DNA of 47,792 nt from a virus, in IMG/VR virus record IMGVR_UViG_3300044511_000182, positions 1 to 47,792 of that record. The stretch is one strand, 5' to 3'. Both the position numbers and the translations under genes were made by a program. Shown here piece by piece: positions 1-47,792 of this stretch. The notes under the pieces are model-generated. The model saw nothing but the letters and a program-made list of their open reading frames with translations. It was not told where the DNA came from and searched no databases. The stretch's first letter is position 1; each line of letters begins with the position of its first letter.

Positions 1-233
1 TCACGAACAACCCACTCTCCACACCAGTCCCACGCAGACACGACAGGGAACGCCTGACGAGCCCCATCCCTACCCCCACCTGGAACATACACCACGGGCG
101 GAAACCTCCTACAGAACCCAGGACCGGCATGAGCATCAAAACCATCAAACACGGATCGGTCAAACCACTGACACGACGAACATTCCATCTCCCTGAACGA
201 CGAGACAGCCGTCACCACCAAATTCTCAGACAT
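1..233 (-). CDS. Small Cys-motif protein, 3' end cut by window edge
   Basis: Reading leftwards from ATG 233 the frame stays open to the window edge (77 codons). Visible motifs are CSSCQWFD, then CRRFPPVVYV, then FPVVSAWDWCGEWVVR. The order CxxC, CRR(F/Y)PP, FP....DWCGE is that of a widespread family of small bacterial and phage proteins of unknown function that probably bind a metal through the four cysteines. The start overlaps the stop of two alternative upstream reading frames (TGATG context), so translation is probably coupled. ATG 188 (just before the first CxxC) is an alternative start. The family assignment is from recognition of the motif pattern. Confidence 0.72.
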   Translation of the reverse strand, partial: MSENLVVTAVSSFREMECSSCQWFDRSVFDGFDAHAGPGFCRRFPPVVYVPGGGRDGARQAFPVVSAWDWCGEWVVR

Positions 234-330
234 CAGATGCCACCATACCATCTATTGCTATCAACCGCCACCCTGCTGACCAAATGCGGGATAGGTGTCG
301 GAAAGGCTTTTTGCGTCCGTCTTTTTTCAT
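226..330 (-). CDS. Possible 34-aa basic peptide
   Basis: Starts with ATGA overlapping the TGA of the upstream frame at 327-329 and ends inside the start of the Cys-motif gene, giving a coherent coupled chain. The peptide begins MKKDGRKKPFRHL. A competing frame in the same stretch (ending at 233, with MTTMTKIGRATTK inside) also makes a TGATG junction, so which is translated is unresolved. Confidence 0.25.
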   Translation of the reverse strand: MKKDGRKKPFRHLSRIWSAGWRLIAIDGMVASDV

Positions 331-506
331 TTTTCGCAAGTTTTGTCGTTGCTCGTCCGATTTTGGTCATTGTCGTCATTGGCCGTCCGCGTTGGGTCTT
401 TGTCGTTGACGAAGCGCGCTTGTGCAATTGTGCCACGGCGGAAGCGGTTCCCCAGCAAGTGCCCATAATATCGCTTCCGTTGGGCAGGCACTTCCGCCAC
501 CGTCAT
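327..506 (-). CDS. Hypothetical 59-aa hydrophilic protein
   Basis: Starts at ATG 506, whose first codons are the repeated motif ATGACGGTGG (MTVAEVPAQ). The product is rich in Arg, Asn and Asp with a very polar C-terminus (NDDNDQNRTSNDKTCEK). An overlapping frame (376-615) is equally long but rich in Cys, Trp and Pro, which looks less protein-like. No family recognised. Confidence 0.35.
   Translation of the reverse strand: MTVAEVPAQRKRYYGHLLGNRFRRGTIAQARFVNDKDPTRTANDDNDQNRTSNDKTCEK
497..505 (-). promoter_or_regulatory. TGACGGTGG site a
   Basis: Overlaps start ATG 506 (ATGACGGTGGCGGAAG). Confidence 0.45.
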
Positions 507-729
507 TGGCTGATCGGTCGCATGGGCGTTCCCCGGCAACCGTGCGCATGAGCATTCCCCGGCAACTGAGCACGGTTCGCCAAAAAGCGCATGTGATGCG
601 TCGACTTGGAACCATTCGCGCCGTCGGACCCAGCGGACAGGGGCCTGAGTTGGCGTGTTGATGGGGACGAGGGTAATCAGTCGTAAGGATTGTCGCCGAG
701 CGACGAGCGTCTTGCTCTAAACTTGGATA

Positions 730-1167
730 ATGACGGTTTATTGGAAAGATTATTCTGGCCCGATCAAGGGCGTTCGCATTGAGACAAAAGCAGAGAAATC
801 GTGTCCCAAGGCAACAAGCGATGTTGCCGTAAATCTCCGCAACCGCGGCAAAGCAATCAAGACGGCCATGTATGGTCCCCTCAATCCGGCAGAATCAAAC
901 AATGATTACTGGACGAAACTTGCGTCAGAATGGGACGTTGACGTATCTGCCGCCAAAAAGCAACGGTGTGGAAATTGTGCGGTATTCGTTATCACCCCGG
1001 AAATGAAAAATTGCATCAAATCTGGACTGACCGGTGAGACTCGGCAGGACGAGTGGAATGCCATTGATGCTGCTGGCGAACTTGGCTACTGTGAAGCGTT
1101 TGACTTTAAGTGTGCATCCAAGAGAACCTGTCGAGCATGGGTTACGGGTGGGCCAATTACAAAGTAA
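730..1167 (+). CDS. Conserved phage Cys-rich protein, unknown function
   Basis: 145 aa. Contains KSCPKATSDVAVNLRNR, YGPLNP, CGNCAVF, LGYCEAFDFKC and RTCRAWVTGGPI, a set of blocks I recognise from a conserved protein of T4-like cyanophages and other aquatic phages, where its role is unknown. Seven cysteines in paired arrangements suggest metal binding or a compact disulfide-free zinc fold. A TAAACT box lies 6 nt before ATG 730, so the mRNA is probably leaderless. It faces the leftward replication cluster, with which it is convergent. Confidence 0.85.
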   Translation: MTVYWKDYSGPIKGVRIETKAEKSCPKATSDVAVNLRNRGKAIKTAMYGPLNPAESNNDYWTKLASEWDVDVSAAKKQRCGNCAVFVITPEMKNCIKSGLTGETRQDEWNAIDAAGELGYCEAFDFKCASKRTCRAWVTGGPITK

Positions 1168-1185
1168 AAGCCAGGGTGTACTCAG

Positions 1186-1212
1186 GGGGCGGTTCTGAAC
1201 CCGCTTCCCACC
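1186..1212. terminator. Possible bidirectional terminator
   Basis: G-rich arm (GGGGGCGGTT) and matching arm (AACCCGCTTCCC) form an imperfect stem-loop between the convergent genes ending at 1167 and 1217. No U-run on either side. Confidence 0.3.
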
Positions 1213-1219
1213 ACCGTCA
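1211..1219 (-). promoter_or_regulatory. TGACGGTGG site b
   Basis: At the 3' end of the replication cluster, beside the stop at 1217. Confidence 0.4.
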
Positions 1220-1675
1220 TTGACGTGGGGGGGACCAATCCGTAGAAAGCATCTCGTCTCTAACGGCTTCGTATTCTTGGGAAAAGACGCCTCTTCCATG
1301 GTGGTCGCCGAGTTTGAAGGCTTCTTCCCCTAGTCGCTTTACGGTTTCGGCAACGGCGCGGTGAAGGGGGGTGGGTTCGACAACCCCAGCATTCGTTGCC
1401 CGTATGAGCGCCATGACCTGTGCCCAAGCCTCGGAGACGGTGGGAAATCTCCCGTGTTGCTTTTCCAGAATTCGCCGCCGCACATTGCCGGGGGTGGGCA
1501 TGAACTTATCCACCACCGTCATTTCATTGACGGTCGCCAGTGACTGCTCGACATCAAGGTCTCCGAGGATTGCCCACCAAGACCTGAAAACATCGGATTC
1601 CGATGCTTTGTAGAGCTCTTTGTTCCAAGCGATATGGATGTGGCGGACCAGTTGGGCGAGTTCATCTTTGGTCAT
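1217..1675 (-). CDS. G39P-like helicase loader/inhibitor family protein
   Basis: 152 aa. The N-terminal half has the pattern of phage replicative-helicase loader/inhibitor proteins (G39P type): two helices with conserved Trp (SWWAILGDLD) followed by KFMPTPGNVRRRI, the typical F-x-PTPG-x-x-R signature. The C-terminal half is helical and charged. Such proteins bind the phage DnaB-like helicase and control its loading. It is the last gene of a leftward cluster that also holds a replisome-organiser-like gene. The start ATG lies 9 nt after the stop of the preceding gene, in the context TGACGGTGGCGTATG. Function by family resemblance only. Confidence 0.6.
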   Translation of the reverse strand: MTKDELAQLVRHIHIAWNKELYKASESDVFRSWWAILGDLDVEQSLATVNEMTVVDKFMPTPGNVRRRILEKQHGRFPTVSEAWAQVMALIRATNAGVVEPTPLHRAVAETVKRLGEEAFKLGDHHGRGVFSQEYEAVRDEMLSTDWSPPRQ

Positions 1676-1678
1676 ACG

Positions 1679-1687
1679 CCACCGTCA
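1679..1687 (-). promoter_or_regulatory. TGACGGTGG site d
   Basis: Its TGA is a stop codon; the next ATG (1675) follows 3 nt after the motif. Confidence 0.5.
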
Positions 1688-1906
1688 ATCTGTTAACAGT
1701 TCTTTCCAGAACCGATCTTGAAGATCAGCATGCCATTCAGCCGCCGCGCGCAGGCGAAGTTCAAGAGTCCCGAGGTTCTTGGGGTCATTGGCGAACAGGC
1801 AGGGCTCTGATTGGATCATCAAGTTCACCAGCAACCTAGGCTGGATGTTCGTGCTTATGGGTTGCCTCTTCTTGACAGCGATGTCGTCAGTGTCCTTGTT
1901 CGTCAT
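1685..1906 (-). CDS. Hypothetical 73-aa protein in replication cluster
   Basis: ATG overlaps the stop of the upstream gene (GTATGACG), indicating coupling. The middle (IQPRLLVNLMIQSEPCLF) and the C-terminal half (LRLRAAAEWHADLQDRFWKELL) read as amphipathic helices. No family recognised. Its TGA stop is itself part of a TGACGGTGG motif. Confidence 0.65.
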   Translation of the reverse strand: MTNKDTDDIAVKKRQPISTNIQPRLLVNLMIQSEPCLFANDPKNLGTLELRLRAAAEWHADLQDRFWKELLTD

Positions 1907-2238
1907 ACGCCACCGTCATTATCTGGTTCCGCCTCTGGAGTGATCTCGACCCCATCAATCATCCCCGGCGAAGTTTCCCCCGGCAAATCGTTCCCCGGCG
2001 ATGCCAGGTTATGTTTGTCAGTTGATGTCGACGAATCATTTTTGTCACCAGCAACAATCTTCCAATCGCCACTTAATTCAAACCGCGCAATGTGCTCAGA
2101 CAGGGTTCGATACTTATATTCGGCAAGAGTTTCTGTCACCTCTGACATCTCGAAGGTCTGACACCAATCCTCAAAATCTTCGTCAGTCATGCTTGCCCAG
2201 TCCGCATCGTCCCAAGATGGTTCTTTCGCCACCGTCAT
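1903..2238 (-). CDS. Hypothetical acidic protein in replication cluster
   Basis: 111 aa. Start chosen at ATG 2238, 22 nt after the preceding stop, because upstream codons to 2358 are Cys/Thr/Arg-rich and overlap the previous gene. N-terminus MTVAKEPSWDDADW, a central helical part (MSEVTETLAEYKYRTLSEHIARF) and an acidic, Pro/Gly-rich C-terminus. The last codons (DNDGGV-stop) coincide with a TGACGGTGG motif and overlap the next start by 4 nt. Confidence 0.65.
   Translation of the reverse strand: MTVAKEPSWDDADWASMTDEDFEDWCQTFEMSEVTETLAEYKYRTLSEHIARFELSGDWKIVAGDKNDSSTSTDKHNLASPGNDLPGETSPGMIDGVEITPEAEPDNDGGV
1910..1918 (-). promoter_or_regulatory. TGACGGTGG site e
   Basis: Spans the last codons of 1903-2238 and sits 3 nt before ATG 1906. 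Confidence 0.5.
2229..2237 (-). promoter_or_regulatory. TGACGGTGG site f
   Basis: Overlaps start ATG 2238. Confidence 0.5.
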
Positions 2239-2260
2239 TCCCCCGACCCTAGCAGACCAG

Positions 2261-2695
2261 TTACCATTGCGTGTTGTTGGTCGCATAAAATTTTGCAAGG
2301 AACATGTCGATGTGGTCATCGTCCCTGAACAGCAAGCCGATTGAGTCGTAGCGAACATTATTGGGATTGCGTCCCATGTGCCAATCCGAAAGAGCGCAAC
2401 CGCGAATCACGTTTTTGGCTTCTTCAATCGTTAATCGCTGAAGTGCCCAAGCAATATCGGCTTCACGGTCAATGCTGAGGCGCGCCCTCGCCGTTTTGCC
2501 GAGATGCTCTCGCCAGAAGTCCCAAATCACCAAGATGTCTGCCTGATTGCGCTGTTTCCAAGCCGCTATCTTTTGACGCTTCCCCGGCGATGGGCGCTTG
2601 CCCGCGAATTTCTTTTCTTCAAGTTCTCTTCCCTGAATCGGGAAGAGCTCAGGTTCTTCCACCACCGTCAATACTCTTTCTGGAATTTTTATCAT
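2261..2695 (-). CDS. Phage replisome-organiser-like protein
   Basis: 144 aa. ATG 2695 is preferred because AAAGGA sits 4-5 nt upstream. The C-terminal part (about residues 60-144) carries VIWDFWREHLGK, EEAKNVIRGCALSDWHMGRNP and RYDSIGLLFRDDDHIDMFL; the pattern W/HMGrN...YdsigLlfRd...v..Fl is common at the C-terminus of phage replication-initiation/DnaD-like proteins that bring the helicase loader to DNA. It precedes the G39P-like gene in the same operon, which fits a helicase-loading role. The N-terminal Lys/Arg/Pro-rich segment is probably disordered. Confidence 0.6.
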   Translation of the reverse strand: MIKIPERVLTVVEEPELFPIQGRELEEKKFAGKRPSPGKRQKIAAWKQRNQADILVIWDFWREHLGKTARARLSIDREADIAWALQRLTIEEAKNVIRGCALSDWHMGRNPNNVRYDSIGLLFRDDDHIDMFLAKFYATNNTQW

Positions 2696-3059
2696 AGTTT
2701 CCTTTTCCAACCTCGGTTAATTCCAAGGTTTTCCCAGATGACATCCTATCTTTGGAGGGGGTGTGGGGGAACCTTTGCCAGACCAAGCAATTGGTCCAGG
2801 ACAAAGCTTCGCCGGCACCGCCATTTGGGGTGAAGCCAAGATGTGATGGTTCGATCGCGCGATCGTTGTCAAAGCGCACCCTAGCACCTTCTTCCACCAC
2901 CGTCAAGTAACTTTGTGTCATAATTCTCACGCCGGGGATTGGGCTTTCCCCCTTTCTCCCGATCCCCGGCGGAAGGCCGGCGGTCGCCGGGGTAGAGCGC
3001 AGATCTTGCGAGGTAACGTGGTGGCGCAGGACGACAGCTCCTCCGGCGCCCGCGGTCAT
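2649..3059 (-). CDS. Doubtful ORF bridging two genes
   Basis: 136 codons starting with an ATGA overlap with the upstream gene and running 46 nt into the next gene in another frame. Low-complexity composition, no recognisable domain; residues near MTQSYLTVVEE coincide with a TGACGGTGG motif. The segment 2700-2925 also contains a TTGACG-N17-TAGGGT promoter-like pair and a perfect 14-bp palindrome, so it may be partly regulatory rather than coding. Confidence 0.3.
   Translation of the reverse strand: MTAGAGGAVVLRHHVTSQDLRSTPATAGLPPGIGRKGESPIPGVRIMTQSYLTVVEEGARVRFDNDRAIEPSHLGFTPNGGAGEALSWTNCLVWQRFPHTPSKDRMSSGKTLELTEVGKGNYDKNSRKSIDGGGRT
2662..2670 (-). promoter_or_regulatory. TGACGGTGG site g
   Basis: Codons 9-12 of the replisome-organiser-like gene; extended form TTGACGGTGGTGGAAG. 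Confidence 0.5.
2852..2865. promoter_or_regulatory. Perfect 14-bp palindrome
   Basis: CGATCGCGCGATCG, dyad symmetric without loop, about 160 nt upstream of the replication-cluster start at 2695. A dimeric regulator site is possible; PvuI-type CGATCG sites are also within it. Confidence 0.3.
2871..2907 (-). promoter_or_regulatory. Sigma-70-like leftward promoter
   Basis: Leftward TTGACG (2901-2906 region) followed after 17 nt by TAGGGT. The TTGACG is the start of one TGACGGTGG motif copy. It would feed the replication cluster at 2695. Confidence 0.4.
2897..2905 (-). promoter_or_regulatory. TGACGGTGG site h
   Basis: TTGACG with TAGGGT 17 nt on. Confidence 0.5.
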
Positions 3060-3688
3060 TGTGGGACATCCCATGTGGGCGGCGACAATTGACTCGCCAA
3101 TTCGGCTAGTAACGTAATCTCTTTCTCCATCCACTTCGCCCACGCACTACCTTGGGACTCGTTGTCGCCAGGGTGATTCGCCTCGAGTTGTCGCACCACA
3201 TCCCTCAGTGCTGCTGAAGGGTATACTGCGATGTAGGTGTGGTCACGAGCCCCTCGGAATACCACCGGTTGCCCCGTAGGCGACTGAACCGCCTCGTCTG
3301 ACGCGTGCACAGCCTTGAATACCATCGCGCCATCGCTCGCGATGAATAGGGTGTTGCCTGTGGGATTCTGCGTTTCATCCTGCAGAGCCTCTAAGAGCTC
3401 TTCCTCAACGCCATCATCGAACTGCATCTGGTCGCTCATATCATCATCAGCATTGTAATACATCCAGGCCGATCGTGGTATGTTAGGCACCATGGCCTCT
3501 GAGACGAAGACCAACATACCAGCGCTGATTGTGGCGGGGACATCTACGGTCTTGATCCACTCCGGAATCATATGGTCAGCTGCCTGGATACTTCGAGAAG
3601 CCGGTGTAGTTGGATGGTCGCTCGAGTGGCTTGATTGCGTTGGGCTGGGTGCTCTGTGGACGCTCGCGCGCGTGTGGATGCGTCCCAT
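3056..3688 (-). CDS. Hypothetical 210-aa protein
   Basis: ATG 3688 lies 1-2 nt after the preceding stop and gives MGRIHTRASVH; ATG 3571 (MIPEWIKTVDVPATI) is an alternative. The core reads as a folded domain with an acidic stretch (NADDDMSDQMQFDDGVEEELLEALQDE) followed by beta-rich segments (NTLFIASDGAMVFKAVHA, QPVVFRGARDHTYIAVY) and a C-terminal helix. The final residues overlap the next frame by 4 nt. No family recognised. Confidence 0.6.
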   Translation of the reverse strand: MGRIHTRASVHRAPSPTQSSHSSDHPTTPASRSIQAADHMIPEWIKTVDVPATISAGMLVFVSEAMVPNIPRSAWMYYNADDDMSDQMQFDDGVEEELLEALQDETQNPTGNTLFIASDGAMVFKAVHASDEAVQSPTGQPVVFRGARDHTYIAVYPSAALRDVVRQLEANHPGDNESQGSAWAKWMEKEITLLAELASQLSPPTWDVPQ

Positions 3689-3689
3689 G

Positions 3690-3950
3690 TCAGACCGTTG
3701 ACTCCAAGAAGGCGTAGAAGACTTTCCCGTTGTCCGTCCTATCAAGTCGCATCACTCTCCAACCGACGCTGATCATCTGATCAATCTCCTCGAAGAGACT
3801 CGCAGCATCGTCGTGCGCGACGTACGCATGCATTGATGTAGACACTCTTTCAATGAGAGTGTTGATTCTCAGATGTCGCTGTTGACTAGTGTCAGTACCA
3901 CTAATGTGACCACCACCTGGTGGACGGTGGAATTTACCGAACGTCACCAT
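3690..3950 (-). CDS. Hypothetical 86-aa protein
   Basis: Starts MVTFGKFHRPPGG at ATG 3950, just after AAGGAG; ATG 3998 is possible. Residues NTLIERVSTSMHAYVAHDDAASLFEEIDQMISVGWRVMRLDR look like an alpha/beta fold (helix, then strand WRVMRL and VFYAFLEST). First gene of the leftward operon that continues into the 3056-3688 gene. No family recognised. Confidence 0.55.
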   Translation of the reverse strand: MVTFGKFHRPPGGGHISGTDTSQQRHLRINTLIERVSTSMHAYVAHDDAASLFEEIDQMISVGWRVMRLDRTDNGKVFYAFLESTV

Positions 3951-4051
3951 ATCTCCTTGTCTCGTGACTATCTCTGCCTTGTATCTAGTTGACCACATAC
4001 TACCCGGCGGCCAGCTAGACCACAACCTCAAGCTGACCGCCGGGCGAACCG

Positions 4052-5437
4052 CTAGCGGTAGTGGCGCAGGTTGCCCGTCAGGGTGGGCTGGGGCTTGTTG
4101 CCTCGCGCCATACCTTTCAGAAGGTTCACCGCCTCATCGGGCCTTCCCACGTGATAGATGCGATGTTGTTTCGCGTAGCGCGCTACCTGCTCGGACAGGA
4201 TGGGATGCGAACGGTCGCCCTCACCCGTCACGATGCCGTCGCACACCCACACCACGGGTGTACCTTTCCTGCTCCCGCGCTTACTCACCGCCCACATCAG
4301 GGCAGGCAAGTCCACGCAGTTGCCTCGGGGGCGATCTCGCTTCAGTTCACTCTCGTCCACCATGTACCCGTTCCGTGCCAGCACCCACAGGTTGTCGCCC
4401 GTTGCCTTGCCGTCGCGGATGCGTCCATTGGACGAGTAGCACGCAACCGTGCATCCCGGCGCGGCACGCACAATCTCCTCCACCTGCCCGTGGCTTAGGG
4501 ACATAGAACCCGACACATCGATTAGCACCACGCCCCCGTGGTGACGGCGCGTGCGGTCGAACACCCGACGATCCGTGAGATAGCGGTGCATCCTGCGCGG
4601 ATTACGCCCCACATCACTTGCGATGCGGGTCTTGCCCAGCGCGCCAGACAGCATCCGCGTCAGGACGGTGTGTCCCTCGGACAACGGAACCCAGCGCGGA
4701 ACGGTGCCAGAGCCGGTGTGCGGACCGTGTTTGTCCGTCACATCCACGCCGTCGTCATCGCCGTCGTCGCAGTCGCCACCATCGCCACCCGAGATGCGTT
4801 CCAGCCACTCCGCAAGGATTTCGGTGTGCGTGAACCCCCTCGGGAACAGGCCGTCGTCATCCGTCGCTGCGGTGCTGGACAGTGCTTCACTGGAGATGCC
4901 ATCGAAGTAGTCCGTGACGGTGTCCCCGATGTGTCGCAGTTGGCGAGCCATTTCCGGATTTACGGATGCTACGCCCTTCACCATAGGTTTGAACCCAGCG
5001 GTACCGGCCAGCGCGGCGGCCATCATCGCAGCCCCGCGCCAGTCCCCGTTGGTCGCGTATCGCTTGCCGAACGCCATTTCATCCTCGGACTTCAGGTGCG
5101 TGGCAACATCGAACCCCGCGCGCTGGGCGAGTGCGTTCACACGCGCCTCTTCGCATACGACGAGATGTTGTTCGCTGGCGACACCACGCGCCAGCCACTT
5201 CGGCCAATCATCGGCGGGCGACACTTTCGCGTGGACAAGTTCATGCCCACGGATGACGCGCTCGTATTCCGTGTCGCCAGCGGGTGCGTAGATGCGCCGA
5301 CCGACCGGGTCGGTGCGTGGCGTTCCACGCTCCGCCGGGCAGTCGCTCACATCCCAGCGACCGATTTCGGGCTTGTCGCTCCGACCGATTAGCTCTGGGT
5401 GGACGATGTGCGTGCGACGCTGTTTCGTGCGCTTCAC
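4052..5437 (-). CDS. Metallopeptidase-like/VWA-domain protein, partner of MoxR ATPase
   Basis: 461 aa. N-terminal zincin-like segment with HELVH (residues 65-69) and a downstream EEARVN, matching the putative metallopeptidase domain that precedes VWA domains in DUF2201-type proteins. A Gly/Asp-rich linker (GGDGGDCDDGDDDG) follows, then a C-terminal VWA domain with intact MIDAS motif DVSGSMS (about residue 305). The ATG overlaps the stop of the AAA+ gene by 4 nt, so both are made together. MoxR/VWA pairs (also CobS/CobT, NorQ/NorD, RavA/ViaA) act as metal-insertion chaperones or remodelling machines; the substrate here is unknown. Domain calls are strong, function inferred. Confidence 0.85.
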   Translation of the reverse strand: MKRTKQRRTHIVHPELIGRSDKPEIGRWDVSDCPAERGTPRTDPVGRRIYAPAGDTEYERVIRGHELVHAKVSPADDWPKWLARGVASEQHLVVCEEARVNALAQRAGFDVATHLKSEDEMAFGKRYATNGDWRGAAMMAAALAGTAGFKPMVKGVASVNPEMARQLRHIGDTVTDYFDGISSEALSSTAATDDDGLFPRGFTHTEILAEWLERISGGDGGDCDDGDDDGVDVTDKHGPHTGSGTVPRWVPLSEGHTVLTRMLSGALGKTRIASDVGRNPRRMHRYLTDRRVFDRTRRHHGGVVLIDVSGSMSLSHGQVEEIVRAAPGCTVACYSSNGRIRDGKATGDNLWVLARNGYMVDESELKRDRPRGNCVDLPALMWAVSKRGSRKGTPVVWVCDGIVTGEGDRSHPILSEQVARYAKQHRIYHVGRPDEAVNLLKGMARGNKPQPTLTGNLRHYR

Positions 5438-6207
5438 GACTGTACCGTGCGCTTCCTGCGCGGGCGCGGGGTCGTCGCCACGGGCGCGTCTCCCACCCTG
5501 TCCACCGCAATCGCGTCCAGCACATCGCTGGCGCGGTCACCGAACAGGATGGATGCCGCCCTCTTGTCGCCGAGTGATACGCGCAGACGGTCGTAGTCGT
5601 AGAACGCGCGCAGTGAGATGCGACGCTCCCCAGCATCGGCCATACGCACGGCGTAGTCGCGCAGGTCCGGCGACAGTCGCGTGAGTGCGTTGGGATGTGG
5701 CTCCGAGATGCGGATGCGAACGGGGAACCTGTCGGCCAGCGCGGAAGGAAGTTCCGTCATGTCCTCCAAGTTCGTCGTCATCACCGCAGAGAACCCCGCG
5801 AGTGGGCGCACCACCTGCCCCGTGGTCGGGTGCGTCCACGACGCACTGTCCACGGTGTCCAGCATCGCCAGCAGGGTGGCGAACACATCGCCCCCAGCCT
5901 TGTCGATTTCGTCCACGACGAGCCGACCGCCACGGATGCCGTCGCCCTGCCACGCGCGGAGTGCGGAACCGTAGTTCCACTGGAACGCTCCCACCTCGTT
6001 CGGGATGAAGCATCCCGTCACATCGGCGGTGGTCATGTCATCGGTGCAGACGAGTCGGAACGCCCCCGCACTCACATCGCCCAGCACGAGACCCGCGTAG
6101 GTCTTGCCGACCCCCGGGGGGCCGTACAGGATGAGACGGTCGATGCCAGCGTTGAGACACTGGTCCACCGCCCTCCAGCAGTCGGGAAGGGTGGCAGTTG
6201 TGGTCAT
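5434..6207 (-). CDS. MoxR/CobS-type AAA+ ATPase
   Basis: 257 aa. Walker A GPPGVGKT (residues 29-36), Walker B GGRLVVDEIDK (about 92), sensor-1 region MTTNLEDM and arginine-finger region ALADRFPVRIRI are all present, in a compact single-domain MoxR-like protein. It hydrolyses ATP and is expected to form a ring that works with the VWA protein translated from the next gene. ATG 6207 lies downstream of AAAGGT. Transcribed leftwards from the promoter at 6249-6270, which sits beside a LexA-like box, so it may be damage-inducible. Confidence 0.88.
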   Translation of the reverse strand: MTTTATLPDCWRAVDQCLNAGIDRLILYGPPGVGKTYAGLVLGDVSAGAFRLVCTDDMTTADVTGCFIPNEVGAFQWNYGSALRAWQGDGIRGGRLVVDEIDKAGGDVFATLLAMLDTVDSASWTHPTTGQVVRPLAGFSAVMTTNLEDMTELPSALADRFPVRIRISEPHPNALTRLSPDLRDYAVRMADAGERRISLRAFYDYDRLRVSLGDKRAASILFGDRASDVLDAIAVDRVGDAPVATTPRPRRKRTVQS

Positions 6208-6248
6208 TGTGGTAGTACCTTTCTGTTGTGGTGGATTAGTACGCCGTC

Positions 6249-6270
6249 ATCATAGCAGGGGTCGCCGCTA
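6249..6270 (-). promoter_or_regulatory. Phage promoter, feeds AAA+/VWA operon
   Basis: TAGCGGCGAC-CCCTGC-TATGAT; divergent from the 6320 gene. Confidence 0.8.
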
Positions 6271-6282
6271 GCCCTGATTGGG

Positions 6283-6296
6283 CGAACATACGTTCG
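6283..6296. promoter_or_regulatory. LexA-like box 1
   Basis: CGAAC-ATAC-GTTCG, exact inverted repeat halves, between the leftward AAA+ promoter and the rightward TATTAT box of the 6320 gene. Confidence 0.65.
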
Positions 6297-6319
6297 CTCG
6301 CGTGGTATTATTGGTTTCT

Positions 6320-6562
6320 ATGAGGAAGTTGACGCCAGAAGAGCGAGCCGCGAGAGCTCTTGAGAAGACCAAGACGGTGTCCGCCAAGCCTGTTGCGTCA
6401 CCCAGGAAGAAGAGGGTCGCGCCGTCGCCGATCGCGTCCCAGCCGGAGACAGTCGCTGAATCAGAAGCTGTCGCTGCTGAGCCAGAAGCTGTCGCTGCTG
6501 AAGCTGTCGCTGCTGAGCCAGAAGCTGTCGCTGCCGAACCGAAGAAGAGCGTCATCGACTAG
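6320..6562 (+). CDS. Ala/Glu-repeat protein, unknown
   Basis: 80 aa, starts MRKLTPEERAARALEKTK. TATTAT ends 8 nt before the ATG, so it is nearly leaderless. The C-terminal half is a tandem repeat of EAVAAEP units (nucleotides about 6463-6538), giving an extended acidic alanine-rich tail after a Lys/Pro-rich middle; likely disordered. Its promoter overlaps LexA-like box 1. No domain recognised. Confidence 0.65.
   Translation: MRKLTPEERAARALEKTKTVSAKPVASPRKKRVAPSPIASQPETVAESEAVAAEPEAVAAEAVAAEPEAVAAEPKKSVID
6463..6540 (+). repeat. In-frame tandem repeat GAAGCTGTCGCTGCT
   Basis: Five near-identical GAAGCTGTCGCTG units alternating with GAGCCA spacers inside the 6320 gene; copy number is likely to vary among relatives. 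Confidence 0.8.
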
Positions 6563-6583
6563 TACTGGTGCGCGGTTCTTCCG

Positions 6584-6592
6584 CCACCGTCA
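6584..6592 (-). promoter_or_regulatory. TGACGGTGG site i
   Basis: Its TGA is the stop codon of the 43-aa gene. Confidence 0.5.
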
Positions 6593-6721
6593 ATCTTCTT
6601 CTGATATCTGCTCGATGATGCGCGCGACATCGCTCGCCGACAGCTCGTCGTCCGGCAAGTGATTCATCATGATTGCGTCAATGATCTCCCTGGCCGTGTA
6701 GATCCGCTCTCCGGGTTGCAT
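6590..6721 (-). CDS. Hypothetical 43-aa protein
   Basis: Starts MQPGERIYTAREIIDAIMMN and ends ARIIEQISEED. The ATG overlaps the stop of the YubB-like gene (TGATG). Two amphipathic helices, acidic. The TGA stop is the first three bases of a TGACGGTGG motif. Confidence 0.65.
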   Translation of the reverse strand: MQPGERIYTAREIIDAIMMNHLPDDELSASDVARIIEQISEED

Positions 6722-7452
6722 CACTTGACCAAGTGGCGTCGGGCCTTCTTCGCGGGTCTACGTCGCGCCTTCTTGACGGTCTTTGCGTTCTTTGCGAGCT
6801 CTTGGGTCGCTTCCATGACCCAAGTTTCGAGCTGCTTACTGAGTAGTTCGATGTATTCGCCGAATTCATCGAACTCGTCGGAGTCGAACTCATCGGTTCC
6901 ATCTTCTGGCGCGCTGGGAACCGTGAAGAGCACCTTGCCATCGTGAATGAACTCGTTGTCTTGTAGTTCACCGTATCTGTCCATCACAATCTTGCCACCG
7001 CGCGCGGCCATCACTCCAGCGAACCCCATGCCGGGTTCGTCGTAGGTGATGACGAACGAGAGTGTCGGATACTTGCGCGACAGCGCGGCGATGAGATTGT
7101 TCCCGAACGGCCCCCAGGCAGTTGCGTAGCTGTATTCGCCAACTTCATCGCGTTTGAGCCCATCGGCATCCCACTTGGTGCCCCAGTTCTTGACGCACCA
7201 GTCGTACCAGTCGGTGGCACCGTACTTCTTCATGTTCTTCTTCTGGCGCGCGTCAAGTAACACTTGTTCGGGTCTGATGTTGCCGTTCTCGTCCTTGCCG
7301 TAGCCGCCGGCCATCGTATTGCGCAGTTCGACTGGGCACGGCATCACCATCTCGGCAATCTTCTTGTCTGCTGAACCAATGTCGCCATGAAGCTTGTCAA
7401 GTTCTTCTGATGGTCCGAAGACCTGCATGTGATTTGAGCACCAGTTAGGCAT
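6721..7452 (-). CDS. YubB/DUF1281-like ferredoxin-fold protein
   Basis: 243 aa. Begins MPNWCSNHMQVFGP, the hallmark start of the YubB ferredoxin-like domain found on plasmids and phages, followed by aromatic-rich blocks typical of the family (YDWCVKNWGTKWDA, AWGPFGNNLIAALSRKYPTLSF, YDEPGMGFAG). The C-terminus is an acidic stretch, a helix and a very basic tail (KKARRRPAKKARR). AGGAGG lies 4 nt before the chosen ATG. Molecular role unknown. Confidence 0.8.
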   Translation of the reverse strand: MPNWCSNHMQVFGPSEELDKLHGDIGSADKKIAEMVMPCPVELRNTMAGGYGKDENGNIRPEQVLLDARQKKNMKKYGATDWYDWCVKNWGTKWDADGLKRDEVGEYSYATAWGPFGNNLIAALSRKYPTLSFVITYDEPGMGFAGVMAARGGKIVMDRYGELQDNEFIHDGKVLFTVPSAPEDGTDEFDSDEFDEFGEYIELLSKQLETWVMEATQELAKNAKTVKKARRRPAKKARRHLVK

Positions 7453-7480
7453 CATTCCTCCTGTAGTAGTTTCAGTACCG

Positions 7481-7573
7481 TCACGGCCACTTGTTTGGGT
7501 CGCGCGACGAGACATAGGTTTGTGCCACGCGAGCAATCAAGAGGATTACTAAGATTCGGAATATCAAGTTCAC
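7481..7573 (-). CDS. 30-aa single-span membrane peptide
   Basis: GTG 7573 follows AAGGAGG by 8 nt, one of the best ribosome-binding sites in the window. The peptide has one hydrophobic segment (FRILVILLIARVA) and a polar end (SSRDPNKWP). It is the first gene after the promoter at 7607-7628 and precedes the YubB-like gene by 28 nt. Confidence 0.6.
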   Translation of the reverse strand: MNLIFRILVILLIARVAQTYVSSRDPNKWP

Positions 7574-7606
7574 TGAATAATCCTCCTTTGCTATTAGACG
7601 ATGGAG

Positions 7607-7628
7607 ATGTTAGCAGGTGTCGCCGCCA
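7607..7628 (-). promoter_or_regulatory. Phage promoter, feeds membrane peptide and YubB-like gene
   Basis: TGGCGGCGAC-ACCTGC-TAACAT; one mismatch in the upstream element. Confidence 0.75.
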
Positions 7629-7741
7629 GAGGGGTCCAAGCGACGACACCCGCCTATCTCGCGGGGTCAGTTCCCGTGTGGATCGGTTCCCCCGGAGCCG
7701 AGGGGTTGCCCCCGTCGGTCCCAGGGGGAACCGACGGGGAC

Positions 7742-7763
7742 ACCTTAGCGGGGGTCGCCGCTA
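7742..7763 (-). promoter_or_regulatory. Phage promoter overlapping ParB-like gene stop
   Basis: TAGCGGCGAC-CCCCGC-TAAGGT; its first TAG is the stop codon of the ParB-like gene. Second promoter in series ahead of the 7573 gene; a G/C-rich stretch of about 110 nt lies between them. Confidence 0.75.
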
Positions 7764-8690
7764 GACGACCTCCTCCGCGATCTCGTCCGTGACGCTCTCT
7801 CGGTTCTTGGCCATGTCGTTGGCCTCGCTGGGTGTGTAGAACTTCGGGAAGTCCATGTCTCGCATGTAGCGACGGTGCTTACGCACCCGCACGCCAGCGA
7901 CCCATGAGTTGAATGCCACGATGTAGTTGCCGAGGTGCTCCACCCCACGGTTGCGCTTCTGCTCGCGCTCGCGGATGAGGTGGTTTCGCAACGCAAGGAT
8001 GGGCGAGTTGCCGTTGAGGCCTTCACCCGACGCAAGCTTGTTGACGAACTCCTCGACCACAGATCGCTCGTATCCGAAGTTGACTGCCAGCACCGCCAGT
8101 GCGGTCAGCGCGGTCACGTTGCCGATCTTGCCCGTCTCGTACACCGGGCGAGCAAGACGAAGAGCCCAGTCAATGAGATCTTGGTTCTGCTTGCAGTGGT
8201 TCAGAATGTCCTGACGGGTGATCAGTTCACTCATCACTTCCGAGTTGAACGGGTTGAGACCAGCTTCCAGCACCTGGATGATGCGGGAAGCGGCGGCGAT
8301 TTGCGTTGTGTTGGCCATCTGGATGCGGTCCAAGACATCCTTCGGCTGACGCTTCAACCCGCTGTCAATGACGCTGAACGCTTGCTTCGGCAAGCCGGTG
8401 ACGACGAGCTGGTTTCGCAACGTCATCTTGGCCTCAATGCACCCAGCGAGACGGTGCTGACCGTCAATGAGCGTGCCATCCGTGTCGAACTTGATGGTCT
8501 CGCCGCTGGCGAGCCACTGCTTCTTGTTGAGCTGTTCGACGATCCCGACGATGCGCTTCTGTCGCATTGGGCGGTTGTTCACATTGTAGGTGAGCATTTC
8601 TTTTGCCATCGTTGGCGTGATGTCCACGAATGTGGCTACAGGTTGCTTCGTGACTCGCTCGAATGGCAGGTCAGTCTTGGTGGTAGTCAT
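7761..8690 (-). CDS. ParB-like nuclease-fold protein
   Basis: 309 aa. Residues about 45-100 hold KRIVGIVEQLNKKQWLASGE, then GTLIDGQHRLAG, the signature of the ParB/sulfiredoxin superfamily as found in phage proteins; the His-Arg of DGQHR is the catalytic/nucleotide-binding centre in relatives. The remaining 200 residues are helical. AAGGAG lies 9 nt before ATG 8690. Members serve as DNA-binding or nucleotide-dependent proteins; here it could act in DNA modification or partition. Upstream lies a TGACGGTGG motif and a T9 tract. Confidence 0.8.
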   Translation of the reverse strand: MTTTKTDLPFERVTKQPVATFVDITPTMAKEMLTYNVNNRPMRQKRIVGIVEQLNKKQWLASGETIKFDTDGTLIDGQHRLAGCIEAKMTLRNQLVVTGLPKQAFSVIDSGLKRQPKDVLDRIQMANTTQIAAASRIIQVLEAGLNPFNSEVMSELITRQDILNHCKQNQDLIDWALRLARPVYETGKIGNVTALTALAVLAVNFGYERSVVEEFVNKLASGEGLNGNSPILALRNHLIREREQKRNRGVEHLGNYIVAFNSWVAGVRVRKHRRYMRDMDFPKFYTPSEANDMAKNRESVTDEIAEEVV

Positions 8691-8762
8691 GCTTTCTTTC
8701 TCCTTGCCCCGTAGGGCGGTTAGTGCTGGCGATGATGGTAGCGACATTTGTTTCGCTTTCCA

Positions 8763-8771
8763 CCACCGTCA
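8763..8771 (-). promoter_or_regulatory. TGACGGTGG site j
   Basis: Intergenic, 75 nt upstream of the ParB-like start. Confidence 0.5.
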
Positions 8772-8824
8772 AGGTTATTTTTTTTTCCCAAGCCCAGTAT
8801 GGGTTTGGTTCGCTTTGGTGTGGG

Positions 8825-9286
8825 TTAGTACCAGCAGTTCAGACCCCCGCAGTTCTCGGCGGCCCACCTCAAGTACCACGATGCGTACCGCAGGTCAATG
8901 AGGATGTCATCGTCGTTACTGTCGGTCAACATCTGCTTACCCTCGGTGACCGCATCGATCTCGTCGGCCAGTTTGACGCACGAGGCTGGCGACTTGTAGG
9001 TGCCATCGCTCGAGTCGCCGTAGAACCCTTCGCCCCCATCCGAGCTGATGCCTGTCTCTTCCAGCAGGTGGTTGCCCCACTTACCTCGATACCAGCAGTC
9101 GGTGCCGAACATCCCCACGGCGCGACCGCCCGGCGGCAGCCCAGATGCCTCGTAGTCGTTCTTCCACGGGCAACCTCCGGCTTCCGCTGTCGCAACGCAG
9201 TCGATGCGCTCGTCATCGTCTCCCACGACGACTGCCGTGCCGCGTGATCGGCAGGGATACAGGTGGGGGTAGTTGTCCAACCCCAT
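8825..9286 (-). CDS. MGLDNY-type phage protein, unknown
   Basis: 153 aa, begins MGLDNYPHLYPC, related in style to the many phage proteins that begin MGLD(M/Q)YL. Contains aromatic-rich and Cys segments (TAEAGGCPWKND, FGTDCWYRGKWG) and ends LRWAAENCGGLNCWY. The start overlaps the KTSC gene stop (TAATG), so both come from the promoter at 9565-9586. No function known. Confidence 0.75.
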   Translation of the reverse strand: MGLDNYPHLYPCRSRGTAVVVGDDDERIDCVATAEAGGCPWKNDYEASGLPPGGRAVGMFGTDCWYRGKWGNHLLEETGISSDGGEGFYGDSSDGTYKSPASCVKLADEIDAVTEGKQMLTDSNDDDILIDLRYASWYLRWAAENCGGLNCWY

Positions 9287-9531
9287 TACGCGACCTTCAC
9301 GAACTCGTGGGTCGGGCGCACGATCTTGGCGATGGCGGAACCGAGTGACGGCGATGCCAGCACCTGACGCATCGTTGCGATGGTGACGGCGCGGTAGACG
9401 TAGGTGCCAGACGACGAGAACGTCACGGTGAGCGTCCCCTCGGCGGTTGCGTCGTCCAGACGCGCTCGCGGAGCTTCGTAGTGGAGCGAAGTGATGGCCG
9501 CGCTGTTGGTGTCGGTGATGTTGATGTTCAC
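9286..9531 (-). CDS. KTSC-domain-like protein
   Basis: 81 aa. GTG 9531 follows GGGAG. The pattern SLHYEAPRARL...LTVTFSSSGTYVYRAV...RQVLASPSLGSAIAKIVRP matches the KTSC domain (S-Y-D-x...L-x-V-x-F...G-x-x-Y-x-Y..V....SxGxxxxxxIR), a small domain thought to bind RNA or lysyl-tRNA-synthetase-like partners. First gene of a two-gene leftward operon. Confidence 0.65.
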   Translation of the reverse strand: MNINITDTNSAAITSLHYEAPRARLDDATAEGTLTVTFSSSGTYVYRAVTIATMRQVLASPSLGSAIAKIVRPTHEFVKVA

Positions 9532-9564
9532 GGTATCTCCCGTTCGTTGCGGATAGTGATGGCA

Positions 9565-9586
9565 ACCATAGCACCCGTCGCCGCTA
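9565..9586 (-). promoter_or_regulatory. Phage promoter, feeds KTSC operon
   Basis: TAGCGGCGAC-GGGTGC-TATGGT; divergent to 9621, with LexA-like box 2 between. Confidence 0.8.
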
Positions 9587-9594
9587 GCGTCAAC

Positions 9595-9608
9595 CGAACG
9601 TGTGTTCG
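9595..9608. promoter_or_regulatory. LexA-like box 2
   Basis: CGAAC-GTGT-GTTCG, between the divergent promoters 9565-9586 and 9621-9642. Confidence 0.65.
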
Positions 9609-9620
9609 CCCTAATCTGCC

Positions 9621-9642
9621 TAGCGGCGACCCCTGCTAAGAT
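9621..9642 (+). promoter_or_regulatory. Phage promoter, feeds 9682 gene
   Basis: TAGCGGCGAC-CCCTGC-TAAGAT. Confidence 0.82.
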
Positions 9643-9681
9643 GCTGGCAACTATCCACAACGAACGAAGGGGACAACACCC

Positions 9682-10125
9682 GTGGACGAGAGCCAGATAA
9701 CCGAAGTCGAGAACCGCGTGATGCAGAGCATCACCGCCGACTTCCCTAATGTCGAGGCGTGGTGGTTGGACAAGGCCACCTTGTGGCGCATCTCGCCCGA
9801 CCTGACCGTGCGTATGCTCGCCGCTCGCGGTGATGTGTACGAACTGATGCTGATGACCCCGAAGGGACACACGCAGGGCGACACCTACGCCCTGATGACG
9901 ACGGGGTGGGCGGCACCCGCGGACACCGCGAGCGAGACGGCCCCGAGTCGGCACCCCGAACGCAGGCGCGTGCGCCTGCTGGTGGTCGCAGAACTTGGGG
10001 GCATCGCCAGCCTGTTGCGCTTTGAGGACAAGCCCGACAACTTTGAGTACGACGACGGTACATCGGCTAGGGGTGCGCTTGCGGACGCGCTTGCGGATTT
10101 CTACGAGCGCGTCGCGGGTGCCTAG
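9682..10125 (+). CDS. Hypothetical 147-aa protein
   Basis: GTG 9682 follows GAAGGGG. Mixed alpha/beta sequence: helix ITEVENRVMQSITADFP, strands RMLAARGDVYELMLMTPKG and RRVRLLVVAELGGIASLLRF, then a C-terminal helix ARGALADALADFYERVAGA. The stop codon TAG forms the start of the next promoter. No family recognised. Confidence 0.75.
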   Translation: MDESQITEVENRVMQSITADFPNVEAWWLDKATLWRISPDLTVRMLAARGDVYELMLMTPKGHTQGDTYALMTTGWAAPADTASETAPSRHPERRRVRLLVVAELGGIASLLRFEDKPDNFEYDDGTSARGALADALADFYERVAGA

Positions 10126-10144
10126 CGGCGACGGCTCGTACACT
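10123..10144 (+). promoter_or_regulatory. Phage promoter overlapping a stop codon
   Basis: TAGCGGCGAC-GGCTCG-TACACT; feeds 10163 and 10354. Confidence 0.75.
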
Positions 10145-10162
10145 TACGGCTGGGAGGAACCT

Positions 10163-10357
10163 ATGGACGGCTATCACGAGTGGGCGTTGGATGCCTGCGA
10201 ACCTGAGGAGATGGACGGGGTCGCGTTGGATCTCGTCGTGGAGACGATAGAGAAGTATCAGGGCGACGACCAGTCAACAGACGGCGACTTGCTCGCGGTG
10301 CTGTTGGACCTGTTGCGCGAGTGGGCACGCATTTCAGACACAAGAGGCGTGTCGTGA
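10163..10357 (+). CDS. Hypothetical 64-aa acidic protein
   Basis: GGGAGGAACCT precedes the ATG. Starts MDGYHEWALDACEPEEMDG; remainder is helical and acidic (VALDLVVETIEKYQGDD, LLAVLLDLLREWARI). Its TGA overlaps the GTG of the next gene. Confidence 0.7.
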   Translation: MDGYHEWALDACEPEEMDGVALDLVVETIEKYQGDDQSTDGDLLAVLLDLLREWARISDTRGVS

Positions 10358-10590
10358 GGGATCACCTAATCCATTACTTCGTCGTCGCTGGGTACATTGA
10401 CGCCGGCGGCCGAGTGCGCCTAGGGGATGACCCCGATGTGGCCGATTCCGTACTTGACGGCACGATCTGGGATGAGAATGCCCTGGAATGGCGCGTCGCC
10501 GTCAGTAGCGAGGACAAGACGCACGACGACCTGATTCTGGTCGAACTGCGCCGTCGCCTGTTGGCCGGCGAGACGGCGGATGCCGTCTAG
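10354..10590 (+). CDS. Hypothetical 78-aa protein
   Basis: GTG overlaps the previous stop (GTGA). Begins with RDHLIHYFVVAGYIDAGGRVRLGDDPDVADSVLDG and continues NALEWRVAVSS; looks like a small alpha/beta domain. TAG stop lies in the next promoter. An in-frame upstream ATG exists but would overlap the previous gene by more. Confidence 0.65.
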   Translation: MRDHLIHYFVVAGYIDAGGRVRLGDDPDVADSVLDGTIWDENALEWRVAVSSEDKTHDDLILVELRRRLLAGETADAV

Positions 10591-10609
10591 CGGCGACCGT
10601 CGCTAGACT
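10588..10609 (+). promoter_or_regulatory. Phage promoter, feeds 10621 gene
   Basis: TAGCGGCGAC-CGTCGC-TAGACT; ATG 12 nt after the box, nearly leaderless. Confidence 0.8.
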
Positions 10610-10620
10610 TGCTGCCCATC

Positions 10621-10959
10621 ATGTCCAATGAACCAGTAGACGAGGAAGTCGTCGCGCGCCTGAGGAACTATGAGGAGGCCGTCGCGCGCTCAAGGGACTA
10701 TGACGAGCTGAAGGAAGCGGTGGAGTGGTGTCAGGCGGGAGACGACGACGACGCTTCCGAGAGCCTGAATGGGGATCCGTGCAAGATGTCGTTGCTCGTG
10801 CAACTGACCGCACTCGAGATGGACGGCACGCCGGACGAGGCCGCGGAGGTCATCGCATCACTCATACAAGATGCTCTGTCTCAGCACGACGATGTAGTCA
10901 TCAAGGCGATGGCACGGAGGGTGAGACGGCGGATGTTGCCTAGCGGCGACCCCTGCTAG
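10621..10959 (+). CDS. Hypothetical 112-aa acidic protein
   Basis: MSNEPVDEEVVARLRNYEEA start; helical repeats of the type NYEEAVARS/RDYDELKEAVEW, an acidic run GDDDDASES, then EVIASLIQDALSQHDDVVIKAMARRVRRR. Its last codons run into the next promoter (GGCGACCCCTGCTAG). No family. Confidence 0.6.
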   Translation: MSNEPVDEEVVARLRNYEEAVARSRDYDELKEAVEWCQAGDDDDASESLNGDPCKMSLLVQLTALEMDGTPDEAAEVIASLIQDALSQHDDVVIKAMARRVRRRMLPSGDPC

Positions 10960-10962
10960 TAT
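10941..10962 (+). promoter_or_regulatory. Phage promoter, feeds 10998 gene
   Basis: TAGCGGCGAC-CCCTGC-TAGTAT. Confidence 0.82.
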
Positions 10963-10997
10963 TAGAACGCTTACTACCTACTAGAGAGGACAACACA

Positions 10998-11501
10998 ATG
11001 GGAATGGATGTGTACGGCAAGTCTGGCAACTACTTCCGCAATAATGTGTGGTATTGGCACCCGCTCTGGGACTACTGCCTGAACATCGCCCCCAAGATTG
11101 CGGGTAAGGTCGAGTCGGGTCACTACAACGATGGTGACGGTCTTGGTGCCAAGGACGCCCGTGCGCTCGCGCGTGTCCTGAAGAAGTCGTTGGAGTCTGG
11201 GCAGACCGCCGAGTACGAGCGTATCTACAACGAGCACCGCGCCTCGTTGCCCCGCGAAGAGTGCGAACTGTGCGACGGCACGGGTATCCGCACCGACGCA
11301 GTCGGGCGCGATGCTGGTATGCCCGAGCAGGAGTTGGACGACGCGACCGCCATCGTGGTTGGTCGCGCGTTCGGCTGGTGTAATGGGTGTAATGGCGAGG
11401 GAATGAAGGACTCGTTCGATGCCCACTACTACTTCACGGTGGAGAATGTGCGCGAGTTCGCGGAGTTCCTTTCCGAGTGCGACGGGTTTGAGATTTGCTA
11501 A
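10998..11501 (+). CDS. MGMDVYGK-type zinc-ribbon protein
   Basis: 167 aa. Starts MGMDVYGKSGNYFRNNVWYWHPLWDYC, a conserved opening of a bacterial/phage family of unknown function. The middle contains two CxxCxG(x)G knuckles, CELCDGTG (about residue 92) and CNGCNGEG (about 131), the DnaJ-type zinc-binding pattern. C-terminal segment VREFAEFLSECDGFEIC. AGAGAGGACAACACA precedes the ATG. Confidence 0.8.
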   Translation: MGMDVYGKSGNYFRNNVWYWHPLWDYCLNIAPKIAGKVESGHYNDGDGLGAKDARALARVLKKSLESGQTAEYERIYNEHRASLPREECELCDGTGIRTDAVGRDAGMPEQELDDATAIVVGRAFGWCNGCNGEGMKDSFDAHYYFTVENVREFAEFLSECDGFEIC

Positions 11502-11519
11502 GTCGCGCGTGATGGTAGC

Positions 11520-11849
11520 ATGGGTTTCGTGTCACGCGTCAAGAATGTTCGTCGGGCAACCGTCGAACTCTCTTACGACGAGATGGAGGTTGCGCTCATC
11601 GCGCTGACGCTCCGGCTGGACGAGCTCCTGTCCATCAAGCCACACGACCGCGACGACCTGTCCAACTTTGAGCTGGATCACATTGGGGAACTTCAGAACA
11701 CGCTCAACTTTGCGCAGCACACGATGGAGGGTCAGATGGTGGACGAGTTGGAACAGGATCTGAATGCGTTACGTGTCCTTGACAGTTCGTCGGTTCAGCA
11801 ACGCCGAATCGGCATCTTGCGTCGCATCGGATCTTGGATCCGGCTGTAA
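11520..11849 (+). CDS. Hypothetical helical 109-aa protein
   Basis: Mostly alpha-helical (SYDEMEVALIALTLRLDELL, FELDHIGELQNTLNFAQHTM, DELEQDLNALRVL) with a basic C-terminus (RRIGILRRIGSWIRL) that could be amphipathic. Starts 18 nt after the previous stop, so probably co-transcribed; no clear ribosome-binding site. Confidence 0.6.
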   Translation: MGFVSRVKNVRRATVELSYDEMEVALIALTLRLDELLSIKPHDRDDLSNFELDHIGELQNTLNFAQHTMEGQMVDELEQDLNALRVLDSSSVQQRRIGILRRIGSWIRL

Positions 11850-11884
11850 GGGTTGACGAACGATTCAGTACGTGTGGCTTTCCA

Positions 11885-11893
11885 CCACCGTCA
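11885..11893 (-). promoter_or_regulatory. TGACGGTGG site k
   Basis: Intergenic after the 41-aa leftward ORF. Confidence 0.5.
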
Positions 11894-11906
11894 ATAGTTT
11901 ATTCGC

Positions 11907-12032
11907 CTAGGGGCGGCGACACCCGGCTCGTTGAGCGAGGTTCTGTGACCAGGCGAAGCCGGCAACATCTTGGTCTTCGGGAATGAGGAAGCTGATGGTG
12001 GCCGGTTTCTTGGTGGTGGAAGAGAGATGCAT
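11907..12032 (-). CDS. Possible 41-aa protein
   Basis: ATG 12032 follows the stop of the MGLDQY gene by 6 nt. Begins MHLSSTTKKPATISF and continues LIPEDQDVAGFAWSQNLAQRAGCRRP. The stop is followed by a CTAGG...GGCGAC-like remnant of the promoter motif. No family recognised. Confidence 0.4.
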   Translation of the reverse strand: MHLSSTTKKPATISFLIPEDQDVAGFAWSQNLAQRAGCRRP

Positions 12033-12038
12033 CAGCAA

Positions 12039-12506
12039 TCACCAAGACGATGAGTAGCAGAAGTCCCAACTGTCATCCAACTCCAAGACGTTCTCTAGTT
12101 GCGTAGCGGTATCTGCTATGTCCGCGAAGTACATCTCGTCGTACTCAGTAGACCCGAAGAAGAAGCCGTCTTGGGTGGGCAATAACTCATCTGCCTTGGT
12201 GCGGTCTGCCAACACCGCCTTGCAAGTTTCCAGCAGTTTCTGCAGTTGCTCACGGCTGACATACGATTGGCGACAATCGTCATGACCGTCTTGGCAAGTG
12301 TCAACGAACCACCGATGGATAGCGTTCGCCTTGCGCCAATAGGCAACTTCCATCTCAACTGAGATGGACTTCACCTGACCGCCCTGATGTTTGGCATCCT
12401 TGCCGATTGCTCGCTTCAACTTTCCGTGGAGAGCCTTGCGCTCAACACCCAAGAAGTCGTGCGGCGATGTGTATTTCTTTGCATAGAGATACTGGTCAAG
12501 TCCCAT
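12039..12506 (-). CDS. MGLD(Q/M)YL-type phage protein
   Basis: 155 aa, begins MGLDQYLYAKKYTSP, followed by SISVEMEVAYWRKANAIHRWFVDTCQDG and SREQLQKLLETCKAVL, and ends DDSWDFCYSSSW. This is a widespread phage and bacterial family with conserved Y-W-R-K-x-N-x-I-H-x-W(F) block; the biochemical role is unknown. Fed by the promoter 12560-12581. Confidence 0.85.
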   Translation of the reverse strand: MGLDQYLYAKKYTSPHDFLGVERKALHGKLKRAIGKDAKHQGGQVKSISVEMEVAYWRKANAIHRWFVDTCQDGHDDCRQSYVSREQLQKLLETCKAVLADRTKADELLPTQDGFFFGSTEYDEMYFADIADTATQLENVLELDDSWDFCYSSSW

Positions 12507-12559
12507 TAGATAATCTCCCTGTCAACGTTGGTGGTTTCGGTAGTTATATGGTGACGATG

Positions 12560-12581
12560 ACTCTAGCACCCGTCGCCGCTC
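12560..12581 (-). promoter_or_regulatory. Phage promoter, feeds MGLDQY gene
   Basis: GAGCGGCGAC-GGGTGC-TAGAGT; divergent, upstream elements only 11 nt from that of 12593. Confidence 0.78.
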
Positions 12582-12592
12582 GCGATGATGGG

Positions 12593-12614
12593 TAGCGGCG
12601 ACCCTTACTAAGAT
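12593..12614 (+). promoter_or_regulatory. Phage promoter, feeds 12645 gene
   Basis: TAGCGGCGAC-CCTTAC-TAAGAT. Confidence 0.8.
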
Positions 12615-12644
12615 GTTGCCAACTACCCACAGACAGGGGGATCC

Positions 12645-12836
12645 ATGGTGCAGGTTCGAATGACGACCGATACGGGCGAGTCCCGGGTGATGCCCGTATC
12701 GTCGGAGTCGGAGGGCGAGTGGGCCGCGGTGGCGTGTTTGGGCATCGAGACCCAGCTCGGGGTAATCATCGCGGCGACCGTGGAACGGTCGGAAGATGAC
12801 GGCTGGCGCGAGGTAGCGAGCTACTTCGAGTGGTGA
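12645..12836 (+). CDS. Hypothetical 63-aa protein
   Basis: GGGGGATCC precedes the ATG. Beta-rich: QVRMTTDTGESRVMPV, WAAVACLGIETQLGVIIAATVERS, ending EVASYFEW. No family. Confidence 0.65.
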   Translation: MVQVRMTTDTGESRVMPVSSESEGEWAAVACLGIETQLGVIIAATVERSEDDGWREVASYFEW

Positions 12837-12841
12837 TTCGG

Positions 12842-12863
12842 TAGCGGCGACTGTTGATAGACT
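12842..12863 (+). promoter_or_regulatory. Phage promoter, feeds 12890 and 13249
   Basis: TAGCGGCGAC-TGTTGA-TAGACT. Confidence 0.8.
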
Positions 12864-12889
12864 GCTGGCAACTACTCAGGGGAGGAACG

Positions 12890-13240
12890 ATGCGATACAC
12901 GGCAGAGTATGCGCCGATGATGTTCGGCGACTATTACGAGGGTTGGCAGGTGAGCGACCCGAGTCTCGCGGACGGTATCACCGTGTACGCCATGTGGGGC
13001 GACTTGACGGACGAGGACACTTCCGTCGTGTACGAGGGTGGGGCGTTGCGCGTCATCGTCCGCTACCAGCGCAAGAACGGGGGCGGGTGCGAGCGCGAGT
13101 TCTGGGGCGAGACGAACTTGTACGATGCCCGACGGTGGCTACATGACCTGTTCGGGCTCGCGGTGAACCTGCCTACGGTGAACGGCGCCGAGTTCTGTGT
13201 GCAACCGAGCGATGCCGAATGGGAAGCCGCCGAGCTCTAG
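12890..13240 (+). CDS. Hypothetical 116-aa protein
   Basis: GGGGAGGAACG precedes the ATG. Aromatic and acidic (MRYTAEYAPMMFGDYYEGWQV, ITVYAMWGDLTDED, YQRKNGGGCEREFWGETNLYDARRWLHDLFGL). Probably a compact beta-sheet domain. The next gene starts 8 nt after its stop behind an AGGAGG. Confidence 0.7.
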   Translation: MRYTAEYAPMMFGDYYEGWQVSDPSLADGITVYAMWGDLTDEDTSVVYEGGALRVIVRYQRKNGGGCEREFWGETNLYDARRWLHDLFGLAVNLPTVNGAEFCVQPSDAEWEAAEL

Positions 13241-13248
13241 GAGGGACG

Positions 13249-13425
13249 ATGAGCAAGGAGTGGACAGTATGGGTGGGAGGCAGCGAAGTCACTGATTTCT
13301 ACGTGACTGAGACCGAGGCTCGCACCATCGCCGAGATGTATCGCCGAATGGGGTACGACGATGTGTCGTTAGAGCACGTCCCCCGAGACGTGGTCGCGCG
13401 CGTGCGGGGTCACCAGACGCGCTAG
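13249..13425 (+). CDS. Hypothetical 58-aa protein
   Basis: AGGAGGGACG precedes the ATG. Reads MSKEWTVWVGGSEVTDFYV, then helix EARTIAEMYRRMGY, then strand DVSLEHV: a beta-alpha-beta arrangement. No family. Co-transcribed with 12890. Confidence 0.65.
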   Translation: MSKEWTVWVGGSEVTDFYVTETEARTIAEMYRRMGYDDVSLEHVPRDVVARVRGHQTR

Positions 13426-13559
13426 GATCGCTCAGAATCGTCCGTAAGCGACCGAGACGCCAAGGGGAGCCTAGGTCGGGATACGAGCTCGCTTGTGCGA
13501 TAGTGAAGTTCGCGCTCAAGCTTGTGTGTGGGCGACCTGAGCTCTCTGACCGCCCCACC

Positions 13560-13581
13560 TAGCGGCGACCCCTACTAGTAT
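13560..13581 (+). promoter_or_regulatory. Phage promoter, feeds 13616-14517 cluster
   Basis: TAGCGGCGAC-CCCTAC-TAGTAT. The 130 nt before it hold no gene I can support. Confidence 0.82.
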
Positions 13582-13615
13582 TGGCACCACTACCCACAAC
13601 ACAGGAGGACAACTA

Positions 13616-13969
13616 ATGGGACAAGAGTTCGCGTTGGTGAACTTCACGAAGCGCGAGTACGCGCACCCCCACGACATGGGGTTCGGCTACAAGTTGGGCG
13701 AGTTCGGTTCGTTCTGCGAGAGCGATGACTTCGCTGGCAGTCTGACCCATCTCGCGCGAGTGATGACCGCCGATGGTGGCCCGTGGCACGGCGACCGCGT
13801 CGCGTTCGTCGGTGACTATGGTGATGCGTTCGGCGTGGACGGCTCACATCTCATCGTCAGCGAGCCGTTCGCCGAGACGGACGAATGGGAGCGTTTGCCC
13901 GTGGACGAGTTGTGCGCGTGGCGAGACGAGCAACGCCCGCGGAGCAAGCGACGCGCGCGGAGCAAGTGA
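13616..13969 (+). CDS. Hypothetical 117-aa protein
   Basis: CAGGAGGACAACTA precedes the ATG. Starts MGQEFALVNFTKREYAHPHDMGFGYKLGEF; has GPWHGDRVAFVGDYGDAFG and DGSHLIVSEPF, and a basic tail (PRSKRRARSK). The KxEYxxPxxxGxGxKxxE opening resembles a small conserved bacterial/phage family of unknown function. Confidence 0.7.
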   Translation: MGQEFALVNFTKREYAHPHDMGFGYKLGEFGSFCESDDFAGSLTHLARVMTADGGPWHGDRVAFVGDYGDAFGVDGSHLIVSEPFAETDEWERLPVDELCAWRDEQRPRSKRRARSK

Positions 13970-13976
13970 CGCGCCC

Positions 13977-14249
13977 GTGACCATCTCTGGGACACAAGTG
14001 AACAGCGTCGGCGTATTCTGGGGTCGCGGTCACGGTTCTGGCACCCTAGCGCTCATCGGTGAAGGCGATGACGCCGTCGGGGCAATCTTCGCCGATGACG
14101 ACAAGGCACAGCCGTTCGCGTCTGCGCTCTACGAGACGCTCACCGACGGCGGTGGCGACTACAAGTCGTATTGGGTGGAGGTCTGCCCCGTCACATACGA
14201 CGAGAAGCTAGGTGAGTGGGTAAGGGTTGGTCTACGACGCGGTGAGTGA
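13977..14249 (+). CDS. Hypothetical 90-aa protein
   Basis: GTG 13977 lies 7 nt after the previous stop; GTG 13998 is possible. Contains VGVFWGRGHGSGTLALIGEGDDAVGAIFADDDKAQPFA and SYWVEVCPVTYDEKLGEWVRV, an alternating beta pattern. Overlaps the next start by 8 nt. No family. Confidence 0.6.
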   Translation: MTISGTQVNSVGVFWGRGHGSGTLALIGEGDDAVGAIFADDDKAQPFASALYETLTDGGGDYKSYWVEVCPVTYDEKLGEWVRVGLRRGE

Positions 14250-14517
14250 GAAGCGAGAGAGTATCACGCTCTATCACGGAACACCCGTGCCGTTTGCGAA
14301 GGGCACGCGCAAGGTTCACCCTACGCCGACAACGCAAGACACGGGCGGCTATCCGCTGGGCTGGCGTATCGCACACGCAACGAGCGACATAACGGAAGCT
14401 CGACTGTACGGTGACGTCGTCTATGAGGTGGCCTATGACGAGCACACGCAAGAAGGGTATGGAACTACTTGCTACTTTAGCGAGCGCGGATTTCGGATTG
14501 TTGGGCGAGTGTCGTGA
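14242..14517 (+). CDS. Candidate Arr-like ADP-ribosyltransferase
   Basis: 91 aa. SITLYHGTPVPFAKGTRK near the N-terminus and LYGDVVYEVAYDEH later resemble the H-G-T and V-Y-E-V blocks of small Arr-type/rifampicin ADP-ribosyltransferases, which transfer ADP-ribose from NAD. The acidic catalytic residue cannot be assigned by eye, and the protein is shorter than typical Arr (about 140 aa). If correct, it could modify host proteins. GTG start overlaps the previous stop. Confidence 0.4.
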   Translation: MSEKRESITLYHGTPVPFAKGTRKVHPTPTTQDTGGYPLGWRIAHATSDITEARLYGDVVYEVAYDEHTQEGYGTTCYFSERGFRIVGRVS

Positions 14518-14674
14518 TGATGAGGGGAACGACTAGATAGGCACCGCGACGGCGCGTTGCGCGATCCGCAGTCCATCCTTAGGGCGCCGAGGTCGCGGAT
14601 TGGCCGTCAGCCGGGGACAACCGCAACTATTGTCGTCATCTGGCCCACCGCAGTATGGTGGTACCATCTGCAAC

Positions 14675-14899
14675 ATGGCCAACAAGCGACCAGCGAAGCG
14701 CAAGAGTCCCGCGAAGAAGAGTCGAACTTCGAAGGGACCCAAGGGGTCGGTGGGGCGCGGATCGGGCGGGACTTCCAAGGGAACTTCGCGCAAGCTGGGC
14801 GGGACCAAGAAGACTTCACGCAAGCGTGGAGATGCCACAGAAGCTGAGGAGAACTTGGAGTTTGAGTCTTGGCTCCACGATGTGTTTGACTCTGAATAG
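14675..14899 (+). CDS. Lys/Ser-rich histone-like protein
   Basis: 74 aa. The first 50 residues are K/R/S/T/G/P only (starts MANKRPAKRKSPAKKSR), like a histone-H1 tail; the end is acidic (EENLEFESWLHDVFDSE). TTGTCG-N18-TATGGT lies upstream, and TACCAT is 7 nt before the ATG. Nonspecific DNA or RNA binding is likely from composition. A second H1-like gene lies at 27555. Confidence 0.65.
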   Translation: MANKRPAKRKSPAKKSRTSKGPKGSVGRGSGGTSKGTSRKLGGTKKTSRKRGDATEAEENLEFESWLHDVFDSE

Positions 14900-15002
14900 A
14901 CCATTACAGCGGGTGTGTTCTCTCCGGCGGGTGCGCCCTGTCTAACTAGTCAATGTTCGCGAACACCTAGAGGATTTGTTGCGGATCGCAATAATCGGAC
15001 AA

Positions 15003-15030
15003 GGTGCCACGCGGTCAGTCTAGACAGACT
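15003..15030. terminator. Hairpin at 3' end of 15020 gene
   Basis: CAGTCT-AGAC-AGACTG inverted repeat just downstream of the leftward stop codon; no U-run. Confidence 0.3.
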
Positions 15031-15232
15031 GGGGCTCAGTTTCGAGTACGACCCCGCTTTCCGCCACCGTCAATGTGGCTAACTCCTCCTCGATGGTGAG
15101 GGGGCGAAGTAATGCCCTAATGTCCAGAAGCTTATCGACGAGCTCTGACGACGAGAACAGTTCTCTCCCAGATGCCTCCGTGAGCAGAAGGTCTATTGTC
15201 GCGAGGACTTGGCGCGCGCGGTCATTTGTCAT
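15020..15232 (-). CDS. Hypothetical 70-aa helical protein
   Basis: Starts MTNDRARQVLATIDLLLTE (a GTG one codon earlier is possible); helices SSSELVDKLLDIRALL and TIEEELATL. The TGACGGTGG motif lies in frame near the end (LTVAES). Transcribed from 15306-15327. Confidence 0.6.
   Translation of the reverse strand: MTNDRARQVLATIDLLLTEASGRELFSSSELVDKLLDIRALLRPLTIEEELATLTVAESGVVLETEPQSV
15064..15072 (-). promoter_or_regulatory. TGACGGTGG site l
   Basis: In frame near the end of the 15020 gene. Confidence 0.45.
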
Positions 15233-15305
15233 CACGATAGTTTACCGCTTGACGCTTCGTGGCTTCTTCACTAGTCAACCTTCTTTATTGTGGATAGTTG
15301 CGAGC

Positions 15306-15327
15306 ATCTTAGTAGCGGTCGTCGCTA
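15306..15327 (-). promoter_or_regulatory. Phage promoter, feeds 15020 gene
   Basis: TAGCGACGAC-CGCTAC-TAAGAT; one change in the element. Confidence 0.75.
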
Positions 15328-15346
15328 GTCCAGCACGGGCGCGTCC

Positions 15347-15664
15347 CTACATCGCGCCGACGCGCACGCTCGTGGCGAACCTGCTCGCGAGTCCGGACTC
15401 GTAGATGTCGCCCGTCGCGGTGATGAGATAGATGGGAAGCCAACAGTCTCCCTCGCGGACGCGCGCATCGAGTTCCTTACCGCGCGTCCACTTCGTGTTG
15501 ACGAACTGCTTCGCCTCGTCGTAGTCGTAGAAGTAGTGATCCTTCGCGATGGCGAGATCGGTGCTCGAACGCGCCCTGCGCGCCTCGCGTTCCTCTTGCG
15601 TCAGGCTCACGGTGACCCTGATGACGGGCGCTCCGTACATTTTGGGCGTCTTGGTGGTGGTCAT
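15347..15664 (-). CDS. Hypothetical 105-aa protein
   Basis: CGGAGGAACT precedes the ATG. Contains VIRVTVSLTQEEREARRARSS, HYFYDYDEAKQFVNTKW and CWLPIYLITATGDIYESG; probably an alpha/beta domain. No family. Own promoter at 15700-15721. Confidence 0.7.
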   Translation of the reverse strand: MTTTKTPKMYGAPVIRVTVSLTQEEREARRARSSTDLAIAKDHYFYDYDEAKQFVNTKWTRGKELDARVREGDCWLPIYLITATGDIYESGLASRFATSVRVGAM

Positions 15665-15699
15665 AGTTCCTCCGTGTTGGGTTGTGAGATGTTGCGAAC

Positions 15700-15721
15700 A
15701 GACTATCGACGGTCGCCGCTA
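15700..15721 (-). promoter_or_regulatory. Phage promoter overlapping a stop codon
   Basis: TAGCGGCGAC-CGTCGA-TAGTCT; TAG is the stop of the 15719 gene; feeds 15347 gene. Confidence 0.78.
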
Positions 15722-16096
15722 GTCGATCTCGTCGTCGTTCGGTTCGTCGTCGTTCTTGTCTCCCGCGAACTGCGAGATGAGATGGACGAACCCATCGTTC
15801 GGTTCGTCCTCGTTGTGCCAGACTGCCGAGATGAAGCGCAACGAACACGACGCGTCCCACCACTCGCCCAACAGTTCGTACATCGCATCGGGTGTCTGGC
15901 TCCCCGCCTCTACCATGTTCTCGTAGGGGTTCTCGCGGAACCACTCCGCCTCTGTCTCGTCCATCGCGAGATAGATCTTGTGGCACCCGTCGTGCGCGAT
16001 CAGGATTGCGTCGTTCAGGTACTCGCGCGTGGCAGTCCAACCCTCGTTGAGGTTGTCCGCGTCGTGCGGTGCGTAGTCGCTCTGTTGTTTGGTCAT
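15719..16096 (-). CDS. Hypothetical 125-aa acidic protein
   Basis: ATG 16096 (MTKQQSDYAPHD) lies 7 nt after TATGAT, so leaderless; an in-frame ATG at 16108 lies inside the -10 box. Contains GWTATREYLNDAILIAHDGCHKIYLAM and YELLGEWWDASCSLRFISAVW; ends in an Asp/Glu-rich tail. Next to two LexA-like boxes. No family. Confidence 0.72.
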   Translation of the reverse strand: MTKQQSDYAPHDADNLNEGWTATREYLNDAILIAHDGCHKIYLAMDETEAEWFRENPYENMVEAGSQTPDAMYELLGEWWDASCSLRFISAVWHNEDEPNDGFVHLISQFAGDKNDDEPNDDEID

Positions 16097-16103
16097 GGGG
16101 ATC

Positions 16104-16125
16104 ATCATAACTACGCTCGCCGCTT
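16104..16125 (-). promoter_or_regulatory. Phage promoter, feeds 15719 gene
   Basis: AAGCGGCGAG-CGTAGT-TATGAT; two changes in the element. Confidence 0.7.
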
Positions 16126-16133
16126 GGTCGAAC

Positions 16134-16147
16134 CGAACATATGTTCG
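16134..16147. promoter_or_regulatory. LexA-like box 3
   Basis: CGAAC-ATAT-GTTCG in the first unit. Confidence 0.68.
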
Positions 16148-16165
16148 CCAGAAGCTTGGTCAAAC

Positions 16166-16179
16166 CGAACATATGTTCG
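16166..16179. promoter_or_regulatory. LexA-like box 4
   Basis: CGAAC-ATAT-GTTCG in the second unit. Confidence 0.68.
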
Positions 16180-16190
16180 CCAGAAGCGCC

Positions 16191-16212
16191 AAGCGGCGAC
16201 ACCTAGTAAGAT
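16191..16212 (+). promoter_or_regulatory. Phage promoter, feeds 16257 and 16506
   Basis: AAGCGGCGAC-ACCTAG-TAAGAT. Confidence 0.78.
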
Positions 16213-16256
16213 GACTACCGTACATCAGGCAGTACGAACCAACACAAGGAGACACC

Positions 16257-16493
16257 GTGAGCAACGCGCTCGCTAACGCGAACATCAAGAAGGAGTTCGG
16301 GGAGTTCTCGGGCAAGACCGTCAAGGTCGTGCGCGCGATGAACGAACGAGAGATGTCCGCGATGGGGTGGGGCGAGTATCCGAGCGACCCCGCTCTCGTC
16401 ATCGTGTTCACCGACAACACCGCGCTCATCGTCTCGTCCGACCCCGAGGGCAATAGTGGCGGTTGGCTGTTCGTCGCCGACCTAGATGCGTGA
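16257..16493 (+). CDS. Hypothetical 78-aa protein
   Basis: GTG follows AAGGAGACACC. Reads MSNALANANIKKEFGEFSGKTVKVVRAMNEREM, then PALVIVFTDNTALIVSSDPEGN and GWLFVAD: a small beta-rich domain with a helix; conserved-looking but not recognised. LexA-like boxes 3 and 4 precede its promoter. Confidence 0.7.
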   Translation: MSNALANANIKKEFGEFSGKTVKVVRAMNEREMSAMGWGEYPSDPALVIVFTDNTALIVSSDPEGNSGGWLFVADLDA

Positions 16494-16505
16494 CGACACC
16501 GCGTA

Positions 16506-16724
16506 ATGGATGACCTTGACCGCAAACCCAAGAGGTTCGGCATTTATCACGGGGCGAACGAGCTCTCGGGACTGACGGCAACGGGGTCGCTTGCGCGCCC
16601 AATGCCGGAACTTCTCGCGGAGTTTGATGAGCTCTCGGATGCCCAGGAGTTCATGGTGTCGCTCGCGGAGGAGCTGGGCTACTTCATAGCCGAGGCGGTA
16701 CGGGAGAAACCCGACTCCGAGTAG
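16506..16724 (+). CDS. Hypothetical 72-aa protein
   Basis: Starts 13 nt after the previous stop. MDDLDRKPKRFGIYHGANELSG, then PELLAEFDELSDAQEFMVSLAEELGYFIAEAV, mostly helical and acidic. No family. Confidence 0.6.
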   Translation: MDDLDRKPKRFGIYHGANELSGLTATGSLARPMPELLAEFDELSDAQEFMVSLAEELGYFIAEAVREKPDSE

Positions 16725-16747
16725 CCATGTTCGCCGCTACGCCGGAA

Positions 16748-16761
16748 CGAACACATGTTAG
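16748..16761. promoter_or_regulatory. Degenerate LexA-like box 5
   Basis: CGAAC-ACAT-GTTAG, one change in the right half; just upstream of the duplicated promoter element. Confidence 0.4.
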
Positions 16762-16801
16762 CTCTGGCCTAGCGGCGACTTAGCTCTGGTCTAGCGGCGA
16801 C
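16758..16801 (+). repeat. 22-bp tandem duplication of the promoter element
   Basis: Two 22-nt units, each ending TAGCGGCGAC (16770-16779 and 16792-16801), one base different. Only the second is followed by a -10 box at the standard spacing. Confidence 0.85.
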
Positions 16802-16813
16802 CGTCGCTATGCT
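16792..16813 (+). promoter_or_regulatory. Phage promoter, feeds 16821 gene
   Basis: TAGCGGCGAC-CGTCGC-TATGCT; GTG start 8 nt later. Confidence 0.8.
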
Positions 16814-16820
16814 ATTGCCC

Positions 16821-17018
16821 GTGGAACGACCGACCGAGAGCACCGAGTCTGAGGTCTTCATCGGTTGCTGTGAGATGGAGACAGACACATGGGCGTGCGG
16901 CACCTGTGACACTCTGATAGGCACGCACATCACGCCCAACCCACACAACCTCGACCACACCGAGTACCGCTACGTGTGCGCTCCCTGCGCGCAGAAGTTT
17001 GGCGAGGGGGGCAGGTAG
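16821..17018 (+). CDS. Small zinc-finger protein
   Basis: 65 aa from GTG 16821, leaderless from the promoter above. CC at GCCEMETDTWACGTCDTLIGTH and YVCAPCAQKFGEGG give a C-x2-C ... C-x2-C arrangement expected to bind one zinc. No ribosome-binding site, as expected for leaderless mRNA. Role unknown. Confidence 0.68.
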   Translation: MERPTESTESEVFIGCCEMETDTWACGTCDTLIGTHITPNPHNLDHTEYRYVCAPCAQKFGEGGR

Positions 17019-17022
17019 GCAC

Positions 17023-17044
17023 TAGCGGCGACGCTTGCTAGTAT
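17023..17044 (+). promoter_or_regulatory. Phage promoter, feeds 17051 and 17308
   Basis: TAGCGGCGAC-GCTTGC-TAGTAT; ATG 6 nt after the box. Confidence 0.82.
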
Positions 17045-17050
17045 TGACCC

Positions 17051-17308
17051 ATGACCATCAACTACACGCTCACCATCAAGTTCACGGCAGACCGCCCACT
17101 CACGCAGACCGAAGCGGACTTCCTCTGCGGATCCATCGAAGCGCAGATAGACGACCCCGCACACCACGACGGCGAGTCACGGCGCGCCGAGTTCTCATCG
17201 CGCGTCGTGGGGATGAAGTGGGATGGACAGATAGACAACGACGACAACCCCTTCTTCCGCAACGATGCTGGCAAGATTACTGTCGGGTTCAGTTGGGGCG
17301 ACGTCTAG
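17051..17308 (+). CDS. Hypothetical 85-aa protein
   Basis: Leaderless start. MTINYTLTIKFTADRPLTQTEADFLCGSIEAQIDD, then EFSSRVVGMKWDGQI and ITVGFSWGDV: beta-alpha-beta pattern. Its TAG overlaps the GTG of the following gene. No family. Confidence 0.7.
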   Translation: MTINYTLTIKFTADRPLTQTEADFLCGSIEAQIDDPAHHDGESRRAEFSSRVVGMKWDGQIDNDDNPFFRNDAGKITVGFSWGDV

Positions 17309-17772
17309 TGTCGTTCCGCGAGCCAGCGACAGTCATACGCGTCGGCAGCGACGGCACCATCACGCGCCATGAAATCAAGTCATACGCCGAGGCGGCCCGA
17401 CTCGTCACCGATGGCGCGATAGATCTCATCGCCGGAGACAAGGATCGCACTTGGTACATGATTGTGGACGACATTGGTCTCGTGACAGACCCTCCGTTGC
17501 CGATCAACCTAGGGGCATCCGTGCTGGTCTCTGGGATTATCGCTGGACCAGTCGTCATCGTCGGCGCGGAGATGGACGATGGTCCCGGCTACGAGCCACT
17601 CCCATCATTCTTCTTCTCTGCCGACTTCGCGGAACTGATTGGGCAGGCTCAGGCGAGCCCAGAGTTTCGTCACGAGATCGAACATCGGCGGGCTAGAATG
17701 TCTCTTGACCCAGTCATCATCAGTCTTGGCGACAGGGTTGCTACCGCACCGGAGGTCGAGGGACTAGGGTAA
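17308..17772 (+). CDS. DUF3846-like protein
   Basis: 154 aa. GTG start in TAGTG overlap. The blocks AARLVTDGAIDLIAG, TWYMIVDDIGLVTDPPLPINLGASVLVSG and IIAGPVVIVGA match the layout of DUF3846 (basic strand, VGG/EL patch, 'vdeeg.....lp.N..A..l......I.G.vvi.g'), common in actinobacteria and their phages. Function unknown. The C-terminal 55 residues are extra. Confidence 0.6.
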   Translation: MSFREPATVIRVGSDGTITRHEIKSYAEAARLVTDGAIDLIAGDKDRTWYMIVDDIGLVTDPPLPINLGASVLVSGIIAGPVVIVGAEMDDGPGYEPLPSFFFSADFAELIGQAQASPEFRHEIEHRRARMSLDPVIISLGDRVATAPEVEGLG

Positions 17773-17784
17773 TCGTCCATAAAC

Positions 17785-17868
17785 ATGCTTGCTCGGACGA
17801 TTATCGCAATCGGGATTATGGTCGTACTCGCCTGTTTGGTGTCGGCGGCAAACATCCCACGCAAATAG
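17785..17868 (+). CDS. 27-aa membrane peptide
   Basis: MLARTIIAIGIMVVLACLVS forms one hydrophobic span, then SAANIPRK. No ribosome-binding site; 13 nt after the DUF3846-like stop. Short, so uncertain. Confidence 0.45.
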   Translation: MLARTIIAIGIMVVLACLVSAANIPRK

Positions 17869-17884
17869 CAGATAATATCGCAAT

Positions 17885-18085
17885 ATGGATTTCTTTCGAT
17901 GTGAGACTTGCGGTCTCGGGATTAGGCCGCAAGACAGTCATACGGTAAAGAAAGTGTCTGCCTGGATCTACTCAGCCGGCTCGGGCAAGAAGGTCCACTC
18001 GATAGATCAAGACCACTATCGGTATATGCACGACTACTGTCTCGAATCCCTGAAACAAGCTCCTGCGCAAGAAGGATTTCTCTGA
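17885..18085 (+). CDS. Small Cys/His protein
   Basis: 66 aa. Starts MDFFRCETCGLGIRPQDSH, with later HYRYMHDYCLESL; Cys-x2-Cys plus His/Cys suggests a zinc-binding fold. TAATAT ends 6 nt before the ATG (leaderless). Stop overlaps the next ATG. Confidence 0.68.
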   Translation: MDFFRCETCGLGIRPQDSHTVKKVSAWIYSAGSGKKVHSIDQDHYRYMHDYCLESLKQAPAQEGFL

Positions 18086-18312
18086 TGGTGTTGTGGCTCG
18101 CTCTCGTGGTGTTGGTGTTGTTAATCGTTCTTGTGCTTACTGATGACTGGCACAAGATTGATGACCCAGCGGGGTGGGATGGAGTCTCGAGGAAGTACCT
18201 CCACAACGGGCGCTCGGTTGGGTATGACGCCCGGGGTAACAAGATCAAACACGATCCCAACAGAAATCCCTACAACCAGGCGCCGTATCGCAATCTCACG
18301 GAATCAGATTAG
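18085..18312 (+). CDS. Single-span membrane protein
   Basis: 75 aa. Residues 3-19 (LWLALVVLVLLIVLVL) form one membrane helix; the rest is polar (DDWHKIDDPAGWDGVSRKYLHNGRSVGYDARGNK split by charged turns). Translationally coupled to the Cys/His protein. No family. Confidence 0.68.
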   Translation: MVLWLALVVLVLLIVLVLTDDWHKIDDPAGWDGVSRKYLHNGRSVGYDARGNKIKHDPNRNPYNQAPYRNLTESD

Positions 18313-18384
18313 AAGAAACTTTGCCACCATGCGACTCGAGTGCCGCTAAGCACCACGGGCAGGTAACTAGGGTGATTTCGCGCG

Positions 18385-18627
18385 TTAGGTGGTCGCTTCC
18401 TCTGTGTCCTCTGCGTCCTCGGTGCGCGAGATGTACGCGATGACTTCCTCGTCATCGTGAAGCATCTCAGCGTGTACGACTAGGTCAAGCCATAGGGCGT
18501 AGCAGAAATCTGCGGCCTCTTGGGTCGCGCAGTTGATGACGAACGTCGCCGAGCGATCCTCGGTCGTGTAGATGACCGTGACGGCGTTGCCGTCTATGTC
18601 CACGCCGACGGGCGTTCCCGTAATCAC
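18385..18627 (-). CDS. Hypothetical 80-aa protein
   Basis: GTG overlaps the upstream stop (GTGA). GTPVGVDIDGNAVTVIYTTEDRSATFVI, then CATQEAADFCYALWLDLV, then an acidic tail EDAEDTEEATT. Small beta-alpha domain, no family. Confidence 0.65.
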   Translation of the reverse strand: MITGTPVGVDIDGNAVTVIYTTEDRSATFVINCATQEAADFCYALWLDLVVHAEMLHDDEEVIAYISRTEDAEDTEEATT

Positions 18628-18980
18628 GCCTCCACCATACCCTTGCTCGTCGCTTCGATGAGGTCTTGTAGCACCTTGTCTCCCGTGGCATCGGCGCGCA
18701 CGACCTGTCTCGCTCCATCGGGCGAACGCAACACGAGCCAGTGGACGGTCTTGTCGCCATCGCGCCCATGACGCAAGACGACCGCACGAGCAAGCCCGAG
18801 CATCGCCATCTTGCTGTCGGTTGTGTACCGATGGTCCACGACGACCGATGGGTCGAATGAGTATCCGCGCGTTGAGTGTGCGCGGTTGTAGGTCATCGCC
18901 CGATAGGAATACATCCCGTTCGCGACGCGACCTCCGCGAGCGCGTCGCGATGGCATCACATCAAACCTGGAACATCCCAT
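18624..18980 (-). CDS. Hypothetical 118-aa protein
   Basis: GGAGGCTTCTT precedes the ATG. MGCSRFDVMPSRRARGGRVANGMYSYRAMTYNR at the start, VVVDHRYTTDSKMAML, then TVHWLVLRSPDGARQVVRAD. No family. Promoter 19016-19037. Confidence 0.68.
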   Translation of the reverse strand: MGCSRFDVMPSRRARGGRVANGMYSYRAMTYNRAHSTRGYSFDPSVVVDHRYTTDSKMAMLGLARAVVLRHGRDGDKTVHWLVLRSPDGARQVVRADATGDKVLQDLIEATSKGMVEA

Positions 18981-19015
18981 AAGAAGCCTCCGCGTGGTGT
19001 GCTGTTGGTGGTACC

Positions 19016-19037
19016 AATCTAGTTGCCGTCGCCGCTA
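19016..19037 (-). promoter_or_regulatory. Phage promoter, feeds 18624 gene
   Basis: TAGCGGCGAC-GGCAAC-TAGATT. Confidence 0.78.
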
Positions 19038-19104
19038 GCCGACGAACTCGGCAGGGGAGATAACACCCCGACCCTCACCCCAGCGGGCGAACGACGACGA
19101 GAAC

Positions 19105-19126
19105 TAGCGGCGACGACATCTATGCT
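19105..19126 (+). promoter_or_regulatory. Phage promoter, feeds 19154 gene
   Basis: TAGCGGCGAC-GACATC-TATGCT. Confidence 0.8.
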
Positions 19127-19153
19127 TGGGGACAACACACAAGGGAGGATGAG

Positions 19154-19369
19154 ATGAGCGCAGAGTTCAACACCACCGAATACGAGTTTGAGCATGGGCG
19201 GAAGCCTGGCGGATCAGGCACTTGGGCCTTCACGCCGCACTTCGGGTGGGGGTCATGCCCAACAGCCCCACTCGAGGGGATCGTGTACGTGACCGACACC
19301 TACGCGAACGCGAAGCGGGAGTGCGCCAAGCAGCACCCCGACATCACCCGCTGGGTGGTGCTCGCCTAG
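19154..19369 (+). CDS. Hypothetical 71-aa protein
   Basis: AGGGAGGATGAG precedes the ATG. MSAEFNTTEYEFEHGRKPGGSGTWAF, WGSCPTAPLEGIVYVTDTYANAKRECAKQHP, ending WVVLA. Resembles small phage proteins with 'gGxGxWaF' openings; role unknown. Confidence 0.7.
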   Translation: MSAEFNTTEYEFEHGRKPGGSGTWAFTPHFGWGSCPTAPLEGIVYVTDTYANAKRECAKQHPDITRWVVLA

Positions 19370-19408
19370 TTTGAGCGCGAAGTCCAACACTTCGCCGTGG
19401 CGATCTTG

Positions 19409-19430
19409 TAGCGACGACCCCAAGTAGCAT
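19409..19430 (+). promoter_or_regulatory. Phage promoter, feeds 19438 gene
   Basis: TAGCGACGAC-CCCAAG-TAGCAT; ATG 7 nt later. Confidence 0.75.
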
Positions 19431-19437
19431 CGCAGTC

Positions 19438-19713
19438 ATGACCAACGCGCACAACTTCGGTATGTTCACCGATGAGGGTAACGCCCAACTCACGGCTCTC
19501 GCCGAACGATTCATCCGCGAGCGAGCCCTCTTCGCCGGACAGCCTGGCGAGTGTCGGTTCCCGGAAGATTGGGACATGGTGGCGGCATTGCTTGACTATC
19601 TAAGGACGGACGGCGAGGGGTTCACCGAGACGCACCCCGAATACCAAGACACCGCGGTACGAGAAGAGATGTTCAGTTGGCTCATGCGTCGCCTAGTGCC
19701 GTCGCTCAACTAG
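19438..19713 (+). CDS. Hypothetical 91-aa protein
   Basis: Leaderless start MTNAHNFGMFTDEGNAQL. Helical: LAERFIRERALFAG, DWDMVAALLDYLRT, AVREEMFSWLMRRLV. No family. Confidence 0.7.
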   Translation: MTNAHNFGMFTDEGNAQLTALAERFIRERALFAGQPGECRFPEDWDMVAALLDYLRTDGEGFTETHPEYQDTAVREEMFSWLMRRLVPSLN

Positions 19714-19729
19714 GGAGAGAACTGAGGCC

Positions 19730-19751
19730 TAGCGGCGACACACATTACGGT
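19730..19751 (+). promoter_or_regulatory. Phage promoter, feeds 19782 gene
   Basis: TAGCGGCGAC-ACACAT-TACGGT. Confidence 0.75.
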
Positions 19752-19781
19752 ACTAAGTGCGTACTACATCGGGAGGTACCC

Positions 19782-20066
19782 GTGAGCATCAGAGAGACAT
19801 ACACCGCGACCATCACGCTGAATGTCCAGCAACTGTTTGAGTGTCACAAAGCATTGTGTGAACGGGTCAGCACATACTTGGACGGCACGGACGAGCAATA
19901 CCCGTACCGCTGGCAAGACCTTGAGACGCTCAGCTCAGTCGCATCCATCTTGCGCCGACACCTTGACATTATCGTGAACGGATACGAAGATGAGATCGCG
20001 ACCAAGGAAGCGACCGCGCTGGACGACGACGATGCTGTGAGACGCTTCATTGAGGGGAGCAAGTAG
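19782..20066 (+). CDS. Hypothetical 94-aa protein
   Basis: GGGAGGTACCC precedes GTG. MSIRETYTATITLNVQQLFECHKALCERV followed by two long helices (DLETLSSVASILRRHLDII, ATALDDDDAVRRFIEGSK). No family. Confidence 0.7.
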   Translation: MSIRETYTATITLNVQQLFECHKALCERVSTYLDGTDEQYPYRWQDLETLSSVASILRRHLDIIVNGYEDEIATKEATALDDDDAVRRFIEGSK

Positions 20067-20070
20067 TCGC

Positions 20071-20092
20071 TAGCGGCGACCGTAGATATACT
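20071..20092 (+). promoter_or_regulatory. Phage promoter, feeds 20128 gene
   Basis: TAGCGGCGAC-CGTAGA-TATACT. Confidence 0.8.
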
Positions 20093-20127
20093 TGGAGACA
20101 ACACACACAACGGAGGTACTAAACGGT

Positions 20128-20406
20128 ATGGAGAAGATGCCAATGCACCAGACAACCGCGACGCTGATCGGTTGGATCATCGATGCGGCAAGAGAGGGGC
20201 GCTACTGCCACGGCAACGGTGCCATCTACTGCATCGTGGACAGGGTCGGCAACCACCAGGTCATTGACCTCAACGGCGGTATGTTCGGCACGATGACGCT
20301 GGTGAGCCAACCCAACCCCGTGGAACCCCACGTGAGCATCAGCACCGCGACCAACCTTGAGGACTTCCTCAGCCGGCACTACCTCATGGACAACAGTCTG
20401 TCCTAG
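20128..20406 (+). CDS. Hypothetical 92-aa protein
   Basis: MEKMPMHQTTATLIGWIIDAAREGRY, then IYCIVDRVGNHQVIDLNGGMFGTMTLV, ending FLSRHYLMDNSLS. GGAGG lies 13 nt before the ATG; TTG/ATG alternatives upstream exist. No family. Confidence 0.65.
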   Translation: MEKMPMHQTTATLIGWIIDAAREGRYCHGNGAIYCIVDRVGNHQVIDLNGGMFGTMTLVSQPNPVEPHVSISTATNLEDFLSRHYLMDNSLS

Positions 20407-20443
20407 TAGTTCTACTGAGAGAACTACCTCACGGGCTAGTGAG
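20406..20443 (+). terminator. Tandem hairpins after 20128 gene
   Basis: GTAGTTCT-ACTGAG-AGAACTAC (8-bp stem) directly followed by CTCAC-GGGCTA-GTGAG (5-bp stem). No U-run, as often in actinobacteria. Confidence 0.5.
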
Positions 20444-20464
20444 CCGGAGCATTGCGTTGTCGCG

Positions 20465-20486
20465 TAGCGGCGGCCTCAGATAGCAT
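20465..20486 (+). promoter_or_regulatory. Phage promoter, feeds 20511 gene
   Basis: TAGCGGCGGC-CTCAGA-TAGCAT. Confidence 0.75.
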
Positions 20487-20510
20487 TGACCACAACACAA
20501 GGAGATGCCC

Positions 20511-20798
20511 GTGATACCGTTGCCTTCCCTCGTCAAGCGTCATCCTGTAATCTCGATGGTCGTGGTTATCGCCTTCATCCCGAGCTTCTTGGTCGGCTTC
20601 GCCTTCGCGATGTTGGAGTGGATCGGTTGGGGGCGCGTCACGATGTGCGCGATGCTGTCGTTTGGTTATCTTGTGTGGAAGTACGCTGGTCGCGATGCGC
20701 GCAACTACTTCTTCCCGCCACTACCTAAGATGGATGTGGTCGAAGATCCGACATACACCTATCGTCGTCGGCCACCTAGTAGCGGCGATACCGAATAG
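20511..20798 (+). CDS. Two-span membrane protein
   Basis: 95 aa from GTG 20511, behind AAGGAGATGCCC. Hydrophobic segments ISMVVVIAFIPSFLVGFAFA and VTMCAMLSFGYLVW separated by a short turn; C-terminus polar and basic. No family. The last codons encode SSGDTE out of the next promoter element. Confidence 0.7.
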   Translation: MIPLPSLVKRHPVISMVVVIAFIPSFLVGFAFAMLEWIGWGRVTMCAMLSFGYLVWKYAGRDARNYFFPPLPKMDVVEDPTYTYRRRPPSSGDTE

Positions 20799-20801
20799 GC
20801 T
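20780..20801 (+). promoter_or_regulatory. Phage promoter, feeds 20808 gene
   Basis: TAGCGGCGAT-ACCGAA-TAGGCT inside the end of the previous gene; GTG 6 nt later. Confidence 0.75.
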
Positions 20802-20807
20802 GTCCCC

Positions 20808-21218
20808 GTGACCACAACCGAACTGACCTACCACATTACCAACACTTGCACCTGCACGAAGTGGGACGAGGCGACGGACGAATACACCGATGAACCTTCG
20901 GACGAGTGCTACGGATGCTGGGATGACTATGTGGCAGACTTTGAGCACGCCGTCGCGCACCTTATGGACGGCAACGAGTCTGGATGGTGGCGCGTTCGTG
21001 GGCTTCGTCTATGGGACGGCGACCACGGTGGCTACTTCTACGCCACGAAGACCGATGACCTCATCGCTGGAATGACCGTGAGGGGCGCGTGGACGATGCG
21101 TTACACGGTCGTCAACGATGCCGTTCACTACTCGCTGTCTCACCACGATGCGATGGGCAGTCAGACGACGCTCACACCCGTATCAAGCGACGATGCTGAG
21201 GCTCTTGGGCTTGACTAG
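20808..21218 (+). CDS. Hypothetical 136-aa protein
   Basis: Leaderless GTG start MTTTELTYHITNTCTCTKWDE. Has CxC and CYGCWDD, an acidic helix DYVADFEHAVAHLMDG, then WWRVRGLRLWDGDHGGYFYATK and a C-terminal beta-rich part. The D-Y-x-x-x-F-x-x-A-V...G.ESGWW pattern recurs in actinophage proteins of unknown function. Confidence 0.72.
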   Translation: MTTTELTYHITNTCTCTKWDEATDEYTDEPSDECYGCWDDYVADFEHAVAHLMDGNESGWWRVRGLRLWDGDHGGYFYATKTDDLIAGMTVRGAWTMRYTVVNDAVHYSLSHHDAMGSQTTLTPVSSDDAEALGLD

Positions 21219-21237
21219 CGGCGACCGTAGTTAGACT
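21216..21237 (+). promoter_or_regulatory. Phage promoter, feeds 21285 gene
   Basis: TAGCGGCGAC-CGTAGT-TAGACT, overlapping the previous stop. Confidence 0.8.
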
Positions 21238-21284
21238 TACAGACAACACAACACAGATCCATCTAGAGGGGGAGTGTAACTAAG

Positions 21285-21452
21285 ATGTTGTTACTGTTCT
21301 ATATCTCGACTCTGGCTGGTGGCGGAGCGATGATTGTCGCCCCATTCGTGGTCACCGTCTCGGCACCCATCGGCATACTGCTGTGGTGCGTCTATGCGAG
21401 CGTAACGATGACGCTCGCGAAACTCGCTATCAACAACGACGGAGCCCACTAG
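21285..21452 (+). CDS. 55-aa two-span membrane protein
   Basis: MLLLFYISTLAGGGAMIVA and FVVTVSAPIGILLWCVYA are hydrophobic; the tail LAKLAINNDGAH is polar. GGGGGAG lies upstream, followed by an unusual 10-nt gap to the ATG. Holin-like size, but nothing else links it to lysis. Confidence 0.6.
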   Translation: MLLLFYISTLAGGGAMIVAPFVVTVSAPIGILLWCVYASVTMTLAKLAINNDGAH

Positions 21453-21484
21453 TCGCCTGTCGCATTATTGGTCACTTGGTCTAG

Positions 21485-21557
21485 CGCCCCCGGCAGGATT
21501 CGAACCTGCAACCTACGGATTAGAAATCCGGCGCTCTATCCGTTGAGCTACAGGGAC
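21485..21557 (-). tRNA. tRNA-Arg (anticodon UCU)
   Basis: Full cloverleaf on the minus strand: acceptor GTCCCTG paired with CGGGGGC, D-arm GCTC...GAGC, anticodon loop TTTCTAA with anticodon TCT, T-arm GCAGG-TTCGAAT-CCTGC, discriminator G; CCA not encoded. It reads AGA, a codon rare in high-GC actinobacteria but used in the AT-richer rightward genes. Confidence 0.93.
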
Positions 21558-21575
21558 CAGGGATGGCCTGTCTGG

Positions 21576-21866
21576 CTATATCGTGGCATCGCCGGGGAAC
21601 TTTTGGGCATCAATTCGCTCATTGAACCATGCGACTGTTGAAATTGTTCCAGCTCTTGAGCCTAACGATTTATCTGACCCGCGCCAGGCTTCAGAACGAC
21701 GTTCTTCATCGTTCTGTAGTCGCTTGGCGGCTTCTAGCCTCCCCTCGAGCTCGCGGATACGTCGCTCAAGCTCCGTAATCTGCTTTAGCGCAGCCTCAAT
21801 CCGGTTGGACGCGCCGTCAATTGACTCCTCGGATGTTGCCGCAATCTCGCTGATGCTGTCTTCCAT
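21576..21866 (-). CDS. Coiled-coil protein
   Basis: 96 aa. ATG 21866 lies 7 nt after TAGCAT (leaderless). Heptad-rich core IEAALKQITELERRIRELEGRLEAAKRLQ split by charges predicts a dimeric coiled coil, followed by RRSEAWRGSDKS and a short globular end. Divergent from the SNF2 gene; the two starts are only 30 nt apart. Confidence 0.7.
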   Translation of the reverse strand: MEDSISEIAATSEESIDGASNRIEAALKQITELERRIRELEGRLEAAKRLQNDEERRSEAWRGSDKSLGSRAGTISTVAWFNERIDAQKFPGDATI

Positions 21867-21895
21867 GGCCAACATGCTAGTACGATTCCCTGGTA

Positions 21896-23773
21896 ATGGA
21901 TGAACATGGCTATGTATGGCTCTCTGACGACCACTTGATATTTGACTTCCCGTTTGATAGGGCCAAGGTTGACAGGATCAAGAAGATCCGAGGGGCCAAG
22001 TGGGACAAGGTCAGTCGAGTCTGGCGCATTCCGGCGACATCAGCGGTCGAAGCGCGGGACTTTGCGGCCCAGATAGGGCTCAAGATTGACCCAGAAGTTC
22101 TCAAGTTGAACATCCCGCAGCATCCCAATCCCGGGAAAGGGGTGTTCTTGAGCGATATCGGGGTGTTTTTGAGCTTTGGGTACGACCCGGTGAAGGTTCG
22201 CAGCGTAAAACACATCCCCGGCATCACATGGGATGCCGCATCAAAGGCCTGGAAGGCCCCCGTGGCATCGTTGCCGGAGGTAGTTAGGTGGGCCGAAACG
22301 TTCCGGGAGTCAATCTCGGATGATGTCTTGGCCGCCAGGGACGCTCTTGTGGCCGAAATGTCAAGCGCGGCTGACGCTTCTCGGGCTACGGGACTGTCAA
22401 TAGATCTCCCGGAGTACCCGTGGTTGCTGCCATACCAGCGCGCCGGCGTTGATTACGCCCGGAAGCGGCGTCGATTATTCATCGCTGACGAGATGGGGCT
22501 CGGAAAAACGCTCCAGGCCATCGTGTCGCTTGAGCTTATGGCCCAAGAAACAAGCGTGTGGCCCACGGTTGTGGCATGTCCATCAAACCTGACCCTCAAC
22601 TGGGTTCGAGAATGGCAAAAATGGGTGCCAGAACGTCGAGTTGCGGCCGTCCGAGATCGAAAAAACTTCCCCGGTGAGGGCACATACGATGTCGTTGTAG
22701 TTGGTTATGGCAATTTCACATCCTGGGAGACGTTGCTGAAGGGCCACAGGGCCTATGTATTTGATGAAAGCCACTATCTCAAGAACGCGACGGCGCAGAG
22801 AACTCGATCGGCGATCAAAATCACTCGGAGATTACCCAAAGAAGTCCCGATTCTGTGCCTTACCGGTACTCCGGTGACCTCAAGACCAGCTGAATACGCT
22901 GCGCAACTTGAGATTATGGGCAAGATTGACACTTTTGGTGGTCGTTGGGGCTTCTATAGGCGTTATTGCAATGCTCACCGAGACGGATTCGGTAAATGGG
23001 TGCTTACTGGGCACTCTCATCTTGAGGAACTCAACGATCGACTGCGCTCAACATGCTACATACGCCGAACCAAAGACCAAGTTCTGACCGAACTTCCCCC
23101 GGTGATGCACTCAACGGTCATTCTTCTTGGTTCCGGGCATCACATACAGGCATACCGGCGTGCTGAAGAGGATTTAGCGTCATGGATGCGGGACTCTGGG
23201 GGCTCAAGTGATGTCCCGACGCACTTGGCCCGCATTTCCGTGCTTCGGAGACTGGCCGCTGAGGCGAAAATGGTCGATGTGGTTGACTTAGTGCAGTCAA
23301 AAGTTGATTCTGGGCTCAAAGTCGTCGTTGCGGCGCATCACCGGGACATCGTTAACGCTCTTGCGGCCAAGTTTGGGGGCCTAAAGATCCAAGGCGGCAT
23401 GTCTGTTGACGATGTCGAGGATGCAAAGCGTCGTTTCCAGGATCTCTCGGTCGAAGAATCCCCGGTGATAGTGATTTCTATTCAAGCAGCGAAGACCGGG
23501 CACACATTGACGGCCGCTCAAGACATCGTATTCATGGAACTTCCCTGGACGCCCGCAGATGTGCAGCAGACGTACAGTCGGCTACACAGAATCGGTCAGC
23601 CGGGGTCAGTAACAGCGACCTACGCCCTTCTGGAGAGCTCAATTGACGAAGAAATCATGGCCTTGATAGAGAAGAAGCGCGATGTTGTGGCCGAAGCAAC
23701 CGGGGGAGCCATGGAGCTGGAGGTTGTGAGACGCATGGCAAGTCGACTCGGGGCCCCAGCTCCCTTGCTGTAG
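21896..23773 (+). CDS. SNF2-family (SMARCAL1-like) DNA helicase/ATPase
   Basis: 625 aa. Two tandem N-terminal HARP-like repeats (about residues 15-60 and 85-135, each with '(V)DRIKKI.GAKWD...R.W.IP' style blocks), then an SNF2 motor: motif I DEMGLGKT (about 199), motif II DESH (289), LTGTPVTSRP (motif III), and the helicase-C lobe ending in motif VI YSRLHRIGQPG (about 560). The layout matches annealing helicases of the SMARCAL1/phage UvsW-like type that rewind or remodel forked DNA. ATG 21896 follows a TACGAT box by 9 nt. Likely acts in phage replication or recombination. Confidence 0.9.
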   Translation: MDEHGYVWLSDDHLIFDFPFDRAKVDRIKKIRGAKWDKVSRVWRIPATSAVEARDFAAQIGLKIDPEVLKLNIPQHPNPGKGVFLSDIGVFLSFGYDPVKVRSVKHIPGITWDAASKAWKAPVASLPEVVRWAETFRESISDDVLAARDALVAEMSSAADASRATGLSIDLPEYPWLLPYQRAGVDYARKRRRLFIADEMGLGKTLQAIVSLELMAQETSVWPTVVACPSNLTLNWVREWQKWVPERRVAAVRDRKNFPGEGTYDVVVVGYGNFTSWETLLKGHRAYVFDESHYLKNATAQRTRSAIKITRRLPKEVPILCLTGTPVTSRPAEYAAQLEIMGKIDTFGGRWGFYRRYCNAHRDGFGKWVLTGHSHLEELNDRLRSTCYIRRTKDQVLTELPPVMHSTVILLGSGHHIQAYRRAEEDLASWMRDSGGSSDVPTHLARISVLRRLAAEAKMVDVVDLVQSKVDSGLKVVVAAHHRDIVNALAAKFGGLKIQGGMSVDDVEDAKRRFQDLSVEESPVIVISIQAAKTGHTLTAAQDIVFMELPWTPADVQQTYSRLHRIGQPGSVTATYALLESSIDEEIMALIEKKRDVVAEATGGAMELEVVRRMASRLGAPAPLL

Positions 23774-23849
23774 TGCCCCCGGTGGGATTCGAACCCACGT
23801 GCCACCGCTACGGTTTCGACACCTTATAAGAGTGAGCCGATACGAGGGC
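23774..23849 (-). tRNA. Atypical tRNA-like element, D-arm missing
   Basis: Minus strand, 76 nt. Acceptor GCCCTCG pairs with CGGGGGC over 7 bp; T-arm GTGGG-TTCGAAT-CCCAC is perfect; discriminator A. A 4-bp anticodon-like stem CACT/GGTG holds loop CTTATAA (anticodon would be TAT, isoleucine AUA). Only five nt stand where the D-arm should be and a long hairpin-forming variable region (ACCG-TAG-CGGT) follows. It may be a decayed tRNA, an unusual one, or an integration-site remnant. It begins at the SNF2 stop codon. Confidence 0.5.
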
Positions 23850-23873
23850 GCGCAGCGATGCTAGTGTCCCGGC

Positions 23874-24179
23874 ATGACCAAGAAGAAGAGAGAGTTAGTA
23901 ACCGAGGCGGCCCACCGGGCCGTCGCCAAGGACAGAAACGCCCACTACGGCGAGCCCGCGGATGACTTCAGGTGCACGGCGGGGCTATGGCAGGCTTACC
24001 TCGACAGGATTGTGCAGACCAGGGGAGAGTTGCGAATTGAGACCTGGGACATAGCGGCCATGATCTCGCTCGTGAAGATCTCCCGACTGGCCGAGTCGCC
24101 GACAAGCATGGATCACTGGGTTGACATCGCCGGGTATGCGGCGTGTGGCTGGGAGTGTGCCGTTACCGCTTCCGATTAG
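23874..24179 (+). CDS. DUF6378-like phage protein
   Basis: 101 aa. Leaderless: TAGTGT ends 6 nt before ATG. Contains RNAHYGEPADDFRCTAGLWQAYL, ETWDIAAMISLVKISRLA and SMDHWVDIAGYAACGWE, the 'hYGeP..nf...a.lW.aYl....l...Dva.mm.L.KiaR.....d.wvDiaGYa..g.e' pattern of a small phage family often found with nucleotide-metabolism genes. Role unknown; a nucleotide pyrophosphohydrolase-like fold has been suggested for similar all-helical proteins. Overlaps the 3' end of the next gene by 17 nt, convergent. Confidence 0.75.
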   Translation: MTKKKRELVTEAAHRAVAKDRNAHYGEPADDFRCTAGLWQAYLDRIVQTRGELRIETWDIAAMISLVKISRLAESPTSMDHWVDIAGYAACGWECAVTASD

Positions 24180-24627
24180 CGGGATTTGACGCTTCCCACA
24201 CCCCGCGCTTCACGGGTTGCCACCACGGCGACCGACGGAGTTTGTGCACCATCGTCTGCTGAGAGAAGCCAGCCACATCGGCGAGATGTTCTGTCGTGAA
24301 CTGTTCCCCCTCGTGCTCGCGCGAGTATTCCTCGAGTCGTCGCTCGCGCTTGGCGCGACTTTCGCGATGCTCATCATCGGGTGGCTTGATGCCGATGTAA
24401 TCCGTGAGTACTTCTTGGATGATCTCGTCGCGCACCATGTATTCGCGCAATACCCGCATTGGGTTCCCTTCTCCGACGCGCGCGAGGATCTCGAGCGCAC
24501 GCACCGTTTCCGCGATGTGGTTAGCGACTTGGGCGGGAACGGCGGTGTCTGACCCGTATTCGTTGATTGCGTCATTCCACATCGTCTCGTGGACGACCGT
24601 TGGTGTGCGTTGCGCGCTGGATTCCAT
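24163..24627 (-). CDS. Hypothetical HTH-like protein
   Basis: 154 aa, leaderless ATG 24627 (7 nt after TAAGGT). N-terminal helical part (DTAVPAQVANHIAETVRALEILARV), a charged middle (RESRAKRERRLEEYSREHE), and a C-terminal segment FTTEHLADVAGFSQQTMVHKL followed by RRSPWWQPVKRGVWEAS, which reads as a helix-turn-helix. Possible DNA-binding regulator. Convergent with the DUF6378-like gene. Confidence 0.6.
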   Translation of the reverse strand: MESSAQRTPTVVHETMWNDAINEYGSDTAVPAQVANHIAETVRALEILARVGEGNPMRVLREYMVRDEIIQEVLTDYIGIKPPDDEHRESRAKRERRLEEYSREHEGEQFTTEHLADVAGFSQQTMVHKLRRSPWWQPVKRGVWEASNPANRKR

Positions 24628-24634
24628 AGCGACC

Positions 24635-24656
24635 ACCTTAGGCCAACTCGCCGCTA
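24635..24656 (-). promoter_or_regulatory. Phage promoter, feeds 24163 gene
   Basis: TAGCGGCGAG-TTGGCC-TAAGGT within the end of the 24638 gene. Confidence 0.75.
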
Positions 24657-25057
24657 AGGACGCCAGGCATCTCGGTCAGACCCTCGAGTGGGGTCAGCGC
24701 AGCCACCGACCGTAGGTAGGCGTCTAGGGTGGCAGTTTCTACGACAAGGCCACTTGGAGCCACGATGCTGATGGTTCGCTTGTCCCAATCCACCAACATC
24801 AACGGATACTCGACATCGGTGCGGCAGTTATCGCCAGCCTCCAACCCGTAGCCCGTCTCCCTGTCCCAATCGGTACCGATGATGTGCGAGACAGCAATAC
24901 GCGTCGCGTAGGTGTTGTCGTCCCATCGTGGGCGTGCCGCGTCAATGGCGGCGGCGAGTGTCTCGTGCCGAGACCCACCGCCCCAATGCGAATACAGCCA
25001 GATGTTGGTTGGATTAGGTCCGTCTCCACGGAACCCTACTGCCCATCTATCGCCCAC
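24638..25057 (-). CDS. Hypothetical 139-aa protein
   Basis: GTG 25057 follows CGGAGG. GDRWAVGFRGDGPNPTNIWLYSHWGGG and LAAAIDAARPRWDDNTYATRIAVSHIIG, later TDVEYPLMLVDWDKRTISI. This 'YSHWGG....L..al..a..RW.D..Y..Ri..s.li' arrangement is common in actinophages; function unknown. Its stop region carries the next promoter. Confidence 0.75.
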   Translation of the reverse strand: MGDRWAVGFRGDGPNPTNIWLYSHWGGGSRHETLAAAIDAARPRWDDNTYATRIAVSHIIGTDWDRETGYGLEAGDNCRTDVEYPLMLVDWDKRTISIVAPSGLVVETATLDAYLRSVAALTPLEGLTEMPGVLSGELA

Positions 25058-25089
25058 GCGTAGTACCTCCGCCGTGTGTTGGTGTGATA

Positions 25090-25111
25090 ACTCTACTAGT
25101 GGTCGCCGCTA
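25090..25111 (-). promoter_or_regulatory. Phage promoter, feeds 24638 gene
   Basis: TAGCGGCGAC-CACTAG-TAGAGT. Confidence 0.78.
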
Positions 25112-25152
25112 GATGCGCGCCCACGGCACCCGCCGAGTCCGGGCATCGGTCA

Positions 25153-25362
25153 TCAAGATGCCACATCTTCGTGGCTCTCAGCGGTCAGGTGAATGTCGCC
25201 GACTTCCCACGCGAGGTCAGATACCGCGTCACTCGCCTGGGCGAGTTTCGTGATGAAATCGTCTATCAGCTTTTTGGCCGCCCGCAAATCAGCGGCGGAG
25301 AATTCCAATAGTTCAAGCACGATGTTTGCCGAATAGATTCGTTGGATGTCGCCCACGGTCAC
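25153..25362 (-). CDS. Hypothetical 69-aa helical protein
   Basis: GTG overlaps the upstream stop (GTGA). TVGDIQRIYSANIVLELLEFSAADLRAAKKL and DDFITKLAQASDAVSDLAWEVG are helices. No family. Confidence 0.65.
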   Translation of the reverse strand: MTVGDIQRIYSANIVLELLEFSAADLRAAKKLIDDFITKLAQASDAVSDLAWEVGDIHLTAESHEDVAS

Positions 25363-25526
25363 GATGTTACCTCGACCCACCACTTCTTGATGTCGGCATC
25401 GGTCGCCTCCGACCAGTCTGGTACATCGTTTCGGCTCTCTGCCATTCGGAGGACGCGAGCGAACTCGCTGGGGGACACGCCCAACACATCGCGCGCGATG
25501 TCCGTATAGAATGTTGAGAGTTTCAT
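25359..25526 (-). CDS. Hypothetical 55-aa protein
   Basis: AAGGGGACACA precedes the ATG. MKLSTFYTDIARDVLGVSPSEFARVLRMAES, then DWSEATDADIKKWWVEVTS. Helical; first gene after the promoter 25560-25581, coupled to the next. Confidence 0.65.
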   Translation of the reverse strand: MKLSTFYTDIARDVLGVSPSEFARVLRMAESRNDVPDWSEATDADIKKWWVEVTS

Positions 25527-25559
25527 TGTGTCCCCTTGTGTTGTGGGTTGATGCCGTAC

Positions 25560-25581
25560 AGTCTAGGTTGGCTCGCCGCTA
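25560..25581 (-). promoter_or_regulatory. Phage promoter overlapping a stop codon
   Basis: TAGCGGCGAG-CCAACC-TAGACT; TAG is the stop of the 25579 gene. Confidence 0.76.
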
Positions 25582-25824
25582 GGTATTCCGTATCTGCCAG
25601 TTCGTCTTGCACACGGCAACAGCGACAACATCGCCTATCGCATCAAGTAGGTCGGTCTCGTTCACGCCAAGCATCTCAGACGAGATGCGATGGTTAGTGA
25701 TGTCATCAAGCAGTGCGGTGAGGATCTCGAACGACGACGCAATCTGATTGATGCCGCAGTAGTTGTGAAGGAAATCTGTCCGGAAGTGGGTGAGTTCGAG
25801 TGGGTTCGATGCCTGGGGGTTCAT
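25579..25824 (-). CDS. Hypothetical 81-aa protein
   Basis: ATG 25824 chosen (5 nt after upstream stop); ATG 25848 would overlap. FEILTALLDDITNHRISSEML and NETDLLDAIGDVVAVAVC are helical. No family. Confidence 0.6.
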   Translation of the reverse strand: MNPQASNPLELTHFRTDFLHNYCGINQIASSFEILTALLDDITNHRISSEMLGVNETDLLDAIGDVVAVAVCKTNWQIRNT

Positions 25825-25829
25825 GATGG

Positions 25830-26033
25830 TTATGTGATGTCCACCCATCGAGTGATGGTTGCCAAGAGATGGTCATAGTCATCTGCCGTGGCTTCGTCGG
25901 TGAACTCTTGTATTTCCTCTTCCGATGATCCAGCGCGACGCAACTCACGCCTCACATGCGCCAGCAAGACGAACGCATTGCCATCTATGTCGTCAAGCGA
26001 CACCTTGACATCTGAATACTTAGTCTTTCCCAC
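25830..26033 (-). CDS. Hypothetical 67-aa protein
   Basis: GTG 26033 follows AAAGGA by 5 nt. KYSDVKVSLDDIDGNAFVLLAHVRRELRRAG, then SSEEEIQEFTDEATADDYDHLLATITRWV. The 'dIdGNAf.....v...Lr..G....ei..f..ea..gDYd.ll....kW' pattern is recognisable from small phage and bacterial proteins of unknown function. Confidence 0.7.
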   Translation of the reverse strand: MGKTKYSDVKVSLDDIDGNAFVLLAHVRRELRRAGSSEEEIQEFTDEATADDYDHLLATITRWVDIT

Positions 26034-26047
26034 AAGGGTCCTTTCGT

Positions 26048-26368
26048 TTAGCAGTTCTCGTGGGCGTTGCCCGCGAGTATGAATACGGAACAACCCTTAC
26101 GTGAAGGCAACCAGATTACTTGACTGGGGTAGATGACTGCGCCGTAAGAGTTGTAAGCGCCGTAGAGAGCACCCACGAGGTCGCCAGAGCATCGTTCGCG
26201 TACGATGGAGTTCAGCGTATCGCCTTGCTTGACCATTACTGGGTCGGTATCGCAACGCCAGGCAGGGTCGCCGAAGTCTGATGCCCACAGGAGCGAGACG
26301 AGCCCGATGGCCGTGACGACCGAACCGATGATGGTTCGTCGAGCGAGGGCGCGCTTGTCGTCGTTCAT
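26048..26368 (-). CDS. Membrane-anchored LysM-domain protein
   Basis: 106 aa. Starts with an ATGA overlap. One N-terminal membrane segment (TIIGSVVTAIGLVSLLWA), then VMVKQGDTLNSIVRERCSGD and AYNSYGAVIYPSQVIWLP, the LysM pattern for peptidoglycan or chitin binding. Faces the cell wall if the N-in topology holds. Could be a superinfection or lysis-related surface protein; that part is inference. Confidence 0.72.
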   Translation of the reverse strand: MNDDKRALARRTIIGSVVTAIGLVSLLWASDFGDPAWRCDTDPVMVKQGDTLNSIVRERCSGDLVGALYGAYNSYGAVIYPSQVIWLPSRKGCSVFILAGNAHENC

Positions 26369-26610
26369 TCGTCAAGATACTCGCTCACATTCACCTTCGC
26401 GCGACCATCTAGGACGCGTTCGCGCTGATGGCGGTGGCAGTAGGTGCCACAGTTGTAGCGAGACAACACCACGGAACAGCCTTCCTCGTGGCAGATGCGC
26501 TCTGGCGGATTATCGAACCGTGGTTCGATTAATCCGTTGCCAGCGAGCCTACGAAGTCTAGATGCGCGTTCTTTCACCTTGTCGCGCTTGGTCCCACGCT
26601 TGGTTGGCAC
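26365..26610 (-). CDS. Small zinc-finger protein
   Basis: 81 aa, leaderless GTG 26610 (7 nt after TAGGTT). Basic N-terminus (PTKRGTKRDKVKERASRLRRLAG), then CHEEGCSVVLSRYNCGTYCHRH, a C-x4-C...C-x4-C-x-x-H arrangement seen in many actinophage proteins with 'C..pGC...LsryN....C..H'. Probable nucleic-acid-binding zinc finger. Coupled to the LysM gene. Confidence 0.72.
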   Translation of the reverse strand: MPTKRGTKRDKVKERASRLRRLAGNGLIEPRFDNPPERICHEEGCSVVLSRYNCGTYCHRHQRERVLDGRAKVNVSEYLDE

Positions 26611-26617
26611 GACTTCT

Positions 26618-26639
26618 AACCTACTTCCCGTCGCCGCTA
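26618..26639 (-). promoter_or_regulatory. Phage promoter, feeds zinc-finger/LysM operon
   Basis: TAGCGGCGAC-GGGAAG-TAGGTT. Confidence 0.8.
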
Positions 26640-26842
26640 GGGGCATCGTCGCTGTCGGCGTATTCAGAAATAGCGGAAATGAAGTCAATCCCCTCGTGGT
26701 AAATCAGACATTCGGCATCGCGTCGCGCCATCTCGCGCGTGTAGGTGCCGGCCCGAATGTCGTTCAGCACGCCGGTCAGATACCCGACGATGTTCTCAAT
26801 ACTCTCAACGATGCGCGCTTGGTCGTTGTCGGCGAGTGTCAT
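26621..26842 (-). CDS. Hypothetical 73-aa helical protein
   Basis: ATG overlaps the upstream stop (TGATG). NDQARIVESIENIVGYLTGVLNDIRAGTYTRE and ARRDAECLIYHEGIDFISAISEYA. Its end lies within the promoter for the next gene. No family. Confidence 0.65.
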   Translation of the reverse strand: MTLADNDQARIVESIENIVGYLTGVLNDIRAGTYTREMARRDAECLIYHEGIDFISAISEYADSDDAPSGDGK

Positions 26843-27027
26843 CAGTTGCCCCGCCAATCTGGGACGTGCCCGAAAGCGAACTGAAGTGCCGCTTCGTCAG
26901 AACCGCACGATGAACAGATTTCGGTGCGGTTATCGAGGCGCGAGATGGCGCCAGGGTACGCGCCTGGCGTGACATCGTTCGGGATCATTCCCGAGCAACG
27001 CGGGCAGATATGTGATTTATTAGACAT
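26842..27027 (-). CDS. Two-zinc-ribbon protein
   Basis: 61 aa. CPRCSGMIPND and ICSSCGSDEA give two CxxC knuckles about 30 residues apart, with the typical 'ISRLDNrTEICSSCG.dEA' ending (ISRVDNETEVCPDCGTREA-like) known from actinophage zinc-ribbon proteins. ATG lies 10 nt after TAAGAT. Role unknown. Confidence 0.78.
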   Translation of the reverse strand: MSNKSHICPRCSGMIPNDVTPGAYPGAISRLDNRTEICSSCGSDEAALQFAFGHVPDWRGN

Positions 27028-27037
27028 TAGAACAGGT

Positions 27038-27059
27038 ATCTTACCCCCCGTCGCCGCTA
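27038..27059 (-). promoter_or_regulatory. Phage promoter, feeds zinc-ribbon gene
   Basis: TAGCGGCGAC-GGGGGG-TAAGAT. Confidence 0.8.
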
Positions 27060-27299
27060 GACAGACACCCACCCACCTTGGTTCGCCGTAAAAGAATACC
27101 AATAGCATCGCCGTCAATTGGCGTTTCTGGCATCGCGGCTAGGACATCCAGCAGAATCACCCGAAAGATCCCTTAAATACGCTAAAATCCCAGCGGTGTA
27201 ATTCCCTGGAAAAAAACTTTCGGAACAAAGTTGTGTTTCAGTTGTAGGGGTCGCTACATTCATGGGAGTAATAGTAACCACCGATATGGAGGAATTGCA

Positions 27300-27551
27300 A
27301 TGTCAGCAACCGCAAAAGCAAAGGTGGCGGGCACCAGCTACGCCAACCTCAAGAAGAAAGGCGCGATTCGCCGAGGGCGCCCGCGCCTTTCTGACGAGGA
27401 GCGCACCGAGCGCAAGAAGATGGTCCTGATGCGCAGCGAGGCGCGCCGTCGTGCAATGCTCGCGCTGAAGGCTGCCCACTCAGACGAGTTTGAGCAACTG
27501 ACGAAGCTCGAGCTTGAGACAATCCTGCGCGAGTCGCGCAAGAACAAGTAA
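27300..27551 (+). CDS. Basic, Arg/Lys-rich 83-aa protein
   Basis: GGAGGAATTGCA precedes the ATG. ANLKKKGAIRRGRPRLSDEERTERKK includes an AT-hook-like RRGRPRL, then helices RSEARRRAMLALKAAHSDEFEQL and LELETILRESRKNK. DNA binding is plausible. TTGTGT-N18-TACATT lies upstream. Confidence 0.7.
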   Translation: MSATAKAKVAGTSYANLKKKGAIRRGRPRLSDEERTERKKMVLMRSEARRRAMLALKAAHSDEFEQLTKLELETILRESRKNK

Positions 27552-27554
27552 GGG

Positions 27555-27752
27555 CTAGAAACCCAAAAACCTGCTCAACCAGTTCTTCTTCGGCGACTTC
27601 GCTGTCGCCGAAGAGGGCTGGCTGACTGGCTTAGCGACGCGCGATGGCGTTGGCTTCTTGACAGCCGAACCCTTCTTGTCGCTGCTCTTCTTTGGCGTCG
27701 CCTTGGCCTTCTTGGAGGTCCTTGGCTTAGACGCAGTCTTTTTGTTCTCCAT
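27555..27752 (-). CDS. Histone-H1-like basic protein
   Basis: 65 aa, about one third Lys (KTASKPRTSKKAKATPKK), ending NWLSRFLGF. Leaderless: TAGGGT ends 7 nt before the ATG. Composition resembles H1-like tails and the 14675 gene. DNA-condensing role is inference. Confidence 0.62.
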   Translation of the reverse strand: MENKKTASKPRTSKKAKATPKKSSDKKGSAVKKPTPSRVAKPVSQPSSATAKSPKKNWLSRFLGF

Positions 27753-27800
27753 TCCACGAACCCTACATCACCGCGCCGTTGCCGTGGTGGAAGTTGCACC

Positions 27801-28469
27801 ATGTCGCCCCTTCCCGCCCTTACTGTTGCCCGCGTGGACGATACATATGGCGATGAAATCAAAAAGATGGCGCTCATTGCCTCGTCTTCGCAATTAGCCA
27901 AGGAGACATCTGTTGCCGAGATGGGTATTGGAGAAGATTTAAATTTTAATTTCTTCGGCTGGAAGGGGGATGCCCTCAGCATCATCTGTCAGTTGGGTTC
28001 CGCCGGCATGCGCAAGCCAGTAGCAGACAGGTTTAATCAATGCTTGGCCTGTTGTGTTGCTATGCGTCAATACTGGGGCATCAGCGAAGTCACCATGGTT
28101 GCGGAAGGCTTTGTGTCCCTTGATCCGATGGCATCTAAGGGCAAAAGCCTTCGCGACCTGTTTGCTGCAGGCAAGGGGGTTGATGAGTGCATAACTGTCA
28201 CGCACGCTAGGACCGATGTTGATGGCAGATCATCCGTGAGCGTGGTTGCGCTCCCGTATTCTTACAACGGCAAAAAAATCTCGTGGAAAAGGATGCTGGC
28301 AACACCAGATAAAGCGGTTTCGGTCTTGCGTGAAAGCATGTTTCCGGCCATGTTGGTGAGATCGCTTGCCGAGAAGGAGAACCTAGGGATGACGCGGGAA
28401 ATTCGCGATTCGGTTGCCCAGCAACTGGCGGATGATGGGTTTGAAGTTCTTGATTTCCGAGTGGAGTAG
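27801..28469 (+). CDS. Hypothetical 222-aa protein
   Basis: MSPLPALTVARVDDTYGDEIKK start. A long alpha/beta sequence with DRFNQCLACCVAMRQYWGISEVTMVAEGFVS and SVSVVALPYSYNGKKISWK; the layout of strand pairs around 'Vaegy....' resembles phage proteins of unknown function in RNR neighbourhoods. A GTGGTG-AAGTTGCACC block precedes the start, shared with the methyltransferase gene. Confidence 0.75.
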   Translation: MSPLPALTVARVDDTYGDEIKKMALIASSSQLAKETSVAEMGIGEDLNFNFFGWKGDALSIICQLGSAGMRKPVADRFNQCLACCVAMRQYWGISEVTMVAEGFVSLDPMASKGKSLRDLFAAGKGVDECITVTHARTDVDGRSSVSVVALPYSYNGKKISWKRMLATPDKAVSVLRESMFPAMLVRSLAEKENLGMTREIRDSVAQQLADDGFEVLDFRVE

Positions 28470-28478
28470 AATGTATTC

Positions 28479-28802
28479 ATGTTGAATTGGCCCAACCCCT
28501 TCAGGAACGAAGATCGCGGGACGACGTATCGCTTTGCTGACGCAACGGTACATGGGGCAACTCTTGGGCCATGTCCAGTATGCGGCCACCCGACGGGTGA
28601 TTGCACTGGCGAGTCTTGGGATGTGGATTTCTTGGGGAAAACTTCCCTTGTTGGTTATGATGTTGCCGACCATTTTTTGGTTGAAGAAGACGTAGTTGTG
28701 GAAAAGCAAATTACTCCCTACACGACGGCACGGGTGATTTTGCACCGGAAGGGTTCTTATATCAGCCTCTCTCGCGCAAGGGAAATAGGACTGATTAAGT
28801 AA
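28479..28802 (+). CDS. Small zinc-binding phage protein
   Basis: 107 aa. LGPCPVCGHPTGDCTG gives a C-x2-C...C motif of a phage family with 'CPxCGhPTgdC'; the rest is beta-rich (DVVVEKQITPYTTARVILHRKG). TAGAAT ends 6 nt before the ATG (leaderless). Stands directly before the RNR gene. Confidence 0.72.
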   Translation: MLNWPNPFRNEDRGTTYRFADATVHGATLGPCPVCGHPTGDCTGESWDVDFLGKTSLVGYDVADHFLVEEDVVVEKQITPYTTARVILHRKGSYISLSRAREIGLIK

Positions 28803-28879
28803 ATATTCTCGCTCGCCAACTGGGGTAAAATTCTCTATCCCCAACTGCTATTGTTCTGCGACCAGTCACGGAGAGCGCC

Positions 28880-30808
28880 ATGAATCATCTGGATCAAAAG
28901 TTTTTATCTTCGTATGTCACGGAGACACCACCGTGGGGGTTTGGCGGCATGGGCGAGGTTGTGTACCTACGCACCTACAGTCGCGAGATTGATGGGGCGG
29001 GGCGTAGCGAGACATGGATTGAGACATGCGCGCGCGCAGTAAATGGCGCGATTGATATTGGGGCACCGCTTGAGACAGATGAAGCAGAACGGCTGTTTGA
29101 TCACATGTTCAATCTTCGTTGCTCACTGTCTGGACGCGCGCTCTGGCAACTCGGGACACCGCTCGTCAAAAAACTTAATGCCGCATCGCTAAACAACTGC
29201 TACTTCACAAACATTGAAAAGATTGAAGACTTTGAGTTTCTATTTGACTATCTCATGCTCGGTGGTGGAGTCGGTTTCTCAGTAGAAAGATCAAAAATAC
29301 ACGATCTCCCCAAAATTAAGGCAGGGGTCATTATCACCCATGAGCGAACGAACGATGCCGACATCATCGTGCCAGATTCTCGCCAAGGTTGGCGACGTCT
29401 TCTGCATAGTATTCTCAAGTCCTTCTTTGATACCGGAAAGTCATTCAGTTACTCAACGATCCTCATTCGGCAGTATGGGGCACCCCTCAAGACATTCGGT
29501 GGCACCGCTTCTGGCCCACAGGCGCTAATTGATGGCGTGGATGACATTTGCAAGGTGATGCGCAACCGCGAGGGCAAGAAACTCCGTTCAATCGATGTGC
29601 TTGACATCTGCAACATAATCGGCAGGGTTGTAGTTTCTGGGTCGTCGCGTCGATCGGCCCAAATCGCCATCGGCGATCCAGATGATGTCCTTTTCGTTAG
29701 GGCGAAGAACTGGTCAACTGGCACGGTTCCTGCGTGGAGGGCAAACTCAAACAACAGCATCTACGCCGATGCCTACGAAGAGATAATGCCCGAAATCTGG
29801 AAGGGCTACGACGGATCGGGTGAACCGTATGGTTTCGTCAACAGAAAACTTGCACGCTCGGTCGGCAGGCTTGGCGACAAGCGGCCCGACCCAACCGTTG
29901 AGGGCTTCAATCCCTGTGCCGAGATTGCCCTTGCTGATGGGGAGTCGTGCAATCTCGCCACCATCTTCTTGCCAAACGTCACATCAAAGGCACAGTTGAT
30001 TGATATCAGCACCCTGCTGTACAAGGTGCAGAAGCAGATCACGAGACTGTCGTACCCATACGAAAAGACTACCGAAACGACGCATAAAAATGCTCGTCTT
30101 GGTCAGAGCGTGACGGGACTTTTGCAATGTGACGAGGAGAAGATTGAGTGGCTTTCTGGGGTTTATGCACATCTTCGTGATTTTGATTCAAAGTGGTCAA
30201 AACAACAAGGCATACCAGAATCGGTAAGACTGACCACCGTTCAGCCATCAGGAACGCTGTCGCTATTGCCTGGCGTTACCCCCGGCATCCATCCCGCGTA
30301 CGCGAAGTTTTATGTGCGCAGAGTCAGATTCGGGTCATCTGATCCACTTATAGATGCGTGTCGCAAGCGTGGTTACAAAATTCAGTGGGATATCGGCATT
30401 GACGGGCGGGAAGATCACACTCGCTATGTCGTTGATTTCCCTTGCAAGTCACCCGACGGCGCGGTTTTGGCATCAGAAGTTACTGCCGTTGATCAACTTG
30501 AATGGGTCAAGCGCCTGCAGACCATATGGGCAGACAACGCGGTATCAGTAACTGTGTATTACCGAAAAGACGAACTAGAGGAGATCAGGGCTTGGCTGGA
30601 AAAGAACTACGATAAGAGCATCAAGTCGGTATCATTTCTTCTCCATTCTGATCACAATTTTCCGTTGCCCCCATACGAAGAGATTACGGAAGATGAATAC
30701 CAAAAGCTGTTGTCAAAAATTGATTTCGCTGTACCGCTACAGCAATCTGGTATCGGTGCGGAACTTGACATTAACGATTGCGGGACTGGGGTCTGTCCCG
30801 TTAGATAG
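28880..30808 (+). CDS. nrdJ: Adenosylcobalamin-dependent class II ribonucleotide reductase
   Basis: 642 aa, the usual length of monomeric RTPR-type enzymes. Reduces ribonucleoside triphosphates to deoxy forms using B12. Key features: SLNNCYF (first reducing Cys), NPCAEIALADGESCNLATI (radical Cys and catalytic Glu, about residues 344-348), PSGTLSLLPGVTPGIHP, and the C-terminal redox pair CGTGVC (C634/C639). CGGAGAGCGCC precedes the ATG; TAAAAT lies about 70 nt upstream. The enzyme gives the phage oxygen-independent dNTP supply but ties it to host cobalamin. Confidence 0.95.
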   Translation: MNHLDQKFLSSYVTETPPWGFGGMGEVVYLRTYSREIDGAGRSETWIETCARAVNGAIDIGAPLETDEAERLFDHMFNLRCSLSGRALWQLGTPLVKKLNAASLNNCYFTNIEKIEDFEFLFDYLMLGGGVGFSVERSKIHDLPKIKAGVIITHERTNDADIIVPDSRQGWRRLLHSILKSFFDTGKSFSYSTILIRQYGAPLKTFGGTASGPQALIDGVDDICKVMRNREGKKLRSIDVLDICNIIGRVVVSGSSRRSAQIAIGDPDDVLFVRAKNWSTGTVPAWRANSNNSIYADAYEEIMPEIWKGYDGSGEPYGFVNRKLARSVGRLGDKRPDPTVEGFNPCAEIALADGESCNLATIFLPNVTSKAQLIDISTLLYKVQKQITRLSYPYEKTTETTHKNARLGQSVTGLLQCDEEKIEWLSGVYAHLRDFDSKWSKQQGIPESVRLTTVQPSGTLSLLPGVTPGIHPAYAKFYVRRVRFGSSDPLIDACRKRGYKIQWDIGIDGREDHTRYVVDFPCKSPDGAVLASEVTAVDQLEWVKRLQTIWADNAVSVTVYYRKDELEEIRAWLEKNYDKSIKSVSFLLHSDHNFPLPPYEEITEDEYQKLLSKIDFAVPLQQSGIGAELDINDCGTGVCPVR

Positions 30809-30832
30809 CGTCTCGTGGTGTAAGTTGCACCC

Positions 30833-32482
30833 GTGAACATTCTCAGCCTTTTCAGCGGCGTCGGTGGCTTTGATATGGGTCTTGAGGCCGCTGGATGGAA
30901 TACGACGTTTCAGTGCGAGTGGGACAAACACTGCCAGCGCGTGCTTAAGCGGAAGTGGCCGCATGTCCCGAAGTGGCTTGATGTCTCCACATTGACTGGT
31001 GCGCGTGTTCTTGAGGCATCCCCTCCTCCCGATGTCGTGGCATGGGGTAGTCCGTGTCAGGATCTCAGTGTTGCCGGGAAGCGTGCTGGCCTGTCGGGCG
31101 AAAAGTCAAGCCTGTTCCATGAAGGAATCAGGATCATCCAAGAAATAAGGGAGTTGACCAATAATGAATACCCAAGAATCTCTATTTGGGAAAATGTCCC
31201 AGGGGCACTCACTTCCAACGGAGGTGCTGACTTCGGGGTCGTCCTTGATGAAATGGCAAAAACAGGGGCGGTGGAGCTTGAGTGGTCCGTGTTGGATGCT
31301 CAATACTTCGGAGTGCCCCAGCGACGGCGCAGAATCTTCATCGTTGCTTTCTTCCGTACTTCAGATGCCGAGCGAAGTCGACCAAAAGTTCTTCCTGTCG
31401 CCGAAAGCCTGCCAAGGAATATTGAGACGCGCATCAAGGCGAGGGAAAGTATTGCCACGACCGCTGCTGAGGGCCCTTTCGGTGATCGCGATGAAGGCAA
31501 CCGAGGGATAGTTTCAGAGAATGTCAAGATTTCCCAACTTCAGATGCCGTTCGCAAAGTCGCGGAGAGCAAAAGACAGGGATGATTTTGAGACATGGGTT
31601 ACTGGTGTGGTGTCGCCAACATTGAACACATTTGAGAACGGGACTGACACTCGTGCTACGGCATTAATCGTTTCTCGTGACCCGTTGGTTTTTGAGAACT
31701 CATATCGAGATGGGGTTCGCGTGGCGAAGGATGGTGTCACCCAGACGCTCACCAGCAAAATGGGTACCGGCGGAAACAACGCCCCCATGGTTGTTCAGGG
31801 CGACGATGTGGCGATTCCCATTCAGGATGGTCGCGAGATGGAGAAGAACCAAAACGGTTTCGGCGTGGGGGAGAATGGCGATCCTTCGTACACCCTTGAT
31901 CAGACTGGGTCTCAGTCTGTTGCGTATTCAATCAGAGAAGACGCGCACGCGGGCAATTTTAGTGCTACCGAGATAAGGGTTGCAAATGCCATTTCGGCCC
32001 TCAGGCCGTCGGTGCAATCTCATCATGCTCAGACATTTATTACACAACCCGATGATTGTGTATTTTCGTTTGATACGCAATTCGGAAGCAATGCCACGGT
32101 ATTGGAAAACACGTCTCCAACCATCAAGGCGACACAGGCATCACCCAGCATCTATCAGTACGACGGTTACAACCAAAAACTTGAGGGGGATGGTTCCCAT
32201 AGGTCATTGAGGGTGGGCAGAGACTCGAGCGACTTTATTGCTGATAACACCACTCCCAGCATGTTGGTGCGTCGTCTCACCCCGCTTGAATGCGAACGAC
32301 TTATGGGGTGGCCAGAGAACCACACGCAGTTTGCTGACGACGGCACGAGAATTGCCGACTCACAACGCTACAAGATGTGTGGGAATGGCGTTGCGGCCCC
32401 GGTTGCAACATGGATAGCCAAGAAAATAAACGAGGTTATTTCTTGGGACAACACGACCTTGGCTTCGCCGCCATTGGGTTGA
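30833..32482 (+). CDS. C5-cytosine DNA methyltransferase
   Basis: 549 aa. All core motifs: I LFSGVGGFDMG, IV GSPCQDLS (catalytic Cys75), VI WENVPG (120-), VIII QRRRRIF (163-), IX LTPLECERLMGWP, X GNGVAAPVA. The recognition region between VIII and IX exceeds 300 residues and holds repeated beta blocks (SPTLNTFENG, TQTLTSKMGTGGNNAPMVV, SYTLDQTG), a form common in phage Dcm-like enzymes. No restriction partner is visible, so it probably protects phage DNA. GTG start; TAAGTT ends 6 nt before it. Confidence 0.95.
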   Translation: MNILSLFSGVGGFDMGLEAAGWNTTFQCEWDKHCQRVLKRKWPHVPKWLDVSTLTGARVLEASPPPDVVAWGSPCQDLSVAGKRAGLSGEKSSLFHEGIRIIQEIRELTNNEYPRISIWENVPGALTSNGGADFGVVLDEMAKTGAVELEWSVLDAQYFGVPQRRRRIFIVAFFRTSDAERSRPKVLPVAESLPRNIETRIKARESIATTAAEGPFGDRDEGNRGIVSENVKISQLQMPFAKSRRAKDRDDFETWVTGVVSPTLNTFENGTDTRATALIVSRDPLVFENSYRDGVRVAKDGVTQTLTSKMGTGGNNAPMVVQGDDVAIPIQDGREMEKNQNGFGVGENGDPSYTLDQTGSQSVAYSIREDAHAGNFSATEIRVANAISALRPSVQSHHAQTFITQPDDCVFSFDTQFGSNATVLENTSPTIKATQASPSIYQYDGYNQKLEGDGSHRSLRVGRDSSDFIADNTTPSMLVRRLTPLECERLMGWPENHTQFADDGTRIADSQRYKMCGNGVAAPVATWIAKKINEVISWDNTTLASPPLG

Positions 32483-32565
32483 TGAACCGAGGTCTACGCT
32501 TCTTCGGGCGTTCTTTTTGTTTCGGCTCTTCATTCATCAAATATAATTATGTCACAGTATGAGTA

Positions 32566-32609
32566 GCCCCCGCGACGGAACAAAGGAGGGGAAAACCCGC
32601 CGCGGGGGC
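32566..32609. terminator. Long GC-rich stem-loop
   Basis: GCCCCCGCG pairs with CGCGGGGGC over 9 bp around a 26-nt loop (with GGGG-AAAA-CCC inside), 80 nt after the methyltransferase stop and 60 nt before the next start. Terminator or mRNA structure. Confidence 0.5.
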
Positions 32610-32672
32610 CTAGTGACAACACTAGCACCCGTTGCGCCCCCGACTAGGGGTACTATTGGGAGGAGGATTTAG

Positions 32673-33290
32673 ATGGCTGACGGAAATAGGGTGCTTACCC
32701 GCGAACACATTGCGGAGCGGGACTACCGCATATTTGCCATGAAGAAGGCTGGCGTTTCGGCGCGCGAAATTGCTAAGCGGTTTGATTTGACCACATCAGC
32801 GGTCAATAAGGCCGTCGAGCGCATGCTTAGCAGGATGAACTCCGAGGCGAGACTAAACTATTCAGATGTGCTCCGGCTTGAGCTGGAGCGACTTGACGGC
32901 CTCCAGGCCTCGCTGTGGCCGCTAACACAAAATCGCAAGAAGGTGATGGACGATGGCAGCGAAGTGACAATTGAGCCAGATATTAAGGCTGTTCAACAAG
33001 TCTTGGCGATTATTGATAGACGCTCACGATTGCTCGGGATGGAGAGAGTCAATGTCAATGTCCAAATGGCGGTTGATGCTGGGCCGAGTCTGAGGGCCAC
33101 ATTGGCGGGACAAGAAGGCGCTCGGGAGCTTTCTGCGTATACGCCAGAAGCTGATGCTCGACGACTAATGGAGCTTATGGCCTCATCGGGTGTTCTACCG
33201 CAACACGTTGTCAAGGAACTAATGTCAAGAGCCGACGGCGTTATAGACGCGGAGGTGATCGAGGATGGTGGCGGACAAGAAACTTCGTGA
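32673..33290 (+). CDS. Small-terminase-like HTH protein
   Basis: 205 aa. N-terminal HTH (KKAGVSAREIAKRFDLTTSAVNKAVERML), a long helical linker (RLELERLDGLQASLWPL), and AVQQVLAIIDRRSRLLGMERV, a pattern typical of phage terminase small subunits and related packaging-site-binding proteins. GGGAGGAGG precedes the ATG. No large subunit follows, so an alternative regulatory role is possible. Confidence 0.6.
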   Translation: MADGNRVLTREHIAERDYRIFAMKKAGVSAREIAKRFDLTTSAVNKAVERMLSRMNSEARLNYSDVLRLELERLDGLQASLWPLTQNRKKVMDDGSEVTIEPDIKAVQQVLAIIDRRSRLLGMERVNVNVQMAVDAGPSLRATLAGQEGARELSAYTPEADARRLMELMASSGVLPQHVVKELMSRADGVIDAEVIEDGGGQETS

Positions 33291-33582
33291 TGCTGTGGAG
33301 AATGTGATGGAGGATATGGCGCTAACGATCAAGCCAGTATCTCAAGGCGAGGAGCAGGATTCGCCCGCGGACAAGCAGTTTCTCATAAGGTGTACGGAGG
33401 AAGAACGACGAGTCTGGAAAGAGGCCGCTGAAACGACGGGCAAGACAATGTCGGCCTTTGCAAGAGACACATTGAACACAACCGCTAGCAAAATACTTTA
33501 CTGTGAGCACCCAGCAAGCATGAGACGCTCTTACCCGTGGGCGGAGTTTTGCCTCGCGTGCAGCAAGAGACTTAGGGGTTAG
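33265..33582 (+). CDS. Ribbon-helix-helix-like protein with Cys/His end
   Basis: 105 aa, overlapping the previous gene by 26 nt in another frame. FLIRCTEEERRVWKEAAETTGKTMSAFARDTLN fits an Arc/DUF1778-type RHH (strand, helix, helix). The C-terminus YCEHP...YPWAEFCLACSKRL supplies Cys/His ligands for zinc. Likely DNA binding. Confidence 0.6.
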   Translation: MVADKKLRDAVENVMEDMALTIKPVSQGEEQDSPADKQFLIRCTEEERRVWKEAAETTGKTMSAFARDTLNTTASKILYCEHPASMRRSYPWAEFCLACSKRLRG

Positions 33583-33612
33583 CCGGGGGTAAGGGTTGAT
33601 CCCCTGGGTTAA
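33579..33612. terminator. Bidirectional terminator
   Basis: TTAGCCGGGG and CCCCTGGGTTAA form a stem between convergent genes ending at 33582 and 33625; a T-rich stretch follows on the plus strand. Confidence 0.6.
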
Positions 33613-33624
33613 TTCTTATTTAAC

Positions 33625-34551
33625 TTACTTTTTATTCTTCTTCGTGTTCTCGTATCGCTCTAAGAGTCTGCGACCCTTGGCGGCCAACTTCGCCGCATCG
33701 GATCGGTTCTTCGGGACTGGCTCACCCCAAGCCGCGGCGGAAAGCGCTAGGCGAGTCGGCTTTCCATTTTCGCCCACCATCGGACCTGACGGATTCGTGA
33801 AAAACCTTGTCAGGAACGATCCTTTGCGTCGCATTTTTTCTGGCGTGTCCGCTGGCCCTTTGACGCCAGGTTTGAGATTTGCGCCCTCGGTGCGCTTGAA
33901 ATGCGCTCGCCCAGCAGCGGTCAAACCACCCTTGGGGTCGCGGAGGGGTTTCTTTTCAGCCTTTTGCTCAACCCCATTCTCCTGACCTTGCTTGAACCAG
34001 CGTCGGCGCTTGCGCTTGCGCCTTCTGTTGGTGAGTGCCCTTCGGAGGAAGGCAGTTCCAACATCAAAAATCCACTTTTCATTCATCTCTAAAAGAGAAA
34101 CCGAATCCCTGCCTTCTGGGAAGAGTAGGTCAAACTGATCGTCAGAGAGGGATTTCAGCGCGGTCGAAAACTGCTCAGCAGACTTTCGCGCCGTTGCCCC
34201 AGCCCTTGCTGCGGCTTCGGTATTTCTAACAAACTGCCGACCACTCCTACTGCCCTCGCGCTTCTTGCGATTCGTCGCGGCTCGCTGAGCGGGCGTCAGT
34301 TTCTTCCATGCTTTCTCGGGAAGGTATCGTGTAGTTCCGCCCTTGCGAATTGCGGGTTTGCCATCCGATGTCGTCCACTTTTGACCTGACCACTTAGAAA
34401 GAGAACGTTGACCAGTTGATTTACCGCCCTTATATCCGCCGCCAGCTTTTCTATATTCCTGAGCAACGAGTTGCGCCTTGCGTGCCGACCATTGACCCGG
34501 CTTACCGCCCTTTGATCCAGCCATAATGCGACGCTTGATGCGCTCGCGCAA
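33625..34551 (-). CDS. DUF5872-DUF6321 protein, probably made by -1 frameshift
   Basis: 308 codons from TTG 34551, but the conserved domain starts upstream of it: the same frame stays open to 34659 and reads KNKYTKPGLRERIKRRI, the usual DUF5872 opening, with no ATG, GTG or TTG. Next come KGGKPGQWSARKAQLVAQEY and SDGKPAIRKGG..RYLP (DUF5872), a basic middle, and GGLTAAGRAHFKR plus RKGSFLTRFFTNPSGPM and PTRLALSAAAWGEPVPK (DUF6321). Both domains occur in phages and large DNA viruses; functions unknown. Translation probably arrives by slippage at 34653-34659 from the upstream gene, giving a fusion of about 604 aa. Confidence 0.85.
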   Translation of the reverse strand: MRERIKRRIMAGSKGGKPGQWSARKAQLVAQEYRKAGGGYKGGKSTGQRSLSKWSGQKWTTSDGKPAIRKGGTTRYLPEKAWKKLTPAQRAATNRKKREGSRSGRQFVRNTEAAARAGATARKSAEQFSTALKSLSDDQFDLLFPEGRDSVSLLEMNEKWIFDVGTAFLRRALTNRRRKRKRRRWFKQGQENGVEQKAEKKPLRDPKGGLTAAGRAHFKRTEGANLKPGVKGPADTPEKMRRKGSFLTRFFTNPSGPMVGENGKPTRLALSAAAWGEPVPKNRSDAAKLAAKGRRLLERYENTKKNKK

Positions 34552-34617
34552 CCCCGGCTTGGTGTACTTGTTCTTTGCTGTCTTTTCTTCTAGTTCAAAC
34601 GGCGATACATCACCAAC

Positions 34618-34636
34618 GGAGTTCGTAACGAACTCC
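34618..34636 (-). promoter_or_regulatory. Hairpin downstream of slippery site
   Basis: GGAGTTCGT-T-ACGAACTCC, 8-9 bp stem, 16 nt after the slippery heptamer; it may stall the ribosome. It also contains AAGGAG at its foot. Confidence 0.5.
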
Positions 34637-34646
34637 TTGGGATCGA

Positions 34647-35438
34647 TTAGGCTTTTGGGTAGTCGTCGTCCTCGGATGTTTCGTCGTCGGACATCTCGTC
34701 GTCCGACGCAGCCGGCTTCTTCATGGCGGGTTTCTTGGTGCTGGGCTTCTTCTTGCCGAAAATCTTTGCCATGAGATCTTCGCGGGACATCGGCCCCATC
34801 ATTCCCTCTTTTGGTGCCATTTCGATGTTGGCCTTAGTTTCCGTGGACTCTTCAAGAGATTTCCATGCTTCTGGGATGAGGTTCTCCGCATCTAGGGCGC
34901 GGGCGCGCTTCATGATGTGGCGCTTGGTGCGTGCTTGATTCTTGGCTCTACCAAACGCTTGAATTGCGTTCTTGAGATCTTCGGTGGTCACAATCGGAAA
35001 CGAACCGTCAGGGAGAGCCATCCCCTCCTTGGCAAGATTGCGTCGCTTCTTGGGCGAGAAGGCCCTCTTGAGCTCCATTTCAGCAAGCATCGCATCCTTC
35101 TCGTCGCGATCCATCCTGCCCATTCTCTGTCCACGCTCGCCCCGAGGGGCGCGCATCATGCGACGGCGATTGCGATCCTGCATCGCAAGTTCTTCATCAG
35201 TCGGTTCCTCGGCGGGTTCGTCCTCGGCTGCCATGACATCGTCGTCCTCGGAAACATCTTCGGGCATCTCAATATCGTCATCGTCATCGTCATCGTCATC
35301 GTTCCTTGAGCGCTTGGCGTACTTCGCTATCTTTGCCTCAATTTCAAGAAGCTCCTCGAGTTCCTTCTCTTGCTCGGCCTTGTACAACTTAGCCATCGCA
35401 TCTCGTTGCTCGGCGTTCATGTCGTCACTCGGAGTCAT
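34647..35438 (-). CDS. Acidic phage protein with PDGSFPI/KRA domain
   Basis: 263 aa. N-terminal coiled-coil (KAEQEKELEELLEIEAKIAKYAKR), an Asp run (D9), and a conserved core RRNLAKEGMALPDGSFPIVTTEDLKNAIQAFGRAKN...HIMKRARAL...LIPEAW, a module recurring in phage head-associated and other phage proteins ('R..lA..G.AlpDGSfPI....DL..Ai...Gr.k......hI..RA..L.....iP..W'). The C-terminus is KKP/SDDE-rich. Starts within the previous gene. Its end carries the slippery site. Scaffold-like or virion-associated role is inference. Confidence 0.8.
   Translation of the reverse strand: MTPSDDMNAEQRDAMAKLYKAEQEKELEELLEIEAKIAKYAKRSRNDDDDDDDDDIEMPEDVSEDDDVMAAEDEPAEEPTDEELAMQDRNRRRMMRAPRGERGQRMGRMDRDEKDAMLAEMELKRAFSPKKRRNLAKEGMALPDGSFPIVTTEDLKNAIQAFGRAKNQARTKRHIMKRARALDAENLIPEAWKSLEESTETKANIEMAPKEGMMGPMSREDLMAKIFGKKKPSTKKPAMKKPAASDDEMSDDETSEDDDYPKA
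34653..34659 (-). other. -1 frameshift slippery heptamer C-CCA-AAA
   Basis: Minus-strand CCCAAAA, in the zero frame C CCA AAA, followed by GCC TAA. Re-pairing by -1 gives CCC AAA AGC and enters the open DUF5872 frame. Confidence 0.7.
35274..35303 (-). repeat. GAT/GAC microsatellite coding for an Asp run
   Basis: ATCGTC hexamers on the plus strand encode D9 in the acidic protein; prone to length change. Confidence 0.85.
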
Positions 35439-35574
35439 TGTTTTTATCTCCCGTATCGTTGGTGTCTGGCTTTGGCCGGATTTCTCCAGTTACTGCCTCT
35501 CTGAACATTCTGGCATAAGTTCGTGCCAATGCGGCGACCTTTTCGGGGTCGTCAAAGTTTTTTGGTCGTGTCAT
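35425..35574 (-). CDS. Hypothetical 49-aa protein
   Basis: MTRPKNFDDPEKVAALARTY, then ARMFREAVTGEIRPKPD and an acidic tail. Its last 14 nt overlap the start of the acidic protein, so the two are coupled. No family. Confidence 0.65.
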   Translation of the reverse strand: MTRPKNFDDPEKVAALARTYARMFREAVTGEIRPKPDTNDTGDKNNDSE

Positions 35575-35650
35575 GCGACTCAATGATACTCCACATTGTT
35601 TGCCACGTGGCGAAGATAACCCATCATCGGGTCCACGAGGGCGCGGTGAA

Positions 35651-36271
35651 CTATGGAGTATTTCGGCAACGGGTCTTATCCCAAGAGCAGGGATCCCACG
35701 GAGTCCAGCCAGAGTATTGATAGAGAAGATAACCAGCCCTGAGGTTATTCAGGGGGTCAAGTAGGGGTGCCTGTTCGCAGATTTGGAGGTCAAGACACAC
35801 CCGTGCCCATTTGTTGCGTTTCGGGTTGTAGTTCACCCCGTTTATTTGGAGTAACCCCGTGTCTGAGCGATGGTTCCACTCAGACACCCGCACGAGTTCG
35901 CAGTTCTTGTCTACGACATCTCCACCCTTGCGGTTGGGACACCCCCCCGACTCCCTCAGGATGACGAGCGCGAGTTTCTCGTGGGTGCTGGCGGGCCAGC
36001 CCGCCACGGTCGCAAGTTGGTTGAGCCAAGAGACATCTCCGTGGGAGAAGGTGATGCCGTAGTGGGAGACCCCGTGCTCATGTTTGGCAAGAGTGGTGGG
36101 TTCGATGGTGTCTTGGGAACCCGACGGCACGATGACCGAGATGTGCTGAGGGGCGATGACCGAGATGTGCTGAGGGCGCACCTTGACGATGGGTGGGTCG
36201 GTAGCGGGGAGCGCCCAACCCGTCGCAAGTAGCGTCAGGGTGAAAAACAATCCTCCGATTTGTGATGCCAA
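35651..36271 (-). CDS. Secreted lysozyme/transglycosylase-like enzyme
   Basis: 206 aa from TTG 36271 behind GGGAGAGACAAC. N-terminal hydrophobic signal (GGLFFTLTLLATGWALPA), a linker with a duplicated PQHISVI block, then LALVILRESGGCP (catalytic Glu in an RESGG context), DTGLLQINGVNY, NLRAGYLLYQYSGWTPW: the order E-S-G-G, GLLQIN, A..LY...GW.PW is that of C-type/transglycosylase-like muralytic enzymes of phages and actinobacteria (resuscitation or tail lysozymes). Expected to cut peptidoglycan outside the membrane, for lysis or entry. Confidence 0.8.
   Translation of the reverse strand: MASQIGGLFFTLTLLATGWALPATDPPIVKVRPQHISVIAPQHISVIVPSGSQDTIEPTTLAKHEHGVSHYGITFSHGDVSWLNQLATVAGWPASTHEKLALVILRESGGCPNRKGGDVVDKNCELVRVSEWNHRSDTGLLQINGVNYNPKRNKWARVCLDLQICEQAPLLDPLNNLRAGYLLYQYSGWTPWDPCSWDKTRCRNTP
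36130..36176 (-). repeat. 24-bp tandem duplication
   Basis: Two units of about 23-24 nt in the lysozyme-like gene encode the doubled PQHISVI linker. Confidence 0.8.
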
Positions 36272-36339
36272 GTTGTCTCTCCCGTTTAGATGGGTCGGTC
36301 ATCAATAACATCCGACTGACTAGCGGTTACGACACCCCC

Positions 36340-36361
36340 ATCTTACCCGAGATCGTCGCTT
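36340..36361 (-). promoter_or_regulatory. Phage promoter, diverged copy, feeds lysozyme-like gene
   Basis: AAGCGACGAT-CTCGGG-TAAGAT; three changes but exact spacing. The only copy seen outside 6-27 kb. Confidence 0.55.
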
Positions 36362-36380
36362 GGCAAAGATTACCCGTTCA

Positions 36381-36656
36381 CTATTGCACAATGTCCTGAG
36401 ATGCGATACGATCAAGGAACGCAGACGGTTCCTCAAGGGCAAGTTCGGCAATAATTGTGCCCGATGAATTTGTCGAGATGGGCTGAAACCCCATTGAGTC
36501 AAGAATGTATCCAGCGATGGTCAGGGAGTTATCCATAATGGCCCGCACCTCGTCGTCGGTCATGTCGTCCACATCCTCGTCCACCATCTGTAGGTCAGAT
36601 AGCAGTTCCTGTAGGTGTTCTATGACTTTTAGCCTTATGTCTGCCGCGTAACTCAT
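36381..36656 (-). CDS. Hypothetical 91-aa acidic protein
   Basis: CGGAGGCAACATTC precedes the ATG. IRLKVIEHLQELLSDLQMVDEDVDDMTDDEVRAIMDNSL and LEEPSAFLDRIASQDIV are acidic helices. Divergent from SSB. No family. Confidence 0.65.
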   Translation of the reverse strand: MSYAADIRLKVIEHLQELLSDLQMVDEDVDDMTDDEVRAIMDNSLTIAGYILDSMGFQPISTNSSGTIIAELALEEPSAFLDRIASQDIVQ

Positions 36657-36734
36657 GAATGTTGCCTCCGGACGTTTGGAGTGATAGCCTAGCGCATGTA
36701 AGGCAACTATTCCGACAACGACAGGAGACAGGCA

Positions 36735-37190
36735 ATGAATCTGGCCCCAGTAACGATCAGCGGCAACATCACCGCAGATCCAGAACTTACGGTACTCGCC
36801 AACGGGACCCCCAAGTGCTCGTTCAGCGTGGCCGTCAACTATGTCTGGTATGACGACAACCGCGAGAAGCAGGAAAGGGTGTCGTTCATCAACGTCACCG
36901 CTTGGCGATATCAGGCAGAAAATCTTGCTCGAGTCGCGCAGAAGGGCATCGGTGTCATTGTGACTGGTCGCCTTGAGCAACGATCCTACGAGGACAAGGA
37001 AGGCAACAAGCGTTCGGCGGTCGAGATCGTCGCAGAAGACATCGGTATCCTCACCCGTAGCATCGAGTCGCTCGAGCGTAAGCGTGTTACCGGGGGAGAT
37101 GGCGCGCCGTCGGCCCGACCACAATCACAGCAGGTCGCTCGCAAGCCCCGCCAGACTGCGACGGTAGGGGCGACAGACGAGCCCTTCTGA
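36735..37190 (+). CDS. ssb: Single-stranded DNA-binding protein
   Basis: 151 aa. OB-fold of the bacterial SSB type: APVTISGNITADPELTVLANGTPKCSFSVAVN, FINVTAWRYQAENLARVAQKG, VIVTGRLEQRSYEDKEGNKRSAVEIVAEDIG. Gly/Gln/Pro-rich linker and a C-terminal tip ATDEPF matching the acidic tail that recruits replication proteins. AGGAGACAGGCA precedes the ATG. Coats ssDNA during phage replication. Confidence 0.95.
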   Translation: MNLAPVTISGNITADPELTVLANGTPKCSFSVAVNYVWYDDNREKQERVSFINVTAWRYQAENLARVAQKGIGVIVTGRLEQRSYEDKEGNKRSAVEIVAEDIGILTRSIESLERKRVTGGDGAPSARPQSQQVARKPRQTATVGATDEPF

Positions 37191-37210
37191 ACAACCGATA
37201 ACTGTCGGGC

Positions 37211-37236
37211 GCCGTCGTGCCATGGCACGCGACGGC
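37211..37236. terminator. Strong hairpin after ssb
   Basis: GCCGTCG...CGACGGC stem continuing into palindrome TGCCATGGCA; 20 nt after the ssb stop, between convergent genes. The remaining 90 nt to 37324 are G/C-rich without a gene. Confidence 0.7.
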
Positions 37237-37324
37237 ACTCTCGGACGCGTCGGACGGGACGGCAAGCGACGGGTGCGCGGTTGCGACGGCCCCGCCGCCT
37301 ACTCCCCGGCGACGCGACGCTCCT

Positions 37325-40300
37325 TTAGGGGTTTGTGGCCCCTAGGGGTTGGAGAGCAGTAAAGCCGCCACCGATCTCTCGATACGACTCGTCAAGCGCC
37401 ACGGCCTTTGCGGGTCCCCATGTCCCCGGTAACCCTAGATACCCGGACTCAAAGAGTTCTCTGGCCATACGTTCGTAGGCAATCGGCCTTGTTGGGGCCA
37501 TTCGCGCCGTCGTTTCCGGGGGACGCGACTTCAGCCAAGACTTCCAAGACATCTGGGCCCATGCGGCCGCTGGATTGCCGGTTATCCGTACCGACTTCTT
37601 CCTCACCCGGTTCGGCTTCGCCATGTCGGCCACCTGGCCCCAGATTAGCCGAGTTTGGGAGGTTGCCCTGCGGGACATCTCGCCCATCTTCTTGATTCTC
37701 GCTCGGATCTCTTCGGCCTTCTTGGCCATCTTCTCCCGATTGATTGAGCCCCATGTGATTAGTTGCTGGCCCACTAGCCCTATCGCAAAGTCCATCCCGT
37801 ACCTTTCCGCCAATTGACCCAGCCCAGAATCCAACATAAAATCAAGATCTGTTTCTGGCAGGTTAGCGGTCCTCGCCAAGATTGATGCCCCGGCGAATGC
37901 GGTCGCGAACTCGAGCCCTTCTCGGACGATGTTGCTTGTTGATCCGCCGTTGATGTCCATTTCTCGGAATGCTTGGTCAACCCTTCTTGATGCGGCGTTC
38001 CAGGTCATTCGGATTGTCTCCGGGTCACCCGTGGCCCTAATCCACTCCGGGGTTCTTTGCCACCCGGACCATGTGCCTGGTTGCCCTCCCCGCGAACCCA
38101 AGCCGCGGGACTTTCGCGGCCTAACGTACAAGTAGCCGCCATCGCCATCGTCAAGTACCGGAACCGATCCCCGGAGATCTACTTCTTGGACCAGAGAATC
38201 GAGTGTCTCATCCGGGATGTCGCTATCCCAATCTTCGGCACCCATCGAATAGCGGGCCGCTTCGCGTTTGTCATGTGTTACCCATATGGCCTCATTCCCT
38301 GCCAACCCGCTAACGATGTCTTCATCCGGAACTTCGTTGCCCCGGCTGACTTCTTCTCGGATTGCGTCCCTAAATGGCATCCACCTAGGCGTGCCCGGGT
38401 CACCGTTGCGCCACCCGAAGTCTTGTGGCTCAACGACGGGGTATGCGGCATAATGCTCAAGTCGAGTTGGATCATCTGGGTCAGTTCCAGATTGCGGCTT
38501 CACTCCAGATGTCCAATTTCTCCAACCTTGCGTCGCCTTTTTCGGCTTCTTGTTCTTCCCTCTCCTGTCGTTTTCACGGATTTCATCGATGAATTCATCT
38601 AGATCGTACTTTCTGGGTGCGTTGCCTCGAGACTGAAAACCACCCGAGAGGGTTGGGGTTGCGACAGCAAAGTTCTTTCCGTCCTCAGACAATTGTGAGG
38701 AGTGGCTTAGTCGGAGTTCGGGGAATGTATCTCGGTGCATCTTCATCATTGCCGTTCCGAGCCCGCGTCGCCGATGGGACTTTTTTACTTCGATGCCATA
38801 AATCTCGTAATGATCTTTCGCGGCCCTAGTTCCAATCGGAAGGCTCGCATGCATTATCCCGGCGATGGCGCTGTTTAGTGAGTTATTACGATCGGCGGGA
38901 TGCTGTAATGCGTAATCCGAAATCTTGCCGTCGCGGGACTCAATAAGTTTCATCAAGGCATCAACCCTGTAGACAATAACTTTGTCACCGCGAGATGTAT
39001 TTTGGAGCAAATACGGGGTGGTTTTCCCGTTGGAATCTACGTACTCAACAAATCTTCTTTTATTCCTTCCGTATCTGGCCAGCGTGTCGTACGCCTTCAT
39101 GTCTGACGGGAAGTCGTCAGACAGGCGAACGGCATCAATCCGAGCCCGTATCCCTGGGCTCGGTTCTTCATCAATAATCATGGGCATGAGCTTCTGGATC
39201 CGCTCGTCGTCGTTATCAATCACCCGTAGTTTCGTGCTTCCGGATATGCCACCTCGGGACTGAAGGCCGACTGATGCTGATTCCTCTTTCTGCCTTCTGT
39301 TTCGGCGGGCCATTTGTATGATCTTGCGGATGTGGGTATTTGATGTCTCGTATTTATCGGCGAGTTTCCAGGGTCCGACGATGTCTTGTTCGTATTCCTG
39401 AAGGATCTGTTCGGCCATTTCTGGTTGTTCGAGACTGACGCGATGTCGACGCTCTCTTTCCCACCGAACATTCGCCGGGGAGACAGTTGAGCCGGGGAAG
39501 TTCGTATATCGAGGAGCGCCGTCAAACAGGGCTGGCTCTCGACGGGAGAAGCGGCCACCACGGGACGCAAAACCTTCGCTAGATCCTGCGGTCTTTCTCA
39601 TTTCTATGTTCAGGCCCAGGCCGTCGTACACCGATGCGAGTGCCTGATCGGCACCCGGCCATCTCAAGATTTCCCCGGCGGTCAGTCGTGCTGGATCATT
39701 AAACCCGGTGCGATTCATGTCGTCAATGATGTCTTCTATCCTGCGTATCGTCTTGGGAGGAATGGGTCCGTCGTCTAGTAGTTCACCTCCATCCCTCGTC
39801 TCCTTGACGATTTGCTCAAGGGCATTCTTGAGGGCATTCCAGTCCTTGTTCCTAGATACGTCATAGCCGGTTCGGGCCCAATGAGTGACGCCCGTCATCC
39901 TGCGGGGCGAACGAGCTCTTGAGGTGGAACTTGCGGCGTCAACCAATGTGTCGCCAAACCCGAGTGTCGAGTAGAGATCGTCGTTTCGGTTGTTAAACGC
40001 CGTCGCTATTCCTCTTCCCCGGTGACCGTCCGCAACAATGAACGACTTATGGAAGGCATGGGCGCGATTGGTGATCTTGTCATACCTTATGTTCCTAGTC
40101 CAAGTCGCCACTTCCTCGCCGCTCTCGTCAAAGACTCCGCCATCTACGGAGATTGAGCTCGTGCTGTCGTCGGGATGATACAGGATTGCCTGTTGGACCC
40201 TGATCTTGTACTTGCGACCATCTCGGCCAACTATTTCACCATCAAAGACGCTTCTTGCGTCATCTATGAGCACGGGACCCGCAATCGGTTTTTTACTTGG

Positions 40301-43300
40301 GCGAGGCGAGCTCTCCAGATGATCAATCAATCCCTTGCCGCCGTCTATCCGCTCCTGCGGGACTGTTGCCCCCCTTGACTGCAGGCTGGGTTCGGCATTC
40401 GGCATCTTGTTACGCGCCGCCTCAAATGCCCGCAGAGCCTCAAGTTGTCTCTTGTACTCCGCACTAGTTGCCTTCATGCGCATCTCAACATCGACGGGGT
40501 TGAGTAGCGTCCTATCGACACTTTCCCCGGCATCCTCTGCGTCGGCAAGCCTGTTGGTCATGTTCACAATGATTTGCCATGCCGCTTCTGCGTCAACATC
40601 CGCCGAGTGCCACCCGTCGCCCATGTCGTAGCCAAACTCTTCGGCAAGGTCTCCCAGCCTGTAGCCACGAAGTTTTCTGGACGATTTTTCTGGATAAGCG
40701 AGTTTCGCTATTCCCAGGCTGTCTAGATACCCGGCAGGCGTAAATAGATCAGACAACCCGGCGGCCTCAAGCGCCTGCTCCATCGCCATTTTGTCAAAGG
40801 GGTGGTTTTGGGCTACAAGTATTGGATTTGGGCCCATGAACTCGATGGCTTGTCTCAATACATCGGCATACGGCGGCTGCGTGGCAAGCCACTCGTCGGT
40901 CATCTGGATCATTTTCCCGGTTTCTGGATCGTAGCGCTTGAGGTTGTCCTTGGACCACCCGCTCAGCGGGACTCCTGGGTTCATGTAAAGATTTAGCCGC
41001 TCAACGATTTGGCCATCTCGGATTCGAACAAGACCAATCTGGACCGGCAGTCCGGTACGCAGCATTTCCCCGGTGACTGGGTCGGCATCAAAGCCAACCG
41101 TCTCAAAGTCAAATGCGATGAACTCTCCCTTGCCAAGATTTTGTACGACGTCTCTCCACGATGTTGCGCCATCAAACACCCGTTGGCCCTCCCCGGCGTA
41201 TGGCGCCGGCTGGCTACGCGGCTTTTTGGGTTGTTTGGTCGTCACATTTGCCCCACTTGGAGACTTTTTGACCTCTGGAGCGCCAACTCGGTCAATTCTG
41301 AAATCCCTGCTCTCTCCATTTCTGTCCAAGTCCGACGCGACGAGATAGGTCGCTTTCGAACCCTTTTTGATTTCTGTGACGCGAACTCGCCTTGTTTCCG
41401 GGGGACTTCCCGGCTTGGTGTACGAGAACACCAGCACGCGTCCTTCGTCTCGGGACTTCTCGGCAATTGCCACAAATGCGGCGGCATGCTCCTCGCTTCC
41501 TGGTTCTCCCGGAAGTTCTGTGACCAAGATGTCATCCTCACCGACTGGCTGGACATTTGGCTGCTTGATGTCAACGACCCGGTCATCTCCCCTGGACGCG
41601 AGCCCTGCGTATCTCTCGCTTGCTGCGGCGACCAGCTCTTCGGCGAGCCCGCTGGGTGTTCCGGGACGAGATTCGACACCATGTGTCTTCGGCAACCCGT
41701 CATCACCGGGGAACACATCTAAAGACGCGGCTTCGAACCCGCCAATAGTGGCCACGAACCTTCGACCGCTTTGACCTATGATGTATTCGTCACCAGACTC
41801 TGGGTCAAGATACAGGCGTGGCTTGCGCGGCTTGGTTCTACGCTCGATTTGTTCGACGGTTTTCCCCGGCGTTGATGGCCCCAAGCGTCGTGAGCGCGCC
41901 ATCGGCGATAAGCCACCCGTCATCGCGTCAAGTAACCCCGGCAAGAACTCGCGTTCTGGTCTAGATGAGGCGCCGATAAGGTCTTTCTCGTACTGTTTCT
42001 TGAGTCGCAGTTCCATAAGGCTTTTCCCAAGTTCGGCTGGAGATAGTTTTTTCAGCAACGTCGCGTATTCGTCAGCACCAATCGGGACTATTTCTCCTTT
42101 GCCCCTATCAAATGGCGTTTCAGCCCCAAGCGCGGCGTTTTTGATACCCATCAGTTCTTGGATCGTGCGCCCGACCTCAAGGCCGGTCATGATGTCCGTC
42201 TCAAGTCTCTTTATCTGAAGTAAGACAGTCTGATCGTCGTACCCGCTATCGCGGAGCATCTTGTTAGCCAAGATTAGTCCAGCCCATCGGTGGTGGCCGT
42301 CAAGCATGTATCGTTGCCCGTCGCCTTTTCCGGTTGCGAGAGTTGCCTGGAACATGCCGTCGGCTTTCGTAAATACGTTGTATTTGCCATCGCCACCATG
42401 TTTGGCCACGTCCCACTTGCGCAACTCTGCTAGTTGTTTCCTGTCCGACACGAGTTTCATGATTTCGTCCCGAGTTGGCTTGCGCCCGTTCTGCTCCTCA
42501 AACCACTCGGTAGCCGCTTGGACTGCTGCAACCACACCCCTTGCCATCTGCGCAACTTTTCTGGTTTGTAGTTCGTTTTGCGCCCCCAGCATGGTTTCTG
42601 GATCAACGAACTCAGCTTCGGCAACCGTAATCCCCAAGTTCCTTGCGGCCTGCTCAAACAGCGGGACTACATCAGCCTCGGTGTCGTTCCAGTTGACGCT
42701 CCCCAAGAAGGCGTCTACGTGCTCCTTCGTGATTGTGACTTTCTTTCCGCCAATCGTCGCCTTTACGGGCCTGCCGGCGTAGTAAGTCTCGGCGATGTCA
42801 GACCAGTTGTCTGCGAGGTGTTTGACGATCTCTTGCACGCCCTCATCAAGTTCGCCAAGTTTCTTTTTATCCATCTCAAACTTGCCCTTGATGCGGCCAG
42901 CGAGCAAGGCCCTGATTGCGGGACTGTCCTTCCCGACGGTGCGGCCACTTAGTTGCGGCATGTCAACCCTCGTGACACCGATGTTTTCACCGCAGAATAC
43001 GTTGGTGCCAGCGATGTAGTAGTTGCAGAGATTTATCTCAAACGATGCGGCGAAGTTGTCAACGATTTTCTTGCGTTCTGACCCCTTGGGCATCTTCCTG
43101 AACTCATCAATAGTCATTCCGTAGGACTTCAGCCAGTTTTGGAAGAGGTCGCTTTCGGCATCGGCCATCTCTCCTGTCATCTTGTCGATTTCAGCAGCAA
43201 ACTCGTCAATACTCTCCTCAAGTAGTTTTGACTCGCCAGCCTTGTCGTCCCTTATGGTGACTGCGTATCCAAGTGCCATCATCACCTTCGCCGCCGCTGC

Positions 43301-46300
43301 ATCTTGAGCTTCGTAGATGTTGCGGTTGTCGTATGTCTTATCCCCGGTGAGAGACACGCGACCCCTAAAGATCGCCTCAAGTATTTCCTCTGTTTCCCCT
43401 GGATCAAGGTCGTCAAGGTCTGTGTACCCGTGCTCCCTGAGTATCTTTAGGTACCCTTGGGCCTGGCGGGCGAGCTCGACGGCCTCCTTTGCCGACCTCT
43501 CTTGTTCTTCTTTGCTGGGCGGGACTGTCTTGCCCCTAGTCGCATCGCCCATCAGGGGCATGGGTTGACCAGGGTTATTGCGCTCCCACTCTTCTTGGCG
43601 CTTCCGTTGTTTTTCGCGTTCTTTTTCCCATCGTCTCATTGTTTCGCCTAATCTTTGGACCCCTTCATCAATAGAGTCCGCTTGTCTTCGGCGGTTCTTG
43701 GGCGATCGTTGGGCCATTTCATCTAAGAAGATGTCCACCCGCTGGCTGGCTTGAGCCATCTCTCGCACATCTTCTGATGCCATTGCCGCAACTTGGAGCT
43801 CTTCGGCACTCATGGCCCAAGGCATCGTTGGGTATGTTCGTTTGCCGGGTTTCTCAGCGTTGGTTGCCTTGACCCCAACCAGCCAATACGCCTGATCTCG
43901 GAGTGCGGGACTGAGCATTTCTATTGCCGCGGGGTTGCCGGAGAGTACGGCGGCCACCGCCTCGGCAATCATCTCGTCGGTTGAGGTTTGGCCGTATCTG
44001 GTCTGGGTCCAATAACCATTTGGGTCACGCTTCCCATTTATGACATCCATTAGACCTATTTTTGCTAGTGCCCCGTGGACATTAAATGCGTACTCAAACG
44101 CTTCAGACTGAGGCATTGATCCGTCGGCCATGCCACTTGCCCGTCGCCTGGCATAGTAGTCCAGGTAATGGCCGTACTCGTGAAGAATGACACCTTCGAG
44201 TGACTTGTCAAGGACGTTGTGATCCCCAGGTTTCGGGACGTGTCCCAGATCCATCCTGTACCCGTCCATCCACATCCGATGACCCGTGCTGCCGGGGTAC
44301 AGCAGGATGCTCCCGCCGCCAGAGTCATTCACGTATCCGCCAACCGTCGGGAACCACGGTTTCCCGTCCTCATCCCCGGTGGCGGCCCTGAAAAGTTTGT
44401 CAAAATCTGGATGTTTGAGATAGTCAAATAGCGTGGCTTTGGGGCCGAGGTCGGCACGCATGCGGTCAATAATCACCTTTGAGGCATCAGGATCTCGGAG
44501 GGACAGATGCCCCAATGGGTGTGAGATGTATGACGCGATAGTCATCCGCATCGCGCTGTCGCTGGCCATCCCCACGGGCGGCATGCCGTGTTGCTCAACC
44601 GCCCATCTCATAGCCGGGGAACTGTCAAGCGACCTCCTGAATATTTCCCTAGACATCGCGACCGCTTCCGGGGAAAAGTCGGGCTCCGCTAACTTGGCCC
44701 TCTCCCAAACCTTGTCTAGGCCCTCCTGTATCTCTGGGATGCGGGACGTCGGCTTACCTGTTTCTGGGTCAAACGTCAGCAACTTGTCGACATCCTCAAG
44801 GCGACGACGGGTCCTACCCCATGATGCCGAGGCGTGCCCGGCAACGACGCGCTCGTGCCAAGCGTCGTAAACCATCTGGTAATACTCTTGTTTCGTTGTC
44901 GGGACTGCGTAGGCAACTTTCTCGTCAGTCGATGTGTTCTGGAACATCTCTGACCGGCGTTTCGTTCTCTTGGGTTTGCCACGTCTATTGACGATTTGTC
45001 GGTCAGTAGAGTACGACGGCGCGCCACTTCTTGACGGCGCGCTACCTCTTGACGCAAGTCCATCGGCGCGACGAGCCGCAACCTGTAGATTTTGGGGTGG
45101 AACTTTGCTCGGGTCAATCAGGTGTTGCTCTCGTGGGCCACCGATTTCGACGCTGAGCACGGTGTCGAGCATTCTGTTCATCGCGTCGTTGTTCATTGCG
45201 CGGGACTCTGGGTTGGGGCTCATGTACGCCGCAAACCCCTCAGCAAACATCTCAAGCGGGTTTGTCCATGCGTACATAGGGTTAGTTGCTGGGAAGTCAG
45301 GGGGCATTTCACGGACGAAACGTTGCTCCCACGCTTCGGCCCAGTCAGGACGCCCTATTTTCTCAAAGAACTTTTCCCAAGTATCTTCTGCATAAGCAGA
45401 AACCCAACGGCTTATGGACGGGTCCACGCGCCGATACGGATCCCGAAGTTTGTTGTGAACATAGTGGCCATACTCATGTCTGTACGTCCCTCGTGGACCG
45501 GGGTCAACGAGCATTCTTGTGACCCCTTTGGGTTTGCGGTACCTGCGGTCCAGCAACGAGGAAAGTCGGGAAATCAAAGAGCGCCGAGAGTCGGTAGAGC
45601 TAGCGACCCCCAATCTGGAGTCTCTTCCAAGCCCCTTGGCGTCTTCGGGAGACAGGACGATAACTGAGCCTGAACTAGGCATGCGGATATGTATCCCTGC
45701 CCAGTTTTCATCAGCCCCCACGTGGGCCACGGAGAGTGTTTTTACGCCAGGTTTTGTGGTAGTTATGACCGGAGGTGCGCCAAATCGTTCGTGGAGTGCC
45801 CTCAGTATGGGTTCGTCGGTGAGCATCGCAGTTAGACCATCTCGAATGTCGTTTGTTTTCCAGTCAATGCTCCAGTCCGACTCGGACGCGATCCGTTCGG
45901 CATAGGTGATGGGTTCGAGCTTTTCTATGTCGCGGAAGAACTCTTCCCAAGCGTCTCTTATCTGCTCTTCCATAGCCTTATCATCATCACTAATCGCAAG
46001 GTGACTGAGCATTCTGTCAATGAAGTCATACTCATTGCGAGGCGTAATCTCCAGCGCTATGTCTTCTGGCGACATACCCTCTAGGTTGCTGTCCCATCGT
46101 CGGGATTCGAGGTGTTCGCCTCTTGATGACAGTGCGCCTCTTGACGCCAAACCTCCGGGGGTGTCAAGCGGAAGTCTCTCTGCGGCTGACCCCATCTTGA
46201 CGACTTGCTCTCTCAAGTCAGTATTCGGGTCAAGTTCTAAGATTTCGGCCACCATTCTCTCAAACCCCGGTGAAACGAGATCGCGGTCAATGCCATCGTG

Positions 46301-47437
46301 AGCAAATATCGCCGCGATGCCTTCGGCGAACTGTTCTAGTGGGGACGTCTCACCATAGAAGGTTCTGACGAAAGGTACCTCGGGTGGCAACTTTCCTCTC
46401 TGGCGCCAAATCTTGTCCCATTCCGGCTTGCCATAGATTCTCTCAAATACTCCTGGCGTGCCTGTCTTATCAATAAAATCAAGATTAAAGGCATCTTCTG
46501 TTATGTAAGCCAAGTGGAGGTCGCGACGCGTTGGAGTGTCTGACGACCGACGGAGGTCTTTCCCAAACACCTCTAAGTGTAAGTAATGTGCCCACTCATG
46601 GGTGAGTATTGACTCTAGGGATTTCCTTACTTGGAATCGTCGAGTCCCCTTGTCCCCACCAACGCTCGCACCAAATAGGAACTCAAACTTTCTGTGGAAT
46701 GCGGCCATCACTCTTGACGCGACGGGCGATGCCGACCCCTTGCCAAGTTTTGTTTTCATTCCATCTGGCGATACGCCGATGCCGAACCCTGTAAAGAAAA
46801 TCCCTGAGTATTCGAGTTCTTTACCGTCATTGGATAGGGCGAATACGGGGGGGAAACCGTACTGCTCTACCATCGCTCTCATCGATGGATTAGATAACTG
46901 TTGCTCAACACCACGTCGCAACTTCGCGACCGCTTCTGGGGAGAAGTCAATAGTCACCCGTGAGCCACCCGTGGCGCCCTGGACGATCTTGCGTACCTCT
47001 CGCATTACTTCATCTGGCGTTAGATCGACATACGACTTCGCAACTACGTGCTCTGCTATTAGGGCGGCTAGTTCTTCATACGACCCCGGTACTTGCGTGC
47101 GTGCTATGTCCGATGCCGACATACCCCTGAGCCGCCTGCGATAGCCTGAACTTCTTGACTCGTTCCTTATTCTCGCTAACTGCGACGCCTCTCTTAGTGC
47201 TCGTTCTGTTGCTCGCACCACCGCACTGATAACCGACGGTCTCTCAAACGGCGTACCGTCCTGAACCAAACCGTCGCCATCGCCATCGACTGCGTCGGGG
47301 TCAAACGTTTCGACCCTCACGCCTCCTACTCTCAGCCCTGCCTTGACCTCGGGCGAAACCAACCACCTAGACATCACGACATTATCGCTAGACGTTCCAA
47401 CGATGTAATCCAACTCTGACCAACTCCTGCTACACAA
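37325..47437 (-). CDS. 3370-aa polyvalent protein / candidate polyprotein
   Basis: Domains in order (approximate residues): DGDGDGLVQDGTPFERP acidic motif (51-67); zincin 1 HEWAHYLH (280); zincin 2 HEYGHYVH (653); zincin 3 HEYGHYLD (1084); helical region; ParB-like MLDGHHRWAG (1710); WYL-like (VLVFSYTKP...YLVASDL..RDFRIDRV, 2000-2050); DnaQ/DEDDh 3'-5' exonuclease (FIAFDFETVG 2105, AQNHPFD, HSADVDAEA 2275); GNAT 1 (HRGRGIATAFNNR, 2465); HTH (GPWKLADKYETSNTHIRKI, 2690); GNAT 2 (KKSHRRRGLGTAMMKMH, 2880); hydrophobic C-terminal module. Short (L/F)(A/Q/G)SRG(G/N) motifs stand at about 433, 438, 793, 1946, 2352, 2621, 2723, 2932 and 3111, mostly between modules. Such proteins are often injected with phage DNA. 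The called start is TTG; ATG at codon 22 (MSRWLVSPEVKAG) is likely. Confidence 0.88.
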   Translation of the reverse strand: MCSRSWSELDYIVGTSSDNVVMSRWLVSPEVKAGLRVGGVRVETFDPDAVDGDGDGLVQDGTPFERPSVISAVVRATERALREASQLARIRNESRSSGYRRRLRGMSASDIARTQVPGSYEELAALIAEHVVAKSYVDLTPDEVMREVRKIVQGATGGSRVTIDFSPEAVAKLRRGVEQQLSNPSMRAMVEQYGFPPVFALSNDGKELEYSGIFFTGFGIGVSPDGMKTKLGKGSASPVASRVMAAFHRKFEFLFGASVGGDKGTRRFQVRKSLESILTHEWAHYLHLEVFGKDLRRSSDTPTRRDLHLAYITEDAFNLDFIDKTGTPGVFERIYGKPEWDKIWRQRGKLPPEVPFVRTFYGETSPLEQFAEGIAAIFAHDGIDRDLVSPGFERMVAEILELDPNTDLREQVVKMGSAAERLPLDTPGGLASRGALSSRGEHLESRRWDSNLEGMSPEDIALEITPRNEYDFIDRMLSHLAISDDDKAMEEQIRDAWEEFFRDIEKLEPITYAERIASESDWSIDWKTNDIRDGLTAMLTDEPILRALHERFGAPPVITTTKPGVKTLSVAHVGADENWAGIHIRMPSSGSVIVLSPEDAKGLGRDSRLGVASSTDSRRSLISRLSSLLDRRYRKPKGVTRMLVDPGPRGTYRHEYGHYVHNKLRDPYRRVDPSISRWVSAYAEDTWEKFFEKIGRPDWAEAWEQRFVREMPPDFPATNPMYAWTNPLEMFAEGFAAYMSPNPESRAMNNDAMNRMLDTVLSVEIGGPREQHLIDPSKVPPQNLQVAARRADGLASRGSAPSRSGAPSYSTDRQIVNRRGKPKRTKRRSEMFQNTSTDEKVAYAVPTTKQEYYQMVYDAWHERVVAGHASASWGRTRRRLEDVDKLLTFDPETGKPTSRIPEIQEGLDKVWERAKLAEPDFSPEAVAMSREIFRRSLDSSPAMRWAVEQHGMPPVGMASDSAMRMTIASYISHPLGHLSLRDPDASKVIIDRMRADLGPKATLFDYLKHPDFDKLFRAATGDEDGKPWFPTVGGYVNDSGGGSILLYPGSTGHRMWMDGYRMDLGHVPKPGDHNVLDKSLEGVILHEYGHYLDYYARRRASGMADGSMPQSEAFEYAFNVHGALAKIGLMDVINGKRDPNGYWTQTRYGQTSTDEMIAEAVAAVLSGNPAAIEMLSPALRDQAYWLVGVKATNAEKPGKRTYPTMPWAMSAEELQVAAMASEDVREMAQASQRVDIFLDEMAQRSPKNRRRQADSIDEGVQRLGETMRRWEKEREKQRKRQEEWERNNPGQPMPLMGDATRGKTVPPSKEEQERSAKEAVELARQAQGYLKILREHGYTDLDDLDPGETEEILEAIFRGRVSLTGDKTYDNRNIYEAQDAAAAKVMMALGYAVTIRDDKAGESKLLEESIDEFAAEIDKMTGEMADAESDLFQNWLKSYGMTIDEFRKMPKGSERKKIVDNFAASFEINLCNYYIAGTNVFCGENIGVTRVDMPQLSGRTVGKDSPAIRALLAGRIKGKFEMDKKKLGELDEGVQEIVKHLADNWSDIAETYYAGRPVKATIGGKKVTITKEHVDAFLGSVNWNDTEADVVPLFEQAARNLGITVAEAEFVDPETMLGAQNELQTRKVAQMARGVVAAVQAATEWFEEQNGRKPTRDEIMKLVSDRKQLAELRKWDVAKHGGDGKYNVFTKADGMFQATLATGKGDGQRYMLDGHHRWAGLILANKMLRDSGYDDQTVLLQIKRLETDIMTGLEVGRTIQELMGIKNAALGAETPFDRGKGEIVPIGADEYATLLKKLSPAELGKSLMELRLKKQYEKDLIGASSRPEREFLPGLLDAMTGGLSPMARSRRLGPSTPGKTVEQIERRTKPRKPRLYLDPESGDEYIIGQSGRRFVATIGGFEAASLDVFPGDDGLPKTHGVESRPGTPSGLAEELVAAASERYAGLASRGDDRVVDIKQPNVQPVGEDDILVTELPGEPGSEEHAAAFVAIAEKSRDEGRVLVFSYTKPGSPPETRRVRVTEIKKGSKATYLVASDLDRNGESRDFRIDRVGAPEVKKSPSGANVTTKQPKKPRSQPAPYAGEGQRVFDGATSWRDVVQNLGKGEFIAFDFETVGFDADPVTGEMLRTGLPVQIGLVRIRDGQIVERLNLYMNPGVPLSGWSKDNLKRYDPETGKMIQMTDEWLATQPPYADVLRQAIEFMGPNPILVAQNHPFDKMAMEQALEAAGLSDLFTPAGYLDSLGIAKLAYPEKSSRKLRGYRLGDLAEEFGYDMGDGWHSADVDAEAAWQIIVNMTNRLADAEDAGESVDRTLLNPVDVEMRMKATSAEYKRQLEALRAFEAARNKMPNAEPSLQSRGATVPQERIDGGKGLIDHLESSPRPSKKPIAGPVLIDDARSVFDGEIVGRDGRKYKIRVQQAILYHPDDSTSSISVDGGVFDESGEEVATWTRNIRYDKITNRAHAFHKSFIVADGHRGRGIATAFNNRNDDLYSTLGFGDTLVDAASSTSRARSPRRMTGVTHWARTGYDVSRNKDWNALKNALEQIVKETRDGGELLDDGPIPPKTIRRIEDIIDDMNRTGFNDPARLTAGEILRWPGADQALASVYDGLGLNIEMRKTAGSSEGFASRGGRFSRREPALFDGAPRYTNFPGSTVSPANVRWERERRHRVSLEQPEMAEQILQEYEQDIVGPWKLADKYETSNTHIRKIIQMARRNRRQKEESASVGLQSRGGISGSTKLRVIDNDDERIQKLMPMIIDEEPSPGIRARIDAVRLSDDFPSDMKAYDTLARYGRNKRRFVEYVDSNGKTTPYLLQNTSRGDKVIVYRVDALMKLIESRDGKISDYALQHPADRNNSLNSAIAGIMHASLPIGTRAAKDHYEIYGIEVKKSHRRRGLGTAMMKMHRDTFPELRLSHSSQLSEDGKNFAVATPTLSGGFQSRGNAPRKYDLDEFIDEIRENDRRGKNKKPKKATQGWRNWTSGVKPQSGTDPDDPTRLEHYAAYPVVEPQDFGWRNGDPGTPRWMPFRDAIREEVSRGNEVPDEDIVSGLAGNEAIWVTHDKREAARYSMGAEDWDSDIPDETLDSLVQEVDLRGSVPVLDDGDGGYLYVRPRKSRGLGSRGGQPGTWSGWQRTPEWIRATGDPETIRMTWNAASRRVDQAFREMDINGGSTSNIVREGLEFATAFAGASILARTANLPETDLDFMLDSGLGQLAERYGMDFAIGLVGQQLITWGSINREKMAKKAEEIRARIKKMGEMSRRATSQTRLIWGQVADMAKPNRVRKKSVRITGNPAAAWAQMSWKSWLKSRPPETTARMAPTRPIAYERMARELFESGYLGLPGTWGPAKAVALDESYREIGGGFTALQPLGATNP

Positions 47438-47551
47438 ACCAAGTGCGAAGTCTCCACAATAACATCACCACCTATTGTAATACTCAACGGCATCGGTATT
47501 AGTAATGCCTGTCGTACACCACGTCGCATCGACACGCCATCTCGCCGTCAC

Positions 47552-47565
47552 CGAACGCGTGTTCG
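47552..47565. promoter_or_regulatory. LexA-like box 6
   Basis: CGAAC-GCGT-GTTCG, about 115 nt upstream of the polyvalent-protein start. Confidence 0.6.
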
Positions 47566-47573
47566 CTCGGTAC

Positions 47574-47587
47574 CGAACGCGTGTTCG
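47574..47587. promoter_or_regulatory. LexA-like box 7
   Basis: Second identical CGAAC-GCGT-GTTCG, 22 nt (about two helical turns) from box 6. The rest of 47438-47792 shows no gene I can support. Confidence 0.6.
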
Positions 47588-47792
47588 TTCCGATGGCGTC
47601 GGGCGTTCGGGACTTCCGGAAACCGAGTAGGGGGGGCGGGCACCCCCGTGCGGATATTGGCGGCTCTGTCGGCTGTTGAATTTATCTGGCGGTGTCTGGG
47701 GGTGTGGTGCCTCTGGTGATGCTTCCCCTGCGATGGATAGTTGTTACCTTGTAGCGGTAGAGTATTGCCAAATTGATTCGTTCGCTTTTTAG

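Follow-up and report, generated by a model that had tools for sequence, protein, structure and literature searches.

Polyvalent proteins pose the question of how a chain of several thousand residues fits into a phage head and delivers separate enzymes. This question is raised by a giant protein encoded in the 47,792-nucleotide stretch of DNA analyzed here (the window), an IMG/VR virus record that is a fragment. As described in the initial annotation, a 3370-aa open reading frame exists at 37325..47437; it lies on the minus strand and begins with TTG, and an ATG at 47374 (residue 22) is a plausible alternative start. A 100% identical copy of the giant is present in L002, and rearranged homologues were found in L003, L092, and L091. 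No structural genes were found in the window fragment; relatives lie in or near capsid regions. Extension of the record through overlapping contigs was unsuccessful, and a scan of bacterial genomes returned weak single-domain matches and nothing stronger, so no host was identified.

Unrelated effector and enzyme domains are joined in this one phage-encoded chain, including three copies of a zincin-like metallopeptidase with HExxH and a downstream Glu (all features given below are on the minus strand). The three zincins and a ParB-like block were identified by reading the sequence. Zincin 1 (46226..46936) carries HEWAH at residue 280 and FAE at 370-372, its catalytic residues being invariant in six relatives; zincin 2 (45134..46072) carries HEYGH at residue 654 and has a weak ATLF-type match below the cut-off; zincin 3 (43868..44965) carries HEYGH at residue 1086. 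The ParB-like block with its DGHHR (residues 1243-1815; 41993..43711) aligns with residues 1677-2218 of L003, where its position relative to the DnaQ module is shifted. A small mobile domain with a confident AlphaFold2 fold comes after it (residues 1867-1940; 41618..41839). The modules originally listed were broadly right, with the DnaQ-type exonuclease (residues 2105-2302; 40532..41125; phrog_192 3.6e-22, PF00929 1.2e-9) and one GNAT, module 2 (residues about 2780-2923; 38669..39100; PF00583 2.9e-6 for a match at 2867-2923), being solid. Less secure are the WYL-like domain (residues 1997-2055; 41273..41449), which falls just under the PF13280 cut-off at 21.4 against 21.8 bits and whose homologue in L092 scores above it, the weakly matched GNAT-like module 1 (residues 2387-2550; 39788..40279; phrog_25452 0.004), and a weak HTH-like module (residues 2668-2718; 39284..39436; Mor-like 0.23). 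Toward the C terminus, a module of about 100 aa (residues 3008-3110; 38108..38416) is conserved and relocated in L003, L091, and L092, and a conserved region (residues 3198-3331; 37445..37846) has homologues at the C-terminal ends of L091 and L092. Judged by its predicted architecture the giant is a polyvalent protein, resembling the giant multidomain proteins described from conjugative elements and phages, in which zincins and domains of the ParB-like, GNAT, and nuclease types are strung together (Iyer et al. 2017, PMC5512222). A further feature is a short motif at the borders of its modules.

About nine recurrences of an SRG-type motif had been noticed in the chain, and the pattern [LF].SRG indeed matches nine times against 0.17 expected from composition shuffles (maximum of 3 in 2000). 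A fuller core is found in eight copies, beginning at residues 429, 793, 1945, 2351, 2622, 2724, 2933, and 3112. The first two, both GLASRG, lie in predicted coil at residues 429-434 (46136..46153; pLDDT about 22) and 793-798 (45044..45061; pLDDT 24-28). Four others were placed by pattern match and AlphaFold2 model: the third, GLASRG (residues 1945-1950; 41588..41605), the fifth, GFASRG (2622-2627; 39557..39574), the sixth, GLQSRG (2724-2729; 39251..39268), and the seventh, GFQSRG (2933-2938; 38624..38641). Homology with L092 stops at the fourth, SLQSRG (2351-2356; 40370..40387), which was placed in the same way, and homology with L003, L091, and L092 stops at the eighth, GLGSRG (3112-3117; 38087..38104). 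The ninth match, ALSSRG (435-440; 46118..46135), is in near-tandem with the first copy, and three more SRG strings (2815, 3031, and 3110) fall outside the motif pattern. The motif is nearly always in linkers, as had been claimed, though two borders have no intact copy: that between zincin 3 and the ParB-like block (1203-1243), with only a degenerate GDATRG at 1297-1302 (43532..43549) opposite an L003 motif at 1737, and that between the ParB-like block and the next domain (1815-1882).

A de novo pattern search placed the motif among the top patterns in the window and in most relatives. No copy was found in the other plausible genes of the window, which rules it out as a feature of all genes. 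The codon string differs in every window copy, and an origin as a DNA-level repeat was ruled out for this reason.

The homologues changed the definition of the motif itself. SRG had been taken as the recognition core, and this exact core was ruled out because the homologues vary at the Arg position, with R, S, T, V, I, or M. The copies in L092 read DGFSSRG, DGFASSG, EGFSSIG, DGFASRG, DGFASTG (twice), and EGFASRG, and L003 has GLASRG or GFASRG five times at the borders of reshuffled blocks, plus one GFASVG. The Arg is therefore not required, which leaves G-[FLM]-x-S-x-G as the core, or, more broadly, G-[FLM]-x-S-x-[GST]. Between L003 and L092, which are 60% identical, the G, the S, and the final G are identical in six of six aligned copies, while the flanks are 42% identical. 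Distinct codons in each copy, together with the retention of G, S, and G in relatives, indicate that the motif is under selection at the level of the peptide.

Among homologues, motif copies are the places where modules change order, are added, or go missing. Comparing the window with L003, the zincins stay put, the ParB-like block and the WYL-DnaQ pair are exchanged, and so are the 3008-3108 block and a GNAT; the prediction that the motif would stay at borders while modules shuffle thus held in relatives, the Arg itself not being kept. In L091, a piece of about 130 aa is inserted between two motif copies elsewhere in the chain; its core (residues 863-940) is a relative of the small mobile domain that precedes WYL in the other homologues. 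In L092, two motifs stand 10 aa apart (DGFASTGVNRDGFASTG), where L003 and L091 have extra sequence. Overall, 11 of 36 ends of homologous blocks lie within 12 aa of a motif against 4.0 at random (P=0.005), an exact fit that is somewhat flattered because BLAST may extend to a conserved motif. This coincidence of homology breakpoints with motif copies is what would be seen if the motif were a functionless scar or hotspot of shuffling, modules spreading with a bit of common linker; however, the DNA of the copies has diverged and G, S, and G are kept all the same, and we regard this explanation as quite improbable.

AlphaFold2 models built from six-row alignments, whose overall confidence is low (mean pLDDT 59 and 50), put all seven copies tested within or on the margin of stretches with pLDDT below 50 between structured parts. 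None of these seven copies was placed inside a folded domain, and both the breakpoints and these low-confidence models put the motif in unfolded interdomain linkers, as would be expected of a processed polyprotein. We consider it very probable that the motif functions as a recognition signature.

A second element points to where the chain may go. Near its N terminus the giant carries FDPDAVDGDGDGLVQDGTPFERP (residues 45-67; 47237..47305; phrog_7924 6.8e-5), of the form FDPDAxDGDGDGxVQDGTPFERP, which occurs in capsid-region genes of other phages. A search of phage records with this tag gave no match or weak ones only, and scanning viral contigs with its conserved stretch brought up 60 loci. Small HK97-like phages have the tag in the C-terminal half of a 78-79-aa protein whose gene separates those of the S78 prohead protease and the major capsid protein, and in larger phages it lies within long proteins adjoining the capsid gene. 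The capsid and protease genes beside the tag are informative because the loci were found by the tag and not by capsid genes. We infer that the tag is a head-targeting element. The DGDGDGxVQDGTPFERP element is common to the giant, the phrog_7924 protein, of unknown function, and the 78-79-aa intergenic protein; unlike the giant, the latter two are small and standalone, without cargo modules or border motif. Proteins of 78-79 aa with this element recur in many small phages (for example L009:5158-5394, L024:1614-1850, and L061:1947-2186).

In many uncultivated phages, the S78 prohead protease forms the N terminus of a 2000-2900-aa chain, followed by the tag and then by many motifs. Thus in G003, G004, and G005, S78-headed proteins of 2250-2305 aa adjoin a portal gene, identified by reading the sequence, and carry the tag followed by 8-13 copies of the motif; in G003 and G005, S78 is the N-terminal domain of the motif-bearing chains, and in G004 it was matched. 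A scan with the S78 domain of these chains gave at least 589 confirmed relatives, of which 80 loci were kept. By de novo pattern counts, among the chains in the matches listed, the dominant motif differs per phage group (GMAS, GFAS, GF.S.T, GLAS, GLRS, or GLSSG), and none was dominant in some related chains of that set, mostly shorter ones. The motif of G012 is GL[ST]GAM, present in two other chains. One of the loci, L162 (a 174-kb contig), encodes an S78-headed chain of 3190 aa in which GP[VIA]GxM (GP.G.M class), a motif similar to the G012 form, recurs eight times. Over the stretch covered, the S78-headed chains of L115 and L117 are dominated by ANLxxA-type, pentapeptide-like repeats and not by a border motif.

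Within a phage, the motif is homogeneous: in ten chosen chains, 73 of 78 copies carry the modal hydrophobic residue of their chain against 44 after shuffling (maximum 53), a figure that is descriptive only because the ten chains are related. In G005, the GMAS form also occurs in three other proteins encoded upstream of the capsid gene. Homogeneity across the chains of one phage is the expectation if one reader per phage recognizes the peptide, and its persistence despite differing codons needs protein-level selection, which again speaks against a shuffling scar. Such a reader need not cut. The linkers could instead bind a phage-specific partner such as a scaffold, the capsid shell, or a chaperone that threads the chain into the head, and a phage-specific peptide common to chains in a capsid-gene context would suit an uncut docking site of this kind. 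Yet a copy at almost every border exceeds the needs of anchoring, and placement at pLDDT minima on borders suits cutting better, so that docking seems unlikely to us.

We infer a different course of events, in which the giant would be a polyvalent cassette chain whose acidic, Gly-containing N-terminal tag steers it to the assembling head, and its modules (zincins, ParB-like, WYL, DnaQ, GNAT, and others) would serve as cargo early in infection. In its linkers it would bear a phage-specific recognition peptide, G-[FLM]-x-S-x-[GST], whose reader would most likely be a capsid-maturation protease (the S78 prohead protease acting in trans, or one of the chain's own zincins acting in cis), and the reader would cut the chain inside the prohead into separate enzymes. 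Cutting by a capsid-maturation protease would account for the linker position of the motif, its repetition at most borders, its phage-specific drift, and the capsid context. The giant is best read as a capsid-directed polyvalent polyprotein with a phage-specific intermodule recognition site that is a candidate site of the capsid-maturation protease. The fifth motif position, the natural P1 candidate, is variable, and this counts against cleavage, as does the lack of the motif at some module borders. On balance, we lean only slightly toward the prediction that the motif is cut, and the account as a whole, from cassette chain and head tag to a linker peptide read and cut in the prohead by a phage protease, is the best explanation at about an even chance.

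As to which protease would cut, S78 is favored because the motif array is joined to it, and we put forward S78 cleavage of the motif as a tentative prediction. The records of the window, L091, L092, and L003, each of them a fragment, yielded no S78 protease, and the major capsid protein is likewise absent from the window record. The capsid protein offers a comparison; in HK97 it is cleaved at K103|S104. Alignment to HK97 predicts [YF]xVK|D as the processing site of the capsid protein in every large relative tested, among them G012 with its border motif GL[ST]GAM. This delta-domain site is constant whatever the border motif, so the idea that the border motif copies the capsid-protein cleavage site was not supported, and the comparison of predicted sites did not support S78 as the cutter. 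The initial annotation had instead proposed that a resident HExxH domain may cut the chain at the motif. All three zincins of the giant do have HExxH and a conserved Glu as third ligand, and zincin autoprocessing of polyvalent proteins has been proposed (Iyer et al. 2017, PMC5512222); the richest motif arrays, however, are in S78-headed chains without a Pfam zincin, and P0006 and P0007 likewise carry the motif without a zincin hit; the phages concerned do encode zincins elsewhere. Self-cutting by zincins is therefore one option only, unsupported as originally written, and in our estimate an improbable one.

Zincin processing and virion packaging of polyvalent proteins were predicted earlier (Iyer et al. 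2017, PMC5512222), and in the text of that paper we found neither a border motif nor a phage-specific border code. Its polyvalent proteins have assemblin-like peptidases only at their C-termini, whereas here S78 is N-terminal and followed by the tag and the motif array. Counting against cleavage is the N4 virion RNA polymerase, which is a polyvalent protein, contains a zincin, and is packaged without being cut (PMC5512222). A precedent for cleavage is SPN3US gp245, which cuts several packaged head proteins at a short motif, and T4 propeptides direct proteins to the prohead core (PMC10052503). The likeness to SPN3US gp245 and the T4 internal head proteins is that several packaged proteins share one short cleavage consensus; in those systems it is propeptides that are removed, almost always from the N terminus, whereas here the motif separates many modules in one chain and varies between phages. 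A search of the open literature found no description of such a border motif, an absence that is not proof. The giants of isolates (Streptomyces phage Gilgamesh, 4624 aa; Brevibacterium phage Cantare; Gordonia phage GMA6) have no comparable motif, and hence no model among cultured phages was found.

With a border peptide that is legible in the sequence, an answer to the packaging question becomes testable and the modules of such chains can be told apart by eye; the tag offers a means of predicting which proteins of uncultivated phages are packaged in the head. If the motif is cut, the phage proteases that read it would form a family whose specificities have diverged naturally and can be predicted. 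It is conceivable, at somewhat less than an even chance, that an RNA-virus-like polyprotein strategy is widespread in the heads of uncultivated tailed phages, with a protease-headed cargo chain and further capsid-tagged chains all cut at a peptide that diverges phage by phage with its reader.

Several other gene arrangements were observed around these chains. Gilgamesh gp48 (L094:1979-15853), the 4624-aa hypothetical protein in which no border motif was found, is encoded between a portal/MuF fusion and the major capsid gene. The window also encodes a DUF5872 and DUF6321 protein (33625..34551, minus strand; PF19846 8e-29), and these modules recur in capsid-region chains of G012 (L088:5070-11891 and L086:2199-4859). 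Several GL[ST]GAM motifs occur in the first of these, a 2273-aa capsid-proximal chain that has NUDIX and zeta-toxin-like kinase modules. A DUF6321-like sequence adjoins the capsid gene in G024 (L100). Finally, the homologous giant in L003 is flanked by a total of four DNA methyltransferase genes (639-4364 and 16463-17725), and the window has one, at 30833-32482.
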